A stretch of DNA of 64,000 bases from Propioniciclava coleopterorum. GTDB taxonomy: Bacteria > Actinomycetota > Actinomycetes > Propionibacteriales > Propionibacteriaceae. Numbering within the stretch: the stretch's first letter is position 1; every line of letters starts with the position of its first letter. The notes under the pieces are model-generated. The model did not search any database, was not told where the DNA came from, and saw nothing but the letters and a program-made list of their open reading frames with translations. Positions 1 to 64,000 of this stretch are shown here, one piece after another. Location of the stretch: positions 1,754,722 through 1,818,721 of the forward strand of contig NZ_CP049865.1 of the NCBI RefSeq assembly GCF_011393335.1, written 5' to 3'. A program made the translations under genes and the position numbers.

Positions 1-2168
1 TCGTCGCGGGCGTGCAGCCAGCCGGTCGGGTTGGTCGGGTTGCCCACGAACAGCGCGTCCGCCCAACTGGGCAGCGCGCCCAGCGCGGGCGCGTAGCCGG
101 TCCGACTCCCCGGCTCCACTCCCGCCCGTGCTCCGTCGTTCCGCGCCCGCGCGCCGTCGTTCCACGCCCGCGCGCCTTCATTCCGCGGCCGCGCGCCGTC
201 GGGTCGCGACTCCGCGGCGAGCGCCCCCGTCGCGGCGCCCCCCATGTCCCCGGTGTGCACCGGCAGCAGCCACCGCTGCACCGCGCGGCCCGCGGCCCGC
301 AGGGCGGCCTCCGGCTCGGTGAACTGCGGATGCACCACCAGCGGATGCGCCGCCTCAATCGTGCGCGCGACCAGGGAGAACGCCTCCGCGCCCCCGGCGG
401 TCGGCAGCACCATCTCGGGCGGGACGCCGTGGGCGGCGGCGATCGCCTCGCGGGCCTCGTCCAGGCGCGGGTAGGCCCCGAGGGTGGCCGTCGCGTCGTG
501 GATGATCGTGGCCAGCCAGGGCGGCGGACCCGCCGACTGGACGTTGACGGCCAGGTCGACCAGCCCGGGCGCGACATCGGCGTCCCCGTGGTGGTGCAGG
601 TCGATCCCGCCGACAGCCGGCGGGGCCGCGTCCGACCGTCCGGCATCGAGCGGCGCCGCTGCATCAGGGTGGCGGGCGGGCACGAGCAGCGATGCGACGG
701 CGTCCGGCTCGGCCTCCGGACGAGCCGCGGCGTACCGGGCGGCCGCGTCGGCGAAGCGCTGCGCGGCGTCGGGGACTCCTGCCCAGTGCAGGTGCAGGTA
801 GGAGCTGTGCAGGGTCGGCGTCCCGGTGCCCGCGGGGTCGAGGGAGAAGCCCTCGGCCGCCGCGTCCCACTCCCAGGCGGGCTCGGGCCCGTGCCCGGGG
901 CTCGTCCGCGTGCGGTGGAACTCGTGGCCCAGCGTGGTGGCGCCGGCGTCGGCGAGCAGAGTCGGGGTCGGTGCGGTGGCGGACCGGTAGCCGAGGGTGA
1001 GCGGCGGCGTCATCCGCGCCGAGGAGGGCAGCGCCCCCACCATCGGGTGTCCGTCCAGGTGCTCGCCCAGGTACAGCTGGCCCGCGCACTCGGCCACCGT
1101 CGGCACCCCGGACGCCACGGCGGCGGCCACGGCGGCGCGTAGCGGCTCGTTGGCGCTCAGGTCGGGCGCGTGCACCTCGGGGAAGCCGCCCCCGATGTAG
1201 AGCGCGGACGTCCGCGGCGGCAGGGCCGCGTCCAGCAGCGGGTCGACCTCGACGACTTCGCACCCGGCCGCGGCGAGCAGTTCGGTGGTCTCGGGGTAGC
1301 GGAAGGTGAAGGCGCGTCCGCCGAACACGGCGATCCGCGGCCGTCCGGGGACGGCGCGCACCTCGGCGGCCGGGTCCCAGGCGGTGGCGTGCAGCGGGGC
1401 GGCGTCGGCGGCCAGCGCGAGCACGCCATCCAGGTCGACGTGGGCGCCGAGGTGGGCGGCGAGGGCCGCGATGGTGGCGGCCGACCCGGCGCGTTCGCCG
1501 GCGGGGACCAGCCCCAGGTGCCGCGAGGGCGCGGCCACCGACGCGTCCCGCGGCAGGACGCCGACCACCGGGACGCCCGCGTCCGCGAACACGCGGGACA
1601 GCTCGGCCCCGTGGCGCGGGCTCGCGGTGCGGTTGATGAGGACCCCGGCGATCCGGACGGTCGGGTCGAACGCGGCCAGGCCGAGCGCGGCCGCGGCGGC
1701 CGTCCGCGACGAGCCGGCGGCGTCCACGACGAGCAGGACGGGGGAGCCGGTGAGCGTCGCCACGTGCGCGGTGGACCCGTGCCCGTCGGTGCCCAGGCGC
1801 CCGTCGAACAGCCCCATGACGCCCTCGATCAGCGCCACCTCGGCGGGCTCGGGGACGCGGCAGCCGTGCAGCAGCAGGGGCACGATCCGCTCCTCGCCCA
1901 CCAGCACCGGGTCGAGGTTACGGCCGGGCCGTCCGGTCGCCAGCGCGTGGTAGCCGGGGTCGATGAAGTCGGGTCCGACCTTGAAGCCCGCCGCCCGGAC
2001 GCCGCGGGCCGTCAGGGCCGCCAGCAGCCCCGTGGTGACGGTCGTCTTCCCCGCCGAGGACGCGGCCGCCGCGATCACCAACCGCGGGAGCGTCACCCCC
2101 GCGCCCGACCTCGTCGGCGTCGCGCCCGCCGTCGACGGCGCGGGCGGTGCGTCCCGGACCTGCTGCAT
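1..2168 (-). CDS. cobB: CobB-CobC fusion: cobyrinate a,c-diamide synthase / threonine-phosphate decarboxylase (partial)
   Basis: Cobalamin-pathway protein cut by the left edge, about 722 codons visible. The first ~450 residues match cobyrinate a,c-diamide synthase, which amidates the a and c side chains using ATP and glutamine: P-loop SSAGKTT near residue 37, KVGPDFIDPGYH, then a glutamine-amidotransferase part with YIGGGFPE and AECAGQ holding the catalytic Cys. From about residue 520 a fold-type I PLP enzyme of the CobC/CobD type begins (DLHHHGD) and reaches NPTNPTG at the edge; that family makes aminopropanol phosphate for the nucleotide loop. Both parts share one frame through an Ala/Pro/Asp-rich linker (about 600-720) without a stop. 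ATG at 2168 has an AGGGGG Shine-Dalgarno site 4 nt upstream. The PLP lysine lies beyond the window. An undercalled base at the junction could fake the fusion. Confidence 0.85.
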   Translation of the reverse strand, partial: MQQVRDAPPAPSTAGATPTRSGAGVTLPRLVIAAAASSAGKTTVTTGLLAALTARGVRAAGFKVGPDFIDPGYHALATGRPGRNLDPVLVGEERIVPLLLHGCRVPEPAEVALIEGVMGLFDGRLGTDGHGSTAHVATLTGSPVLLVVDAAGSSRTAAAAALGLAAFDPTVRIAGVLINRTASPRHGAELSRVFADAGVPVVGVLPRDASVAAPSRHLGLVPAGERAGSAATIAALAAHLGAHVDLDGVLALAADAAPLHATAWDPAAEVRAVPGRPRIAVFGGRAFTFRYPETTELLAAAGCEVVEVDPLLDAALPPRTSALYIGGGFPEVHAPDLSANEPLRAAVAAAVASGVPTVAECAGQLYLGEHLDGHPMVGALPSSARMTPPLTLGYRSATAPTPTLLADAGATTLGHEFHRTRTSPGHGPEPAWEWDAAAEGFSLDPAGTGTPTLHSSYLHLHWAGVPDAAQRFADAAARYAAARPEAEPDAVASLLVPARHPDAAAPLDAGRSDAAPPAVGGIDLHHHGDADVAPGLVDLAVNVQSAGPPPWLATIIHDATATLGAYPRLDEAREAIAAAHGVPPEMVLPTAGGAEAFSLVARTIEAAHPLVVHPQFTEPEAALRAAGRAVQRWLLPVHTGDMGGAATGALAAESRPDGARPRNEGARAWNDGARARNDGARAGVEPGSRTGYAPALGALPSWADALFVGNPTNPTGWLHARD
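120..200 (-). repeat. 21-bp tandem repeat inside the CobC part
   Basis: Nearly four copies of a 21-bp unit encode heptads of the form (D/E)GAR(A/P)xN: DGARPRN, EGARAWN, DGARARN and DGARAG. They form a charged low-complexity insert just before the catalytic NPTNPTG region. Such an insert is not part of the CobC fold as I know it. Confidence 0.8.
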
Positions 2169-2327
2169 CGGACCCCCTCACGTCCCGGGTGACGATTGTG
2201 CCGCAGCACCGGCACACCCTGCGGCTCCGGCACACCCTGGCTACGTCGCACTCGGCGGGCCAAGCCGGACCCCCGGGCCTCCGCTGAGCGGCGACCCTGG
2301 CGCGAGCCGTGGCTGCGTCAGCGGCCC

Positions 2328-2412
2328 GAAAAATCAACAACGACGCACTCGAGCCCCGATTCGGGGTGATCCGACGGCTTTCGGGGGCCGCGAGTGCGTT
2401 GATGGTGATTTA
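2328..2412. repeat. Dispersed palindromic repeat, family 1, copy A
   Basis: Left arm (2331-2351) and right arm (2391-2411) pair over 21 bases with three mismatches, around a core that itself pairs (GCCCCGATTCGGGG). The left arm matches the arm of the copy at 33205-33299 (AAATCAAxAACGACGCACTCG). It lies in a 511-bp gap between cobB and cobQ (2169-2679) in which I see no gene, no riboswitch core and no clear promoter. Confidence 0.7.
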
Positions 2413-2679
2413 CTGGCCGACCTCCACCGCGCGGGTCGAGCCGCCGGCCAGTCGAGGTCAGCGGGACTGGCGCGTGACGAGGCCGGCCGAGGTCGCGGAG
2501 CCGTGGGGGCACCGACCTGCCCGTCAACGCCGTCCACCTCGTGGAGGGCGGACGCGAGGTGACCGCCCACATGATGGCCGCGCCCGGAGGGGCTCGGGGC
2601 GGGAAGTCGCGGTCGGAGTCGGGCGCACGGCGAACGCGCGGAAGGGGAAGAGATCAACCAAAGGACCGTCGACCTGCTG

Positions 2680-4119
2680 TCAGCGGGCCAGGGTGAGCAG
2701 CGCGTCCAGGTCCGCGTGGGCCTCGAGGGCGTCGGCGACCTCGTCGAGCATCTGTTCGCGACGGACGGCGAAGTCCACCGCGCTCGGATCGGGGCGCCAC
2801 GCCGAGCCCGCGGCGTCCGCGACGCGCGCGAGCCACGCCCGGCGGAAGCCGTCGTTCTCCAGGGCGCCGTGCCAGATGGTGCCCCAGGTGTTGCCGACCC
2901 GCACGCCGTCCAGGAACGGCTCGTCGCCGCCGTCGACGGTGACGACCCCGTGGTGGATCTCGTACCCGGTGACCGGGTGGCCCTCCCAGGAACCCGACGG
3001 GCGGCCCAGCGTCTTGTCGGGGCGGAAGTCGACCCGGGTCGGCAGCAGCCCCAGACCGGTCACGGCGCCGTCGCCGGACTCGACCGGGTCGTCGATCACC
3101 CGCGCCAGCATCTGGTAGCCGCCGCAGATGCCCAGGATCGCGCCGCCCGACGCCGCGCGCTCCCGCAGCGCGGCGTCCAGACCCCGCGCGCACAGCCAGC
3201 CCAGGTCGGCCAGCGTCGACCGGGAGCCGGGCAGCACCACGAGGTCGGCGCGAGCGAGGTCGTCGGGGCGGTCCGCGACGAACACGTCGATGCCGGGCTC
3301 GGCGGCCAGCGCGTCCAGGTCGGTGGCGTTCGAGATCCGCGGGAACCGGACGGCCGCGACCCGCAGCGTCCCGGCGGCGCCCGGCGTGCGCGGCCAGCGC
3401 GCGAACGCCAGCGCGTCCTCCGAGTCGAGCCACACCTGCTCCAGCCACGGCAGGACGCCGAAGCACCGCAGCCCGGTGCGGGCCGTCAGTTCGGCGAGTC
3501 CCGGCTCGAGCACCGCTTGGTCGCCGCGGAACTTGTTGATCAGGTATCCCGCGAAGCGGGCCCGGTCAGCGTCGTCGACGATCGCCCAGTGCCCGAAGAT
3601 CGAGGCCAGGACGCCGCCGCGGTCGATGTCCCCGACCAGCAGCGTCGGCAGGCTGAAGCGCGTGGCCAGCCCCAGGTTCACGTAGTCGCCGGCGCGCAGG
3701 TTGATCTCGGCCGGGGACCCGGCGCCCTCGGCGACCACCACGTCGTGGGTGGCCGCGAGTTCCTCGAATGCGGCGAAGGCCGCCTGCGCGAGGGCGGCGC
3801 GTCCGGTGGCGTACTGTCCGGCCTCCAGCGTCCCGCCGGGGCGTCCGTTGAGGACGACGAACGAGCGCCGGTCGGTGGCCGGCTTCAGCAGCACGGGGTT
3901 GTGGATCGCGGACGGTTCCACCCCGGCGGCGAGCGCCTGCAGGTACTGGGCGCGCCCGATCTCCGAGCCGTCCGGGCAGACCATGGAGTTGTTCGACATG
4001 TTCTGCGCCTTGAACGGCGCCACCCGGACGCCGCGGCGCGCCCACGCCCGACACAGCCCGGCCACGATCAGCGACTTGCCGGCGTCCGACGAGGTGCCCG
4101 CCACGAGGAGTCCTGTCAC
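2680..4119 (-). CDS. cobQ: Cobyric acid synthase CobQ
   Basis: Amidates the b, d, e and g side chains of adenosylcobyrinate a,c-diamide with glutamine and ATP. The 479-residue product has the usual family length. It opens with a dethiobiotin-synthetase-like P-loop (GTSSDAGKS), then AQNMSNNSMV and EIGRAQ. The C-terminal glutamine amidotransferase domain holds GICGGYQ with the catalytic Cys near residue 331 and a GYEIHHG segment. I chose GTG at 4119: a GGGAGGA site lies 8 nt upstream, and an open frame that continues upstream to 4707 has no conserved sequence. It shares strand and pathway with cobB but is separated by 511 bp, so it may be a separate transcript. Confidence 0.96.
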   Translation of the reverse strand: MTGLLVAGTSSDAGKSLIVAGLCRAWARRGVRVAPFKAQNMSNNSMVCPDGSEIGRAQYLQALAAGVEPSAIHNPVLLKPATDRRSFVVLNGRPGGTLEAGQYATGRAALAQAAFAAFEELAATHDVVVAEGAGSPAEINLRAGDYVNLGLATRFSLPTLLVGDIDRGGVLASIFGHWAIVDDADRARFAGYLINKFRGDQAVLEPGLAELTARTGLRCFGVLPWLEQVWLDSEDALAFARWPRTPGAAGTLRVAAVRFPRISNATDLDALAAEPGIDVFVADRPDDLARADLVVLPGSRSTLADLGWLCARGLDAALRERAASGGAILGICGGYQMLARVIDDPVESGDGAVTGLGLLPTRVDFRPDKTLGRPSGSWEGHPVTGYEIHHGVVTVDGGDEPFLDGVRVGNTWGTIWHGALENDGFRRAWLARVADAAGSAWRPDPSAVDFAVRREQMLDEVADALEAHADLDALLTLAR

Positions 4120-4499
4120 CGGCCGATCCTCCCACGGGGCCCGGTCTCGCCGTGCTCGGTCCCGCCGTGCCCGACACCTCGGTGGCCTGGGCCTCGGTGG
4201 ACAGGCCGGACGCGAGCCGAGGCGGCGCCTGCCGCCCGCTCGCGTCCCTGTGACCGCGGTCGGGCGGCGAGCCACTGCTCGGCTCAGAGACGGCTCGGCC
4301 CCGGGACCCGACGCACCATCGGCGTCGCGAGTGACCGGACGTCCCCTGCATCGGAGAACCTGCCGCGCAGGGGCGGTGCCGACGGCCCCGATGCGGGATG
4401 ATGGGGGCGAGGCCGCATGCCGGTCCCATCGCCCGGGGCGGCGGCCGCAGCCCGTTCCGCCGGGGCGGGGGAGCGGGCGCACGCCGTAGGTAACGCGCT

Positions 4500-4520
4500 G
4501 GCCGGTCGCGACGACCGGCC
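4500..4520. promoter_or_regulatory. Inverted repeat before nagB
   Basis: Perfect 9-bp inverted repeat GGCCGGTCG - CGA - CGACCGGCC, 20 bp before the nagB start codon and just ahead of its ribosome binding site. It could be an operator or a leader hairpin. The rest of the 421-bp gap 4120-4540 shows nothing I can name. Confidence 0.45.
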
Positions 4521-4540
4521 GAGACACCGGAAGGAACGAC

Positions 4541-5332
4541 ATGGAGATCGTGATCTGCAGCACTCCCGAGGAGGCCGGCGAGGTCGCCGCGGCCCGCGTC
4601 GCGCAGGTGGTGAAGGAGGCCGGTCCCCGCGCGGTGCTCGGCGTCGCCACCGGTTCGTCGCCGCTGGCCCTGTACGAGGGCCTGACCCGGCGCGTCGAGG
4701 AGGGCACCCTCGACCTCTCGGAGGCGTCCGCGTTCGCGCTCGACGAGTACGTCGGGCTCCCCGCGGGTGACCCGAACAGCTACGCGGCCACGATCGACAA
4801 GACCGTCACCGTGCCGCTGAAGATGAACCCGGCGAACGTCCACGTCCCCGACGGCGCCGCCGAGGACCTCAAGCAGGCGTGCGAGGACTACGAGGCCGCG
4901 ATCAAGGCCGCCGGCGGCGTCGACGTGCAGATCCTGGGCATCGGCTCCAACGGCCATATCGGCTTCAACGAGCCGTCGTCGTCGCTGGCGTCCCGCACCC
5001 GGATCAAGACGCTGAACGAGCGCACCCGCGAGGACAACGCCCGCTACTTCGCGTCCATCGACGACGTGCCGCGCCACTGCCTCACCCAGGGCCTGGGCAC
5101 CATCATGGATGCCCGCGCCGTCGTGCTGGTCGCGCAGGGCGAGGGCAAGGCGGACGCCGTCGCGGCGCTCGCCGAGGGCCCGGTCAGCACCATGTGCCCC
5201 GGCTCCATCCTGCAGATGCACCGCACGGTCACCGTCGTCGTGGACGAGGCGGCGGCGTCCAAGCTGAAGCTGCGCGAGTACTACGACGTCACCTACGAGC
5301 ACAAGCCCGAATGGCAGGAGTTCGACGCCTGA
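4541..5332 (+). CDS. nagB: Glucosamine-6-phosphate deaminase NagB
   Basis: Cytoplasmic isomerase-deaminase turning glucosamine 6-phosphate into fructose 6-phosphate and ammonia, the last step of amino-sugar use. At 263 residues it has the family length. Visible motifs are GVATGSSPLALYEGL near residue 37 (phosphate binding), FALDEYVGL with the catalytic Asp, and GIGSNGHIGFNEP near 132-144 with the catalytic His. ATG 4541 has an AAGGAA site 5 nt upstream. It stands alone: cobQ points away and a hairpin follows, so it seems monocistronic. No nagA or PTS gene is in the window. Confidence 0.97.
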   Translation: MEIVICSTPEEAGEVAAARVAQVVKEAGPRAVLGVATGSSPLALYEGLTRRVEEGTLDLSEASAFALDEYVGLPAGDPNSYAATIDKTVTVPLKMNPANVHVPDGAAEDLKQACEDYEAAIKAAGGVDVQILGIGSNGHIGFNEPSSSLASRTRIKTLNERTREDNARYFASIDDVPRHCLTQGLGTIMDARAVVLVAQGEGKADAVAALAEGPVSTMCPGSILQMHRTVTVVVDEAAASKLKLREYYDVTYEHKPEWQEFDA

Positions 5333-5343
5333 GTCCGCTCCAC

Positions 5344-5378
5344 GAACCCGGGTTCCGCCGCGCGCGGGGCCCGGGTTC
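5344..5378 (+). terminator. Hairpin after nagB
   Basis: Perfect 9-bp stem GAACCCGGG / CCCGGGTTC starting 11 bp after the nagB stop, with a 17-nt loop. There is no U tract, as often in high-GC actinobacteria. Confidence 0.5.
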
Positions 5379-5500
5379 GGCACTTCGGCGTGTGAAGCTC
5401 ACCGCGGCCGGGACGTTCGGGCGCCAGCGCGACGTTTCTTGGTGCCGCGGTCGGGCGGCGCCACGCGGCGAGTGACCAGCGCCCGCGACCCGGGGCGGTG

Positions 5501-5589
5501 TGTCGTCGTGGTGTCCCGAGCGCGCGTGCCCGCAACGGCGACCAGGGGTGATGCCGCCGCGAACCAGCGCTGGGGGCACCAGAGCGACA
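5501..5589. repeat. Dispersed palindromic repeat, family 2, copy A
   Basis: An 89-bp element whose ends pair (TGTCGTCGTGGTG... with ...GGGGGCACCAGAGCGACA). It aligns without gaps to the 89-bp copy at 43059-43147, sharing the centre GCGACCAGGGGTGATGCC and the right end GCGCTGGGGGCACCAGA. It lies in the gap between nagB and the response regulator at 5637. Confidence 0.75.
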
Positions 5590-5636
5590 CCGCCGCGTAG
5601 AGCGCACCGCCCCGGCACGCCCCGAACCGACGAAGG

Positions 5637-6317
5637 TCAGGCCCGCCAGGTGAAGATGATCTCCGGACGCCCCGAGCCGCCCAGTCGCTGTGCGCGCGTG
5701 GCGCGGCCCTGCTCGGTGAGGTACTGCAGGTAGCGCCGGGCGGTCACCCGCGAGAGCCCGAGCGCCCGCCCGACCTCGGACGCCGACGCGCCGCCCGGCG
5801 AGCCGCGGAGCGCGGCGATCACGTCGTCCAGGACGCCGCGGTCCAGCCCCTTGGGGGCGTTCGCCGGGTCCGTGGGACGCCGCAACTGCCCGATCATGGC
5901 GTCCACCGCCGCTTGGCTCGCCGCCGGCACAGCGTCGAGGCCCGCGCGGTAGGCGCGGTACGCCTCGAGGCGGTCGCGCAGGTCGGCGAACGTGAACGGC
6001 TTGAGCAGGTAGCCCACCACCCCGAGCGTCAGCGCCGTGCGGACCGGCTCGACCTCCCGCGCCGCCGTGATGGTGAGGATGTCCACGGGACGCCCCGCGG
6101 CGCGGACGCCGCGCAGCACGTCGAGCCCGCTGCCGTCGGGCAGGTTGAGGTCGAGCAGCACGAGGTCCACCGGCCGGCGGGCCAGCGCGCAGGCCGCCTC
6201 GTGCACCGACGCCGCGGACCCCACCACCTCGAAGCCGGGAACCCGCGCGACGTACTCCGCGTGGGCGGCCGCGACCAGGGGCTCGTCCTCCACGATCAGC
6301 ACGGCCAGCTCAGCCAT
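5637..6317 (-). CDS. CitB/DcuR-type response regulator
   Basis: Response regulator of 226 residues. The N-terminal receiver has the acidic pair IVEDEP, the phosphoacceptor Asp56 in LLDLNLPDG, the Thr of TITAA and the Lys of LLKPF. The C-terminal part carries a helix-turn-helix (ASEVGRALGLSRVTARRYLQYL), the arrangement of CitB/DcuR regulators. It overlaps the end of the sensor kinase gene by 8 bp, so the two are translationally coupled. In this family the pair responds to an extracellular carboxylate and switches on its uptake; the nearby divergent GntP permease fits that role, but the ligand cannot be read here. Confidence 0.93.
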   Translation of the reverse strand: MAELAVLIVEDEPLVAAAHAEYVARVPGFEVVGSAASVHEAACALARRPVDLVLLDLNLPDGSGLDVLRGVRAAGRPVDILTITAAREVEPVRTALTLGVVGYLLKPFTFADLRDRLEAYRAYRAGLDAVPAASQAAVDAMIGQLRRPTDPANAPKGLDRGVLDDVIAALRGSPGGASASEVGRALGLSRVTARRYLQYLTEQGRATRAQRLGGSGRPEIIFTWRA

Positions 6318-7926
6318 CCCGGCCCCCGATCCCCGCCACGCCCCCGGGCTCAGTCGTGCCCAACCCGCCGGCCCCCGGGAGCCGCACCTCGAACGTCGCG
6401 CCCGGACCCCGACCCACCGTGACCGTGCCGCCCAGCGCCTCGACGACCTGCCGGGTCAGCGTCAGGCCGATGCCCCGGCCGGCCGGGCCGTCGGCGTCCT
6501 TGGTGGTGAAGCCGCGCTCGAACACGCGCGCCGGGTCCGGGACGCCGGGGCCGTTGTCGCTCACCGTCAGGAGCAGGCCGTCATCGACCTGGGCGTCGAC
6601 CTCGACGACGGCGCCCTGCCGGCCGGCGACGGCGTCCAGCGCGTTGTCGATCAAGTTCCCCAGCACCGTCACCAGCGCCTGCTCGGGCGCGGTCCCGGCC
6701 GGCAGGTGGGCGTCCGGGTCGAGCGTCAGCCGGACGCCGCGCTCGGACGCCTGCGCCGACTTGCCCAGCAGCAGCGCCGCGACGGCGGGTGGCTCGATCG
6801 CCGCGAGGATCGCCGCGTCGGCGTCCCGCTCGCCGCGCAGCCGGCCCGTCGCGAAGGCGACCGCCTCCTCCGCACGCCCCAGCTCGATCAGCGTGACGAC
6901 CGTGTGCAGCCGGTTCGCGGCCTCGTGGCTGCGGGCGTGCAGCGCGTCCGCGAGGCCCTGGGTGGCGCTGAGGCGTCCGGTGAGGGACTCCAGTTCGGTG
7001 CGGTCGCGCAGCGTGGTCAGGGTGGCGACGCGCCGGCCGTCCCGGACGACCGCGTCGCTGGAGACCAGCAGCAGCCGCGCGCCCGTGGCGTGGGCGACGT
7101 CGACCTGCTGCGCGTCCCCGACCAGCAGCGCCGCCAGGTCGGGTGCGAGCCCCAGGTCGGCGACCGGGCGGCCGACGGCGTCCGGGCCGAGCCCGAGCAG
7201 CCGGACCGCCTCGTCGTTGATGACCTGCACCCGCCCGGAGGTGTCGGCGATGACGAGGCCCTCGCGGACCGCGTGCAGCAGCGCGTCGTGGTGGTCGTGC
7301 AGCCGCCGCACCTCGGACGCGTTCAGCCCCAGCGTCTCGCGGCGCACCTGGCGGGCGACCACCCAGGCGCCGGTTCCGGCGACGAGGGCGGCGACCACGC
7401 CCGGCACGACCATCTGCGGCCACATCGCCCACAGCGCCTGCGACACCTTCGCCCGGACGATCCCCACCGACACCAGGCCGACGACGCGGCCGTCGTCCAG
7501 CACGGGCACGACCGCGCGGGTGGAGGGCCCCAGCGTCCCGGTGTACTGCTCCACCACGATCCCGCCGCGCCGGGCGGCGTCGGTGGTGCCGAGGAACGTC
7601 CCGCCCACCAGCGCCTGGTTCGGGTGGGTGTACCGGACGCCCTCGGGCGTCATCACGACGACGAAGTCGGTGCCGGTCGCGTCCCGCGTCCGCTCGGCGA
7701 AGTCGGTGAGCTCCGCGGTCGGCCCGCCGGCCGCGAGCGCGTCCCGAACCTCGTCGGACGCCGCGACGGTGCGCGCCACGTCGGTCACCTGGTCGGCGGC
7801 GGCGTCCTCGACCTGGACGCTGGCGCGCCAGAACCCCAGGGCGACCGACGCCCCCACCACGAGGACCGCGACCACGCCCAGCACCGCCAGGACGTGCGAC
7901 GCGACGCTGCGCTGCGGGGAGGCCAT
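6310..7926 (-). CDS. CitA/DcuS-type sensor histidine kinase
   Basis: Membrane sensor kinase, 538 residues: N-terminal transmembrane helix (about 13-32), periplasmic single-Cache domain with the family signature YTHPNQALVGGTFLG, second helix near 165-190, a PAS domain (EGLVIADTSGRVQVINDEA), a dimerisation segment with the phospho-His in RSHEAANRLHT, and an ATPase domain with NLIDNALDA, DNGPGVP and GRGIGLTL. The layout matches citrate, C4-dicarboxylate and malate sensors. It begins one base after the fucosidase-like gene stops and overlaps its response regulator by 8 bp, so all three look like one operon. Confidence 0.94.
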   Translation of the reverse strand: MASPQRSVASHVLAVLGVVAVLVVGASVALGFWRASVQVEDAAADQVTDVARTVAASDEVRDALAAGGPTAELTDFAERTRDATGTDFVVVMTPEGVRYTHPNQALVGGTFLGTTDAARRGGIVVEQYTGTLGPSTRAVVPVLDDGRVVGLVSVGIVRAKVSQALWAMWPQMVVPGVVAALVAGTGAWVVARQVRRETLGLNASEVRRLHDHHDALLHAVREGLVIADTSGRVQVINDEAVRLLGLGPDAVGRPVADLGLAPDLAALLVGDAQQVDVAHATGARLLLVSSDAVVRDGRRVATLTTLRDRTELESLTGRLSATQGLADALHARSHEAANRLHTVVTLIELGRAEEAVAFATGRLRGERDADAAILAAIEPPAVAALLLGKSAQASERGVRLTLDPDAHLPAGTAPEQALVTVLGNLIDNALDAVAGRQGAVVEVDAQVDDGLLLTVSDNGPGVPDPARVFERGFTTKDADGPAGRGIGLTLTRQVVEALGGTVTVGRGPGATFEVRLPGAGGLGTTEPGGVAGIGGRDG

Positions 7927-7927
7927 G

Positions 7928-9175
7928 TCAGACCAGCGTGAGTTCCACGACGGGCACCGCGACGTCCGGACGCCGCACCGGCAGGTGCACCGTCAGCGTC
8001 CCGGCGGGCTCGCCCGCGGGCGTCATGTTCGAGGGGCGCCGGCCGGGGTCACTGACGGACGTCCGCAGCCAGGAACCGTCGTTGAGCAGGCGGGCGTAGC
8101 TGACGCGTCCCGCGAGGCCGGGCAGGTGGACGTACCCCAGCGGCCACGTGTGCAGGAACAGGTACAGCCTCGATCCGGACGCCGTGTAGACGCCCTCGCG
8201 GGGCGGCGTGAACGGGGCGTGCCCCGCGCCGACGATCGCGTCGCGGTGCAGGTCCATCCAGGTCCCGATCTCGGCGAGGGTGGCCGCGTCGCGCGCCGTG
8301 AGGGCGCCCCGGCCGTCCGGGCCGACGTTGAGCAGCATGTTGCCGTCCATGGACACGGAGTCGGCGAGCATCCGCACCAGCAGGTCGGCGGGCTTGTGGT
8401 CGACGTTGTCGCGGTCATAACCCCACGACCCGTTCATCGTCTGGCACGCCTCCCACAGCTGCGGCGCGCCGGACGCGTCGGTCAGCGGCGAGGTCGGCTG
8501 GTACTGCTCGGGGGTCACGAGGTCCCCGGGGATGCCGAGGCGGTCGTTGACGAGCATCCCGGGCTGCAGTTCGCGGCACAGGGCCAGCAGCCGCTCGGCG
8601 TCCCAGTCGGCGGCGCCCTTGCCGTCCTGCCCCGGGTAGGAGAAGTCGAAGAACAGGTAGTCCAGGGGGCCGTAGCCGGTGAGCAACTCGCGGACCTGAC
8701 CGTGGAGGAAGGTGCGGTAGCGGTCCATGTCCCGGCCGGCGTTGAGAGCGTCGCGGTCGGGCGCGTCGCGCAGGGGGTGGTGCTCGTCGACCGTGAAGTC
8801 GGGGTGGTGCCAGTCGATCAGCGAGTGGTACAGCCCGACCCGCAGCCCCTCGGCGCGGCAGGCGTCCACGAACTCGCGCACCAGGTCGCGCCCGCAGACC
8901 GCCGGGGAACTGAAGTCGCTCAGCGCGGTGTCCCACAGCGCGAACCCCTCGTGGTGCTTGCTGGTCAGCACGGCGTACCCCATGCCCGCCTCGCGCGCGG
9001 CGCGGGCGAGGGCGGGGGCGTCGAACCGGTCGGGGTCGAAATGCTCGAGGTAGGGCCGGTAGTCCTCCTCGCTGAGGCGCTCGCGGTTCTGCACCCACTC
9101 GTGGCGCGCCGCCGCCGAGTACAGGCCGAAGTGGACGAACAGCCCGAACCGGGCGTCGGTGAACCAGTGCGACAT
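7928..9175 (-). CDS. Alpha-L-fucosidase-like glycoside hydrolase (GH29)
   Basis: 415 residues without a signal peptide, so probably cytoplasmic. GH29 landmarks are ARFGLFVHFGLYS near the start, YAVLTSKHHEGFALWDT, GLYHSLIDWHHPDF, and FFDFS where the family's catalytic Asp is expected. The C-terminal ~100 residues look like the usual beta-sandwich. It is the first gene of an operon with the CitA/CitB-type pair, an unusual partner for a glycosidase. Start ATG 9175 has GAAGGAG about 6 nt upstream. GH29 members also act on other 6-deoxy or branched sugars, so the substrate is not certain. Confidence 0.85.
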   Translation of the reverse strand: MSHWFTDARFGLFVHFGLYSAAARHEWVQNRERLSEEDYRPYLEHFDPDRFDAPALARAAREAGMGYAVLTSKHHEGFALWDTALSDFSSPAVCGRDLVREFVDACRAEGLRVGLYHSLIDWHHPDFTVDEHHPLRDAPDRDALNAGRDMDRYRTFLHGQVRELLTGYGPLDYLFFDFSYPGQDGKGAADWDAERLLALCRELQPGMLVNDRLGIPGDLVTPEQYQPTSPLTDASGAPQLWEACQTMNGSWGYDRDNVDHKPADLLVRMLADSVSMDGNMLLNVGPDGRGALTARDAATLAEIGTWMDLHRDAIVGAGHAPFTPPREGVYTASGSRLYLFLHTWPLGYVHLPGLAGRVSYARLLNDGSWLRTSVSDPGRRPSNMTPAGEPAGTLTVHLPVRRPDVAVPVVELTLV

Positions 9176-9205
9176 GCGACTCCTTCGTCGGCGGACCGCG
9201 GCATG

Positions 9206-9233
9206 ACCCGCCGCGGGTGAACACTATGAACAC
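9206..9233. promoter_or_regulatory. Putative operator between fucosidase and GntP genes
   Basis: Two elements abut: an inverted repeat ACCCGC-C-GCGGGT (9206-9218) and a direct repeat TGAACAC-TA-TGAACAC (9218-9233, 9-bp period). On the minus strand the second one reads GTGTTCATAGTGTTCA and contains a possible -10 (TAGTGT) for the fucosidase/two-component operon. The position between divergent genes fits a site for the CitB-type regulator. Confidence 0.45.
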
Positions 9234-9316
9234 AAGGATGCCTCCGACCGGGGCCGCGCGGGACGCTGACGACGGGTCACGCCGTGGTGGCCCGCTCCCC
9301 GGACGGAGTTGTACCC

Positions 9317-10660
9317 ATGATTGCCCTGCACACCGGGATCGCGATCGTCGCGATCATCCTGCTCATCATCAAGGTGAAGGTCGACCCGATCATCGCCCTG
9401 ATCCTCGGCTGTCTCTACCTGGGGCTGGCCTCGGGGATCGGCTTCGCCGAGACCGTGGACGCCATCACCGCCGGCTTCGGCGACATCATGACCAAGATCG
9501 GCCTGCTCATCGGGTTCGGCGTCCTGATGGGGGCCCTGCTGCACTCGATGGGGGCCTTCAAGGTGATGGTCGAGGCGCTCGTGCGCGTCGTCCCGCCCAA
9601 CCGGCTGCCCTACGCGCTCACCCTCGCGCTGAGCACGATCGCCCCCTCGATCTACGTCGACGTCCAGGTCGTGCTGGCGGCCCCCGTCGCCCGGTCGTCC
9701 TCGAAGTTCCTCGGCAAGAACGGGCTGGCCTGGCTCGCCGGCGCGCTCGGCACGGGCATCTTCTGCGGCTACGTGTTCGTCGTCCCCGGCCTGTCCGCCA
9801 TCTCGATCGCCGGCCTGCTCCAGGTGCCGCTGGGCACCTACCTGCTGTTCGGCATCGTGATCGGCCCGGTGACCGCCGTCATCACGACCTGGCTGTTCCG
9901 CCGGATGCTCAACCGCGGCTGGTGGAACGCGGCCAAGGACGAGGAGGAGTCCAACGCCGAGGACATCGAGCAGGCCGAGGAGAGCGTCGCCCCCGAGAAG
10001 CGGCCGTCGCTGGCGCTGTGCCTGGCACCCATCGTCGTCCCCCTGATCATGATCGCGACCGGCGCCTTCTGCCAGCTCGCCGGGATCGAGAACGCCTTCA
10101 TCAACTTCCTCGGCGACGCCAACGTGGCGCTGTTCATCGGCCTGCTGGGCGCCTACGTGATGGCCCGCCGGTACGTCGGCCTCGAGCGCTCCACGCAGGC
10201 CTTCACCGAGGGGCTGCAGACCACCGGCGAGATCCTGCTGGTCACCGGCGTGGGCGGTTCGCTGGGCGCGGTCATCAAGGCCACCGGCCTGGCCAAGCTG
10301 CTCGGCGGCCTGTTCTCGGTGGACGCCGGCGCGCCGGTGATCCTGTCGCTGCTGCTGGCCTGGTTCATCGCGGCGCTGCTGCACCTGGCGATCGGGTCGG
10401 TCTCGGTCGCGGCCATCACCGCGGCCGGCATCATCGCGCCGATCGCCGGCCAGTTGCCCATCGCGCCCGTGGCGCTCGGCCTGGCGATCGCGTCGGGGTC
10501 GCTGTTCGCGCTGCAGGTCAACAGCAACTTCTTCTGGATGTTCAAGTCGCTGCTGGGGCTGTCCACGCAGGGTTCGCTGAAGACGATGACGACCGTGACG
10601 AGCATCGCGTCGTTGGTGTCGCTGCCCCTGGTGATGGTCGCCTCGCTCGTCGCCCGGTGA
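9317..10660 (+). CDS. GntP-family permease (gluconate/organic acid:H+ symporter)
   Basis: Integral membrane protein of 447 residues with about 12 hydrophobic helices and an acidic loop (DEEESNAEDIEQAEE) near the middle. It matches the gluconate/H+ symporter family in length and in segments such as FGDIMTKIGLLIGFGVLMGALL, STIAPSIYVDVQVVLAAP and GSVSVAAITAAGIIAP. I chose ATG 9317 (GGAG 8 nt upstream) over an upstream GTG at 9284. It is divergent from the fucosidase/CitAB operon, whose regulator probably controls it. The substrate is probably a sugar acid or hydroxy acid. Confidence 0.85.
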   Translation: MIALHTGIAIVAIILLIIKVKVDPIIALILGCLYLGLASGIGFAETVDAITAGFGDIMTKIGLLIGFGVLMGALLHSMGAFKVMVEALVRVVPPNRLPYALTLALSTIAPSIYVDVQVVLAAPVARSSSKFLGKNGLAWLAGALGTGIFCGYVFVVPGLSAISIAGLLQVPLGTYLLFGIVIGPVTAVITTWLFRRMLNRGWWNAAKDEEESNAEDIEQAEESVAPEKRPSLALCLAPIVVPLIMIATGAFCQLAGIENAFINFLGDANVALFIGLLGAYVMARRYVGLERSTQAFTEGLQTTGEILLVTGVGGSLGAVIKATGLAKLLGGLFSVDAGAPVILSLLLAWFIAALLHLAIGSVSVAAITAAGIIAPIAGQLPIAPVALGLAIASGSLFALQVNSNFFWMFKSLLGLSTQGSLKTMTTVTSIASLVSLPLVMVASLVAR

Positions 10661-10870
10661 CCGTTCCCACCCCCACCAGGCTCGGCGTCCCCGCTCGCCC
10701 GGGGCGCCGGCCCTGCACTTTCGGCGGGATTGACAGCGTTCTGCTCGCGCGGACGCCCCGAACGGGTCTACTCTGAGAGAACTACTACACGCCATAGTGT
10801 TCCGCACGTGGGGCTGAATCCGCCCCGCGCGTCAGGGTGAGACCGTGGTGGCGTCAAGGAGACAATCCAC

Positions 10871-12418
10871 ATGTCAGCGTCCGCACCGGAGGCGTCCGCG
10901 CCCATATCGTCACGCAGCGACCGCAAGTTCTTCGGCCACCCGGCCGGACTCGGGTGGCTGTTCCAGGTCGAGATGTGGGAGCGCTTCTCCTACTACGGCA
11001 TGCGCGCGATCCTGCTGTACTTCCTGGTCGACACGTTCGCCAACGGCGGCCTCGGGCTGCCCGAGACGACGGGCCAGGCGGTCGTCGCGACGTACGGCGC
11101 GGCCGTCTACCTGCTGGCGATCCCGGGCGGCTTCATCGCCGACCGCGTCATCGGCCCCTGGAAGGCGACGCTGTACGGCGGCATCGTCATCATGGCGGGC
11201 CACATCTGCCTCTCGATCCCGAGCGTGGCGACCGCGTGGATCGGCATCTGCCTCGTCGCGATCGGCACCGGCTTCATCAAGCCGAACCTCTCCACGATGG
11301 TCGGCGAGCTCTACGACGAGGAGGATCCGCGTCGCGACGCCGGCTTCCAGATCTTCTACATGTCGATCAACGTCGGCAGCTTCTTCTCCCCGCTCGTCGT
11401 CGCGTTCCTGCGCGGCAACTGGGGCTACCACGCCGGCTTCGCCGCCGCCGCGGTCGGCATGGCGTTCGCCCTGACCGCCTTCCTCATCGGGCGCAAGGCG
11501 CTGCACGGCATCGGCAACCAGGTGCCCGACCCCCTGACCGCCGAGGGACGCCGCCGGCTCGGCATCATCTCGCTCGGCATCCTCGCGGGCGCGGCGCTGC
11601 TGTTCGTGCTCTTCAACGCCCTGGAGGGCGACATCCCGGCCGCCATCATCGACACCGTCGCGGCGATCTCGATCATCGCGTCGGTCGGCTACTTCGTGGC
11701 GATGCTGCGCAGCCCGCGCGTCACTGCGCCCGAGCGCAGCCACGTCAAGGCGTACATCCCGCTGTGGATCGGCGCCATGTTGTTCTTCATGATCTTCGAG
11801 CAGGCCGCCGGCAAGATGGCGACGTTCGCGATGAAGAACACCGACCTGCACCTCGGCGCGCTGACGATCGACCCCTCGTGGTACCAGTCGATCAACCCGT
11901 TCGGCATCGTGATCCTCGCGCCGATCGTCGGCGCCTTCTTCACCGCGCGGGCGGGCAAGTTCCCGAACACGGCCGCGAAGTTCGCGTTCGCCGTGTTCCT
12001 GATCGGCATCTCGGCCGTCGCGATGGGCGCCGCGTTCCAGGCGTTCCCCGGCGGGGACATGCTGGCGCCGTTCTACGTGCTGGCGCTGGTCTTCCTGCTG
12101 CAGACCGTCGGCGAACTGTTCCTCTCCCCGGTGGGCCTGTCGGCCACCACGCTGCTGGCGCCCAAGGCGTTCGCGTCCCAGGCGATGGCGCTGTGGTTCC
12201 TCACCTCGGCCGCCGGCCAGGGGATCGCGGCGCTGGTCATCAAGGCGATGGCCGGGCTGTCCGACGCCACCTACTACTACGTGCTGGGCGCCGTCACCCT
12301 GGTCTGCGCGGTCGGCCTGTTCGCGCTGGTGCCCTGGACGCAGCGCAAGATGAAGGACATCGAGGACATGAAGCTCCGGGCCGCCGAGGCCGAGCGCGCC
12401 GAGCGGGCCGCCCGCTAG
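10871..12418 (+). CDS. POT/PTR2-family di-/tripeptide transporter
   Basis: Proton-coupled oligopeptide transporter of 515 residues with about 14 predicted helices. Family motifs include the ExxER-type segment EMWERFSYYGMRAIL on helix 1, GFIADRVIGPWK, and the PTR2 signature around FQIFYMSINVGSFFSPL. The short charged C-terminus is typical. ATG 10871 is preceded by AAGGAG with 8 nt spacing. The 210-bp upstream gap has a TTGACA at 10730-10735, but I see no convincing -10 at the right distance. It stands alone; a hairpin follows. Confidence 0.93.
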   Translation: MSASAPEASAPISSRSDRKFFGHPAGLGWLFQVEMWERFSYYGMRAILLYFLVDTFANGGLGLPETTGQAVVATYGAAVYLLAIPGGFIADRVIGPWKATLYGGIVIMAGHICLSIPSVATAWIGICLVAIGTGFIKPNLSTMVGELYDEEDPRRDAGFQIFYMSINVGSFFSPLVVAFLRGNWGYHAGFAAAAVGMAFALTAFLIGRKALHGIGNQVPDPLTAEGRRRLGIISLGILAGAALLFVLFNALEGDIPAAIIDTVAAISIIASVGYFVAMLRSPRVTAPERSHVKAYIPLWIGAMLFFMIFEQAAGKMATFAMKNTDLHLGALTIDPSWYQSINPFGIVILAPIVGAFFTARAGKFPNTAAKFAFAVFLIGISAVAMGAAFQAFPGGDMLAPFYVLALVFLLQTVGELFLSPVGLSATTLLAPKAFASQAMALWFLTSAAGQGIAALVIKAMAGLSDATYYYVLGAVTLVCAVGLFALVPWTQRKMKDIEDMKLRAAEAERAERAAR

Positions 12419-12431
12419 CCTCGCGGGTGAG

Positions 12432-12451
12432 GGGCCCGACCTCCCGGGCCC
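12432..12451 (+). terminator. Hairpin after the peptide transporter gene
   Basis: Perfect 7-bp stem GGGCCCG / CGGGCCC with a 6-nt loop, 13 bp after the stop codon. No U tract. Confidence 0.4.
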
Positions 12452-12470
12452 GCACCGGAGGGAGCCGGCG

Positions 12471-13013
12471 ATGACGTGGCTGTTCGGCGTCGGCCCCGCC
12501 GTCCTGATCGTCCTGGGCGGCGTGGCCACGTACCTCTGGTTCAGTCGGCTGGATCCCGACGTCGTCGTCCCCGACGTGTCGCCGCGCGAGCCGGCGGACA
12601 AGGGGAAACGGGTCTGGAACGCGCACGTGTGGCCGCCGGGCCGGCGCTTGCCCCACCTGGAGGGCGTCGGCACCCTCACGCTGGCCGACGGCGTGTTGAG
12701 CTTCGCGCCCCAGGGCTTCGGCCACGCCTGGAGCGTGCCGGTCGCCGACCTCCGCGTCGGGCTGGCGTCCCGCAACGGCGTCCCGGACATCTGGCTGACG
12801 GCCGAGAGGGGCGCCTTCGCCCGAGGGGCGACCGTGCTCCACGGCGAGGTGGCGCGCGGCCGGCTGCTGTTCACCGAGCGGGTCGACTTCAAGGGTCTGG
12901 TCGAGCGGCGGGACGCTGCGGAGTTCGTCGGGTGGCTGCGCGCGGCGGGGGCGCTGTTCGATCCCGCCGCCCGGCCGCCGCGCCGGGGCCGACGGACGCC
13001 TCCCGCCGGGTGA
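12471..13013 (+). CDS. Membrane-anchored protein of unknown function
   Basis: 180 residues. One N-terminal transmembrane helix (about 4-24) is followed by a soluble, beta-rich domain facing the cytoplasm or surface (GVGTLTLADGVLSFAPQGFGHAWSVPV..), which recalls the small PH-like domains of actinobacterial anchored proteins, and an Arg/Pro-rich tail. I do not recognise a specific family; the DUF2550 type is one possibility. Start ATG has a GGAGGGAG site 7 nt upstream. Codon use matches neighbouring genes. Confidence 0.7.
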   Translation: MTWLFGVGPAVLIVLGGVATYLWFSRLDPDVVVPDVSPREPADKGKRVWNAHVWPPGRRLPHLEGVGTLTLADGVLSFAPQGFGHAWSVPVADLRVGLASRNGVPDIWLTAERGAFARGATVLHGEVARGRLLFTERVDFKGLVERRDAAEFVGWLRAAGALFDPAARPPRRGRRTPPAG

Positions 13014-13053
13014 CGGGGCCCGGCGTCCGGGCCCGCTCGAGGGCGGGAATAAT

Positions 13054-13063
13054 TGAAGCTTCA
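13054..13063. promoter_or_regulatory. AT-rich palindrome before the TPR gene
   Basis: TGAAGCTTCA, a perfect 10-bp palindrome inside an AT-rich island (GGAATAATTGAAGCTTCATG), 58 bp before the start codon at 13122. The island stands out in this GC-rich DNA and resembles operators of small repressors such as MarR types, but the binding protein is unknown. Confidence 0.35.
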
Positions 13064-13121
13064 TGTTGTGGAGGGGGTGACCCGTTGCCGCTCCCGGCGC
13101 GGGAGGGAAGGAGAACCCCCG

Positions 13122-13469
13122 ATGACCGACACGATGCTGACCTGGACGCAGGGCGTGTACGCCTTCGACCGCAAGGACTACGGCGCGGCGGTCGAGCACT
13201 TCTCGCAGGTGCTGGCCGCCGAGCCGGGCAACCTGAACTGCCGGGAGTACCTGGCCCGGGCGCAGTACCACCGCGCCTCGCTGGGCCCCGCCGAGCAGGA
13301 GGCCCGCCGCATCCTCGAGGTCGACCCCACGAACGAGTACGTGCAGATGCTCCTGGCCCGCGCGCTGGAGCGTCAGGGGCGCCACGAGGAGGCCGCCGGC
13401 GTGCGACGCGTGCTGGCCGCCCTCAGCGGAGATGCCCGCCACGCCGCGGGCCACCGGGCCTTCGCCTGA
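13122..13469 (+). CDS. Small tetratricopeptide-repeat protein
   Basis: 115 residues forming about two and a half TPR units: GVYAFDRKDYGAAVEHFSQVLAAEPGN, then a second unit ending in LEVDPTNEYV, and a third starting at LLARALERQGRHEEAAGV. TPRs bind partner proteins; no catalytic part is present. I took ATG 13122 with GGAAGGAG 8 nt upstream over an earlier in-frame ATG at 13053. The strong hairpin that follows suggests a single-gene transcript. Confidence 0.8.
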   Translation: MTDTMLTWTQGVYAFDRKDYGAAVEHFSQVLAAEPGNLNCREYLARAQYHRASLGPAEQEARRILEVDPTNEYVQMLLARALERQGRHEEAAGVRRVLAALSGDARHAAGHRAFA

Positions 13470-13477
13470 GCGTCCCC

Positions 13478-13512
13478 GACGCCCGCCGTCCCTCCCGAGG
13501 GCGGCGGGCGTC
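13478..13512 (+). terminator. Strong hairpin after the TPR gene
   Basis: Perfect 11-bp stem GACGCCCGCCG / CGGCGGGCGTC enclosing a smaller CCCT / AGGG stem, starting 8 bp after the stop codon and followed by GTCGCGTC. Confidence 0.65.
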
Positions 13513-13616
13513 GTCGCGTCCGGATGCGCCCGCCGGCGATGGTCGACCCTGGCCGAACGGCGTTGTGCGCGGCTAGGTTGATCCGTGGCTCGATCCGCTG
13601 ACGAGAGGAAATGCCC

Positions 13617-14993
13617 ATGCGGCCCCACCTTCTGCAGTTCACGGCCACGGCCGTGACGGTGGCCCTCGTGGCCTCGCTGCACCTGGGAGCACCACGAGAG
13701 GCCCCGGCTGCGGAAGCGCCGCCGGGGACCACGCAGCGCGTCGCCGGACAGGCGCGCGATCTCGCCGATCTCGGTGCGCTGGAGACGGCCCACCCCACCG
13801 ATCCGGACGCGGCGCTGGCCGCCCTGGTGGACGCGGCCCTGACGTCCGCCCCCCTGGAGGCCGGGACACCCGCCCTGCTCGACGACACCCCGATCCTGGA
13901 CAACCTGGACGCCGCCGAGCTGATGGGCCTGCTCCAACTCGCCCGCGACGACGGGCGCAGCGCGCCCGACGTGATCCGGCAGTACGGCGCCCAGGACGCG
14001 ACCGCGGCGGCCGCCGATGCACTCGCCACCGACTATCCCGAGACCTTCGTCGGGGCGGAGCTCAACCGGGCCGATGGATCGAACTGGTTCGGCTTCGTGG
14101 GCGACGTCCCGGAAGCGGCGTTGACCCGGATCGCGGCGCTTCCGGCCCCCAGCGACGTGACCTCCGGGCTCGCGCACTCGCGGGCCCGCCTCGAGGCGCT
14201 GGCGCTCGATCTCACCAGCGGCCTGAGCATCGCGTCCTCCTCGTGGCCGGAGTTCGACGCGCAACGACTCGTGTACCGCGTTCACGGCGGTGACCCCGCA
14301 CTGCGGCGGGCGGCGCTCGAACGCGCGCGAGGGATCGCGGGCCGCGCAGGGGTGGCGCTGGACGCCTCGATCGAGCCCGGCGGCGTCACAGCCGAGGACG
14401 GCTACGCCCGCGGGGGCATGACCGTGAAGGGGCACAACTCGGGCAAGCCGCAGGGAACCTGCACCGGCGGGTTCATCATGAAGACCTCGACGGGCGGACG
14501 GCGGATGTCCTCGGCCGGGCACTGCGGCCAAGCGATGCAGGCCGGAGCGCTGCTGCGGCTGCGCGCCATCGACGGCGGCAACTCGGCGCCTGTCCGCGAG
14601 ACGATCAGCTGGGACAATCGGGACGGAGACCTGGCGCTCTTCACGTTGGGCACCTTCAAGCCGATGGCGGTGTTCTACGCCAAGTCATCACTCAAGGTCA
14701 GCGTGCGGGGCTGGAACCGCTGGTCCGCCAAGGGGACCTCGCTGTGCAAGTTCGGTGTGACCACGGGCTTCACCTGTGACGTGGTCGACCGGACCGGCTT
14801 CACCCACATGGGCACCGGGGAACTGGTGAAGATGCGGCAGGGGAAGTCGGATCACGGCGACTCGGGTGGCCCTTGGTTCTCCGGCCACACCGCCTACGGG
14901 ATCCACTCCGGCCGGACGCTGATCTCGAGGGATTCCTTCTACACGCGGCTGAACGGCTTCGTACGGCATGACACCTACGTCGTCCTCTACTGA
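13617..14993 (+). CDS. Secreted trypsin-fold (S1) serine protease
   Basis: 458 residues with a signal peptide (hydrophobic stretch about 8-24, cleavage likely near the Ala-rich APAAEA). A long pro-region of about 260 residues is followed by a chymotrypsin-like domain. The triad is visible as His302 (SSAGHCG), Asp338 (DGDLALF) and Ser416 (HGDSGGPW), with Cys pairs near 287/304 and 383/391. The layout resembles the alpha-lytic or streptogrisin group with a folding pro-domain. ATG 13617 fits the GAGAGGAA site; the ATG at 13611 is only 2 nt from it. Substrate unknown; no clear operon partner. Confidence 0.85.
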   Translation: MRPHLLQFTATAVTVALVASLHLGAPREAPAAEAPPGTTQRVAGQARDLADLGALETAHPTDPDAALAALVDAALTSAPLEAGTPALLDDTPILDNLDAAELMGLLQLARDDGRSAPDVIRQYGAQDATAAAADALATDYPETFVGAELNRADGSNWFGFVGDVPEAALTRIAALPAPSDVTSGLAHSRARLEALALDLTSGLSIASSSWPEFDAQRLVYRVHGGDPALRRAALERARGIAGRAGVALDASIEPGGVTAEDGYARGGMTVKGHNSGKPQGTCTGGFIMKTSTGGRRMSSAGHCGQAMQAGALLRLRAIDGGNSAPVRETISWDNRDGDLALFTLGTFKPMAVFYAKSSLKVSVRGWNRWSAKGTSLCKFGVTTGFTCDVVDRTGFTHMGTGELVKMRQGKSDHGDSGGPWFSGHTAYGIHSGRTLISRDSFYTRLNGFVRHDTYVVLY

Positions 14994-15045
14994 CGGTCGG
15001 ACTCACCGCGAGGTACGGCACCTCGGCGCGTGTCGGCGCGGCTGC

Positions 15046-15231
15046 TCAGGAGGGTCCCAGGGGCGTGCCGACGCCCGGAAGGTGGGCGGCGCGGTACTCG
15101 CGCGCCCGGGCCGCACAGTTGGGGTTGACCGCGCTCAGCCCCAGCGCGTCCACGCGCTGCATCCGCTCGCCCATCCGGCGCCAGGCGGCCGCCAGCCGCC
15201 CGCGCCAGGAGGGGTGCGCCCCGGCGTCCAT
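15046..15231 (-). CDS. Small basic hypothetical protein
   Basis: 61 residues, Ala/Arg-rich, not recognised, without a membrane segment. Support comes from position and signals: the ATG at 15231 has a TACGCT -10 box ending 6 nt upstream and no Shine-Dalgarno site, the same leaderless layout as the MerR gene at 31950. It is divergent from the DEAD-box gene at 15301 and does not overlap other genes. Confidence 0.5.
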   Translation of the reverse strand: MDAGAHPSWRGRLAAAWRRMGERMQRVDALGLSAVNPNCAARAREYRAAHLPGVGTPLGPS

Positions 15232-15244
15232 GGGAACAGCGTAA

Positions 15245-15262
15245 CCCCGCTCCGGAGCGGGG
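15245..15262. promoter_or_regulatory. Perfect 18-bp palindrome between divergent promoters
   Basis: CCCCGCTCCGGAGCGGGG has no loop, so a dimeric-repressor operator is more likely than a terminator. It sits immediately upstream of the leftward -10 (AGCGTA at 15238-15243 on the plus strand) and 27 bp before the rightward TAGGGT -10 (15289-15294) of the helicase gene. Confidence 0.45.
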
Positions 15263-15300
15263 CCTGTGCCCCGGCGGCTCGCACGCACTAGGGTTCACGG

Positions 15301-17474
15301 GTGAGCGAAGAGCAGGGCACGGGGATCGATCCCACGCAGGAGCAGGACACGCCGGACGTCGACGAGGTGACGGCCGCGCAGGATCCGGCCGATCCGACCT
15401 CGGAGGAGGCCGCCGCGACGGCGGAGGAGGCCCCGGCGGCGGACGGCCCGGGGAAGAGCCCGACCGAGGCACAGGAGCAGCCCGACGCGTCCGACGCGAC
15501 GCCCGAGGAGACCGAGGCGTCCCGTCAGCCCGCCGAGCCCGAGCAGGATCCGGCTCCCGCGCACGGGGACGAGTCCGACGAGTCGGCCCAGCAGCAGCAC
15601 GCGATCGAGACGCCGCAGCCGGCCCCCGAGCCCGAGCTCGACGGCTTCGCCGCGCTGGGCCTGGAGCCCAAGATCCTCAAGTCGCTGAAGGACCTCGGCT
15701 ACGAGCGTCCCTCGCCGATCCAGGCCGAGACCATCCCGGCGCTGCTGGAGGGCCGCGACGTCGTGGGCCTCGCCCAGACCGGCACCGGCAAGACGGCGGC
15801 GTTCGCGCTGCCGATCCTCCAGCGGCTCGAGCGCAAGCACAAGGTGCCCCAGGCGCTGGTGCTCGCGCCCACCCGCGAGCTCGCGCTGCAGGTGTCGGAG
15901 GCGTTCGAGACCTACGCCACGCACATGAAGGTGCGGCTGCTGCCGGTCTACGGCGGGCAGGGGTACGGCGTGCAGCTGGCCGCCCTGTCGCGCGGCGTGG
16001 ACGTCGTCGTCGGGACGCCGGGCCGGGTCATCGACCACCTCGAGCGCGGCACCCTCGACCTGTCGGAGCTGCGGTTCCTCGTCCTGGACGAGGCCGACGA
16101 GATGCTCAACATGGGCTTCGCCGAGGACGTCGAGCGCATCCTGGCCGACACCCCCGCCGACAAGCAGGTCGCGCTGTTCTCCGCGACGATGCCGCGGCAG
16201 ATCCGGTCGCTGGCCAGCACCTACCTGGTCGACCCGCTCGAGATCATGGTCAAGGGCAAGACGGCGACCGCCACCAACGTGACCCACCGCTACGCCGTGG
16301 TGTCCTACCCGCGCAAGCTGGACGCGATGACCCGGATCCTCGAGGTCGAGGACTTCGACGGCATGATCGTCTTCGTCCGCACCAAGAACGAGACCGAGAC
16401 GCTGGCCGAGAAGCTGCGCGCCCGCGGCTGGTCCGCGGCGGCGATCAACGGCGACCTGCCCCAGGCGGCCCGCGAGCGCACCATCAACCAGCTCAAGTCC
16501 GGCAAGCTCGACATCCTGGTCGCCACCGATGTCGCCGCGCGCGGCCTGGACGTCGACCGCATCAGCCACGTGGTGAACTTCGACATCCCCACCGACACCG
16601 AGAGCTACGTCCACCGCATCGGGCGCACCGGCCGCGCCGGCCGCAGCGGCGCCGCCATCTCGTTCGTCACCCCCGCGAGCGGCACCTGCTGCGCTCGATC
16701 GAGCGGGTGACCGGGCAGTCGCTGGCGCAGATGGACCTGCCGACCGTCGACGACATCAACGCCACGCGCCTGTCGCGCTTCGACACGGCGATCACCGAGG
16801 CGCTGGCCGACACCGAGCGGATCGACTTCTTCCGCGACGTGGTGAGCCACTACGTGCGGGAGTTCGACGTTCCCGAGGTGGACGTCGCCGCCGCGCTGGC
16901 CGCCGTCGGTCAGGGCGAGGAGCCGCTGCTGCTGGACGAGTCGTCCGAGTTCAAGCCCGAACAGTTCAAGGGCTCGCGCCGCGACCGCGACGACGACGTC
17001 CGCCCGGGCGGGTCCGAGCGGCCGCGCCGGGCCGCGGGCGGCGACAGCCACCTGGCGACCTACCGGATCGCCGTGGGCCGCCGCCAGAAGGTGACGCCCC
17101 GCCAGATCGTCGGGGCGCTCGCCAACGAGGGCGGCCTCGGGCGCGAGGACTTCGGACGCATCGACATCCGCGGCGACCACTCGCTGGTGGACCTGCCCGC
17201 GCAGTTGTCGGAGGAGGTGCAGCGCAAGCTCGCCCGCACCCGGATCTCGGGCCAGCTCATCGAGCTGCGGCCCGACAGCGGCGGCGGCTCCCGCGGCGAG
17301 AAGCCGCGCGGCAAGGACGGCTTCGGCGGCAGGGACCGCCGGGGCAAGGGCGGCGGCTTCAAGGGCAACGACCGCGGCCACCAGGGTGGCAGGGGCCGCG
17401 GCGGCTGGGACGACGACCGCGGCGGACGCGGCGGCAACGGCCGCTCCTGGGGGCGCGACGACAAGCGCCGCTGA
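15301..17474 (+). CDS. deaD: DEAD-box RNA helicase DeaD/CsdA (apparent frameshift)
   Basis: ATP-dependent RNA helicase of the CsdA/DeaD type, 724 residues once a base is restored. An acidic N-terminal tail (~115 residues) precedes the core: Q motif with [32 protein letters not shown], and [11 protein letters not shown]. The C-terminal part has the DbpA-like RNA-binding domain ([21 protein letters not shown]..) and a Gly/Arg/Asp-rich tail. The frame breaks at the C run 16670-16674; one added C restores [18 protein letters not shown] leaderless GTG start at 15301 follows TAGGGT by 6 nt. Such helicases act in ribosome assembly and mRNA turnover, often in the cold. Confidence 0.9.
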
Positions 17475-17483
17475 CCCAGGCCG

Positions 17484-20191
17484 ATGAGCCGCCCCCCGCG
17501 TCACGTCGCCCGCGCGTCGCCCACCCGGGGCGCGGCGCTGGCCCACGCCGCGCGGGAGCTGCGGCAGCACCCGGCGCGGTACGCGGCCATGCTGCTGGCG
17601 GTCGTGGTGTCGGTCACGTTCCTGGCGGCGAGCCAGGTCGTGCTGGCCACCGAGTCCCACGCACTGGCGGCCCGCAGCGTCCTGTACGCGTCCCGGGCGG
17701 ACGTGATTGTGGACACCTACGTCTGGAACTGGGGCGGGGCCGTCGCGCAGCGCGACGGCGCCCTGAGCGTGGCCGAGACCGCGCTGAAGGCGGACCCCGC
17801 GGTGGTCGTGGTCGAGCCCTTCAGCCAGGTGCGCGGCGAACTCGTCAACGGCGAGAGGGTCGCGGGGGTCATGCTCACCTCGGCGTTGAGCAGCCCCGCT
17901 CTGCGCTGGGCCGAGCCGGTCGAGGGACGCCTGCCGGACGGCCCCGGCGAGACGCTCCTGGCCCAGGAGACCGCCGCGCAGCTCGGGCTGCGGGTGGGCG
18001 ATCCCGTCCAGCTCAACATCGTCGGGGCGGCGCCGCTGACGGTCGTCGGGCTGACCCGCGAGCGCGGCTACGGGACGCCGCCCGCCTACGTGCCCGCCTC
18101 CACGATCGCCGAGGCCGGGAAGGCGCTGCCGCCGGCCGACCCCCGCGTCATCATCAACCCCCGGGACGCCGCGGAGAAGACCCCCGGCTCTTCCGGCGGC
18201 ACCGTCGGCGTCCGGCTGCTGGTCCGTACCGCCGACCCGTCCCAGGCGCCGGCCGTGGCCGCTGACGTCGCCGACGCGCTCTACGCGGCCGGGCACCTGC
18301 GCGTCGTCGCGGAGGCGAAGCTCGCCTCGACGGTCCGCGCCCAGGCCGCCGAGGCGGAGGGACGCTCGGAGTCGGCGACGCCGCTGCTCGTGACGGCCGC
18401 GGCGGGGGTCGCGCTGCTCGTGGGCGCCCTCATCATCGGCAACACGCTCACCATCCTGCTGACCCAGCGGCGGCGGTCCATCGGGCTGCTGCGGGCGGTG
18501 GGGGCCACCCGCCGCCAGGTGCTGGAGCGGGTGCTGGCCGAGGCCGTGCTGCTCGGGGCGGTCGGCTCGCTGGTCGCCGTGCCGCTCGCGGTCGCTGCGG
18601 CGGCCGTCATCGCGGGGTGGGCGACCCACTCGCTCGACTTCGGGCTCGTGGTGCCGTGGGGCGCGGTGGCCGGCGCGGTCGGGCTGGGCTTCCTCATCAC
18701 CGTGGTGGCCGCTGTCGGCCCGGTGCTGCGGGTCACCCGGGTCTCGCCGCTCGAGGCGCTGCAGCCCGCCGTCCCGGTCAGCCGGGCGGCGGCGCACGCC
18801 CGGCGGCGCGCGCTGGCCTGCGCCCTCGTGGGCGCGCTGGGGCCGGGGCGCTGACGTGGGCGCTGCTCGCCGGCGGCGCGCCCGCCGACCGGCGCCTGTG
18901 GGTCGGGCTCGCGGGCGGCCTCCTCGCCGCCGGCGCGGGCCTCGTCGCGACGCCGCTGTACGTGCCCGCCCTGATGCGGCTGGTCGCCGCCCCGCTCACC
19001 CGCCGCAGCCCGCTCGCGCGCGTCGCCGTCGCGGACGCCACCCGGAACCCCGGGCGCGTCGGGGCGGCGGCGTCCGCGCTCCTCGTCGCGGTCGGGCTGA
19101 TCGTCGTCGTCCAGGTCACCGTGGCGGGCGTGCGGGCCGCCGCGTTCGCCGAGATCGATCGGCGCTACCCGATCGACATCGCGCTGCAGTCCGCCGTCCG
19201 GGGCCCCGACCTGATGAACCCCAACGGCAGCGGGCCGGAAACGTACCGCGACGCGAGCGGACGCCTCATCGGCTTCCAGCCCGACGCCCTCGACATCGTC
19301 CGCGCCACTCCCGGGGTCGCGAGCGCGGTGATGGTCCCGATGAGCGACACGGCCCTCGCGATCACCGGCACGAACACGGTCGGCGAGTATCCCGTCGCGC
19401 CCCTCACCCCCGAGGCGGCGGCGGCCCTCCGGAGCCCCCTCACCCTGGAGCGGGGCGAGGTGGGGTTCCCCACCGACGCCATGGCGGACCTGCGCGGCGA
19501 CGTCGGGACGCGGGTCCAGATCATCCTCATGGTCGGGGAGTACCAGAACCTCACGATGGTGCGCGCCGACGTCGGGCCGGACGTCCTCGTCGTCCGGCCC
19601 GAGACGTTCGCCGCGATGCAGACCCCCACCCGCGACGGCCTCATCCTCGTCACGCTCACCGACCCCGACGACGGCGACTCGGTCGGGGACACGCTGCGGG
19701 CGCGCCTCACCCAGGCGAACCCCGGGATGGCGCTGGGCGGCAGCGCCGAGCAGAAGGCGGCCCTGCGCGCCGTCCTCAACGACCTGACGGCCGTCATCAC
19801 CGGGCTGCTCGGCGTCGCCGCGCTGGTCGCGATGATCGGCGTCGGCAACACCCTGAGCCTGTCGGTGATCGAGCGCACGCGGGAGCATGCGCTGCTCCGC
19901 GCGCTGGGGGTCACCCGGGGCGGGCTGAAGCGGATGCTGCTGGTCGAGTCGGTGCTGCTCGCCGTCATCGCCGTCGTGATCGGGGTGGCCGCGGGCGTCG
20001 GGCTGGGGTGGGCGGCGGCGCGGCTGATCGCGGACAGCCTCGCCCTGCCCGCACCGCCGCTCACCCTGGACGCCGCCCCGCTCGCGATCACCGCCGCGGT
20101 GGTGCTGGTGGCCGGGGCGCTGGCGTCCGTGCTGCCCGGACGCCGCGCCGCGAGCACCGCGCCCGTGGAGGCGCTCGCCGATGTCGGCTAG
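17484..20191 (+). CDS. FtsX-like ABC transporter permease (apparent frameshift)
   Basis: Permease of the MacB/FtsX superfamily, 902 residues after adding one base at the G run 18839-18842. It has an N-terminal helix, a large extracellular domain (about 60-270), three helices with the FtsX signature (RRRSIGLLRAVGATRRQVLERV), two central helices, a second extracellular domain and a terminal set of three helices (RTREHALLRALGVTRGGLKRM). This duplicated 10-helix plan is usual for actinobacterial exporters. The ATPase gene follows by 15 bp. Substrate unknown: lipoproteins, lipids or antimicrobial peptides are typical for the family. Confidence 0.88.
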
Positions 20192-20206
20192 ATCAAGGAG
20201 GCAGCC

Positions 20207-21043
20207 ATGACCGAGCCCGTTCCCAGCCGCGCGCTGCCGGACGACGGGGCGGTGCGTCCGGTGGTCGCGCCGCGGCATGCGCGGAGGAGCGCCGCGCCGC
20301 GGCACGCCGAACGGGACGCCTCCCCGCGCCGCGCCATCGCGCCGGGCACGCCTCCGCCCGCCGTCGAGGCGCGCGCTCTGCGGAAGGTCTACGGGGAGGG
20401 CGACACGGCGGTCGAGGCGCTGCGCGGCGTCGACGTCTCCTTCGCCCGGGGCACCTTCACCGCCGTCATGGGGGCGTCCGGGTCGGGGAAGTCGACGCTG
20501 ATGCACTGCCTCGCGGGGCTCGATCGGGCCAGCGCGGGCTCGGTGAGCATCGGCGGCGTGGAGCTGGGCACCCTCGGCGACGACGACCTGACCCGGCTGC
20601 GGCGCGACAAGGTGGGGTTCGTCTTCCAAGCGTTCAACCTGCTCCCGACGCTCACGGCCGCGCAGAACATCACCCTGCCGCTGGAGTTGGCCGGCCGCCG
20701 CGTCGACCCGGACGCCCTCGCGGCCGTCGTCGACCAGCTGGGCCTGGCCGACCGCGTCGACCACCGGCCCTCGGAACTCTCGGGCGGGCAGCAGCAGCGC
20801 GTCGCCATCGCCCGGGCGCTGATCGCCCGGCCCGACGTGGTCTTCGCCGACGAGCCCACCGGGGCGCTGGATTCGGTCACCGGGCATGCCCTGCTCGCCG
20901 AGCTTCGCCGCGCCGTGGACGAGGACGGCCAGACGATCATCATGGTCACCCACGACCCGGCGGCGGCCGCGTACGCGCACCGGCGCCTCACGCTGGCCGA
21001 CGGCCTGCTGGTGGGGGACGACGCCGGGGCGGCGTCCGTGTAG
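20207..21043 (+). CDS. ABC transporter ATP-binding protein (MacB/LolD type)
   Basis: 278-residue ATPase partner of the FtsX-like permease before it. Walker A GASGSGKST, Q loop FVFQAFNLLPTLTA, signature LSGGQQQRVAIARAL, Walker B VVFADEPTGALD and the switch His in VTHDP are all intact. An unusual N-terminal ~45 residues are basic and low in complexity (many Arg/His/Ala), ahead of the core that begins VEARALRKVYGEG. ATG 20207 has AAGGAGG about 6 nt upstream, and the spacing to the permease gene suggests one operon. Confidence 0.93.
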   Translation: MTEPVPSRALPDDGAVRPVVAPRHARRSAAPRHAERDASPRRAIAPGTPPPAVEARALRKVYGEGDTAVEALRGVDVSFARGTFTAVMGASGSGKSTLMHCLAGLDRASAGSVSIGGVELGTLGDDDLTRLRRDKVGFVFQAFNLLPTLTAAQNITLPLELAGRRVDPDALAAVVDQLGLADRVDHRPSELSGGQQQRVAIARALIARPDVVFADEPTGALDSVTGHALLAELRRAVDEDGQTIIMVTHDPAAAAYAHRRLTLADGLLVGDDAGAASV

Positions 21044-21089
21044 TGTGCGGAGCACCCATCGCCCGAGCACGGAGGCACCGGCCCAGCCC

Positions 21090-22034
21090 ATGAACGAGAT
21101 CGCGGTTTTCGCCGGCAGCGCCGGCGTGGAGTTCGCCCACCAGATGTGTGCCGAGCTCGGGGTCGAGCTCAAGCCGTCCCGGATCCAGCGGTTCGCCAAC
21201 GACTGCCTCGAGGCGCAGCTGCTCACCAACTGCCGCCAGCGCGACGTGTTCATCGTGCAGCCGCTGGTCGCCCCGGTGCAGGAGAACCTGATGGAGCTGC
21301 TGATGATGATCGACGCGGCGCGCGGCGCCTCCGCCGGACGCATCACCGCCGTCATCCCGCACTACTCCTACGCGCGCTCCGACAAGAAGGACGCCCCCCG
21401 GATCTCGATCGGCGGCCGGCTCGTGGCGGACCTGCTGAAGGCGTCCGGCGCCGACCGCGTCCTCACGATGACGCTGCACTCGCCCCAGGTGCAGGCGTTC
21501 TTCCGGATCCCGGTCGACCAGCTCCACGCCCTCAACGAGATGGCCGAGCACTTCCGCCGCGAGGACCTGTCCAACACCATCGTGGTGTCGCCGGACCTGG
21601 GCAACGCCAAGGTCGCCACCACCTTCTCCCGGATGCTCGGCACGCCGGTCGCGGCCGGCGCCAAGCAGCGCTTCGAGAACGACCAGGTGCGGATCACGAG
21701 CATCATCGGCGACGTCCACGGCCGCGACGTCATCGTGCTGGACGACGAGATCGCCAACGGCTCGACCATCCTGGAGGTGCTGCGGCTGCTCCGCGAGGAG
21801 GGCGCCGGGAGCGTCAAGGTGGCGTGCACGCACGGCATCTTCTCCAACGGGGCGGTGCAGCGGATCGCGGCCGACCCGAGCGTCACCGAGATCGTGTGCA
21901 CCAACACGGTGCCCATCGCTGAGTCCAAGCACGACCCGAAGCTGACGATCCTCACCGTCGCGCCCGCGTTCGCCAAGGCGATCCACCACATCCACACCGG
22001 CGAGTCGGTCAGCGCGCTGTTCAACGCGCCGTAG
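21090..22034 (+). CDS. Ribose-phosphate pyrophosphokinase paralogue
   Basis: 314 residues alignable along the whole length with PRPP synthetase, which makes PRPP from ribose 5-phosphate and ATP. The family frame NLMELLMMIDA, RITAVIPHYSYARSDKK, GADRVLTMTLHSPQVQAFF and VVSPDLGNAK is clear. Two sites depart from the usual Prs: the early FSDGE-type segment is FANDCLE, and the PRPP loop reads VLDDEIANGST instead of VDDxxDTGGT. That makes a specialised or regulatory paralogue possible. ATG 21090 has GGAGG about 14 nt upstream, rather far. It follows the ABC pair but need not share its function. Confidence 0.82.
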   Translation: MNEIAVFAGSAGVEFAHQMCAELGVELKPSRIQRFANDCLEAQLLTNCRQRDVFIVQPLVAPVQENLMELLMMIDAARGASAGRITAVIPHYSYARSDKKDAPRISIGGRLVADLLKASGADRVLTMTLHSPQVQAFFRIPVDQLHALNEMAEHFRREDLSNTIVVSPDLGNAKVATTFSRMLGTPVAAGAKQRFENDQVRITSIIGDVHGRDVIVLDDEIANGSTILEVLRLLREEGAGSVKVACTHGIFSNGAVQRIAADPSVTEIVCTNTVPIAESKHDPKLTILTVAPAFAKAIHHIHTGESVSALFNAP

Positions 22035-22135
22035 GACGGTCGCGGTCGGGGCCCCCGGCCCGTGCCTCGCATGACCCGTCCGCCTGACGACGCGGGGCTG
22101 CCGCGCCCGCGCGCCCGGCTCCTACGATGGGGGCC

Positions 22136-23164
22136 ATGACGCGCGAACCCCTGACCCTGGTCGGCAACGCCAAGGGCGGCACCATCAGCGTGCTGCGGCT
22201 GCACGAGGGCGAACTCGTCCCCCTGCTCACCAACTCGGTGGGGGCGGGGTGCAGCACCTTCGCGGTGGACGCCGCGCGCGGGCTGGTCTACAGCGCCACC
22301 ACCGCGCCGACGCCCGCAATCATCACGCTCACCCTCGATGCGGCCACCGGCGAACTCGCCGAGATCGCCCGCACCGACATCCCGGACGCCCTGGCGTACC
22401 TGACCCTGTCCCGCGAGGGGACGCTGCTGCTCGGCGCCTCCTACCACGGCGGCTGGGGCGCGGTCTGGCCCATCACCGAGGGCACCGTGGGGGAGGCGAC
22501 GGCGCGGGTCGAGTACGCCAACCTGCACTGCGTCATCACCGACCCCGCCGGCCTGCACGCCTACTTCGTCTCGCTCGGGGCCGGGCTGATCGCCCAGTAC
22601 GAGCTGGACGCCGACGGCCGGCTCGCGCCGCTGTCCCCCTCGACCGTCGCGGCGCCCGAGGGTTCGGGGCCGCGCCACCTGATCCTGGGCGGTGCGGGCA
22701 CCGACGCCTACCTCGTCACCGAGTACTCCGGCGAGGTCATCCGCTACGCCCGCGACCGCTCCTCCGGCGTCCTGACGGCGCAGGAGGTGCTGGAGGTGTT
22801 CGATCCGACGATCGGGCTGAAGCACAGCCGCTTCGGTGCCGACCCGCGCGCCGAGCACCTGATCTGGGGCGCCGACCTGCACCTGGCCCGCGACGAGCGG
22901 TACCTGCTGGCGTCCGAGCGCTCGGGCAGCACCGTCGCCACCGTCGAACTCGACGAGGGCGGCGTCCTGGGGCGGGTCGTGGCCCTGTGGTCGACCGAGC
23001 AGCAGCCCCGCGGCTTCGGCGTGGCCCCCGACGGCGTCGCGGTCGTGGTGGCCGGCGAGGCGTCCGGGGCCGTGGCGCTGGGGACGGTCGACCCCGACGG
23101 GTCGGTGACGCCGCGGCAGCGGGTCGAGACCGGCGCCGGCCCGAACTGGGTCCGGTTCGCCTGA
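22136..23164 (+). CDS. Lactonase-family beta-propeller protein (6-phosphogluconolactonase type)
   Basis: 342 residues, a seven-bladed propeller of the YbhE/Pgl lactonase family, in which members hydrolyse 6-phosphogluconolactone or related lactones. Family landmarks are GPRHL in the middle (GSGPRHLILG), the repeating blade ends, and QQPRGFGVAPDG near the C-terminus. No signal peptide. ATG 22136 follows a TACGAT box (22123-22128) by 7 nt, suggesting a leaderless transcript; ATG 22127 is an alternative. Its stop lies inside a palindrome shared with the convergent gene. Confidence 0.82.
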   Translation: MTREPLTLVGNAKGGTISVLRLHEGELVPLLTNSVGAGCSTFAVDAARGLVYSATTAPTPAIITLTLDAATGELAEIARTDIPDALAYLTLSREGTLLLGASYHGGWGAVWPITEGTVGEATARVEYANLHCVITDPAGLHAYFVSLGAGLIAQYELDADGRLAPLSPSTVAAPEGSGPRHLILGGAGTDAYLVTEYSGEVIRYARDRSSGVLTAQEVLEVFDPTIGLKHSRFGADPRAEHLIWGADLHLARDERYLLASERSGSTVATVELDEGGVLGRVVALWSTEQQPRGFGVAPDGVAVVVAGEASGAVALGTVDPDGSVTPRQRVETGAGPNWVRFA

Positions 23165-23175
23165 GCCGGGCTCAG
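23161..23175. terminator. Palindrome spanning two convergent stop codons
   Basis: CTGAGCC-G-GGCTCAG, a perfect 7-bp stem. It contains the TGA of the lactonase gene (23162-23164) and the stop of the NUDIX-like gene on the other strand (23172-23174). It is short, so only a weak terminator. Confidence 0.35.
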
Positions 23176-24026
23176 TCGAGGTCGGTCTCGAGGTTGCCCG
23201 CCCGGTGCAGCGCGGCCTCGGCGTGCGCGGCGCCGTTGGCGCGGCCCTCGGCGGCACCGCCCTGGGGGTGCAGCGCGTGCGGGTGCAGGCCGTTCGCGCG
23301 GGCCGGCGCTTCCTGACCGGGGGCGTCCTGGCCGGTGCCGCGGACGGCGGCTCCCTGGGGCGCGACGGTTCCGGCTTCGTGCGCGGCGCCGTTGAGCGCG
23401 GGGGCCCCGTGCCACTCCCACAGTGAGCCCGGCCGGCCGCGCCCCGCGACGACCTTGCGGCTGCTGACCCGCAGCCCGGCGATCCCGCCGAGGCGGCGGT
23501 TCAGGTTGCCCCGGTCCGGGGCGGCGCCGGCGAGCGACTCGGTCAGGGCCACCGCCTTGCTCACCGGGAACTCCGGCCCGGTGATCGCGCGGGTGAAGGC
23601 CTCGTTGCGCCACAGCCGGTCCACCAGCAGCGGGCGACCCACCTCCACCATCTGGTTGTGGTCGAACGCGAGCGTCGGGACGTCGTCGAAGGAGTGCCAT
23701 TCGACCGGCCCGGTCGCCTCGCCCTCCTCTGCGACGGCCCAGAGCACGACCGACAGCGTGGCGCCGCGCGGGTCGCGGTGCGGCTCGTCGAACACGGTCA
23801 ACTGGCCCTGGCCCCGCACGCCGAGGCCCACCTTGGTCCGAACGGCCCGCTCCGCGGCGTCCGCGAGGCGCTCGCCCTCCCACAGCGTCACCCCCGGCAG
23901 GGCCAGGTGGCCCGCGAAGGGGGCCGCGGAGCGGCGGACCAGGGCCAACTCCACGCGCCGCAGCGGCGCGTTGTAGCGGAGCGTGATGGCGTCGACCGAG
24001 ACGTTCGAGGTCGGTGGGCGATTCAT
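23172..24026 (-). CDS. NrtR-like NUDIX-fold transcriptional regulator
   Basis: 284 residues. An N-terminal NUDIX fold (about 8-145) has a decayed Nudix box: GVTLWEGERLADAAERAVRTKVGL lacks the REUxEE metal-binding residues, so hydrolysis is unlikely. It is followed by a winged helix (EFPVSKAVALTESLAGAAPDRGNLNRRL..) with the GRPGSLWEW ending typical of NrtR. NrtR proteins sense ADP-ribose-type ligands and control NAD or sugar metabolism genes. A His/Ala/Gly-rich tail of about 65 residues is extra. ATG 24026 has AAGGA 7 nt upstream. It is divergent from the aminotransferase at 24143. Confidence 0.85.
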   Translation of the reverse strand: MNRPPTSNVSVDAITLRYNAPLRRVELALVRRSAAPFAGHLALPGVTLWEGERLADAAERAVRTKVGLGVRGQGQLTVFDEPHRDPRGATLSVVLWAVAEEGEATGPVEWHSFDDVPTLAFDHNQMVEVGRPLLVDRLWRNEAFTRAITGPEFPVSKAVALTESLAGAAPDRGNLNRRLGGIAGLRVSSRKVVAGRGRPGSLWEWHGAPALNGAAHEAGTVAPQGAAVRGTGQDAPGQEAPARANGLHPHALHPQGGAAEGRANGAAHAEAALHRAGNLETDLD

Positions 24027-24142
24027 GTAAGCGTCCTTGCTCGGAACCGGATTCCCAACCCACACTAGCCCGGAGTGGTCGCCGGGGAGCGGAAAGGCGA
24101 ACGCCCGTTAGGCTGAGGGCCAACGGAAAGAAGGATCCTCCC

Positions 24143-25342
24143 ATGTCGCTGTTTTCCCGGGTAGAGCAGGCCCCGCCGGACGCCATTCTGGGCCTCACCG
24201 AGCAGTTCAAGGCCGACACCAACCCGCGCAAGGTGAACCTGGGCGTCGGGGTCTACCAGGACGCCACCGGGAAGCTGCCGCTGCTGCGCTGCGTGGCCGC
24301 CGCCGAGCAGCGCCTCGCCGCCACCCCGACCGCGAAGGGCTACCTCGCCATCGACGGCATCCCCACGTACGGCCGCGAGGTCAAGGAACTGGTCTTCGGC
24401 GCGGACTCGCCGCTGCTCGAGCAGGGCCGCGTCGTGACGGCGCAGGCGCTCGGCGGCACGGGGGCGCTGAAGCTGGGCGCGGACCTGATGCGTCAGGTCA
24501 CCCCGGACGCGACGGTGCTGATCTCGACGCCGAGCTGGGAGAACCACCTGGCGCTGTTCACGCGCGCCGGCTTCACCGTGGAGAAGTACCGCTACTACGA
24601 CGCCGCACGCAAGGGCGTCGACGTCGACGGCATGATCGAGGACCTGCGCGCCGCGGCGCCCGGCACGATCGTGGTGCTGCACGCCTGCTGCCACAACCCG
24701 ACCGGCTACGATCTGGCCCCCGCCGACTGGCAGCGCGTGATCGACGCGGTCGTCGAGGGCGGGCTGACCGCGTTCCTGGACATGGCCTACCAGGGCTTCA
24801 GCCAGGGCATCGAGGAGGACGGCGCCGTCGTGCGCGCGTTCGCCGAGCGGGTCCCGTCGTTCCTGGTGTCCACCTCGTTCAGCAAGAGCTTCTCGCTGTA
24901 CGGCGAGCGCGTGGGTGCCCTGTCGGTGGTGTGCTCCGACGCCGCCGAGGCGGCCCGCGTCCTGTCGCAGCTCAAGATCGTCATCCGCACCAACTACTCC
25001 AACCCGCCCACGCACGGCGCGGCGCTGGTCGAGACGGTCCTGGAGGACCCCGAACTGCGCGCCCAGTGGGTGGCCGAGCTCGGCGAGATGCGCGACCGGA
25101 TCAAGGCGATGCGCACCAAGCTCGTCGACGGCCTGGCGGCCGCCGGCGTCGAGGGGATGGGCTACATCACCGACCAGGTCGGCATGTTCAGCTTCTCGGG
25201 CCTGACCAAGGAGCAGATGCAGCGGCTGCGCGCCGAGTACGCCGTCTACGGCACCGACACCGGCCGGATCTGCGTTGCGGCCCTCAACGACGACAACGTC
25301 GCCTACGTCAGCGAGTCGATCGCGGCGGTGCTGCAGGGCTGA
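24143..25342 (+). CDS. Aspartate/aromatic amino acid aminotransferase
   Basis: PLP enzyme of aminotransferase subgroup I-alpha (AspC/TyrB type), 399 residues. Motifs are KVNLGVGVYQDATGKLPLL near the start, PSWENHLALF, LHACCHNPTG, the Tyr/Asp contact LDMAYQGF, the PLP lysine in STSFSKSFSLYGERVG, RTNYSNPP, and the substrate Arg in GRICVAALN. It moves amino groups between aspartate or aromatic amino acids and 2-oxoglutarate. ATG 24143 has AAAGAAGGA 8 nt upstream, and a TAGGCT box at about 24110 fits a short leader. Confidence 0.95.
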   Translation: MSLFSRVEQAPPDAILGLTEQFKADTNPRKVNLGVGVYQDATGKLPLLRCVAAAEQRLAATPTAKGYLAIDGIPTYGREVKELVFGADSPLLEQGRVVTAQALGGTGALKLGADLMRQVTPDATVLISTPSWENHLALFTRAGFTVEKYRYYDAARKGVDVDGMIEDLRAAAPGTIVVLHACCHNPTGYDLAPADWQRVIDAVVEGGLTAFLDMAYQGFSQGIEEDGAVVRAFAERVPSFLVSTSFSKSFSLYGERVGALSVVCSDAAEAARVLSQLKIVIRTNYSNPPTHGAALVETVLEDPELRAQWVAELGEMRDRIKAMRTKLVDGLAAAGVEGMGYITDQVGMFSFSGLTKEQMQRLRAEYAVYGTDTGRICVAALNDDNVAYVSESIAAVLQG

Positions 25343-25350
25343 CGCCTCCG

Positions 25351-25376
25351 GTGATCGGGGCGCCCGCCCCGATCAC
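25351..25376. terminator. Bidirectional terminator
   Basis: Perfect 12-bp stem GTGATCGGGGCG / CGCCCCGATCAC with a 2-nt centre, between the convergent aminotransferase and kinase-like genes. It overlaps the stop codon of the latter (25373-25375). Confidence 0.7.
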
Positions 25377-26344
25377 GGAGTGTGCCCGGCGTCAGGGCGG
25401 GGTTCCTCCAGCGGGGCCGCCGAGGGCGGCTGCGGCCGGGGGAAGTCCTCGACCGCGTACTTGAACGCCAGCACGATGACGTCGGCGGCGTGGTCGGCCG
25501 TGAACGACGCGGTGTTGACGATGAGGTCGAACGGCTGGGTCTGGGTCGGATCCCAGCGGTACAGGCGGCGGGCCAGGTCGGCGCGGACGCGATCCTCCCG
25601 CTCCTGCCGCTTGCGCGCCTGGTCCAGGGGGATGCCCGCCTGCGCCGCCGCGTAGGCGACCCGTGCGTCCGCGGGCCCGGTCAGCTTCACGTGCAGCGCC
25701 TTGGGTTCGCGGGCGAAGATCTTGGTGGCGTTGCGGCCGAGGATCACCGCGCCGCGCCCGGCCAACTCCAGCAGCGACTCGGTGTTCTCCGTGACGATCT
25801 CGTGGTCGGTGCGGGAGGCCAGATCCCACGTCAGGTCGGCGTCGGTGGGCATGGGGGTGAGGGAGCGCAGGAAGCGCTCGAAGAAGTTGGCCTCCGCGGC
25901 GTCGCGCTCGGCGGCCGCCTCGAAGGTCTCCGAGCTCACCGCCTGCCCGATGTAGGGGACGCCCAGCTGGGCGGCGACCCGCTGCCCGATCGCCTCGGCG
26001 CCGGCGCCGTACTGCTCGAAGATCGTCACCAAGGGGACGCCGAGGGTCTGCTTGGGCAGCCCCGCGCCGCCGCACGCGGCCGGGTGCAGCCGGAAGCGGG
26101 CCGCCTCGCCGTCGCCCTCGCGGGTCACCACCCCCATCGCCTCGAAGGTGGCCAGCGCGTGCGCGACCCCCTCGGCGGTCAGCCCCGGATCGTTGCCGAT
26201 CACCGCCGCGGTCAGTTCGGCCCGCGGGGCGGCGTCCGGGTGTTCGGCCAGGAAGACCAGGACGGCCCGCCGCGGGGCGGTCATCCGTTCGCCGCGGCCG
26301 CGCAGGCGCTGGCTCGTGTCGCTGATCAGTCGGTCGAGGTCCAT
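25373..26344 (-). CDS. Cytidylate-kinase-like protein with N-terminal winged-helix domain
   Basis: 323 residues in two parts. Residues ~1-95 look like a Fur-type winged helix (ERMTAPRRAVLVFLAEHPDAAPRAELTAAV..) but lack the Cys/His metal sites of real Fur proteins. Residues ~105-300 resemble the cytidylate-kinase-like family (VTIFEQYGAGAEAIGQRVAAQLGVPYIG.., GRNATKIFA, KLTGPADARVA, KRQEREDRVRADLARRLYRWDP, FDLIVNT). The family's P-loop position reads EQYGAGAEAI, so catalysis is uncertain. The fusion suggests a nucleotide- or phosphate-sensing regulator. It starts 4 bp downstream of the VanY gene's end on the same strand. Confidence 0.75.
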   Translation of the reverse strand: MDLDRLISDTSQRLRGRGERMTAPRRAVLVFLAEHPDAAPRAELTAAVIGNDPGLTAEGVAHALATFEAMGVVTREGDGEAARFRLHPAACGGAGLPKQTLGVPLVTIFEQYGAGAEAIGQRVAAQLGVPYIGQAVSSETFEAAAERDAAEANFFERFLRSLTPMPTDADLTWDLASRTDHEIVTENTESLLELAGRGAVILGRNATKIFAREPKALHVKLTGPADARVAYAAAQAGIPLDQARKRQEREDRVRADLARRLYRWDPTQTQPFDLIVNTASFTADHAADVIVLAFKYAVEDFPRPQPPSAAPLEEPRPDAGHTP

Positions 26345-26347
26345 GGC

Positions 26348-27078
26348 TCAGGCTAACCCGAGATATTCCTCGAGGGTCAAGGATGAGTCCGGACCGAACG
26401 CCGCCGCCACCTCGACGCCGACCCAGCGCAGGTGCCAGGACTCCCACGCGTACCCCGTGATGTCGGTCTTGCCGTCGGGGTAGCGGACGATGAAACCGTG
26501 CTCGAAGGCGTGCTTGGCCAGCCAGGCGGCGTGCGGCGTGCGGGCGAACGCCGAGCCGCGGTTCCGCCCGTCCCAGGCGTCCAGCGACAGGCCCGTCTGG
26601 TGCTCCGAGGCCCCCGGTTCGGCGTAGTACCGCCGCGCCGTGGCCTCGGGATAGGTGCGCATCGCCTTGTCGAAGCTGGCCTTCTGGGTCGCGAAGCTGC
26701 GGTAGCCCGACCGGATGCTCATGGTCAGCCCGTCCGCCTTCGCGGCCGCGGCGAGCCGGCCGAACCCCGCCGTGGCGTCGGGATGCAGCCCGTTGCTGCG
26801 GCCGGCCCAGTCCGGGACGTAGCCCGCCGAGACGCGGTGGGTCTTGCTCACCACGACGAGGCCCTGGACGGTGTACGGCGTGGCCAGCGCCGGCCCCGTC
26901 CGGTCGTCCGGCGGAGGCGTGGGCCGCGTCGGCGTGGGGGTCGGGGTGGGGGTGCTCGGCGCGGGGAGGCCGGCTCGAGCGCCGGCCCGGCCGTCCCGGG
27001 CGGGGGAGCGGGCGCGGGGGTGGTGCAGCCGGCGAGCAGCAGCGCGCCGCCCGCGGCCAGGAACGATCGCCTTTTCAC
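26348..27078 (-). CDS. VanY-type D-alanyl-D-alanine carboxypeptidase lipoprotein (apparent frameshift)
   Basis: Lipoprotein of about 243 residues after adding one base at the G run 26963-26966 (plus strand). It has a signal with lipobox LLLAGC, a Pro/Thr-rich linker, then the VanY/DacB peptidase domain: SGYRSFATQ, the His in SEHQTGLSLD with Asp two positions later, and the C-terminal ESWHLRWVG. It trims the terminal D-Ala of peptidoglycan stems outside the membrane. Without the added base the signal peptide and the enzyme are in different frames. It is divergent from the radical SAM gene, and their shared promoter region holds a TACTAC-N8-GTAGTA palindrome. Confidence 0.85.
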
Positions 27079-27102
27079 CCGTGCAGTCTAGGAGCGCCCC
27101 TG

Positions 27103-27126
27103 TACTACTGGGTGTCGTAGTAATGT
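27103..27126. promoter_or_regulatory. Operator-like palindrome over the radical SAM promoter
   Basis: TACTAC-TGGGTGTC-GTAGTA (27103-27122) overlaps the first bases of a TAATGT -10 box (27121-27126), 7 nt before the ATG at 27134. TACTAC/GTAGTA half-sites resemble those of BlaI/MecI/CopY-type repressors, whose genes are not in this window. A neighbouring cell-wall carboxypeptidase would suit such control, which is inference. Confidence 0.5.
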
Positions 27127-27133
27127 CGTGGAC

Positions 27134-28383
27134 ATGACCGACACCGCCGGCGAGGCCGCGCGCACCCCCCGTCCCGCACCCGGCCACCCCTCCCACCCAG
27201 CAGGACGCGGCGGGCACCCGGGAGGTCATCCCGGCGGGCACCCGCACGCGGCGCCGTCGCGCCGGCACCTCGACTTCGACTCGGCCCCTTCATCGCGATC
27301 TGGGAGACGACCCAGGCCTGCGACCTGGCGTGCAAGCACTGCCGCGCCATGGCCCAACCGCTGCGCGACAGCGGCGAGCTGACCACCGACGAGGCCAAGG
27401 CGCTCATGACGCGGCTGCGCGAGTTCGGGCCGATCGTGTTCGTGTTCTCCGGGGGCGACTGCTTCAAGCGTCCGGACATCGTCGAACTGGTGGAGTTCGG
27501 CGCGAAGCTGGGGCTGCGGATGGGCATCACGCCCGCCACCACGTCGCTGGCCACCAAGGACCTGCTGATCCAGCTCCGCGACGTCGGCCTGACCCGGGTC
27601 GCGATCTCCCTGGACGGCTCGAACGCCGCGATCCACGACGAGTTCCGGCGCGTGCAGGGCTCGTTCGACCACGGGCTGCGGATCCTGCGGGAGGCCCAGG
27701 AGGTCGGGCTGTCCACGCAGGTCAACACGGTGATCCGCAAGGCGAACATCGACGACATGGACGCCATGACCGAGCTGATGACCACGCTCGGGGTGGTGTT
27801 CTGGGAGGTCTTCTTCCTGGTCCCGATGGGGCGCGCGAAGGCCGAGGACGTGGCGTCCGCCGACGAGTTCGAGGCGGTGTTCCACCAGCTCTACGACCTG
27901 TCGAAGACCGCGCCCTTCGACATCAAGGCCACCGCGGCCCCGCAGTACTCGCGCGTCGTGATGCAGCGCAAGCGCGCCGAGGTGCGCGCGGGCGCCGACG
28001 AGGACGTCACCGAGGTGATGACCCGCGGCATGCACTACTCGCAGTCCGACGGCATCGGACGCGCCCGCAACGTCAACGACGGCGACGGGTTCGTGTTCAT
28101 CTCCCACACCGGCGACGTGTACCCCTCCGGGTTCCTGCCCGTGACGGCCGGCAACATCCGCGACGACGACATCATCGACATCTACCGCAGCTCGCCGGTG
28201 TTCCGGGCGCTGCGCGACCGCACCCAGCTCAAGGGCAAGTGCGGCGTGTGCGCCTACCGGGACGCGTGCGGCGGCTCGCGGGCGCGCGCCTACGCGATGA
28301 CCGGCGACTACCTGGCCGAAGAGCCGTTCTGCGCCCACCAGCCCACGCGGGCGCCCCTCGTCGCCAGCCCGGCGCCGCGCTGA
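27134..28383 (+). CDS. Radical SAM/SPASM protein, AhbD/NirJ-like (apparent frameshift)
   Basis: 416 residues after adding one base at the C run 27285-27288. The radical SAM core starts FIAIWETTQACDLACKHC with the CxxxCxxC cluster site, then VFSGGDCF, LDGSNAAIHDEFR, and ends in a SPASM-type region (CGVCAYRDACGGSR...FC) for a further iron-sulfur cluster. This layout is that of heme-pathway (AhbD/NirJ) and related peptide- or tetrapyrrole-modifying enzymes (TIGR04053-like). The first 50 residues are His/Gly/Pro-rich (GHPGGHPGGHPH), possibly metal-binding. The transcript looks leaderless (TAATGT 7 nt before ATG 27134). Confidence 0.85.
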
Positions 28384-28399
28384 TCCCCGCCGCGTCGGG

Positions 28400-29490
28400 T
28401 CAGCCGGCGTCGCGCGACCCGGTCGGTGGCAGGTCCGCCCCGCTCCCCGGCGCGGCGGCGTCCACCTCGGCCCGGCCGCGCTGGAGCGCCCAGCGGCGGT
28501 GGGCGCGCTCGATGCCGCGCTCGGCGGGCGGGGGCAGCGGCGTCCGGGGGACCGGGCGGCTCAGGATGTGCTCGAGGATGCCGGTGAGCCGCTCCGCGGG
28601 GATCACGCCGTCGGGCCCGGGACGCCGTCCCTCGAAGTAGCCGCCCCGCCCCTCGTGGACGACGGGCCCGCCGTCCACGATCGTGACGCGGCCCTCGTCG
28701 ACCGCGCGGTGCCACGGCGAGCTCGCGGTGATCGGCCAGCGGCCGGGGAACGCGAGCGGGCCCAGCAGGCGCGAGCGGTCGCGGCTGCCGCGGATGTCCC
28801 AGAAGTGCTGCAGGTGGTCGAAGCCGGGGTCGGCGCTGAACACGCCGCCGATCGAGACCACGCTGACGGGCGCGCCCAGCAGCGACAGCATCGAGGACGC
28901 CCCCAGCGCCATCTGGCCGCCGCCGCTGAAGCCGACCAGGGTGACGGGAACCCGGCTTCCGGGGGTGTAGCCGTGCGCCAGGAGGGCGTCCCAGATCGCC
29001 AGCGCCAGCCCGGCGTTGAAGGTGGGGCCGTACCGCGGGTCGGCCGAGACGAGAACCTGGAGCACGTTGCGCAGGTTGATGAGGTAGGGGGCCAGGCTCT
29101 CGCGGCGGACGCGGCGCAGCCGGGCCAGCGACGACCACAGCCACGAGGTGGCGCGCTGCAGCAGGTTGCGGTCGTCCGCGGCGTAGGGGAAGACGTCCGC
29201 GATCACCTCGACGCGCGGCAGGTCGTCGGCGACGCGGCGCCACACGGCCTGCTCCCGCTGCGAGATGCCCTTCCCCTCCACCACGCCGATCCCGGACAGG
29301 TAGACCACGTAGCGCTCCGGGCCGTCCGCGGGGCGGCGGCCGCCGGGGCCGGCTTCGCGCTGAGCGCCATGGTGCGGCGCGCCTCGACCGCGCCCTGGGA
29401 GGACCACCACCGCAGCGACTCCAGCGGCGCCAGCAGGGCGAACGCCACCAGCAGGCACAGCAGGACGCCGAGCAGCCAGAACACCATCAT
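28400..29490 (-). CDS. Alpha/beta-hydrolase-like membrane-anchored protein (apparent frameshift)
   Basis: 363 residues after adding one base at the G run 29330-29333. An N-terminal transmembrane segment (VFWLLGVLLCLLVAFALL) is followed by a Rossmann-like alpha/beta hydrolase domain starting YVVYLSGIGVVEGKG and with the nucleophile-elbow form GFSGGGQ. A second conserved stretch is VSIGGVFSADPGFDHLQHFWDIRGS. The His of the triad is not obvious, so it may be non-enzymatic. Its ATG overlaps the stop of the upstream membrane-protein gene (ATGATG), so the two are coupled. Function not recognised. Confidence 0.75.
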
Positions 29491-30236
29491 GGCCGGCCGC
29501 CGTTCTCCGCGTCCGGTGCGTCGGGGGGCGACGCGTCCGGGGAGGGGGCCTCGACGGCGCTCGCGGCGGGGCGGGGCTCCCGGTGCCGGCTCGCCAGCAC
29601 CGGGACGAACGGGCCGCCGGTCAGGATGTTCGCGGACGTGACGAGCACCGGCTCGCCGGTCGCCAGCGTCCACAGCCGCGACGACACCCACCCCAGCGGG
29701 GCGCCGAGCAGCCGGGCGAGCAGCTGCATCAGGAACCAGCCCGAGCCGGTGATGAGCAGCGCGAGCCACGCGGGGAGGTCGTAGGCCGCCCCCAGCAGCA
29801 GGAACAGCAGGAGGAAGGACCAGACCTCCAGGACCCGGCCGATCCCCAGCCCGACGTAGGGGAGGAACGTCAGTGCGTTGAACACGTGCGGCGCCAGCGC
29901 GAGCAGGAAGACCGTCAGGATCGTCGTCACCGGGAGGGGCAGCCCGGTGACCGCGAGCGCGACGCCCCAGGTCACCAGTGCTTCCAGCAGCCGCAGCGCG
30001 ATGAGGTAGACCAGCGCGAGCGCCCCGGAGATCAGCGCCCGGACGCCGCGGATGCGGTTCAGGAACAACACGCCGCTCTGCCCGACCCCGATCGACAGCA
30101 GTGCCAGCGCCGCCACCCCGATGGATGACCAGAGCAACGGGAGCGTGCCGAGCCGTCCGGTCAGGTCGGCGTCCTGCCGCAGGACGTCGCCCACCAGTTG
30201 CAGCGCGGCGACGAGCGCGCCCCAGACGTCGGGCAT
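29487..30236 (-). CDS. Multi-pass membrane protein of unknown function
   Basis: 249 residues with about five to six hydrophobic helices (LLWSSIGVAALALLSIGVGQ, ALISGALALVYLIALRLLEALV, TILTVFLLALAPHVFNAL, VLEVWSFLLLFLLLGAA, WLALLITGSGWFLMQL) and a Pro/Asp-rich cytoplasmic tail. Not recognised. It overlaps the alpha/beta-hydrolase gene by 4 bp, so they form a two-gene operon and probably act together at the membrane. ATG 30236 was chosen; GTG 30239 is an alternative, and neither has a clear Shine-Dalgarno site. Confidence 0.75.
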   Translation of the reverse strand: MPDVWGALVAALQLVGDVLRQDADLTGRLGTLPLLWSSIGVAALALLSIGVGQSGVLFLNRIRGVRALISGALALVYLIALRLLEALVTWGVALAVTGLPLPVTTILTVFLLALAPHVFNALTFLPYVGLGIGRVLEVWSFLLLFLLLGAAYDLPAWLALLITGSGWFLMQLLARLLGAPLGWVSSRLWTLATGEPVLVTSANILTGGPFVPVLASRHREPRPAASAVEAPSPDASPPDAPDAENGGRP

Positions 30237-30807
30237 CACGCCTCTATCGTCGCACCACCCGGGGTGCAGCGAGGTCCGCCGCGCGGCCCACGGATCGGAC
30301 GGCGCCCAGGCGGGGGTCTGCCTTGCGGGCGGGTCGGAGAGGCGGGCGGGCTGAGGAGAGGACGTGGTGTCCGCGTCGTTCTCGTCGGGCCGCTGGGGAA
30401 GCCTGCCCGGTCCACGCCGAGGCCTGCGAGAGGGCGGGGTCACGGCGAGTGCCTCGGACTCCGGCCCCCAACCGCCGGCCACTCCACGCCGGGGTCTGAG
30501 AGGGCCGGCCGCGGTGGTGCTGGGGGCTGTGGACCGTCAGCCAGCGGCTCGTCCTCACGGCGCCTGCGAGGCTGCCCGGGAGTTGAGAACGTTCAGGAAG
30601 CTGGACCGACGTCGGCGCGGCACCCTGGCTACAGGGCCGAGTGGTGAATTAGCGCTGGCGGGGTGGGTTCCGATAGCCGCGCCGCGCGTTCCCCGCTCAT
30701 ACTTTCGTACAGGCACACTCCCGGGGGTGTCCACCGTAGGGATGAATCTGCCCGGGGTTCCGTGTCGGACCTTGGGGAAGTATGAGGAATTTTCATAAAC
30801 TTCACAT
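30237..30807. other. Long gap without a gene
   Basis: 571 bp. The first 350 bp are GC-rich with open frames that look like chance. The last ~200 bp are more AT-rich and hold the promoter of the gene at 30808: TAAACT (30796-30801) ends 6 nt before its ATG, and TATGA...TCATA half-sites around 30781-30797 flank GGAATTT just upstream. No RNA gene was recognised. Confidence 0.5.
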
Positions 30808-31245
30808 ATGCGCAACAGGACGGCCAAGGATGCCCTGGCCCGGTGGATGGTACTCACCGCCGCCGGTGCCGGCCTCGTCGTGCTGTTCCCCCCGGCCGCG
30901 TTCGGCGGCCCGTCCTCGGCCGAGCCGGTGGCGTCCGCGGTGCACTTCGTGCCCGTGATCGCGGCGAGCGTCGTCGCCGCCGCCTGGGTCGTGTTCCACC
31001 TCCACGTGGCGCAACTGCGGATCCCCTGGCACCGGGACGCCGCCGCGGTGGCCCTCATGGTCGTCGGTTCGCTGGGCGCGGTGGCCACGATCGTCGGGAT
31101 CGCCATGAACTCGCTGCCCGTGCTGCTCGCAGCCCTCGCGGCGTCCGCGTTCCTGCACCTGGCGCTGGCGTGTCGGATCGACCGCCTGCGCCATGGCCGG
31201 GTGAACCCCGTCGTCAGCGTGCCGGCCGGCCCCGTCCCCTCCTGA
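30808..31245 (+). CDS. Four-helix membrane protein of unknown function
   Basis: 145 residues with four hydrophobic helices (about 13-32, 46-66, 75-95, 98-117) and a short basic loop before the C-terminus (CRIDRLRHGR). Not recognised. It is probably leaderless: TAAACT ends 6 nt before ATG 30808 and no Shine-Dalgarno site is visible. It faces trxA across a strong bidirectional hairpin. Confidence 0.7.
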   Translation: MRNRTAKDALARWMVLTAAGAGLVVLFPPAAFGGPSSAEPVASAVHFVPVIAASVVAAAWVVFHLHVAQLRIPWHRDAAAVALMVVGSLGAVATIVGIAMNSLPVLLAALAASAFLHLALACRIDRLRHGRVNPVVSVPAGPVPS

Positions 31246-31286
31246 CCCTCACGTCTGCGGCGGCCGTCGAAGCCGCGACGTCAGGG
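31246..31286. terminator. Bidirectional terminator between membrane protein and trxA
   Basis: Outer stem CCCTCACGTC / GACGTCAGGG (9 of 10 paired) and inner stem GCGGC / GCCGC, lying between two convergent genes. Confidence 0.6.
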
Positions 31287-31309
31287 CCGCTCCCGGCCCC
31301 GGGTTCTGC

Positions 31310-31633
31310 TCAGAGGTAGGTGTCGAGCGCCTTGAGGATCGCGCCCTTGGAACGGGCGCCCTTGATCTCGGTGGCCAGCTCGCCGTCCACGAAGAGCTGC
31401 AGGACCGGGATGCTCATGATCCCGTAGCGCGCCGGCGTCGTGGGGTTGTCGTTGGTGTCGAGCTTCACGAAGTCGATCTTGTCGCCGTGCTCTGCGGCGA
31501 GCTCCTCGATGATCGGGGAGAGCTGCTTGCACGGGGTGCACCAGTCGGCCCAGTAGTCCACGAGCACGGGCTTGGACGACTTCAGGACCTCCTGGTCGAA
31601 CGTGGCATCGGTGACGGCGGGGACGTTGCCCAT
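31310..31633 (-). CDS. trxA: Thioredoxin
   Basis: 107-residue thioredoxin, the usual length, with VDYWADWCTPCKQLSP as the active site, the buried Asp (KPVLVDYWA), SIPVLQLF with the cis-Pro and a C-terminal helix. The dithiol loop is WCTPC, not the common WCGPC. Changes at this position tune redox potential in the family, so the partner range may differ. It reduces protein disulfides, with electrons presumably from the reductase at 34809-35777. ATG 31633 has a GGAG-type site (GAGGAGAG) about 5 nt upstream. Confidence 0.95.
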   Translation of the reverse strand: MGNVPAVTDATFDQEVLKSSKPVLVDYWADWCTPCKQLSPIIEELAAEHGDKIDFVKLDTNDNPTTPARYGIMSIPVLQLFVDGELATEIKGARSKGAILKALDTYL

Positions 31634-31712
31634 GGTCTCTCCTCAATGGTGGGTCGATCGGTGATCGTGTCGGTGCCATCCTAAACGCCGCCGATGCGTC
31701 CGGTTCTTCCCG

Positions 31713-31809
31713 GCGTCCCGACCGAGGTCCGGCCCGGCCCGGCCCGGCGTCCCGACAGAGGCGCGGATCAGCGTCCCGACCGAGGCGCGGGTCAGCGTCC
31801 CGACCGAGG
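31713..31809. repeat. 24-bp tandem repeat upstream of trxA
   Basis: The unit GCGTCCCGACCGAGG starts at 31713, 31747, 31771 and 31795. The last three have an exact 24-bp period and share GCGCGG(A/G)TCA between units. It lies between trxA and the MerR-type gene; function unknown. Confidence 0.7.
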
Positions 31810-31949
31810 CGCCGCCGACCCGCGCGCCGGTATCGAACCGCGCCATGGTGGCGGCCGCATGCCCGTGCGGGGAGCATCCTGGCACGCGACGAGGGTCCGA
31901 CGCGGGATCAGGCCCGCAGGCGTCCCGGCGCGGTGGTTACGCTCGCCTC

Positions 31950-33121
31950 ATGGAGTGGATGCGGATCGGCGAGGTGGCGCGCCGCACGGGGCTGACCACG
32001 CGGACGCTGCGTCACTACGACGAACTCGGCCTGCTCGTCCCCAGCGGACGCACCGACACCGACTACCGGATGTACACCCTGGAGGACGTGCAGCGGCTGC
32101 TCGCGATCCAGCACCTGAAGTCGCTGGGGCTCGGGCTGGCCGAGATCGCCGCCGCGCTCGACGACCCCGGCTTCGACCCGACCGCCACGCTGCGCCGCCA
32201 CATCGAGGCGGTCGAGGACCGGATCGCCGCCGAGCAGGACCTCCTGCACCGCCTGACGTCGCTGGTGGCCGCCCCGCACGAGGACTGGGACGACGTCCTG
32301 GTGGCCATCGCCCTGAGCGAGAGGCTGCGCCACCCCGAGGCGGCCGTCCGGTTCCGAGCCACCCTCGACGCCCCGCCGACATCCCCACGCCGGACCTGAT
32401 CGAGTTGCTGCGCGGCGACCCCGAGCCGGGGGTGCGCGAGGTCGCGAGCTGGGCGCTCGTCCAGCGAGGCCCCGAGGCGTTCGACGCCGTCGCCGGGCAC
32501 CTGGCCGACCCGGACGCCGACGTGCGCCGCCAGATGGCGCACGTGCTGGGCAAGCTGGCCGACCCTCGGGGTGTCGATCCGCTCGCGGCGCTACTGTCCG
32601 ACCCCGCGCCGGAGGTGGCCGCCAAGGCCGCCTTCGCGCTGGGTCAGCTCGGCGGGGAGGACGCCGTCGCCGCGCTGGCCGGCGCGCTGGGACGCGGCAC
32701 CGCCACCCAGCGCGCCACCGTCGTCACTGCCCTGGGTCGCCTCGGCTCCCTCCGGGCGTCGCGGCCGGACGCGCTCGGGGCGGCGCCCGCGGTCGCGGAC
32801 GTCCACGACCGGCAGGGCGGCCTCGACCGGCAAGGCGCCCGCGGCCCGCGGTCGGACGCGGCCCGGGCGGCGGTGGCGGTCCTCGCCTTCGGGGACCCTG
32901 CGGCGCGCGCCGACGCCGCCGAAACACTGGGACTGCTGGACGACCCGGCCGCACTCGGCGCGCTCGCGGCGGCCGCGTCCGATCCGGTGGAGGAGGTCCG
33001 CCTCGCCGCCCTGATGGCGCTGGCGTCTCTGCCGGGGGCTGCCCCGACGTTGGCCGCCCGGGCCGACGCCGAGGGTCGCACCGGGATGCTCGCCCGGGCG
33101 CTCGCGGCCCGCGCGCGCTGA
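31950..33121 (+). CDS. MerR-family regulator fused to HEAT repeats (apparent frameshift)
   Basis: 390 residues after adding one base at the C run 32371-32374. Residues ~3-75 are a MerR DNA-binding domain (RIGEVARRTGLTTRTLRHYDELGLL.., DYRMYTLEDVQRL), followed by a coiled-coil dimer helix (~80-115), then from ~155 HEAT/PBS-type repeats (DPDADVRRQMAHVLGKLADPRGVDPLAALL and similar). The HEAT part resembles the protein encoded convergently at 33306-34049, whose promoter has the MerR layout, so this is its likely regulator. The start is leaderless: TACGCT (31938-31943) ends 6 nt before ATG 31950. Confidence 0.85.
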
Positions 33122-33155
33122 TCGCCGCACCGAGGTGAGGACCGGCCGGCAGGCG

Positions 33156-33204
33156 GGGTCGCCCCCAGACCACGGGTCGCCCCTGAGAAATCGGGTCGCC
33201 CCCT
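33156..33204. repeat. Short tandem repeat next to palindromic repeat
   Basis: Three copies of an 18-19-bp unit beginning GGGTCGCCCC at 33156, 33174 and 33193. The last two end in AGAAATC, which runs into the family 1 palindrome. Confidence 0.6.
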
Positions 33205-33299
33205 AGAAATCAAGAACGACGCACTCGAGGGGCGGGCCGCAAATCCCACAAGGGGAAATGCCGGCGCGCTCGGGTTCGAGTGCGTCGTTCTTGATTTCT
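33205..33299. repeat. Dispersed palindromic repeat, family 1, copy B
   Basis: A perfect 24-bp inverted repeat: 33205-33228 pairs with 33276-33299 (arms AGAAATCAAGAACGACGCAC...) around a 47-nt centre. It is the better preserved copy of the element at 2328-2412. It sits between the convergent MerR-HEAT and HEAT genes and may also act as a terminator. Confidence 0.8.
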
Positions 33300-33305
33300 C
33301 GGTGG

Positions 33306-34049
33306 TCAGCCCAGCCGGGACGCGACGGCGGCCACGCGCGGGTCGGGGTCGCCGGCGAACGCGGCGGCCTGCGCAGCCGCTTCCTCGCCGAGTTGGCTCA
33401 GCGCGGCGAGCGCGGCCAGGCGGACGTCGGCCTCCGGGTCGGAGGCCAGCGCGGCGAGCGCGTCCGCGCCGCCGGCGGCGTCCTCGCCCAGGTGGCCCAG
33501 GGCGTCGGCGGCGTGCTCGCGCACCCGGGCGGCGTCGGAGCCGAGCGCCGTCACCAGCGCGGGGACGGCGTCGGCGCCGAAGCGGAAGAAGGCCCCGGTG
33601 AGGGCGTCCTTCTGCAGGGCGTCGCCGTCGCCGAGCCGGGTGGCGAGCAGCGGCAGCGCCTCGGGGCGGCCGGTGTTCGCCACGGCGCGGTAGGCCTTGA
33701 TGGCGACGTCGGCGTGCGGGTCGGCCAGCAGCGGCGCGAGCGCGTCCAGGTGCGCCGGGTCGGCGGCCTTGCTCAGCACGTGCGCGCCGGTGCGGCGGGT
33801 GTCCGCCGACTCGGCGTCCAGCATGCCCAGGACCTGCGGCAGGGCCTGGTCGATGTGCTGGACGGTCGCCCAGGTGAGGTCCTCGCGGACGCAGCTGTCG
33901 CCCTCGACCACGAGCCGCTCGATGAGCGCGCTCGCGGCGGCGGGGGTACCGTCGTGGCGCACCCCGAGGGCCAGGGCGGCCTGGCGCCGGGTCGTGCCGT
34001 CCGGGTGGGACAGCAGGGTGATCAGCTGATCGGTGTTGGTGTCGTTCAT
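33306..34049 (-). CDS. HEAT-repeat protein
   Basis: 247 residues made almost wholly of HEAT/armadillo-type helical pairs of about 30 residues (HPDGTTRRQAALALGVRHDG.., DPHADVAIKAYRAVANTGRPEALPLLA, DPEADVRLAALAALSQLGEEAAAQ). These form a superhelical scaffold for protein binding; no enzyme motif is visible. ATG 34049 has GGAGGTG 9 nt upstream. Its promoter has a 19-bp spacer with a palindrome, the form activated by MerR proteins. It is probably the partner or paralogue of the HEAT part of the regulator at 31950-33121. Confidence 0.85.
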   Translation of the reverse strand: MNDTNTDQLITLLSHPDGTTRRQAALALGVRHDGTPAAASALIERLVVEGDSCVREDLTWATVQHIDQALPQVLGMLDAESADTRRTGAHVLSKAADPAHLDALAPLLADPHADVAIKAYRAVANTGRPEALPLLATRLGDGDALQKDALTGAFFRFGADAVPALVTALGSDAARVREHAADALGHLGEDAAGGADALAALASDPEADVRLAALAALSQLGEEAAAQAAAFAGDPDPRVAAVASRLG

Positions 34050-34075
34050 GGGTCGTTCCCACCTCCTGATCCTCG

Positions 34076-34106
34076 ACGGTAGACGTTCACGTCGCGTGAA
34101 GGTCAA
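34076..34106 (-). promoter_or_regulatory. MerR-type promoter of the HEAT-repeat gene
   Basis: On the minus strand: -35 TTGACC (34106-34101), a 19-bp spacer holding the palindrome TTCACG-CGA-CGTGAA, and -10 TACCGT (34081-34076). The over-long spacer with a central palindrome is the mark of promoters twisted open by MerR-family activators. Confidence 0.8.
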
Positions 34107-34189
34107 ACGCACTGGCTAAGCTCGCCGCCTACGCGCACCCCCGCGCTCCTCGACGAGGATCAGCCGCCCCCGTGACAGAAGGACCGATG

Positions 34190-34750
34190 ATGAGTCGCAC
34201 CGCACTCGCCCGCGCTGGATCGGCCGCGGTGGCCGTCGCTGCGGCGCTGACGCTGGCCGGATGCAGCTTGGTGTCGCCCGCCGCCCCGAGCGGAGCGCCG
34301 GGACCCCCGGCGACGGAGCAGCCCGCCGCTGCGGAGACGGGAACGCCCGGAGCGGAGTCGACGGCCACCGCACGGTTGCCCAAGTACTCGGATGCGTACC
34401 AGATCGGCAGCTGCCTGGCGCTCACGGGAGACGCCCAGTACCTGGTTCCCCCTGTTCCGTGTTCCGAGGCGCACGAGGAGGAGGTCTTCGGCTTCTTCGA
34501 GTTCCCCGACGGCGGCTATCCCGACGAGGCCGCCCTGCAGAAGTTCCTCCGGGGTGCCTGCGATGAGGCGTTCACACGGTACGTCGGTATGGAGGAGCGC
34601 GATTCCAAGTACGGGTGGTACGGGGGGGTGCCCGGCGTGGCGAGCTACGAGCGGGGCGGCCGTGAGGGCGTGTGCCTCGCCTTCGCCGACATCCACGACA
34701 TCACGAACCTCCCCGTACTCACCGGGTCGATCAAGGGCACCAACGAGTGA
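34190..34750 (+). CDS. Septum-formation-family-like lipoprotein
   Basis: 186 residues: signal peptide with lipobox LTLAGC (Cys near 25), an Ala/Pro/Thr-rich linker, then a domain starting YQIGSCLALTGDAQYLVPPVPCSEAHEEEVFGFFEFPDG, the form of the actinobacterial septum-formation domain, with Cys pairs likely bridged. It is anchored outside the membrane. ATG 34190 is 6 nt from AGAAGGA; ATG 34187 is only 3 nt from it. Role unknown beyond the family name. Confidence 0.75.
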   Translation: MSRTALARAGSAAVAVAAALTLAGCSLVSPAAPSGAPGPPATEQPAAAETGTPGAESTATARLPKYSDAYQIGSCLALTGDAQYLVPPVPCSEAHEEEVFGFFEFPDGGYPDEAALQKFLRGACDEAFTRYVGMEERDSKYGWYGGVPGVASYERGGREGVCLAFADIHDITNLPVLTGSIKGTNE

Positions 34751-34808
34751 TGCGTCGGCGCGGCGCTGCGGGCCATGACGTCGGGTCGCCGGTCCGGGTG
34801 GCGAAGGA

Positions 34809-35777
34809 TCAGGCGCGCGCGATGGCCTTGTCGGTGAGCACCGCGTCGGCCAGGGCGGCGAGGTAGCGCTCGGCGTCCAGCGCAGCGGCGCAGCCTGTGC
34901 CGGCCGCGGTGATCGCCTGCCGGTAGGTGTGGTCGACGAGGTCGCCCGCGGCGAACACGCCGGGCAGGTTGGTCTCCTGCGTGCCGGGCTTGACCAGCAC
35001 GTAGCCGCCGGCGTCCAGGTCGACCTGGCCGCGGACGAGTTCGGAGCGGGGGTCGTGGCCGATCGCCACGAACACGCCCTGCACGGCGACGTCGCTCGTC
35101 TCGCCGGTCTTGACGTTGCGCACGGTGATCGACTCCACCGACACGTCGCCGTTGATGGACTCGACGACCGAGTCCCAGAGCATGCTGACCTTGGGGTCGG
35201 CCTCCGCGCGGGCGGCCATGATCTTGCTGGCGCGCAGCTCGTCGCGGCGCACGACCATCGTCACGGTCTCGCCGAAGCGGCTGAGGAAGGTCGCCTCCTC
35301 CACGGCGGAGTCACCACCGCCGATGACCGCGATCGGCTTGTTGCGGAAGAAGAAGCCGTCGCAGGTCGCGCACCACGAGACGCCCTTGCCGGAGAGCTTG
35401 TCCTCGCCGGGGATCCCCAGCCGGCGGTAGCCCGAACCCATGGCGAGGATCACGGCCTTGGCGCGGTACTCGACGCCGTTGGCGTCCTTCACGACCTTGA
35501 TGGGGCCGGTCAGGTCGACCTCGACGACGTCCTCCTCGACGAGCTCGGCGCCGAACCGCTCGGCCTGGCCGCGCATGTTCATCATCAGGTCGGGGCCCAT
35601 GATGCCCTCGGGGAAGCCGGGGAAGTTCTCGACCTCGGTCGTGTTCATCAGCGCGCCGCCGGCCTCGACCGATCCGGTGAACATGAGCGGCTCCAGCGCC
35701 GCGCGGGCGGTGTAGATGGCCGCGGTGTAGCCGGTGGGGCCGGAGCCGATGATGATGACTTCGCGAACGTCGCTCAT
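34809..35777 (-). CDS. trxB: Thioredoxin reductase
   Basis: Flavoprotein of 322 residues passing electrons from NADPH to thioredoxin. FAD site [16 protein letters not shown], redox-active CATCDG near residue 140, NADPH site [13 protein letters not shown], and the C-terminal FAD motif [23 protein letters not shown]. In mycobacteria a trxB-trxA pair follows mviN; here trxB keeps its place beside murJ while trxA lies 3.2 kb away on the same strand. ATG 35777 is preceded by GAGGAAAGC. Confidence 0.97.
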
Positions 35778-35867
35778 GCTGCTTTCCTCGTGTGGGCGTG
35801 TGGGGTCAGCCTACTGGCCGCGCCCCCTCAACCCCGCCGCGCCGCCGGGCATTCCCGGCCGGCCGTC

Positions 35868-38800
35868 TCAGGGCGTGACCTGGATCTCCGCGATCGTGCC
35901 CTGGTAGTTCGGGCCCACCCGGGGCAGCGCGGTGAGGTACACCAGGACGAACCGCGTCGTCACGGGGCGGTCCAGGTGAAGTTGGACGTGGCCCGTCGAC
36001 GGCTCGAACGAGGCCACGCGCCGCCACGAGGACGCCGCGTCCAGGGGCGGGCTCGTCACGTCCGCCTGCACCGGGACGCGCACCTCGCCGGTCGTCGGGG
36101 CGTCCCCGAGCGTCAGGACGATCCACGACACCGGCTTCGGCTCGCCCAGGTCGACGACGACGCCGGCGCCGGGCTTGCGTCCGTTGAAGTCGGCCGACCT
36201 GCCGTACCGCTCGGTGGTCCAGGCGGTCGCCGGGTTCCCGTCGATCGTGAGCTGTGCCAGGTCGGGGTTCTCGCGGTCGTCGCCCCCGTCGGCGCTGGGG
36301 TCGAAGTCGCGGGCGCCCGCGAGCACGTAGGCCTGCTGGGGTGCCGCCGGCATCGCGCTGGTCCGGTTGAACTGGTTCACGAAGACGCCGACCAGCCCGA
36401 CCACCAGGGCGATGACGACCAGCGCGAGCAGCGCGCCCTGCCAGCGTCGGGAGGGGTCGCGCGAGGGTGCCTGCTCCGAGACGCGCAGCTGCTCCGACGG
36501 CGGGGGGATCGGCGTGTAGGGCTGTCCGGGCGCCGGCTCCTCGTCGTCGACGTCGGACCAGATCGACTGGGTGGCCTCCTCGTGGTCCGGGCTGCCCCAC
36601 GGCGAGGCGGGCGCGTCCGCGCGGTGATGCAGGGCGCCGGTGGGCTCGCCGGGATCGTCCTCGACCGGCTCGTCGTCGGCCGAGGGCCGCGATCCGAACA
36701 CCCGGCGTCGGCGCTCGAACGGGACGTCCTGGCTGACGCTCAGACGGGCGGCGCTCGCGGGCGCTCCACCGGAGGCGGCGGGAGGAACGGCGGCGACGCC
36801 CCCGGGCGGCCGGCCGGGGGCTGTCCGCCGGACGCGGGTGGTTGCGCGCCGGACGCGGGTGGCTGCGCACCGGGGGCGTGCGGCCGCGCGGCGGGCGATC
36901 CGTCGACGGGAGCGGGTTCGGCCGCCCGACCTTCCGGACGCCCCAGCGGTCCGCGTCCGGACGCCCCGGGCAGCCCCTGCGGCGTCCCCGCGGGGATCCG
37001 CACCAGTTCGACCGGACCCTCGAGCCGCAGTTCGAGCAGGTGGGCGGCGTCGGCGCCCCCGAGCAGCGCCGAGAGCGCCTCGGCGATGTCGGCGGCGGTG
37101 GTCAGGGGCGTGCCCCGGCCGCGCGGCGCGCTGGAGAGGATCCGCTCGGCGATGTCGGACACCTCGACCGACACCCGGGTGGACGCCTGGTCGGGCGGCA
37201 GTGGGCGGCCGTGCCGGTCGGTGGTGGCCGCCGGGAGCCCGTACCGGCTCGGCCCGGGCCAGCGGGCGGTCAGGGACGCGTACAGCACCTCGCCGAGCGC
37301 CTGGACGTCGGCGCGCTCCGGGTCGCTGTCGGCGGCGTCCGGGTGCAGCGCGTGCTCGACCAGGAAGCCGACGATCTTCGGGTTGCCGCTGGTGGTGACG
37401 ACGATGGTGTCGGGGTTCAGGACCCGGTGGTGCAGCCCCTGGGCGTGCATGCCGGCCAGCCCGGCCGCGAGCTCGCGCACCAGCCAGGCCGCCTCGAGGT
37501 CCGACAGCGGGCCGTCGTGCAGCAGCAGTTCGAGCGAGCGTCCGGGGGCGTACTCGCAGACGACGAAGCTGCCGGCGCCGCCCGACTCGTCGAGCACGGC
37601 GTCCCACACCCGTAGGAACCGGTTGTCGATGGCGGGGGCCGCGCGGCGGGCCTGGTCGAGGACGTCGAGGGCGCGCGGGTCGTGCGGGTCGAGGATGTGG
37701 ATCAGCACCGGGCGGCCGAGCTTGAGGTCGAGCGCCCGCCAGGTGACGGTCGAGCCGCGGCGGTTGAGGGGTTCCTCGAGCCGGTAACGGCTCTCGAGGA
37801 TGTCGCCCTGGGCGTCGCGCGGGTCGAAGTCGGGGTCGGCCGGGGTGCTCGACGGGTCCGGATAGGCCAGGACGACGGCGTCCCGCTCGGCGGCGCCCTC
37901 GATCGTGACGGCCTCCTCGGCCTCGGCGAGCTCGGTCGGCAGGGAGTCCCCGCGGCGCCGCAGGACGGCCAGCAGTTGCCCGGCCTCGGGGATGTGCAGC
38001 AGGCGCGCCATGCCGAAGAAGGTGGCGCCGGCGAGGGCGAGCGCTCCCAGGAACGCACCCAAGGTCACCCCGAAGGACGCCTCGCGCGTCCACCAGGCGA
38101 TGCCGGCGGCCAGCAGCGCTCCGGGCAGCACCGACAGGAAGAGCTGGGTGAGCAGCCGCACCAGCGGCGCGCCGGACAGGGTGGGCAGCCGGCGCGCGAG
38201 CAGCCGATGCGTCAGCAGGGCGCCGACCAGGTAGGCCACCGCGTAGGCGATCGCCAGCCGCGGCGCGACGGTGGCGGGGTCCTGCACGAGCGCGACCAGC
38301 CCGACCGCCAGGGCGACGTTGACCAGCGCGATCCCCACCTGCACGAAGAACGGGGTGCGGGTGTCCTCCAGCGCGTAGAACCCCCGCAGGTGGACGTACT
38401 GGACCGTGAACGGCACCAGCCCCAGCGCGAACGCCATCAGCGTCCAGCCGATGAACGCCCAGGTGTCGGCGTTGGCGCCGTGGCCGAACGCGAGCCGCGC
38501 GAACGGCAGGCCGAGCACGAGGAAGGCCACCGCGGCGGGCACCAGGAACGTCAGCGCGAGCCGCATGGTGCGCATCGTCTCGGCGGCGACCCCGGGCAGG
38601 TCGTGCGCGGCCGCGAGCCGGGACGCCGAGGGCAGCATCGCCGTGGCCAGCGAGACCGTCAGCAGCGAGTGGGGCAGGATCCACACCAGGTAGGCGGTGT
38701 TGTAGGCCGTCAGTCCGGCGCCCGGGACGCCCGCCTGCTCAACGGTCGCCCCGCTCGCGAGCCGGCTGACGACGACCTGCACCAGCGTGGTCAGCAGCAC

Positions 38801-39619
38801 GTAGCCGAGCATCCACTTGGCGAGGTGGAACGTCTCTCCGAGCCCCTGGCCCTTCAGGTCGAAGCGGGGCCGGAAGGTGAGGCCCGTGGCCCGCATGCTC
38901 GGGATGAGCGCCAGCGTCTGCACCAGAATGCCGATCGTGGAGCCGATGCCGAGCACCAGGACCTGCTGGTCGGAGAACGGCGCCGACCGGTCGCCCGACG
39001 TGCCCCAGATCGCGAGGTAGAGCCCCAGCACCCCGATCCCGACCACGTTGTTGAGGATGGGCGCCCACATCATCGGGCCGAACCGGTCGCGGGCGTTGAG
39101 CACCTGGCCGATGAGGAAGAACGCGCCGAAGAAGAACAGCTGCGGCATCGTCAGCAGGGCCATCAGCACCAGTTGCTGCCAGTGCCCGGCCATCGCGGGG
39201 GTGCGCCACACGCCGGCCGTCCACAGGCTCATCACCTGCGGCGTGAGCAGCATGGCGACGGCCGTCACCCCGAGCAGGACGAGCGTGAAGGCGGTCATGA
39301 TCCGGTTGATGAACGCCTCGCCCGCGTCGGCGTCGTTCCGGGTGTGCCGGACGATCTGCGGGACCAGCACCGTGTTGAGCGCGCCGCCGGCGAACAGCAT
39401 GTACAGCGAGTTGGGCACCAGCGTCGCGAGGGTGAACGTCTCGACCTGCGGGTTGGCCGAGCCCAGCACGATCACGAGCAACCCGGCGCGCAGGAAGCCG
39501 AGCACGCGGCTGATGAGCGTCCCGGACGCCATCACCGCGGTCGCGTTGAGCAGCCGCCGGCTGGATGCCTCGGGCGTCGGGGACGCGGTGGGCGCGGGCG
39601 AACGCGTCGGCTCAGCCAT
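35868..39619 (-). CDS. murJ: MurJ-type lipid II flippase with pseudokinase and extracellular domain (apparent frameshift)
   Basis: About 1250 residues after adding one base near the C/G runs at 36799-36820 (plus strand). Residues ~20-540 form the 14-helix MurJ/MviN fold, which flips lipid II. Residues ~600-850 are kinase-like but lack the ATP-site Lys (VLIHIL), the HRD Asp (HHRVLNPD) and the DFG (VGFL), so this is a pseudokinase. After a Pro-rich linker a single helix (ALLALVVIALVVGLVGVFV) leads to an extracellular beta domain. Mycobacterial MviN (Rv3910) has the same plan and binds FhaA through its phosphorylated pseudokinase. The gene overlaps DUF6049 by 8 bp. Confidence 0.92.
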
Positions 39620-41536
39620 GTCCCACCCCCTTCTGGCGCGCGCGCACCTTCTTGATGCGCAGCGCGGTGCTCACGACCAGCACGATGCCCGAGACGATGA
39701 CCAGCGTCCACGCGATCGCGCCGAAGTTGGTGGTCTCCACCGTGATCTCAGTGTCGGGGGTGAGCCGACGACCGTCCACGGATTCCAGGTGCACCTGCGC
39801 GGTCACCACCCCGCCGCCGGCCGCGGTCGCGGCGAGCATGACGGTGCTGCTGGCACCCGCCTGCACCGTGACGGGCTCGGGGGCGGTGAAACGGATGCGC
39901 TGGGGGTTGTCGGTACTGACCGCCACCCGGACGACGGCCGGGTCGGTGAGGTGGTTGGTCACGGTGACGGGGAAGTCGCTCGTGGCGCCGGTCATCGAGA
40001 AGCGGGGCAGCGCGTCCAGGGTCACGGGGGGCTCGGCGGTCGCCGCGAGCCGCCGGTCGATCGCGTCGAACCACGCCTGCTGCTGCGTCTCGGCGTCCTC
40101 CCACCGCAGCGAGCCGCCGCGGGCCACCTGGGCGTCCGCGATGTCGGCGATGCCCGTCGAGGGGGCCAGCGCGCCGTAGACGCGGAGCCGCTCGCCGAGG
40201 CGCTCGAGCCGCGCGACCACGTCGCGCGTGAGGACGCCGGTGCGCGGGGGCGAGTGGGGGTCCACTCGGCGGGCGGCGTCCCCAGCACGTCGGCGAGCGG
40301 AGCGCGGCGGAAGCCGGCGGGCAGCGGGTCGGCGTCGGAGGCGACGTCCGCGGCGGTGCGGAGCCAGCGGACCTGGCCCCCGCCGGCGAGGGCCTGGGCG
40401 GCGAGGGTGTTGCGCCGGTTCACCGGCGTGTCCGGCAGCAGGGCCGTGGGGCTGAACGAGGGGGGATCCACCTCGACGACGGTGACCCCGCCGGCGCGGG
40501 AGACGGCGGCGGGAAGCCGGACGCCGAGCGCGAGGACGGGGGCGCCGAGGGGCTCGACCCGCTTCAGCGCGGCCGCGTCCGGGGAGACCAGCAGGACCGC
40601 GCGGGAGCCCGGGCTCTCCACCCGGGCGCCGGCCGTCACGGCGTCCTCCTGCAGCGCGGGGAAGCGGGCCGTCCCGGACGCGGACAGGTCGGGCGTCCCG
40701 AACAGGCCCGTGTGCCCCCGGGACGCGTCGAGCGCCTCGAACGCCTCGAGCCACGCCGCGGCGGCCGCCTCGCCCTCGCCGCGCACGCGCTCGGTGCCGG
40801 AGGTGACGAAGTAGCCGTCGGCCATGTCGCGGACCTCGGCGAGCAGGCCGGGATCCACGAACCAGTCGGTGTCGCGGGCCGCGGCGGCGTCCAGGAGTGC
40901 GCGGAGGCGTCCGGTGGAGAGTTCCTCGGCGAGCCCGTCATCGGTGAACAGGTCGGCCTTGATCTGCCGCGGCCGCGAGGAGAGTTCCACGACCGACGCC
41001 ACCGGGACGTCCTGGCGGGGCACCTGCGCCAGCGTGCGCAGCGTCCCCAGCGTCCGGATCGGGGTCTCCCCGACGGCGCGGCCCGCGGCGTCCACCCCCA
41101 CCCAGTAGGAGGCCGTCGCGCCCAGGCCGAGGTTGCTGGTGGCGGCGTCCACGGAGAACGCGGTGGTCTGGCCGGGCTGGATCTCCTGGTCGGCAGCGGT
41201 GAGGGTGACGGTGGCCGTCTGCCCGCCGACCGTGCCCCCCTCGGTGGTGGTCTTCTCGGTCAGGGCCTTCTCGACGGCCTCGCGGGACACGAGCGGCCGC
41301 GACGAGCGCCACAGCGAGACGGTCAGGGTGCGCAGCGGCGCGTCGGAGGTGTTGGTGACCGTGCCGGCCAGGTGCAGGCGGCCGTCGACGACCTCGGCGC
41401 GGCTCAGGGTGAGGGAGACGGCCTGCTCCGCCGCGTGCGCCGGCGGGCCGGTCAGCGTGAGCGCGACCAGCAACAGCAGGCTGAGCAGGGGTCCGAGGAT
41501 CCGGCGGCGGCAGGGGCCGGGCCGGTTCGCAGTCAC
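39612..41536 (-). CDS. DUF6049-like secreted membrane protein (apparent frameshift)
   Basis: 641 residues after adding one base at the G run 40246-40250 (plus strand). It has a signal peptide (LLSLLLLVALTLTGPPAHA), a large extracellular part of beta-sandwich and polysaccharide-deacetylase-like character (DDGLAEELSTGRLRALL), a second beta domain (FPVTVTNHLTDPAVVRV) and a C-terminal helix (WTLVIVSGIVLVVSTAL) with a basic tail. It corresponds in position to mycobacterial Rv3909 between cca and mviN. It is co-transcribed with murJ (8-bp overlap) and probably works with it in envelope growth; function unproven. Confidence 0.85.
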
Positions 41537-41568
41537 CTGTCCATCGTAGGCCGCTAAGCTCGATCAAC

Positions 41569-43011
41569 GTGTCCTCCCTCTCCGTAGACCAGCGTCGCGC
41601 CCTCTCCGAGGCGGTGCTCGCGACCCCGGCGATCCGCCGGGTCGGCGACGCCTTCGCGGCGTCCGGGTACGACCTGCACCTGGTCGGCGGCCCGGTGCGG
41701 GACGCGCTCATGGGGCGCGGCGTGCACGACCTGGACTTCACCACCGACGCCCGCCCGGACGCGATCGAGGCGATCCTGCGGACGCTGACGCCCGCGACCT
41801 GGGACATCGGCCGCGCGTTCGGCACCATCGGCGCCGCGCTGCGCGACGGCGGCCGGGAGGACATCGTCGAGGTGACGACCTACCGGGCCGACTCCTACGA
41901 CCCGGCCTCCCGCAAGCCGACCGTCGAGTTCGGCGATTCCCTCACCGACGACCTGATCCGCCGCGACTTCACCGTGAACGCCATGGCGCTGTCGGTCGTC
42001 AACGGCGCCTTCTCCGACCCGCACGGCGGCCTGGGCGACCTGGCCGCGGGCGTGCTGCGGACGCCGTCGCCGCCCGAGGTCTCCTTCGGCGACGACCCCC
42101 TGCGCATGATGCGCGCGGCCCGCTTCACCTCGCAGCTCGGCTTCACGCCCGCGCCGGAGGTCGTCGCGGCCATGGAGTCCATGGCGAAGCGGATCGACAT
42201 CATCTCCGCCGAGCGGGTCCGCGACGAACTGTCGCGCACGCTGCTGTCGGACGCCCCGCGTCCCGGCCTGGACCTCCTGGTGCGCACCGGGCTCGCCGAC
42301 CGCGTCATCCCCGAGGTGTCGGCGCTGGTGCGGGAGGTGGACGAGCACGGCCGTCACAAGGACATCTACGAGCACACGCTCACCGTGCTCGAGCAGTCGA
42401 TCGACCTCGAGAAGGCGCGGGGCCACGCGCCCGACCTGGTGGGGCGGCTCGCCGCGATCTTCCACGACGTCGGCAAGCCCCGCACCAAGCGGTTCGAGGG
42501 CGGCGGCAAGGTCTCGTTCCACCACCACGACGTCGTCGGCGCCAAGATGACGAGGAAGCGGCTCGCCGAGCTGCGGTTCTCCACCGACCAGATCAAGGCG
42601 GTCGCCAAGCTGGTCGAGCTGCACCTGCGCTTCCACGGCTACGCCGACACCGACTGGACCGACTCCGCGGTCCGCCGCTACGTGCGCGACGCCGGCGATC
42701 AGCTCGAGCGGCTCCACATCCTGACCCGCGCCGACTGCACCACCCGCAACCAGCGCAAGGCCAACCGGCTGCGGACCGCCTACGAGCAGCTCGAGTGGCG
42801 CATCGACGAGCTCGCGGCCCAGGAGGAGCTGGACGCCATCCGGCCCGACCTGGACGGCACGCAGATCATGGCGATCCTGGGGATCAAGCCCGGCCCGGTC
42901 GTCGGCCGGGCCTACGGGTTCCTGATGGAGCGCCGCCTGGAAGAGGGCCCGCTGGGCGAGGAGCGTGCCACGGCCGAACTGCTCGCCTGGTGGGCCGACC
43001 AGGAGCACTGA
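41569..43011 (+). CDS. cca: CCA tRNA nucleotidyltransferase
   Basis: 480 residues. Adds or repairs the 3' CCA end of tRNAs. The class II nucleotidyltransferase head has LVGGPVRDALMGRGVHDLDFTTDA with the metal-binding Asp pair, then RRDFTVNAMA, and the nucleotide-template region. A C-terminal HD domain (HTLTVLEQSI.., IFHDVGKP, HHHDVVGAK) is typical of actinobacterial enzymes. GTG 41569 has no Shine-Dalgarno site; TAAGCT (41555-41560) ends 8 nt before it, so the mRNA is probably leaderless. It is divergent from DUF6049-murJ, as in mycobacteria, but the NUDIX gene and sigM of that block are missing here. Confidence 0.96.
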   Translation: MSSLSVDQRRALSEAVLATPAIRRVGDAFAASGYDLHLVGGPVRDALMGRGVHDLDFTTDARPDAIEAILRTLTPATWDIGRAFGTIGAALRDGGREDIVEVTTYRADSYDPASRKPTVEFGDSLTDDLIRRDFTVNAMALSVVNGAFSDPHGGLGDLAAGVLRTPSPPEVSFGDDPLRMMRAARFTSQLGFTPAPEVVAAMESMAKRIDIISAERVRDELSRTLLSDAPRPGLDLLVRTGLADRVIPEVSALVREVDEHGRHKDIYEHTLTVLEQSIDLEKARGHAPDLVGRLAAIFHDVGKPRTKRFEGGGKVSFHHHDVVGAKMTRKRLAELRFSTDQIKAVAKLVELHLRFHGYADTDWTDSAVRRYVRDAGDQLERLHILTRADCTTRNQRKANRLRTAYEQLEWRIDELAAQEELDAIRPDLDGTQIMAILGIKPGPVVGRAYGFLMERRLEEGPLGEERATAELLAWWADQEH

Positions 43012-43015
43012 GCAC

Positions 43016-43040
43016 GCCCGCGAGCCCGGGCTCCGCGGGC
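43016..43040 (+). terminator. Hairpin after cca
   Basis: GCCCGCGAGCCC / GGGCTCCGCGGGC pair over 12 bases with one bulge, starting 5 bp after the stop codon and followed by TGCTCCTC. Confidence 0.55.
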
Positions 43041-43058
43041 TGCTCCTCGGGGGGCGGA

Positions 43059-43147
43059 TGTCGTCCTGGTGCCCCGAGAGCCGGTGCCGATCGCCGCGAC
43101 CAGGGGTGATGCCGGCCAGGCCGGGCGCTGGGGGCACCAGAACGACA
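43059..43147. repeat. Dispersed palindromic repeat, family 2, copy B
   Basis: An 89-bp element aligned end to end with the copy at 5501-5589. Its ends TGTCGTCCTGGTGCCCC and GGGGGCACCAGAACGACA are near-perfect inverted repeats. It lies between cca and the RhtA-like gene, just after the cca hairpin. Confidence 0.75.
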
Positions 43148-43282
43148 TCCCGGGCCGCGCGGACGCCGCGCCGCCGCCCCCGGGCACCCTCGGCCGCGCC
43201 GATGGCAACCCCGGACGCCGGATGCGGCGGCGCGGCCCCGCGGTGAGAGCATGGCGGGGACGTCGAGGCGAAGGGAAGTGCG

Positions 43283-44185
43283 GTGCGGGAGCGGTTGAGG
43301 TCGGGGGTGGCCCGGTTGTCGGCGGCGCCGATCGCGCTGCTGCTGATCTCGATCACCACGGTGCAGCTGGGCTCCTCCATCGCCAAGGACCTCTACTCGC
43401 TGGCGGCACCGCTGTCGGTGGCGTGGCTGCGGCTCGGCGCCGCCGCGATCATCCTGGGGGTGCTCACCCGGCCCAAGCTGACCGGGCGGTCGGCGTCCGA
43501 CTGGGGCTGGGTGGTCGGCTACGGCGCCAGCATGGCCGCGATGAACGTCACCTTCTACGAGGCGATCCAGCGGATCCCCGTCGGGATGGCGGTCACGCTG
43601 GAGTTCCTGGGCCCGCTGGGGGTTTCGGTGGCGCTGTCGCGGCGCTGGCGCGACCTGCTCTGGGTCGGCCTCGCCGCCCTGGGCGTCGCGCTGCTGGGCT
43701 TCTCGCCGGGGGATCTCGACCCGATCGGCGTCCTGTGGGCGCTGGCCGCCGCCGCGCTGTGGGCGGCCTACATCCTGCTCGCCGGGCCGACCGGACGCCG
43801 CTGGTCCGGCGTCGACGGCGTCGCCGTCGCCTTCTGGGTCGGCTTCCTCGGCGTCACCCCGATCATGCTGGCGCTGGACGCCTTCCCCGACCCGATCGTC
43901 CGGGTCTGGCTGGTCGGCGCCGCCGTCGGCCTGCTCAGCTCGGTCATCCCCTACGGCATCGAGATGGTGGTGCTGCGGCGCATCGAGCCCCGCATCTTCG
44001 GCATCCTGATGAGCCTCGAACCCGCCGTCGCCGCCCTGGCGGCGCTGATCCTGCTGGGCGAGACGCTGCGTCCGGTCGAGGTGCTCGCGATGGCGTGCGT
44101 CGTCGCGGCGTCCATCGGCGTGGTGCGGACCGCGCGGAGGCGTCCGGAGAACACCACGGAGGCCGCCGCGGAGGAGGGCCTGTAG
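43283..44185 (+). CDS. EamA-family (RhtA-like) exporter
   Basis: 300 residues with ten hydrophobic helices in two five-helix EamA repeats (LSVAWLRLGAAAIIL, GVLWALAAAALWAAYILLAG, SSVIPYGIEMVVLRRI, FGILMSLEPAVAALAALILLGE). The last segment is characteristic of the RhtA threonine/homoserine efflux group. GTG 43283 with GGGAAG upstream is the likely start. It may export amino acids or their analogues. It stands alone, followed by the convergent HTH gene. Confidence 0.85.
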   Translation: MRERLRSGVARLSAAPIALLLISITTVQLGSSIAKDLYSLAAPLSVAWLRLGAAAIILGVLTRPKLTGRSASDWGWVVGYGASMAAMNVTFYEAIQRIPVGMAVTLEFLGPLGVSVALSRRWRDLLWVGLAALGVALLGFSPGDLDPIGVLWALAAAALWAAYILLAGPTGRRWSGVDGVAVAFWVGFLGVTPIMLALDAFPDPIVRVWLVGAAVGLLSSVIPYGIEMVVLRRIEPRIFGILMSLEPAVAALAALILLGETLRPVEVLAMACVVAASIGVVRTARRRPENTTEAAAEEGL

Positions 44186-44232
44186 CCGGCGCCGCGGCGG
44201 CGGCGCACCGGCCGTGAGGATCGGCCGGACGC

Positions 44233-44571
44233 TCAGCCGACGGCGGCGTCCAGCCTCGACAGGGTGGCCTCGTCGACCGCGAAGCGCCACGGTTCCGGGT
44301 CGCGCGGCGTCCGCCCCACGAGCGAGCGGCCCTCGGGCGGCGCGGTCCAGTCGACGAGTTGCGCGCACGTGAGGTCGAGCGCCTGGAGCAGCGTCTCGAA
44401 GTTCCCGCGCAGGGCCGGGGTGGGGAGGTGGCGCCCGTTCAGCCAGCCCTGCAGCGTGGCCGGCGGGACCCCCGCGACCCGGGCCGCGGCGCGGATCGAC
44501 AAGTGCTTGCGGATGCGCGCCTCGTTGATGAGCCGCCCGATCTCTGGGTAGGGGGGCCGGGGTCCGTCCAT
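44233..44571 (-). CDS. Small helix-turn-helix (XRE-like) protein
   Basis: 112 residues. The N-terminal half is an XRE-type helix-turn-helix (IGRLINEARIRKHLSIRAAARVAGVPPATLQGWLNGRHLP). The C-terminal half, with WTAPPEGRSLVGR and EPWRF, is not recognised. ATG 44571 follows a GATACT -10 box by 6 nt and has no Shine-Dalgarno site, so it is read as leaderless. It probably regulates itself or an unlinked target. Confidence 0.75.
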   Translation of the reverse strand: MDGPRPPYPEIGRLINEARIRKHLSIRAAARVAGVPPATLQGWLNGRHLPTPALRGNFETLLQALDLTCAQLVDWTAPPEGRSLVGRTPRDPEPWRFAVDEATLSRLDAAVG

Positions 44572-44777
44572 GCTTGTAGTATCAACCAATCGTGCCGATA
44601 TGTGCCACGCGGTCCACGCTCACGGGCGTACGAATGTGTACGACTTCGGCGCCGATTGCCCTAGCAGTCACGTGAAAGCGGTATCAGGGGCGCGTGGGGC
44701 GCCGGCGGCGGCACCCGTCGGCAGCGGAGGGGCCCGACCCGGTTCCGCCGGCGGGGACACGCGATTACCCTCGAGGG

Positions 44778-45164
44778 ATGAACGTGTTCACCCTCGCATC
44801 CCGCGTCGCGGTCGCCGCGCCGTTCGTCTACCTGGGCTGGCAGGCCGCCCGTCAGCCCGGCGGGCGGGTGAAGGCCGCCGAGGCCTTCGGCATCCCCGCC
44901 GACCTGTCGGATCTGGCCGTGCGGGCCAACGGCGCGGCGATGGTCGCCGGCGGCCTGTCCGTCGCGACCGGCATCCTGCCCCGGCTCGGCGCCGCGGGCG
45001 TGCTCGCCGCCCTGGTGCCCACCACGATCGCCGGCCACCCGTTCTGGAAGGAGACCGACCCGCAGGCGCGGGCCGCTCAACTCACCCAGGCGCTGAAGAA
45101 CCTCGGCATGGCCGGTGGGCTGCTGGCCGTGGTGGCCGCCCCCGGAGGCCGCACCCCGAGCTGA
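44778..45164 (+). CDS. DoxX-family membrane protein
   Basis: 128 residues with four hydrophobic segments in the DoxX pattern: FVYLGWQAARQPGGRVKAAEAFGIP near the start, ANGAAMVAGGLSVATGILPRLGA, LVPTTIAGHPFW and NLGMAGGLLAVVAA. Mycobacterial DoxX acts with superoxide dismutase at the membrane; here no such partner is near, so the function is open. TACCCT (44766-44771) ends 6 nt before ATG 44778, so it is leaderless. The 190-bp upstream gap holds nothing else I can name. Confidence 0.85.
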   Translation: MNVFTLASRVAVAAPFVYLGWQAARQPGGRVKAAEAFGIPADLSDLAVRANGAAMVAGGLSVATGILPRLGAAGVLAALVPTTIAGHPFWKETDPQARAAQLTQALKNLGMAGGLLAVVAAPGGRTPS

Positions 45165-45185
45165 CGGCTCGCGCCGACCACCCCC

Positions 45186-45263
45186 GCGACCGCACCATCG
45201 GCTGACGCCTGCGACCGCACCACCGGCAGACGGTGCCCCCTGCGACTGCACCACCGGCTGACG
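45186..45263. repeat. Imperfect 22-bp direct repeat
   Basis: Three copies of GCGAC(C/T)GCACCA(T/C)CGGC(T/A)GACG start at 45186, 45211 and 45242. They lie in the gap after the DoxX gene and before the end of the sensor kinase gene. Confidence 0.65.
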
Positions 45264-45304
45264 GGGCTGTCCGCCGGGCGTGGATCGCGAGCCTCACCGC
45301 GGGG

Positions 45305-47581
45305 TCAGCGTGGGGGCGGGGCGATCACGACGAGCCGCGGCAGCGGGACCTCGCGGCGAGGGACGACCGTCGCCGGCACCTCCCCCTCGGGTCTACCCGC
45401 GGCCGGGACCTCGAAGCCGCCCCAGCGCGGAAGGGCCGCGGCCACCACCCAGTCGGATCCGACGGGCCCGGCCGAGAACTCGCCGCCGGTGAGCGCGGCG
45501 CGCTCGCTCAGGCCGAGCAGCCCGTAGCCGGTCGAGAACGGATTCGGGGTCGGGGTCGCCGCGGGTCGGCTCGTCACGGTGAGGGACAGCGTGGCCGCCG
45601 AGACCCGCACGTCGATCCGGCAGGGGGACGCGGGGGCGCCGTAGCGCAGGATGTTCGTGGTCGCCTCGCGCAGGATCCTGGACGCCGTCCGCCGCGTCAC
45701 CGGATCGCAGTCGTCGGCCCCGGGGTCGACGTGGCTCGTCACTGCGTGACCCGCGTCCGTGAGCGCCGACGTGACCGCCGCCACGGCGACCGTGGGGGCG
45801 AGCCAGGTGGCGGACGCGGCGGGCTGCGGTCCGCTGCGGCGTCCGGCGGCGATGATGATCTCCAGGTCGGCCCGGGCGCTGCCCAGGATGTCCGAGACCC
45901 GCCGCGCCACCGCGCGCACGGCGCTGCTGTCAGCCCGCCGGGTGTGGGCGTCCACCTGGAGGCCGATCAGGGTGAGCTGGTGGGCCACCACGTCGTGCAG
46001 TTCGCCCGCCAGCAGGCGGCGCTCGGTGCTGCGGGCGGACGCGGCGGCGGTCCGCAGCTGATCGAGGTCCTCGAGTTGCGCGGCCCGGGTCCGCAGGAGG
46101 TGGCCCGCCCCCAGGCCGATGATGAGCCCCAGCGTCAGCGGCACGAAGATCAGCACGCCGAGCGCCTCCGGTTCCAGGCGCCCCCACGCGGCCGCGACGC
46201 CCGCCACCGTCCACGCGATCGCGAACGGGGCGAGCCAGCGCGACGAGCGGGCCGCCAGCACCGCCGTCAGCGCGATGACCGCCGGGAGCAACGGCTGCTG
46301 GATCGACGGGTCGGGGCGGGCGCCGAGCAGCAGCACGACCAGCCCGGCCGCGAGCAGCCAGGTCGCGACCCGCGGGGCCCAGGGCAACACCGACAGCCCG
46401 AGCCACAGCGGTGCCCAGAGCGCCGCCGCCGCCCAGCCTGCGTCGCCGGAGGCCAGCAGCCCGCCCGCCGACACCCCGACGGAGATCAGGCAGGCGAGCG
46501 CGAGCGCGCTGAACCCGAAGCGCAGCGGGCCGAGCGGGACCCGTGCGAGCCAGTGTCCCCGTCCGGGGTCGACGGCGGACGCGGGGGCGGCGCCGAGCGG
46601 GACGCTGCGCTCCCACGCCTCACCGCCCGCCTGGCTCAGCCGCACCGAGACGGCGCCGCCCTCGCGGCGGCACTCCAGGAGGATCTCGCCGCCCGGGACG
46701 CCGCGGCTCCGCAGCGCCTCGGCGCCCTCGCGCAGGGTCCGCGCGAGGGCGGCCCCGACGCCGGGCGACATGTCGCCGACCTCCTGGTCGACCGCGAGGG
46801 TCACCGGGAAGCCGTAGCCCACCAGCACGTCCTCCACGCCCTCCAGGACGCCGGCGATCGACACGGGGGCCGCGTCGGTGGTGTCGCGAAGGGTCGTCAC
46901 GAGCCCGCGCAGCCGGGCCAGGGCCCCGTCGGCCACCTGCCGCACCCCCGCGAGGGTCTGGGCGACCTCGGCGTCGCCGGCGCCGTGGACGGCGGTGCGC
47001 ACCCGCTCGTCCGCGTCGGCGAGGTCCTCGCGCAGGATGGTGGCCAGATCGTCGGCCAACGCGCTGCGTTCGGCCTGCTGCACGGCGCGCGCCCGCCGGG
47101 CGAGCGCGTCCATCTCGGCGGAGGCGCGGCGGGCGTTGCGCCGCGCGAGCCGGAGCATCAGCCCGGCGAGCAGGCACACCGCGAAGAACAACAGCGACAC
47201 CAGGGCGTCCCAGGCGGTGGTCAGCACCGATCCCGCCAGAACCGCGGCCGCCAGCGCCACGACGCAGAGGAGGGCGTCCCGGCGGGGCAGCGTCCCCAGC
47301 GCCACCACGACGGTCACGAGCAACGGAAGGATCCCGAGCGCGTAGCCGGGCTGGAACGCGCCGGCCACCAGCACGCCCGCGGTCAGCACGGTGGCGGTCC
47401 GGGGGTGCCGCGGCGCGATCGTGACCGCGACGGTCGCCACGACCGCGACGACGATCACCCCTGCCGCGACGCCCGGGGTACCGATGACGTCGATCGCCTC
47501 CCAGGCGGCCAGCGCCGCGACGAGCAGGTGGATGACGCGCAGGATCTGCAGCGTCGGCACCCGCGCCGTTGTGGGCGTCAT
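45305..47581 (-). CDS. Two-module sensor histidine kinase (degenerate plus intact module)
   Basis: 758 residues in one frame with two NarL-type kinase modules. Module 1 (~1-345) has a set of N-terminal helices and a dimerisation region reading AERSALADDLATILRE, where the phospho-His is absent, and an ATPase-like part without clear N and G boxes. Module 2 (~350-758) has a second set of helices, an intact ERRLLAGELHDVVAHQL box with the His, and an ATPase domain ending GYGLLGLSERAALTGGEF. ATG 47581 has AGGAGA 6 nt upstream. It follows the kinase at 47632 on the same strand, 50 bp away. It is probably part of the lanthipeptide regulation, with module 1 as a sensing or inhibitory part. Confidence 0.85.
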   Translation of the reverse strand: MTPTTARVPTLQILRVIHLLVAALAAWEAIDVIGTPGVAAGVIVVAVVATVAVTIAPRHPRTATVLTAGVLVAGAFQPGYALGILPLLVTVVVALGTLPRRDALLCVVALAAAVLAGSVLTTAWDALVSLLFFAVCLLAGLMLRLARRNARRASAEMDALARRARAVQQAERSALADDLATILREDLADADERVRTAVHGAGDAEVAQTLAGVRQVADGALARLRGLVTTLRDTTDAAPVSIAGVLEGVEDVLVGYGFPVTLAVDQEVGDMSPGVGAALARTLREGAEALRSRGVPGGEILLECRREGGAVSVRLSQAGGEAWERSVPLGAAPASAVDPGRGHWLARVPLGPLRFGFSALALACLISVGVSAGGLLASGDAGWAAAALWAPLWLGLSVLPWAPRVATWLLAAGLVVLLLGARPDPSIQQPLLPAVIALTAVLAARSSRWLAPFAIAWTVAGVAAAWGRLEPEALGVLIFVPLTLGLIIGLGAGHLLRTRAAQLEDLDQLRTAAASARSTERRLLAGELHDVVAHQLTLIGLQVDAHTRRADSSAVRAVARRVSDILGSARADLEIIIAAGRRSGPQPAASATWLAPTVAVAAVTSALTDAGHAVTSHVDPGADDCDPVTRRTASRILREATTNILRYGAPASPCRIDVRVSAATLSLTVTSRPAATPTPNPFSTGYGLLGLSERAALTGGEFSAGPVGSDWVVAAALPRWGGFEVPAAGRPEGEVPATVVPRREVPLPRLVVIAPPPR

Positions 47582-47631
47582 GGTCGTCTCCTGGGGGGGA
47601 TGGAGCAGCGTCGGTCCTAGCAAACCACGGA

Positions 47632-48828
47632 TCAGGCCTCGTGGGGCAGGGTGAGGGCGACGACCCAGGAGCCGTCCTGTGGTCCGGAGGCGAAGGATCC
47701 CCCGGTCAGGCGTGCCCGCTCCCGGAGCCCGCGCAGGCCCCAGCCCAGGCGCGCGCCGGCGAAACCGGCGGGCAGCGCGCTGCTCACCTGGAGTGTGACG
47801 AGCTGGGCGTCGACGGTGATCCGGACGGCGCACCTCGTGCGGGGGGCCGCGTAGGCGACGACGTTCGCCACCGCCTCGCGCAGGGTGCGGCTGAGGGTGC
47901 GCTGCACGGTCATCTCGAGCTGGTCGGCCCGGGCCGGCACCTCGATGCTGGGGTCGAACCCGGCCGCCACCAGCGCCTGCTGGGCGGCCGCTGCCGCCTG
48001 CGTGGGGGTGAGGTGCTCGGCGAGTTCCCGGATCTCGGTGCCGGACGCGGCGGTGCTGGGGTCGTCGCGCAGCACGTCGACCAGGAGCCGCAGCTCGGTC
48101 AGCGCGGCACCGGTCTCGCGCCCGACCGTCGCCAGGACGCGGCGTAGGGCCGCCTCGTCCTCGTTGCCGTCGACGCCCATGAGCTGCAGCGACGCGGTCG
48201 AGAGGTGGTGCGACACGACGTCGTGCAGTTCGCGCGACAGCGTCCGACGCTCGTCGGCGCGGATGCGGGCGCTCTCGGCGGCCTCGTGGCCCTCGGCCAG
48301 TTCGCGGCGCTCCTGCCGCGCCGACACGTAGCGCATCGCCGCGCCGCACAGCAGGCCGACCGCCAGGTTGAGGCCCAGCGTCGCCGCGACGGGCGTGGCG
48401 AACGGGCCGGCGAGCGCGGCCCGCGCGACGACGAAGGCGACCAGCAGCACGGCCACGGAGGCGGCGGTGCGCCGGCCCACCTGCGCCAGCCCGATGGCCG
48501 GTACGAGCAGCAGCAGCATGCTTTCCAGGCCGGTGGGGGTCCAGAAGATGGCGGCCGTCAGGGGGATGGCCGCCAGGACGATCCCCAGCCGGGGCCGCCA
48601 CAGCAGGGTGAGCAGGGCCGCGTAGGAGACGAGGTCCATCACGACCACGAGCGGGGTGTCGGCGAAGGTGAGCGGCGACACCACGGTGAGCCGCAGGTAG
48701 TCGATCAGCAGGAAGGCCCCGAGCGCGGTCGCCAGGAGGCGCAGCTGGGTGCCTCCGCTCAGCGCCCGCACGCGGCGAGCGGTGAACACGCCGACCCGCT
48801 CGCCGGTGCTGAACGCCGTGGTGGACAT
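47632..48828 (-). CDS. NarL-type sensor histidine kinase of the lanthipeptide cluster
   Basis: 398 residues: about five to six N-terminal helices (residues ~30-170), then the HisKA_3 box RRTLSRELHDVVSHHLSTASLQLMG with the phospho-His near 211, and a HATPase with LGWGLRGLRERARLTGGSFASG. The N box (REAVANVVAYAA) lacks the usual central Asn pair, but the G box is present. It pairs naturally with the divergent LuxR-type regulator at 49138. A 49-residue secreted peptide gene ends 5 bp before it on the same strand, so ligand and sensor may be co-expressed. Confidence 0.88.
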   Translation of the reverse strand: MSTTAFSTGERVGVFTARRVRALSGGTQLRLLATALGAFLLIDYLRLTVVSPLTFADTPLVVVMDLVSYAALLTLLWRPRLGIVLAAIPLTAAIFWTPTGLESMLLLLVPAIGLAQVGRRTAASVAVLLVAFVVARAALAGPFATPVAATLGLNLAVGLLCGAAMRYVSARQERRELAEGHEAAESARIRADERRTLSRELHDVVSHHLSTASLQLMGVDGNEDEAALRRVLATVGRETGAALTELRLLVDVLRDDPSTAASGTEIRELAEHLTPTQAAAAAQQALVAAGFDPSIEVPARADQLEMTVQRTLSRTLREAVANVVAYAAPRTRCAVRITVDAQLVTLQVSSALPAGFAGARLGWGLRGLRERARLTGGSFASGPQDGSWVVALTLPHEA

Positions 48829-48833
48829 CGGGG

Positions 48834-48983
48834 TCAGCGCCCGCACGCCCGGGGCCACACGATGCAGATCCACATCTGCTTCGGCTCCCGGATCAGGGTC
48901 TGCTGCGCGGGTTGGACGGCCGCGAGCGGGCCGAGGACCCCGGCGAGGGCGAGGGCGGTGAGAGCGAGCTTCAACTGGTGCAT
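48834..48983 (-). CDS. Small secreted two-cysteine peptide (candidate signal)
   Basis: 49 residues. Basic start MHQLK, a hydrophobic stretch LALTALALAGVLGPLAA as in a signal peptide, and a mature part ending in a ring-sized C-IVWPRA-C pair and a GR tail. ATG 48983 has AAGGA 8 nt upstream; ATG 48992 is an alternative. The stop lies 5 bp before the kinase start, so the two are on one transcript. It is not a class III precursor (no LxLQ box or labionin motif). I do not recognise it; a peptide sensed by the kinase is inference. Confidence 0.55.
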   Translation of the reverse strand: MHQLKLALTALALAGVLGPLAAVQPAQQTLIREPKQMWICIVWPRACGR

Positions 48984-49030
48984 GACGGCCATCCTTGGCG
49001 GGTCGAGGGAGGTGATGTCGCAACACTCTC

Positions 49031-49105
49031 CCGAACGGCCCCGGCCCCACCAGTTCACCTTCGGTCAGGTCGTCCCGGCGTCCCGGTCTGGCCGTTGGTG
49101 AATGG
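49031..49105. promoter_or_regulatory. Operator cluster between kinase operon and response regulator
   Basis: Three relatives of one motif: CCGAACGGCC (49031-49040), TTCACCTTCGGTCAG (49054-49068), and TGGCCGTTGGTGAATGG (49089-49105), whose reverse complement CCATTCACCAACGGCCA differs by one base from that of the site at 56461-56477. This suggests control of the divergent regulatory genes by their own response regulator. Confidence 0.6.
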
Positions 49106-49137
49106 CAACCGGGGCCCGGTGGCTGAAAGATGGGGGC

Positions 49138-49821
49138 ATGGGCTCCTCCACCCCCGCCGCGGTCCGGGTCCTGATCGCCGATGACGACGTCCTGGTGCGC
49201 GACGCCTACCGGGCCTTCTTCGCCGCGCGCGGCGAGTTCACGCTGGTGGGGGAGGCGCGCAACGGCACCGAGGCCGTCGAGTGCTACGCCACCCTCGAGC
49301 CCGACATCGTGCTGATGGACCTGCAGATGCCCGGGATGTCCGGCATCGAGGCGACCGGCGCGATCTGCGCCAAGCGGCGGGACGCCTGCGTCGTCGCCCT
49401 GACCACCTTCGGCACCCGCGAGTACATCGTCGCGGCGCTGCGCGCGGGAGCGTCGGGCTACCTGCTGAAGGACGCGGGCGCCGACAACCTGCTGGCCGGC
49501 ATGCACCAAGCGCTGCGCGGCGACATGCCGCTGTCCTCGGCCGTTCGCCGGCAGCTGGTGGCGACCGTGACCTCGGAGGAGTCCTCGCCGCGCCCCAGCG
49601 CCGACGTCGGGCTGACCCCGCGCGAGCACGAGCTGCTGCAGTGGCTCACCAAGGGCATGACGAACTACCAGATCGCCCGGCAGATGTACGTCTCCGAGGG
49701 GTCGGTCAAGCAGTACCTGGCCCACATCGGCGACAAGCTCGGTGTGAAGTCCCGCACCCAGATCCTGGTCCGCGCCATCCAGCTCGGCCTGGTCGATCCC
49801 CACCTGGCCGACCCGGACTGA
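49138..49821 (+). CDS. LuxR/NarL-type response regulator of the lanthipeptide cluster
   Basis: 227 residues. Receiver domain with IADDDVLVRDAYRAFF, phosphoacceptor Asp in DIVLMDLQMPGMSG, Thr in VALTTFG and Lys in YLLKDAG, then a LuxR helix-turn-helix (LTPREHELLQWLTKGMTNYQIARQMYVSEGSVKQYLAHIGDKL). Divergent from the kinase operon. The repeated TTCAC-N3-CGGCCA boxes upstream of this gene, the ABC pair, lanKC, the sixth precursor and the exporter are candidate binding sites. ATG 49138 is preceded by a G run (GGGGG) at 3 nt, so the initiation signal is weak. Confidence 0.93.
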   Translation: MGSSTPAAVRVLIADDDVLVRDAYRAFFAARGEFTLVGEARNGTEAVECYATLEPDIVLMDLQMPGMSGIEATGAICAKRRDACVVALTTFGTREYIVAALRAGASGYLLKDAGADNLLAGMHQALRGDMPLSSAVRRQLVATVTSEESSPRPSADVGLTPREHELLQWLTKGMTNYQIARQMYVSEGSVKQYLAHIGDKLGVKSRTQILVRAIQLGLVDPHLADPD

Positions 49822-49839
49822 GCGCACGGGCGGGCCGGG

Positions 49840-49898
49840 TTCACGTTCGGCCAGTGTTGGCCCCCGGCCGTTGTCGGTGCGCCGGCCCTGTGTTTGAT
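49840..49898 (+). promoter_or_regulatory. Regulated promoter of the cluster ABC pair
   Basis: Box TTCACGTTCGGCCAG (49840-49854), then -35 TTGTCG (49871-49876) exactly 17 nt after the CGGCCA part, 16-nt spacer, -10 TTTGAT (49893-49898). Same geometry as the promoters at 52295 and 56001. Confidence 0.65.
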
Positions 49899-49950
49899 TC
49901 GTAGCCAGAACGCTCCGACCCCGGGAGCGCCTCCCGAAAAGGAGTCCGAC

Positions 49951-50726
49951 GTGACCCAGATGGAAGCCGGAACGATGACGACCCCCGAAGCGTTCGCCCC
50001 CGCGCCGATCGACGCCCGCGGCGTCCGGAAGGCCTACCAGGTGGGCGACGGGTTCAACGAGATCCTGCACGGCATCAGCCTGCAGGTCGCCCCGCAGGAG
50101 ATGGTCGCGGTGATGGGGCCCTCGGGCTCCGGCAAGTCGACCCTGCTCTACTGCCTCGCGGGGCTGGAGGCGCCCAGCGCCGGCGAGGTGGCCCTGGCGG
50201 GCCGGCCGTTGGCCGCGCTGAACCGCACCGACCTGGCGAAGATGCGGCGCGCCGAGGTGGGCTTCGTCTTCCAGTCCTACAACCTCATCCCGACGCTGAC
50301 GGCCGCCGAGAACGTCGCGCTCCCCGCCACGCTGGCCGGGCGCAGGCCGGACGCCGACCTGATCGCCCGCACCCTCGCCGCGGTCGGGCTGACCGAGCGC
50401 GCCGACGCCCGGCCGCCCTCCATGTCGGGCGGCGAGCAGCAGCGCGTCGCGCTGGCCCGGGTGCTGGCGCAGCAGCCGCAGGTGCTGTTCGCGGACGAGC
50501 CGACCGGCGCCCTGGACAGCCGCACCGGCGAGATGGTGCTGGCCGAACTCGTCCGGATCGCCCACGAGCCCGGGCGCTGCGCGCTCGTGGTCACCCACGA
50601 CCCGTTGGTGGCCGCGGCGTGCGATCGGGTGCTGTTCCTGCGCGACGGCCACCTGGTGCGCGAGCTGCGCGGCGGCTCCCCCGCGCGGTGGCCGAGGCGC
50701 TCGCCGCGCTCACCTCGGAGGGCTGA
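49951..50726 (+). CDS. ABC transporter ATP-binding protein, lanthipeptide cluster (apparent frameshift)
   Basis: 258 residues after adding one C at the run 50678-50682; this restores the tail AVAEALAALTSEG and a stop 3 bp before the permease start. Walker A GPSGSGKST, FVFQSYNLIPTLTA, signature MSGGEQQRVALARVL, Walker B VLFADEPTGALD and the switch His in VTHDP are intact. LolD/MacB-type ATPase. GTG 49951 has AAAAGGAG 6 nt upstream. With the permease it may give self-protection against the lantibiotic or take part in sensing, as such pairs do in other clusters. Confidence 0.88.
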
Positions 50727-50729
50727 GCC

Positions 50730-52148
50730 GTGCGCACGCTCTACCTCGCGGAGCTCCGCGACTCGTGGACGGCCTGGCTCGGCGTCTGCCTCGCCTTCGT
50801 CGTGACCAACCTGTCGTTCGCCAACTCGGCGCTCGTGCAGGCGTCCGGCTGGGCGGCCGTGCGCAAGGGCGAGCTGGACCTCATGGCCAGCGGCGAGTTC
50901 ACGCTCGTGCCCATCTCCAACTACGTGTTCTCGGGGCTGGTGGGTCTCACCGTGATCGCCACCTCGGCGAGCATGGTGGTGGACGCCCGCCGCGGCAGCC
51001 TGGCGCGGCTCGCGCTGGCCGGGGCAACGCCGGCCCAGGTGGTGCGTACGGTGATGCTCCAGCTGCTGGCGGTGTCGCTGGCGGCCGCGGTCATCGCGGA
51101 CCTCATCGCCGTGGCGACGTTGCAGCCGTGGCTGGCCTTCCTCACCACGGGGCTCGACTCGGGCGAGGTCATCAAGCAGCCGGCCCCCGTGTACGACTTC
51201 GGGGCGGTGCTGCTGGCCAACGCGGGCGTCGTGCTGGTCGCGCTCCTGGGCGGCTACGGGCAGGCGCGTCGGGCCGCAGCGGTCCCTCCCGTCGAGGCGT
51301 TGCGGCAGGCCGCCGCCCCGCCGCCGCCGCGGATGCGGGTGCTGAGCTGGGTGATGCTCGTGGTCTGCGCGGGCGTCCTGGCGCTGCTGTTCGCGGCGAT
51401 CATCCCGATCGCCTCGGTGCGCGACAGCGAGACCGTGAGCACGCTGCTGCAGATGTCCCTGGTCGCGCTGGTGCTGTTCGTGGTGATGGTCGCGATCCTG
51501 TCGCCGATCCTCATCAGCCCGCTCGCGCGCGGCTGGACGGCGCTGATCCCCACCCGGGCGGCGGTGTGGCAGCTCGCCCGCAAGAACATCTACGTCCGCG
51601 GCCCCCGCTTCGCCCGGTCGGTGATCCCCATCATCTTCACGATCGGTTTGATGCTCGGCCTGCTGGCGCTCGGCCCCACGATCTACGCGACCAGCGCGGC
51701 CAGCGGCCTGGACGGCGGTCCGATCACCCTGGACAAGGCCGGGATCGGCGCGTTCCTGTCGCTGCTCGGGCCGGCGCTGGCGATCGCGCTGGCCGGCGGC
51801 GTGGGCAACCTGTTCATGATGAGCAAGCAGCGCGACGCCGAGCTCGCCCTGCTCGGCATCACCGGCGCCACGCCCGACCAGCGCCGCGTCCTGCCGCTGC
51901 TCGAGGCGGTGATCCTCGTGGTGACGGCCGCGATCCCCGCGGTCGCGGCGCTGGGGGTCATGCTGGGCTACCTCGGGCTCAGCTTCACCGCCACCGGGAT
52001 GGTGCCCGCGTTCGCGGTGCCCGCGATCGCCTGGGCTGTGAGCATCGGAGGGACCGGCCTGATCATGATGGCGGCCACCGTGCTGCCGACGCTCGGCGCG
52101 CTGCGCCTGCCCGAGCCGCGCGTGATCGCGCGCCTGGCCGCCGAATAG
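50730..52148 (+). CDS. FtsX-like ABC permease, lanthipeptide cluster
   Basis: 472 residues with about eight helices in two groups: one N-terminal helix, then helices near 65-90, 105-135 and 150-170, a pair near 205-255, and the last FtsX-type set (RDAELALLGITGATPDQRRVLPLLEAVIL..). It lacks the very large extracellular domains of MacB. The GTG start overlaps the ATPase region by spacing only (3 bp). A strong hairpin follows, ending this operon before lanKC. It is probably the membrane half of an immunity or export pump for the cluster peptide. Confidence 0.88.
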   Translation: MRTLYLAELRDSWTAWLGVCLAFVVTNLSFANSALVQASGWAAVRKGELDLMASGEFTLVPISNYVFSGLVGLTVIATSASMVVDARRGSLARLALAGATPAQVVRTVMLQLLAVSLAAAVIADLIAVATLQPWLAFLTTGLDSGEVIKQPAPVYDFGAVLLANAGVVLVALLGGYGQARRAAAVPPVEALRQAAAPPPPRMRVLSWVMLVVCAGVLALLFAAIIPIASVRDSETVSTLLQMSLVALVLFVVMVAILSPILISPLARGWTALIPTRAAVWQLARKNIYVRGPRFARSVIPIIFTIGLMLGLLALGPTIYATSAASGLDGGPITLDKAGIGAFLSLLGPALAIALAGGVGNLFMMSKQRDAELALLGITGATPDQRRVLPLLEAVILVVTAAIPAVAALGVMLGYLGLSFTATGMVPAFAVPAIAWAVSIGGTGLIMMAATVLPTLGALRLPEPRVIARLAAE

Positions 52149-52172
52149 GACCCGGGCCCTCCTCCGGGTCGC

Positions 52173-52203
52173 GAGCCCGGCCCCCGTCACGGGGGCCGGG
52201 CTC
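52173..52203 (+). terminator. Terminator between ABC pair and lanKC
   Basis: Perfect 14-bp stem GAGCCCGGCCCCCG / CGGGGGCCGGGCTC with a TCA loop, followed by TCGTTCG. It separates the ABC operon from the lanKC promoter. Confidence 0.8.
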
Positions 52204-52294
52204 TCGTTCGTCGTCGCCCGGGTTCGCGAGGGTGCCGGCTCTCCTTCGCCGCTCGGCGGTCGCGCGGGGAAACACCTTCGACCAGACGCGCTGG

Positions 52295-52351
52295 ACGAAC
52301 GGCCAAAGGGGGCGTCCACGCATTGACCGGCCCCCGATGCTGGGTTTTGAT
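52295..52351 (+). promoter_or_regulatory. Regulated promoter of lanKC
   Basis: ACGAACGGCCA (52295-52305), 13 nt, CGCATTGACCGG (52319-52330) containing the -35 TTGACC (52323-52328), a 17-nt spacer and -10 TTTGAT (52346-52351). Both 11- and 12-bp blocks and their 13-nt spacing recur exactly at 56001-56036 before the sixth precursor gene. Confidence 0.75.
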
Positions 52352-52430
52352 GGAGCCAGGAAAAAGAACCAGGAAAGCGGAGATCTCCCTTTCCAGCGAC
52401 ATTCCCTTCACCCCGACCTAGGAGGATTCC

Positions 52431-55085
52431 ATGGGCGTTCGACCGGAGTATTTCATGGCCACGCACCCCGATTCCCCCTTCTACGGCGCGCCGCAGCGCC
52501 TCGACGAGATGATGGGCGCCGGCGAGCGCCTCCAGGCGGCCGACCTCCCCGCCGGCTGGTTGCGCCAGACCTTCGGCGTCTGGGAGGGATGGACGCCGCG
52601 CGACTGGCGTCCCCGCCTACAGGGCTGGAAGATCCACGTCTCCGCGTCCCTGGCGCACGCCACCACCACGCTGGAGCGCGTGACGTCGATCTGCGTCGAG
52701 CGCGAGGTGGCGTTCAAGTTCCTCCCCAACGAGGCGATGCTGGCCGACACCAACGGCAAGCAGGCCGACCGCGGTTCCTCGGGCAAGTTCGTCACGATCT
52801 ACCCCGGCGACGACACCCAGTTCGCCGAGCTGCTGATCGCCCTGGAGGACGCGCTGGCGGGCCAGGACGGCCCCTACATCCTCAGCGACCTGCGCTACGG
52901 CGACGCCCCGGTCTACGTCCGGTACGGCGGCATCATGGCGCTGCACTACCCCGACGAGCGCGACCAGCCGGTCGCGGCGCTCGCCGGGGGCGACACCCTG
53001 ACGCTGGTCCCCGACGAGCGGCAGCCGAAGTTCACCGTCCCGGCCGGCGTCGAGCTGCCCGCCTGCCTGGTCGCGCCGTACGAGCGCTCCCGGCAGGGCA
53101 CGCCGTCGCGGCTGCGCGAGTTCAAGGCCGTCTCGGCGCTGCACTTCAGCAACGCGGGCGGGGTCTACCTCGCGACGCTGCCCGACGGCACCCGCCGCGT
53201 CCTGCGCGAGGCCCGGCCCCACACCGGCATCGACGGCCGCGGCCGCGACGCCCTCACCCGCCAGCTCGAGGAGGAGCGCGTCCTCACCGACCTGAGCGAC
53301 CTCCCCGGCGTCCAGCACCTCGTCGGGTCGTTCACCGCCTGGGAGCACCGCTACCTGGAGCTCGACTACGTCGTCGGCCGGACGCTGACCTCCTGGGTCG
53401 TGCAGAACAGCCCCTACGACTCCCGCGACGGCGGCGCCAAGCGTGCCGAGTACGGGCGTCGCTGCCGCCGCATCGTCGGCCGGCTCGTGGACACCGTCGC
53501 CGCCATCCACGCGCGCGGCTGGTGCATCGGGGACGTGCACCCCGGCAACATCATGGTCACCGACGACGACGACGTGGTCATCCTCGACCTCGAGGACGCC
53601 AGCCGCCTGGACGCCGAGCGCACCGTCGGCTTCCGCGTCTTCGAGTTCTGCGCCCCCGAGGAGTTCACCGCCGAGCAGGCCGACTGGTACGCGGTGTCGC
53701 GCTCGATCATGCTGCTGTACGAAGCGGACTGGGAGCTCGAGGTGGTCGCGCCCGCCTTCTGGGCCGAGGCCGTCCGCCGGCTGGAGGCCGAGTACGGCGC
53801 CGAGGCCCGCGCCCAGCTGGACGCGGTGACCGCCCGGTTCCCGACCCTCGAGCATCACCTGCTGTCCCCGCGGGAGACGGTCGGGCTGTACGCGACGCCG
53901 CCGACCGCCGACGAGGCGATCCCCGCGCTGGACGCCGGCGTCGCCTGGTCCCGGGCCTTCTCGGCGCGGAACTCCTACCCGGGCGACCCGACGCAGGCCC
54001 GCGACGTCAGCGAGAGCCTCGGCTTCGGGAGGGCCGGCGTGGTGTGGTCGCGGCTGCGCACCGACGCGGCTCAGCACTCCGACGACCTCGACCTCCTCGA
54101 GGCCGCGGCTCGCGACTGGTCGCCGGAGGAGATCCCGGGCCTGTACGACGGCCTCGCCGGCCTGGCGCTCACGCTGGCTGACGCGGGTCGCCCCTCGGCC
54201 GCCGTCGCCGCCGCCCGGCGCGCGCTGCAGGGCGCCGAGGCCCGGCGCCGGCTCGACCTGTACGGCGGCCAGGTCGGCGTCCTGCTGGCCGGCATCGAGG
54301 TGGCGGCCGCGACCGGCGACGAGGAACTGCGCCGCGACGCGCTGGCCGGTCACGAGCGGTTGCACCGGGCCGTGGCGCGGGCCGGGGGACACCTCGACGC
54401 GCTCACCCACCGCCGCGGCCTGCACTTCGGGCTCGCCGGGCTGGCGCTGCTGGACCTGTCGGCGCACCTGGCCACCGGCGAGGCGCGGCTGCTCGACCGC
54501 GCGATCGACCGGTTGGCCGACGAGGTGGGCGCCTGCTTCGTCACCGCCGACGGCGAGATGATGGTCCGCGACGTCGACAACAACCGGGCCCTGCCCTACA
54601 TCGAGTGGGGCAGCGCCGGGGTCTGGGCGGTGGTGCAGCTCGCGGAGCGGCTCGCCCGGCAGCGGCTCCTGGACGACGAGCAGCGGGACGCCTTCGCCCG
54701 CTCCTGCTCCGCCGACTTCTACGTCTACCCGGGTCTCGACCACGGGCGCTGCGGCACCGCGGTGGTCCTCAGCGGCGCCGGCCCCCGCTACGCGGCGGAG
54801 GTGCAGCGGCAGCGCGACCTCGTGCTGGCCACGCTCCTCAAGCGGCTCGACATGGCCTTCGTGGCCGGTGACGGCTACCTGCGGCTGAGCTCCGACCTGG
54901 CGACCGGCGCCGCCGGCGTCCGGCTGGGCCTGCACTGCCTGGCCGCGGGCCGGCCGTTCGACTGGCTCCCCCTGGGGCGCGGCACCGCCGACCGGATCGC
55001 CGCCCTCCCGCTGCCCGACGCCGCGGGCGTGCCGGTCCCCGACCGGCCCGCGGCCCTGATCCCGGGGGTGGTCGGCCATGGCTGA
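52431..55085 (+). CDS. lanKC: Class III lanthipeptide synthetase LanKC
   Basis: 884 residues with the three-part class III plan. Residues ~1-220: phosphoSer/Thr lyase domain (FKFLPNEAMLADTNGK, RGSSGKFVTIYP, YVRYGG). ~225-500: Ser/Thr kinase domain with IGDVHPGNIMV near 365 and the metal-binding DLED near 386. ~560-884: LanC-like cyclase (GLYDGLAGLALTLADAG, HFGLAGLALL, IEWGSAGVW) without the Zn ligands (no WCxG or CHG), which separates it from class IV LanL. It phosphorylates core Ser/Thr, eliminates phosphate and guides Cys addition to labionin/lanthionine rings. ATG 52431 has AGGAGG 7 nt upstream. It overlaps lanA1 by 8 bp (ATGGCTGA). Confidence 0.95.
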   Translation: MGVRPEYFMATHPDSPFYGAPQRLDEMMGAGERLQAADLPAGWLRQTFGVWEGWTPRDWRPRLQGWKIHVSASLAHATTTLERVTSICVEREVAFKFLPNEAMLADTNGKQADRGSSGKFVTIYPGDDTQFAELLIALEDALAGQDGPYILSDLRYGDAPVYVRYGGIMALHYPDERDQPVAALAGGDTLTLVPDERQPKFTVPAGVELPACLVAPYERSRQGTPSRLREFKAVSALHFSNAGGVYLATLPDGTRRVLREARPHTGIDGRGRDALTRQLEEERVLTDLSDLPGVQHLVGSFTAWEHRYLELDYVVGRTLTSWVVQNSPYDSRDGGAKRAEYGRRCRRIVGRLVDTVAAIHARGWCIGDVHPGNIMVTDDDDVVILDLEDASRLDAERTVGFRVFEFCAPEEFTAEQADWYAVSRSIMLLYEADWELEVVAPAFWAEAVRRLEAEYGAEARAQLDAVTARFPTLEHHLLSPRETVGLYATPPTADEAIPALDAGVAWSRAFSARNSYPGDPTQARDVSESLGFGRAGVVWSRLRTDAAQHSDDLDLLEAAARDWSPEEIPGLYDGLAGLALTLADAGRPSAAVAAARRALQGAEARRRLDLYGGQVGVLLAGIEVAAATGDEELRRDALAGHERLHRAVARAGGHLDALTHRRGLHFGLAGLALLDLSAHLATGEARLLDRAIDRLADEVGACFVTADGEMMVRDVDNNRALPYIEWGSAGVWAVVQLAERLARQRLLDDEQRDAFARSCSADFYVYPGLDHGRCGTAVVLSGAGPRYAAEVQRQRDLVLATLLKRLDMAFVAGDGYLRLSSDLATGAAGVRLGLHCLAAGRPFDWLPLGRGTADRIAALPLPDAAGVPVPDRPAALIPGVVGHG

Positions 55086-55197
55086 CGCCCTGTCCCTGCA
55101 GGACATCGACCTCGTCGAGACGCCTGCGGAGGAGTACCACTCGACCAACAGCGTGTACGCGTGCGTGCTGATGAGTCAGCTCAGCATCGGTTGTTGA
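55078..55197 (+). CDS. lanA1: Class III lanthipeptide precursor LanA1
   Basis: 39 residues starting inside the last codons of lanKC. Leader MADALSLQDIDL carries the LxLQ-type box that LanKC kinases bind; Pro16 is followed by AEE. The core has two labionin motifs, Ser22-x2-Ser25-x3-Cys29 and Ser33-x2-Ser36-x2-Cys39. It differs from the other six: the second ring has a shorter spacing, Cys is the last residue, the core is uncharged and hydrophobic, and the EEK before the core is EEY. Translation is coupled to lanKC by the overlap. Confidence 0.9.
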   Translation: MADALSLQDIDLVETPAEEYHSTNSVYACVLMSQLSIGC

Positions 55198-55233
55198 GTA
55201 CGCGCGAGAACTCAAGGAAAGGAGGTGAACACC

Positions 55234-55359
55234 ATGGCTGACGTCCTGAACATGCAGGAGGAGTACCCGGAGGTCCCCCGCGAGGAGAAGGCGTCGAACG
55301 TGAGCTGGGGCTTCTGCCGCAACAGCTACCGCTCGTACGCGTTCTGCCTGGTCAAGTGA
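55234..55359 (+). CDS. lanA2: Class III lanthipeptide precursor LanA2
   Basis: 41 residues. Leader MADVLNMQ with the leader box, Pro15 followed by REEK, then core rings Ser21-x2-Ser24-x3-Cys28 and Ser31-x2-Ser34-x3-Cys38, with a basic end LVK. Aromatic residues fill the rings (WGF, YAF). An AAGGAGGTGAA site, nearly fully complementary to 16S rRNA, lies 6 nt before ATG 55234. It is 36 bp after lanA1. Confidence 0.92.
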   Translation: MADVLNMQEEYPEVPREEKASNVSWGFCRNSYRSYAFCLVK

Positions 55360-55401
55360 GGCCGGCGCCCGCCCCGACGCACCCGGAAAGGAGGTGAACC
55401 C

Positions 55402-55527
55402 ATGGCCGACATCCTGAGCCTGCAGGAGGCCTACGACCAGACGCCCGACGAGGAGAAGGCGTCCCGCTGGTCGATCGCCGTGTGCCACAAGAGCTACAAG
55501 TCCCTGGTCGCCTGTTTCGTCAAGTGA
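55402..55527 (+). CDS. lanA3: Class III lanthipeptide precursor LanA3
   Basis: 41 residues. Leader MADILSLQ, Pro15 followed by DEEK, rings Ser21-x2-Ser24-x3-Cys28 (linking RW and IAV) and Ser31-x2-Ser34-x3-Cys38 (YK and LVA), tail FVK. Strong AAGGAGGTGAA site before ATG 55402. The three residues between the rings are HKS rather than the RNS of its neighbours. Confidence 0.92.
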   Translation: MADILSLQEAYDQTPDEEKASRWSIAVCHKSYKSLVACFVK

Positions 55528-55563
55528 CCGCCCGCCCCGTCGACCCGTGAAGGAGGTGAACCC

Positions 55564-55692
55564 ATGGCCGAGATCCTCGATCTCCAGGACGGCGAGCAGG
55601 AGACGCCGCGCGAGGAGAAGGCGTCCAACATCAGCCTCCGCTGGTGCCGCAACTCCTACATCTCCGTGGCGCTCTGCTTCGTCAAGCAGTGA
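55564..55692 (+). CDS. lanA4: Class III lanthipeptide precursor LanA4
   Basis: 42 residues. Leader MAEILDLQ, Pro15 followed by REEK, rings Ser21-x2-Ser24-x3-Cys28 and Ser31-x2-Ser34-x3-Cys38, tail FVKQ. AAGGAGGTGAA before ATG 55564. It is 36 bp after lanA3; the repeating 36/42-bp gaps point to tandem duplication. Confidence 0.92.
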   Translation: MAEILDLQDGEQETPREEKASNISLRWCRNSYISVALCFVKQ

Positions 55693-55734
55693 CCCGCCCC
55701 CGACCCATCGAGTTCCCGAAAGGAGGTGACGAAC

Positions 55735-55860
55735 ATGGCTGACATCATCGATCTGCAGGCCGGCGACGAGCAGGTTCCCGGCGAGGAGAAGGCGTCGCAC
55801 GTGTCCTACGCGTTCTGCCGCAACTCCTACAAGAGCCAGGCCTGGTGCTGGAAGTGGTGA
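55735..55860 (+). CDS. lanA5: Class III lanthipeptide precursor LanA5
   Basis: 41 residues. Leader MADIIDLQ, Pro15 followed by GEEK, rings Ser21-x2-Ser24-x3-Cys28 and Ser31-x2-Ser34-x3-Cys38, Trp-rich end (QAWCWKW). AAAGGAGGTGA before ATG 55735. Last gene of the first precursor run; two hairpins follow. Confidence 0.92.
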   Translation: MADIIDLQAGDEQVPGEEKASHVSYAFCRNSYKSQAWCWKW

Positions 55861-55884
55861 GTGATCGCCACCTCGATGGCCGGC

Positions 55885-55912
55885 TCGGACAGCGCCTATC
55901 TGGCTGATCCGA
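55885..55912 (+). other. Leader-type hairpin after lanA5
   Basis: TCGGACAGC / GCTGATCCGA pair with one bulge around a loop containing GCGCCTAT. The same octamer sits in the loop of the hairpin at 56388-56436. Confidence 0.4.
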
Positions 55913-55924
55913 CCATCACCGACG

Positions 55925-55956
55925 ACCGCCGTCGTCCCTTTCGGGACGGCGGCGGT
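55925..55956 (+). terminator. Terminator after lanA5
   Basis: 14-bp stem ACCGCCGTCGTCCC / GGGACGGCGGCGGT (one mismatch) with a TTTC loop, followed by TCTCG. It splits the precursor row so that lanA6 and lanA7 need their own promoter. Confidence 0.8.
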
Positions 55957-56000
55957 TCTCGCGTGCCGGCGTCCCCTGGCGATTCGTCCCGGCTTTCCTA

Positions 56001-56057
56001 ACGAACGGCCAGGACGTTTCTTTTCGCATTGACCGGGGCATTCGTCGGCATTTGGAT
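56001..56057 (+). promoter_or_regulatory. Regulated promoter of lanA6-lanA7
   Basis: ACGAACGGCCA (56001-56011), 13 nt, CGCATTGACCGG (56025-56036) with -35 TTGACC (56029-56034), a 17-nt spacer and -10 TTGGAT (56052-56057). It can be superimposed on the lanKC promoter. The leader to ATG 56102 is about 38 nt. Confidence 0.75.
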
Positions 56058-56101
56058 GAAGGCATCCCCGAAGGGTTCGGGGAAAGGCGAAGGAGACGGA
56101 G

Positions 56102-56230
56102 ATGGCTGACGTGATCTCCCTGCAGGGCGAGGGCTGCCAGTCCCCGGACGAGGAGAAGAACTCCCATCTCTCCTACGCCGCCTGCAACAACTCGCGCCAG
56201 AGCCAGGCCTGGTGCTGGCGCTGGAGCTGA
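56102..56230 (+). CDS. lanA6: Class III lanthipeptide precursor LanA6
   Basis: 42 residues. Leader MADVISLQ, Pro15 followed by DEEK, rings Ser21-x2-Ser24-x3-Cys28 and Ser31-x2-Ser34-x3-Cys38, Trp-rich end like LanA5 (QAWCWRWS). It has one extra Cys12 in the leader. A GAAGGAGAC site precedes the ATG. It has its own promoter (56001-56057). Confidence 0.92.
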   Translation: MADVISLQGEGCQSPDEEKNSHLSYAACNNSRQSQAWCWRWS

Positions 56231-56240
56231 AGGAGGAGCG

Positions 56241-56380
56241 ATGGCCGACGTGCTGCGGCTGCAGGCCGAGGACGACCGCCCGGCGACGCCGGGGAGGAGA
56301 AGGTCTCGAGGCTCAGCTACCTGCAGTGCCACAGGAGCGCGGTGAGCGTCGCCCTGTGCGCGGTGTTCCCCCGCCGCTGA
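56241..56380 (+). CDS. lanA7: Class III lanthipeptide precursor LanA7 (apparent frameshift)
   Basis: The frame starts MADVLRLQ with the leader box but then runs out of register. Adding one G at the run 56291-56294 gives a 46-residue peptide with Pro17 followed by GEEK, rings Ser23-x2-Ser26-x3-Cys30 and Ser33-x2-Ser36-x3-Cys40, and a basic end (VFPRR). The core downstream of the break is fully conserved, which argues for a base-calling loss rather than a decayed gene. AAGGAGG precedes the ATG, 10 bp after lanA6. Confidence 0.8.
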
Positions 56381-56387
56381 CGACAAG

Positions 56388-56436
56388 TCAGGGAGTCGTC
56401 CCGATCGGCGCCTATCCGATCGGAGCAACTCCCTGA
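56388..56436 (+). terminator. Long hairpin before the exporter gene
   Basis: Two-step stem TCAGGGAGT / ACTCCCTGA (9 bp) and CCGATCGG / CCGATCGG (8 bp), separated by a small internal bulge, with loop CGCCTAT. It has no U tract, so it may act as a partial terminator or RNA stabiliser setting the precursor-to-exporter ratio. Confidence 0.5.
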
Positions 56437-56460
56437 TCCCCACCAATGGTGCCACGAGAG

Positions 56461-56477
56461 TGGCCGTTCGTGAATGG
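56461..56477 (-). promoter_or_regulatory. Operator-like site before the exporter gene
   Basis: TGGCCGTTCGTGAATGG; its reverse complement contains ACGAACGGCCA, identical to the boxes at 52295 and 56001, and matches the 49089-49105 site at 16 of 17 bases. The orientation is opposite, and no matching -35 lies at the usual distance. Confidence 0.55.
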
Positions 56478-56512
56478 ACAGCCGGCCCGACCGGCGACAG
56501 GAAGGAGCCCCG

Positions 56513-58351
56513 ATGTCCGCATCGACCGCCGGCGCGCAGCGCATCGGTGAGCTGCTGGCCGACCCACCCCGCAGCCCGCTGCGGCGCCTGAACGCCATCC
56601 TGGCCTCGGACCGACGGGCGATGCTCGTAGCGTTCGTCGGCACCATCGTGGCGTCGCTGGCCTCCCTGGCCCAGCCGGCGCTCACCGGCGCCATGGTCGC
56701 CGCGCTGCAGCAGATGGACCTGCAGCTGCTCGCGCGGATCGGCGGTGTCCTGGTCGGGGTCGCGGTCCTGGGGTCGCTGCTGTCGGCCGGGGTCAACCTG
56801 GTCGTCGCCTACGCCGGCAACCGGCTCGTAAGGCACTTCCGCGACGAGTCGGCCGCCATCGCCTTGAAGGTGCCGGCGGAGAAACTGGTCGAGCACCCCA
56901 CCGCCGACCTGGTGGCCCGCTGCTCGATCGACTCGGAGAAGATGGGCGACGTCTTCACCCGCGGCCCCATCCAGGCGCTCGGCAGCCTCGTGCTGGTCGG
57001 CGGCTCGCTGGTCCAGATGCTGCTCATCGACCCGGTGCTCACCGGGTCGGCCGTCGGGTTGTGCGTGCTGGCGCTGGTGGTCATCGTGATCGCCTCGCAG
57101 CGGCTCACGGGCATCTCGTTCGAGCGCCAGGAGGCCCAGGGCGCCTACGTCGCCGAGGTGACCCGCGCCCTGGACGCCGTCCTGACCATCCGCGCGTTCG
57201 TGGCGAACCGGTTCGCGATCGGACGCCTCGCGTCCACCAGCCAGCGCCTGCAGGACGCGTCCAACCGCACCGCCCGCGCCCAGGCCTTCATGGAGCCGCT
57301 GGTCTCGGGCCTGATCCAGGCCACCATGCTGGCCATCGTCCTCATCGCGTTCGTGCGGGTGCAGTCGGGCGCGCTGCCGGTGGACGCCCTGGTGGCGTTC
57401 TTCCTCTACACGATGATGCTCGTCGGGCCGATCGCGGGCGCCACCGAGACCGTCATGCTGATGGCCGAGACGCTGGGCGCGCTCAAGCGTCTCGTCGAGC
57501 TGCGGCTGGTCACCGAGCGGACGCCGCGCGTCACGCTGGAGCTGCGCGAGCGCCTGGAGCACGAGACGCTCGAGGAGTACGGCAACCGGCCCCGGGCCGA
57601 CCCCGACGTGCTGGAGGGCGAGATCAGCTTCCGCAACGTCTCGGTCACCTACGCCGGCGCCGGCGAGGGGGCCGGCGGGCGCGAGCACGCGCTGAGCGAC
57701 GTCTCGTTCGACGTCCCGCGGGGCTCCTGGGTGGCGCTCACCGGCACGTCGGGCTCGGGCAAGTCCACCATCCTGTCCCTGATGGAGCGGTTCCTGGTGC
57801 CCAGCCGGGGGCTCATCCTGGTCGACGGGATCCCCCTGGAGGACCGCGACGAGGACGTCTACCGCAGCCAGGTGGGCTACATCGAGCAGGCCTGCCCGCT
57901 GTTCGCCGGCACGGTGCGCGACAACCTCCTGCTCGGCCTCGACGGCATCGACGACGCGGAGTGCTGGGAGATGCTCGGACGCGTCGGGCTGGGCGGCGTC
58001 ATCGGCGAACGCCCCGAGGGCCTGGACGCCCCGGTCGGCGAGTCGGCCTACGCCTTCTCCGGCGGGGAGCGGCAGCGCCTGGCCATCGCCCGGACCCTGC
58101 TGCGGCGTCCGCGCCTGCTGCTGCTGGACGAGATCACCTCGGGTCTGGACGTGCTCAACCGCACCCAGATCATGGGGCTGATCCACTCCACGATGGGCGG
58201 CATCACCACGCTGGCGGCGGGGCACGGGCGGTTCGCCACCCAGGGCGCCGACCGGGTCCTCGTGCTGGACCGCGGCCGGCTCGTGGAGGACGGCGAACCC
58301 GACGCCGTCGCGGCCCGCTCGGCCCTCTTCCGCTCCCTGATCGCGCAGTAG
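56513..58351 (+). CDS. lanT: Half-size ABC exporter LanT
   Basis: 612-residue half-transporter: a six-helix membrane domain (about 30-330) and a nucleotide-binding domain with Walker A GTSGSGKST near 411, signature FSGGERQRLAIA, Walker B LLLLDEITSGLD. It has no N-terminal C39 peptidase, as usual in class III clusters, so leader removal is done by other enzymes. The switch-His region reads LAAGHGRFAT instead of the common IAHRLST. It probably exports the modified peptides. ATG 56513 has GGAAGGAG about 6 nt upstream. It is followed by the peptidase gene after 9 bp. Confidence 0.92.
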   Translation: MSASTAGAQRIGELLADPPRSPLRRLNAILASDRRAMLVAFVGTIVASLASLAQPALTGAMVAALQQMDLQLLARIGGVLVGVAVLGSLLSAGVNLVVAYAGNRLVRHFRDESAAIALKVPAEKLVEHPTADLVARCSIDSEKMGDVFTRGPIQALGSLVLVGGSLVQMLLIDPVLTGSAVGLCVLALVVIVIASQRLTGISFERQEAQGAYVAEVTRALDAVLTIRAFVANRFAIGRLASTSQRLQDASNRTARAQAFMEPLVSGLIQATMLAIVLIAFVRVQSGALPVDALVAFFLYTMMLVGPIAGATETVMLMAETLGALKRLVELRLVTERTPRVTLELRERLEHETLEEYGNRPRADPDVLEGEISFRNVSVTYAGAGEGAGGREHALSDVSFDVPRGSWVALTGTSGSGKSTILSLMERFLVPSRGLILVDGIPLEDRDEDVYRSQVGYIEQACPLFAGTVRDNLLLGLDGIDDAECWEMLGRVGLGGVIGERPEGLDAPVGESAYAFSGGERQRLAIARTLLRRPRLLLLDEITSGLDVLNRTQIMGLIHSTMGGITTLAAGHGRFATQGADRVLVLDRGRLVEDGEPDAVAARSALFRSLIAQ

Positions 58352-58360
58352 GGGCCGGCG

Positions 58361-60310
58361 ATGAGCGAGTACGGCTGGGTCGACGACCTCGACGCCGACG
58401 CCTTGGTGGCCGAGCTGCGCCGCCACGGCGTCGAGCTGGACGGCGACCCCTCCCATGCCGACCCGGGCGCCGACCTGGACCCCGAGGACCTCTACCAGCT
58501 GATCCCGCTGGGGCGGACCTGGCTGCGGCTCGACCCCGACTCGGCCGGCCGGATCTGGGGGTCCTTCATCCCGGACGCCGCCCACCCGGCCGTCACCGAC
58601 GGACGCCCCCCGATGCGGCTCGACGACGACGCCGCCGACCTCGACGGCTGGATGACGGCGCGCGCCGACATCGACGGCTCGGGCCGCCGCTGGGTCAGCG
58701 TGATGCGCCGACCCGAGCGGGAGGCGTACGTGGCCCTGCTGTACGACGCCGGCCCCGAGCGCCCTTCCCGGCTGCTGACCGTGCCGGGCGTCTACCCCGA
58801 CATCACGCTGCTCGACGACGGCGACCGGCTCGCGTTCGTCGAGCCGGACCGCGAGGTGCGCGGCGGGCAGCGCGCGGTCGTCGCCCGGACCGACGCCGCC
58901 GAGTACGAGAGCTCGCGCACGGTCATCTCGTCCTCGCCGACCGGGGGCATCGGCATCCGGCCGTGCTCGGTGCGGCGGTTCTTCAAGCTGAGCCGCGGCG
59001 TCCGGTCGCAGCGGGTGTGGGACCTGGTCGACGTCCGGACGCCCACGCCGCGGCCCGTCCCGGTGCCGGGCGCGCCGGGCGAGCCGCACCTGTTCGACGT
59101 GGCCCTGCTGCACGGCGCGCCGGTGCTGATCCAGATCCTCAACGGCGACGGCGCCTGGACGCTGCAGGCGACCGAGCTCGTGGACGGCGAGCCGCGCCAC
59201 TCCTGGGTCTGCGCGACGGGCGTGGGCCGCGCCCGCGAGGTCACCTCCGGCACCGAGTACGCCGTGGTGCGGGTCTCCCGCGACGGCGAGGAGACCCTGC
59301 ACCGGATCGGCATCGCGGGCTTCTCCTCCGGGGTCGAGCCGCTGCTCCGCGCCCCCGGGCTGCTCGACCTGTCCGCCAACCAGGTCACCCCGTCCATCGG
59401 GTTCGCCGCCCTGGAGATGAGCGGCGGCATCCCGCCGTTCGAGTGGTACTTCGACAACGCCGGCGCCGTCCGCAACGACCCCGCGCGCGTCGAGCGCCGG
59501 GCCGCCGGGCTGGCGCGGGCCGCGCGCGAGACGTTCCACTCCGACGACGGCTACCCGGTCGATCTGGACGTCCGGTGGCCGGCACGGGCGGGGGAGGCCT
59601 TCACCGGGCCGGTGCTGCTCATGGTCTACGGCGCCTACGGCCTCGACCTCGACCTCGACAGCGATCCCGACCTGAGCCGCTGGCTGGACGCCGGGTTCGC
59701 CGTCGCCACCCCGCACGTGCGCGGCGGCGGCCCGGAGCGGCGCCACCTGGCCGGGACGCGCGCCAACCGCGACCGCTCCCTGGCCGACACCGTCGCCGCC
59801 ATCGGGCACCTGCGCCGCGGCGACGGGGCGCTCACGGCGTCCGAACTGGTCGTGCTGGGCGCCTCGGCCGGCGGCTTCCTGGCGGCGACCACGCTGAACA
59901 CCTGTCCCGGCGACGTGGACGCCTGCGTGATCGTCAACGGCTTCGTCGACCCGCTCACGAGCCTCCTGCGCGAGGACACCACCACCCGCGCCAGCGACCA
60001 GGACGAGTGGGGCGACCCGCGCGGCAACCCCAACGACCTCGCGACGCTGCGCGCGATCTCGCCCGTGGACAACCTGGCGGCCGCCTCGGGGGCCGAGGCC
60101 CTCGTCGTCGTGGCCGCCTGCGACGTGCGCGTCAACCCGCGGCAGGGCCTGAAGTGGTTCCTGCGCTACCGCGGCCTCGGCGGCCCGGCGACGCTCTGGT
60201 ACGACCCGCAGGGCGCCCACGACTGCTGGGGCGCGGGCATGTCCCGCTCCGCGCTCGTCGACTGGGTGACCGCAGCCCTGGCCCGCCGTCGGCGCGACCG
60301 CGCCGCCTGA
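58361..60310 (+). CDS. lanP: Prolyl oligopeptidase (S9), candidate leader peptidase
   Basis: 649 residues without a signal peptide, so cytoplasmic. A beta-propeller-like N-terminal part (~70-400) is followed by an alpha/beta-hydrolase domain with Ser502 in LGASAGGF, Asp588 in ACDVRVNP and His620 in GAHDCWG, the S9 order. S9A enzymes cut after Pro. All seven precursors carry a Pro at position 15-17, six or seven residues before the first ring Ser. A prolyl oligopeptidase (FlaP) removes part of the leader in the class III flavipeptin cluster of Kribbella flavida, so the same role is likely. ATG 58361 follows lanT by 9 bp. Confidence 0.93.
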   Translation: MSEYGWVDDLDADALVAELRRHGVELDGDPSHADPGADLDPEDLYQLIPLGRTWLRLDPDSAGRIWGSFIPDAAHPAVTDGRPPMRLDDDAADLDGWMTARADIDGSGRRWVSVMRRPEREAYVALLYDAGPERPSRLLTVPGVYPDITLLDDGDRLAFVEPDREVRGGQRAVVARTDAAEYESSRTVISSSPTGGIGIRPCSVRRFFKLSRGVRSQRVWDLVDVRTPTPRPVPVPGAPGEPHLFDVALLHGAPVLIQILNGDGAWTLQATELVDGEPRHSWVCATGVGRAREVTSGTEYAVVRVSRDGEETLHRIGIAGFSSGVEPLLRAPGLLDLSANQVTPSIGFAALEMSGGIPPFEWYFDNAGAVRNDPARVERRAAGLARAARETFHSDDGYPVDLDVRWPARAGEAFTGPVLLMVYGAYGLDLDLDSDPDLSRWLDAGFAVATPHVRGGGPERRHLAGTRANRDRSLADTVAAIGHLRRGDGALTASELVVLGASAGGFLAATTLNTCPGDVDACVIVNGFVDPLTSLLREDTTTRASDQDEWGDPRGNPNDLATLRAISPVDNLAAASGAEALVVVAACDVRVNPRQGLKWFLRYRGLGGPATLWYDPQGAHDCWGAGMSRSALVDWVTAALARRRRDRAA

Positions 60311-60334
60311 CCCCGCCGATCGGAAGGAACCATC

Positions 60335-61957
60335 ATGACGAAGACCACCCGCCGCCGGCGCTGGGCCGGCGCGATCGCGGCCGTCCTGGCGCTCGGGCTG
60401 GCCCCGCTCGCAGCCCCGGCCGCCGCGGCGTCCGGGCCGGACGTCACCTCGGCGCTCGAGCGCCGCCGCGTCGACACGGTGCCCACCCCGGCGCTGGACT
60501 GGCGACCGTGTGAGTGGGGGGAGTGCGCGCGGGTGCGGCTGCCGCTGGACTACGACCAGCCCCGCGGGGCGAGCGTCGAGGTCGCGCTGACCCGGATCCC
60601 GGCGCGCCGCCCCGACCTGCGGATCGGCAGCCTGTTCCTCAACCCGGGTGGGCCCGGCATGTCGGGAACCCAGTTCCCGCAGCGCGCGCTCGCGTGGCTG
60701 GGCGACGACGTCCAGGACCGGTTCGACCTGATCGGCATGGACCCGCGCGGGACCAACGACAGCACCACGAGCCGGTGCTTCCGCTCGCCGGAGCGGCTGG
60801 ACGCCGTCACGGGCGTCCTCACCGGCATGGGCTTCCCGGTCACCGACACCGAGGAGCGCGACTTCATCCGCGGCGCCCGCGCCGTCGCCACCTCCTGCTC
60901 CGGGCCCGGTCGTCAGATGGCCTCGGCGATGTCGACGGCGCAGGTGGCCCGCGACATGGACGTCCTGCGCCGGGCGGTCGGCGACCGGAAGCTGTCCTTC
61001 CTGGGCTTCTCCTACGGCACCTACCTGGGGCAGGTCTACGCCAACCTGTTCCCCGACCGGGTGCGCGCGCTGGTGATCGACGGCGTGGTGGATCCGACCG
61101 CCTGGGTCGGGTCGGCGCGGACGGCCGGCACGCCGATCTCGGTGCGCATGAACTCCGCCCCGGCGAGCTGGGCGGCGCTGGACGAGACGCTGCGGCGCTG
61201 CGCGGCGTCCGGTGCATGCCCGATCGCCGACCCGCACGCGACCCTGGCGCGCGTCACCGACGCGCTGAAGCGGCAGCCGCTCACCATCGACGACCCCGAG
61301 AACGGGCCGTGGGAGCTCACCTACCAGCAGTTCGTCTCGACGCTGCTCTACAGCCTGTACGGCGAGGCCGGCCCCGAGGAGATCCCGGGCCTGATCGCGA
61401 TGGTGGACGCGATGCAGCAGCCGGAGCCGGCCGGCCGCGCCGCGCGCGGCGCCGGGCCGGCGCGGGAGTACGGCGCCGCCACCCGGCGCGCCGTCCAGCA
61501 CGCGCGCGGCTACGACAACTCCCTCGAGCAGGTGCCGATCGTGATGTGCAGCGACAGCCGCAACCCGCGTCGCGCCGACGCCTGGGAGCGGCTCGCCGAC
61601 CGCGAGGACGCCCGCGCCCCGTACTTCGGACGCCACTGGCTGTGGGGGTCGGTCTACTGCGCCCAGCAGCACTGGCGGGCCACCGACGAGGACGCCTACG
61701 CGGGCCCCTTCACGAAGGTGACGTCAGCGCCCGTGCTGGTGATCGGGAACGAGCATGATCCGGCCACCTCGTACGCCTCGGCCGTCGCGGTCTCGCGGCT
61801 GATCCCGCGCAGCCGCCTGCTGAGCAGCAACAACTGGGGCCACACCGCCTACGGCGTCTCCGCGTGCGCGACCGCCCACGCCGACCGCTACCTGGTGGCC
61901 GGGACGCTGCCGCCCGCCGGCACACGCTGCACCGACGGGGCGCAGCCCTTCGGCTGA
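60335..61957 (+). CDS. Secreted tripeptidyl aminopeptidase-type alpha/beta hydrolase
   Basis: 540 residues with a signal peptide (RRRRWAGAIAAVLALGLAPLAAPAAA). The S33 peptidase family (Streptomyces Tap/SlpD/SlpE type) is shown by LFLNPGGPGMSG, DLIGMDPRGTNDS, Ser226 in GFSYGTYLG, Asp475 in GNEHDP, His503 in NWGHTAYG, and the C-terminal TAP-like domain with Cys pairs. It lies 24 bp after the prolyl oligopeptidase gene, with AAGGAA at 7 nt. After a cut behind the conserved Pro, a tripeptide x-E-E remains before Lys-Ala-Ser, so an outside enzyme that removes N-terminal tripeptides would finish maturation. This role is inference from context. Confidence 0.88.
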   Translation: MTKTTRRRRWAGAIAAVLALGLAPLAAPAAAASGPDVTSALERRRVDTVPTPALDWRPCEWGECARVRLPLDYDQPRGASVEVALTRIPARRPDLRIGSLFLNPGGPGMSGTQFPQRALAWLGDDVQDRFDLIGMDPRGTNDSTTSRCFRSPERLDAVTGVLTGMGFPVTDTEERDFIRGARAVATSCSGPGRQMASAMSTAQVARDMDVLRRAVGDRKLSFLGFSYGTYLGQVYANLFPDRVRALVIDGVVDPTAWVGSARTAGTPISVRMNSAPASWAALDETLRRCAASGACPIADPHATLARVTDALKRQPLTIDDPENGPWELTYQQFVSTLLYSLYGEAGPEEIPGLIAMVDAMQQPEPAGRAARGAGPAREYGAATRRAVQHARGYDNSLEQVPIVMCSDSRNPRRADAWERLADREDARAPYFGRHWLWGSVYCAQQHWRATDEDAYAGPFTKVTSAPVLVIGNEHDPATSYASAVAVSRLIPRSRLLSSNNWGHTAYGVSACATAHADRYLVAGTLPPAGTRCTDGAQPFG

Positions 61958-61970
61958 GCGGCCCAGGGGA

Positions 61971-62432
61971 TCACTTCCGGGGGGTCTGGGCGACCTCGAA
62001 GTCGAACACGAACGTGCCGTCGGGCGTGACGTGGGTGATGGTCACCGCCACGTCGTAGACGTCGCTGCCGTCGGTCAGTGAGCACGGCAGCGTGTCGCCG
62101 GGGGCGATCCACACGGGTTCGCTGCCGCAGTCGACCTTCGGGCGCCGACCCACCTGCTTCTCCAGCTCGTTCTCGACCGACGTGGCGATCCCCTCGGGCC
62201 GGGACTGCATCCTGCCCTCGGCGTTCATCGTGGGCGTCGGCGTCGGGGTGGCGGACGGGGCCGGGGAGGACGGGACGGGCGCCGACGGCTTCGCGGCGGG
62301 CGACGTCGGCGCGCCCGTGACCGGTGCGGTCGTGGTGGGGGCTGAGGGGAACGCCGAGAGCACCGAGCAGCCGCTCGCCCCCAGGGCCGAGACGAGCAGG
62401 AGGCCGACGGCGGCGAGTCGCGAGCGCTTCAC
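61971..62432 (-). CDS. DUF4333-like lipoprotein
   Basis: 153 residues: signal peptide with lipobox GASGC (Cys22), a long Ser/Pro/Thr linker, and a C-terminal domain of about 75 residues of the DUF4333 form (KQVGRRPKVDCGSEPVWIAPGDTLPCSLTDGSDVYDVAVTITHV) with two Cys likely bridged. An outer-face lipoprotein of unknown function. GTG 62432 has AAGGAA 6 nt upstream. Convergent with the tripeptidyl peptidase gene, 13 bp away. Confidence 0.82.
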   Translation of the reverse strand: MKRSRLAAVGLLLVSALGASGCSVLSAFPSAPTTTAPVTGAPTSPAAKPSAPVPSSPAPSATPTPTPTMNAEGRMQSRPEGIATSVENELEKQVGRRPKVDCGSEPVWIAPGDTLPCSLTDGSDVYDVAVTITHVTPDGTFVFDFEVAQTPRK

Positions 62433-62462
62433 GGGGTTTCCTTCGGGTTGGGGGCGGGGAGA

Positions 62463-62496
62463 CGCCGCGGGCCGCCCGGGGGACGGGCCCGCGGCG
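62463..62496 (-). terminator. Terminator of the glycogen phosphorylase gene
   Basis: Stem of 11 bp CGCCGCGGGCC / GGCCCGCGGCG with a GC-rich loop, starting 6 bp after the phosphorylase stop codon on the minus strand. Confidence 0.6.
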
Positions 62497-62501
62497 CCCG
62501 G

Positions 62502-64000
<1,499 letters not shown>

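Follow-up and report, generated by a model that had tools for sequence, protein, structure and literature searches.

The locus described here raises the question of why one class III lanthionine synthetase (LanKC) should stand beside seven different precursor genes, which an earlier note on this DNA had read as a natural peptide library. We analysed a stretch of 64,000 nucleotides of the Propioniciclava coleopterorum genome, called the window below, and compared it with related genomes. It seems quite likely to us that a single LanKC acts on seven distinct precursor lineages that are conserved as a set, with the working proposed in the last section.

Gene content of the locus

The locus at positions 52431-61957 of the window is real and comprises a LanKC, precursors, an ABC exporter and two peptidases. 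It probably makes ring-bearing peptides from the small precursor genes. The features of the locus and of the DNA upstream are:

45305..47581, minus strand: HK2, sensor histidine kinase-like protein, 758 aa from the chosen Met (Pfam HisKA_3 on the enclosing ORF)
47632..48828, minus strand: HK1, histidine kinase-like protein, 398 aa from the chosen Met (homologues in relatives)
49102..49821, plus strand: LuxR/NarL-type response regulator (Pfam Response_reg and GerE)
49894..50805, plus strand: ATPase of an FtsX-type ABC transporter, true start probably at 49960 or later (Pfam ABC_tran; close homologues beside FtsX in relatives)
50730..52148, plus strand: FtsX-like permease, proposed immunity or efflux partner (Pfam FtsX)
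52294..52350, plus strand: promoter-like element upstream of LanKC (AACGGCCA..CATTGACC; motif twice in the genome, looser echoes in relatives)
52431..55085, plus strand: LanKC, class III lanthionine synthetase, 884 aa (NF038151, RamC_N, Pkinase, solved LanKC chains)
55078..55197, plus strand: precursor P1, overlapping the LanKC stop, with a SapB-like, neutral core (leader and core motifs; own starred clade in the tree)
55234..55359, plus strand: precursor P2 (leader and core motifs, alignment)
55402..55527, plus strand: precursor P3 (leader and core motifs, alignment)
55564..55692, plus strand: precursor P4 (above the Pfam RamS and NCBIfam SapB_AmfS cut-offs)
55735..55860, plus strand: precursor P5 (leader and core motifs, alignment)
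55923..55960, plus strand: strong hairpin following P5 that may be a terminator (z -5.8 for the fold of 55858-55990)
56001..56055, plus strand: second promoter-like element, before P6 (same repeated motif)
56102..56230, plus strand: precursor P6 (leader and core motifs, alignment)
56241..56383, plus strand: precursor P7, frameshifted as sequenced (relatives' homologues have one open frame)
56387..56437, plus strand: hairpin between P7 and the exporter (fold z -5.7)
56474..58351, plus strand: ABC exporter with its membrane and ATPase domains on a single chain (Pfam)
58361..60310, plus strand: S9 protein resembling prolyl oligopeptidases, by eye without an obvious signal peptide (Pfam Peptidase_S9, 83 bits)
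60335..61957, plus strand: S33 TAP-like hydrolase with a signal peptide by eye (Pfam Abhydrolase_1 and Abhydrolase_4, 'TAP-like protein')

The assignment of the cluster to class III, made in the earlier note, is borne out by the sequence. LanKC scored 666 bits against NCBIfam NF038151 (cut-off 575) and only 282 bits against the class IV LanL model (cut-off 650), its RamC_N and kinase domains were above the Pfam cut-offs, and solved LanKC chains align to residues 36-430 and 564-841. The cyclase part reached 18.2 with Pfam LANC_like, below the cut-off of 23.2, and a search of the genome with that model gave no match. However, NF038151 spans residues 11-835, and the cyclase is therefore taken to be too divergent for the model rather than absent. 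A search with LanKC itself found a single match in the 3.67 Mb genome. The exporter and the two peptidases that had been claimed are likewise all present by Pfam. The catalytic part of the S9 protein aligns with solved structures of oligopeptidase B and prolyl endopeptidases, and the best solved matches of the TAP-like protein are named Carboxylesterase A, Hip1, Protease and Secreted hydrolase. A peptidase domain was not among the exporter's Pfam matches, and by eye its start at 56513 has the better ribosome site. A DUF4333-like small protein (below the cut-off; 61971-62432, minus strand) follows the TAP-like gene.

P2 to P5 are separated by gaps of about 40 bases, and P6 and P7 follow after a gap of 241 bases. 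Each precursor core carries two Ser-x2-Ser-x(2-3)-Cys motifs, and the ring fillings given earlier (WGF, IAV, LRW, YAF; YAF, LVA, VAL, QAW) match the sequence. An LxLQ or LxMQ leader is found in the six intact precursors and in the leader of the broken P7, P2 having M for L. Over 17 rows of P2-P7, M1, Q8, P15, K19, the four Ser and the two Cys are invariant. The net charge (K+R-D-E) is +3 to +5 in P2-P6 and the P7 piece, which also hold several aromatic residues, and 0 in P1. P4 is above the cut-offs of Pfam RamS (29.5 vs. 24.3) and NCBIfam SapB_AmfS (28.4 vs. 25); the other five intact precursors fall under the SapB/AmfS (RamS) cut-offs or give no match, P1 being below that of SapB_AmfS. A profile built from 17 precursors of the window, the relative G210 and Propioniciclava soli matched the 3.67 Mb genome at seven sites, with weak matches for P1 and the P7 piece. 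All of these lie within the array, which is therefore not a product of chance.

There are thus seven tandem genes, as the earlier note had it, but the seventh is frameshifted, so six precursors are intact. The leader frame of P7 stops at 56345, the core motif (SRLSYLQC..SAVSVALC) lies in another frame, and no ORF of at least 30 aa in the ORF list ends with the motif-bearing frame at 56383. We considered a programmed frameshift, but since P7 homologues in five relatives (G210, P. soli, G008, G028 and G081) keep a single open frame, decay or a sequencing error appears more likely. No second strain of P. coleopterorum was among the genomes searched.

Relatives and the two modules

The precursor profile matched 10 of 391 genomes from the order, all of them in the window's family, and 1 of 396 from the phylum, which was the window's own. 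LanKC was matched in 37 of 198 family genomes (E<=0.001), in many through kinase-like pieces only. Seven genomes carry arrays: the window has seven precursor genes (six intact), G210 seven, G008 nine, P. soli (G005, of the same genus as the window's genome) four, two and one in three places, G028 (a Micropruina) six, G081 six and G031 four, one spurious ORF each in G028 and G210 having been left out. Spurious short ORFs were dropped by eye at L032-L034, L154, L156-L157 and L160. More distant precursors occur in G078, G163, G169 and G178.

G210 has the same seven precursors as the window in the same order. The window's LanKC is closer to that of G210 than to that of G008, a member of the window's own genus. 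However, the G210 assembly is in 390 contigs with 6% contamination and its LanKC is split over two of them, so that, given also the nearness of its LanKC, its genus placement is to be used with care.

Three further loci have repeated or multiple genes. At L157 (G169; 6912-8069), four identical short precursors stand at an exact spacing of 353 bases beside a LanKC. At L161 (G212; 10348-11193), five distinct class III precursor-like ORFs form a separate array beside a LanKC with only 31-34% identity to that of the window; G212 is from the same family. G078 (L036-L039) has five LanKC matches at four places, two with duplicated precursors.

The precursors of the window form two modules, each preceded by a repeated motif. 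The motif, AACGGCCA N15-25 CATTGACC, occurs twice in 3.67 Mb, before LanKC and before P6, and its backward-read control does not occur in the genome. By eye, looser versions lie upstream of LanKC or P6 in relatives; those ahead of LanKC in G028 and G081, and ahead of P6 in G210, are the faintest. A consensus sigma-70 scan of 52100-56600 found no promoter, and the promoter claim therefore rests on the repeated motif. The consensus scan of the same region called one terminator-like site, equal to the shuffle mean of 1.0, and did not call the hairpin after P5. Binding of this motif by the response regulator is conjecture.

The arrangement in P. soli suggests that parts of the cluster travel as modules. 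One place holds FtsX, LanKC and P2-P5, with P1 not found beside the LanKC; some 60-70 kb off on the same contig are the response regulator, kinase, open P6 and P7, exporter, oligopeptidase and TAP-like gene, the last reversed. A third place (L207, G005:C54, about 5700-5830) has an orphan precursor beginning MADILDLQ beside two FtsX permeases, and the 11 kb read there gave no LanKC, exporter, oligopeptidase, TAP or ATPase match. The orphan is a possible substrate in trans. A carbohydrate phosphorylase lies at 62502-63977 (minus strand) in the window; its P. soli homologue comes directly after P5, where module B is missing.

The genes listed in the earlier note do lie between 52431 and 61957, but that span omits 45305-52148, with the kinases, the response regulator and the FtsX-type ABC genes. 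The cluster probably reaches upstream to about 45305, because these genes accompany it in the nearer relatives, where an FtsX permease, ATPase and LuxR-type response regulator lie near LanKC or module B, with a histidine kinase in most. Response regulator homologues 53-75% identical occur in seven of the nine loci searched. Homologues of HK1 are 48-53% identical in G008 (partial), G028, G081, G210 and P. soli and were not found in L035 or L159; the matches of HK2, next to the cluster in G028, G081, G210 and P. soli, are weaker at about 30-35% identity and partly overlap those of HK1. The FtsX permease has homologues in L031-L035, L155 and L159, and none in L036, L037, L156-L158 or L160-L162. 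It was thus not found at five of the more distant family loci read that have exporter and oligopeptidase matches (L036, L037 and L156-L158). The loci of G078, G169 and G178 that were read gave no FtsX match. The company that FtsX permeases keep with precursors suggests a role in immunity.

Leader removal and conservation of the set

A Pro stands at -6 from the first core Ser in all six intact leaders of the window and in 40 of 45 precursors of the seven genomes (the broken P7 left out); the exceptions are four P2-type genes of G008 (Ala) and one gene of G028 (Val). Together with the prolyl oligopeptidase and the secreted TAP-like protein, this sequence pattern suggests a two-step leader removal. 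The simplest model from these enzymes and the Pro would be a cut after Pro followed by loss of one tripeptide. FlaP, according to the accessible part of a review, is a prolyl oligopeptidase that cuts after a leader Pro; how the leader is finished was unclear when FlaP was reported, and is now ascribed there to metalloproteases. It is conceivable, if rather unlikely, that an M1 AplP-like or other housekeeping protease matures the peptides and that the oligopeptidase and the TAP-like protein serve something else. The same part of the review has AplP-like metalloproteases maturing several actinobacterial class III peptides and suggests that they finish after FlaP, and the Pro does not track the oligopeptidase across wider loci. 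However, the Pro is fixed in register with the core, and the oligopeptidase and exporter stay beside P6-P7 even in the split P. soli cluster.

We also considered the leader Pro as a marker of oligopeptidase clusters, and dropped it when reading the wider loci revealed no clean correlation. RamS-type leaders have ETPKEE with no oligopeptidase match in the DNA fetched, and the G078 and G169 loci have an oligopeptidase, yet mostly Thr at the Pro position. As far as the accessible text of PMC5719810 goes, Brevibacterium clusters with a FlaP-like gene mostly lack the leader Pro. A TAP match was found in L032, L033 (end only), L035 and L179 and in no other locus, some of which end before TAP.

Whether the array is a library or a conserved set was judged from orthology and selection. 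Each of the seven window precursors finds its best full-length G210 match at the corresponding position of the array, P7 through its C-terminal piece; with cores alone this holds for six, P5 going to P6. Every window precursor matches another genome better than its own paralogues, P6 narrowly (0.64 vs. 0.62), in a comparison set without the second P. soli locus. A tree was built from 42 rows and lacks four precursors found later; on it the seven precursor groups need 7 label changes (minimum 6, shuffled mean 28), a partly circular test in that the groups were assigned by similarity. Support is good for P1 and P7; P2 and P3 each form one group with weak support, P4 and P6 take two changes and P5 four, and the few columns leave many forks open.

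The cores are under purifying selection, which means conservation and not free diversification. In three genome pairs, which include P1-P6 against G210 and P2-P6 against P. soli, pooled dN/dS was 0.40, 0.34 and 0.35 for the cores and 0.44, 0.53 and 0.38 for the leaders. Core residues other than Ser and Cys gave 0.54-0.57, and LanKC 0.39 in one pair. A combinatorial library in the manner of the ProcM and SyncM systems, in which a promiscuous LanKC acts on freely diversifying precursors, would account for the ring fillings that vary among paralogues, the four to nine precursor genes of the seven array genomes and the four near-identical P2-type copies in G008, a recent duplication. These copies are the only recent tandem ones among the seven array genomes, and cores more conserved than leaders, with orthologous groups that persist across species, make such a library improbable; we reject its strong form on the core dN/dS and the orthologous groups on the tree. 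The library proposal of the earlier note is not supported, and the array looks like a conserved team of distinct peptides. Least probable of all is a largely vestigial locus, in which only one or two precursors are of use while the others decay, as may have happened to P7. The P7 frameshift, and at P. soli the P1 not found and the exporter, peptidases, P6 and P7 lying elsewhere, would fit it, but the window has its enzymes and six of its precursors intact, pooled dN/dS is well below 1 for P1-P6 against G210 and for P2-P6 against P. soli, and the second P. soli locus has open frames for P6 and P7.

Known systems and proposed working

The precursor count of seven is not new, and the system belongs to a known kind. 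Among the best 80 of 577 confirmed LanKC loci, automatic counts, which are lower bounds (LxLQ-type precursors within about 3.5 kb), gave no precursor in 4 loci, one in 64, two in 8, three in 1 and four in 3. The last are P. soli, a Micropruina and Crossiella, and the fourth Crossiella candidate (L084) was judged spurious and dropped, so 78 of these 80 have at most three credible precursors. Family loci outside the best 80 also carry several (five at L161, four identical at L157). The remark that seven is many for class III thus holds among these 80 loci, but clusters with seven precursors are published in Firmicutes: andalusicin (ThurA1-A7; PMC10604976) and paenithopeptin (PttA1-A7; PMC8960859), both from the accessible parts of these papers. 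In addition, 13 identical class III precursors have been reported in one Bacillus cereus cluster, and 57% of class III precursors are reported to stand alone.

In the accessible part of PMC8960859, the ptt cluster of Paenibacillus thiaminolyticus has one LanKC and PttA1-PttA7, one of them apart from the other six, and the precursors were cut in vitro depending on modification. Unlike the window, it belongs to a Firmicute, has one motif per core and a methyltransferase, and uses M16B proteases where the window has S9 and S33 enzymes. Andalusicin of Bacillus thuringiensis shares one class III synthetase (ThurKC) with seven precursors, but these are nearly identical, its proteases lie outside the cluster and it has a methyltransferase, as the accessible text of PMC10604976 describes it. 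In the SapB/AmfS (RamS) family, whose cut-offs P4 exceeds and which P1 resembles by eye, most of the loci surveyed show a single precursor and, in the DNA fetched, no S9 match. Flavipeptin of Kribbella flavida has a single precursor. Its class III cluster is like the window's in that the prolyl oligopeptidase FlaP cuts after a leader Pro, but this is at -12 there and at -6 here, on the sources as far as accessible. The accessible part of PMC10668361 mentions a class III cluster 'like labyrinthopeptin' in P. soli SCSIO 13291, of the same species as the relative carrying P2-P7, and does not describe the precursor set; it is presumably the cluster compared here. A search of the open literature for lanthipeptides with Propioniciclava, Propionibacteriaceae and Micropruina otherwise yielded, in the parts accessible, work on leaderless bacteriocins, and no description of a conserved, ordered, two-module actinobacterial set.

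For the conserved set, we infer the following enzyme steps, order of export and cleavage, regulation, immunity and bioactivity. The LuxR-type response regulator and a neighbouring histidine kinase would switch on two promoters sharing one motif, giving LanKC with P1-P5 from module A, and P6, P7 (broken here), the exporter and the peptidases from module B. LanKC would bind each LxLQ leader, the four motif Ser would be phosphorylated and then eliminated, and the Cys would complete two labionin or lanthionine systems in each peptide. The prolyl oligopeptidase may cut after the Pro six residues before the first core Ser, after which the exporter would move the peptide out. The secreted TAP-like enzyme would then take off a single tripeptide, x-E-E in P2-P6, so that K-A- or K-N-[ring] is left, and the FtsX-type ABC transporter would protect the producer. 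Since P1 is SapB-like and neutral and the others are cationic with aromatic residues, P1 may be a surface or signalling peptide, and P2-P6, with the P7 piece, may be membrane-active. More tentatively, the seven peptides could be a co-ordinated multi-component system whose lineages each have a role of their own and are needed together, with FtsX and the response regulator sensing or tolerating them and orphans fed in trans to LanKC; we regard this as doubtful.

The fixed Pro/x-E-E/K register offers a simple hypothesis for the finishing of oligopeptidase-cut leaders, and the seven genomes with their four to nine precursor genes form a natural comparison series. Here, in an actinobacterium, a single class III synthetase appears to act on seven substrates that are old, distinct and conserved each on its own. 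The case makes two questions testable: what lets a single LanKC take ring fillings that differ while their spacing does not, and why a bacterium maintains such a number of peptides in parallel.
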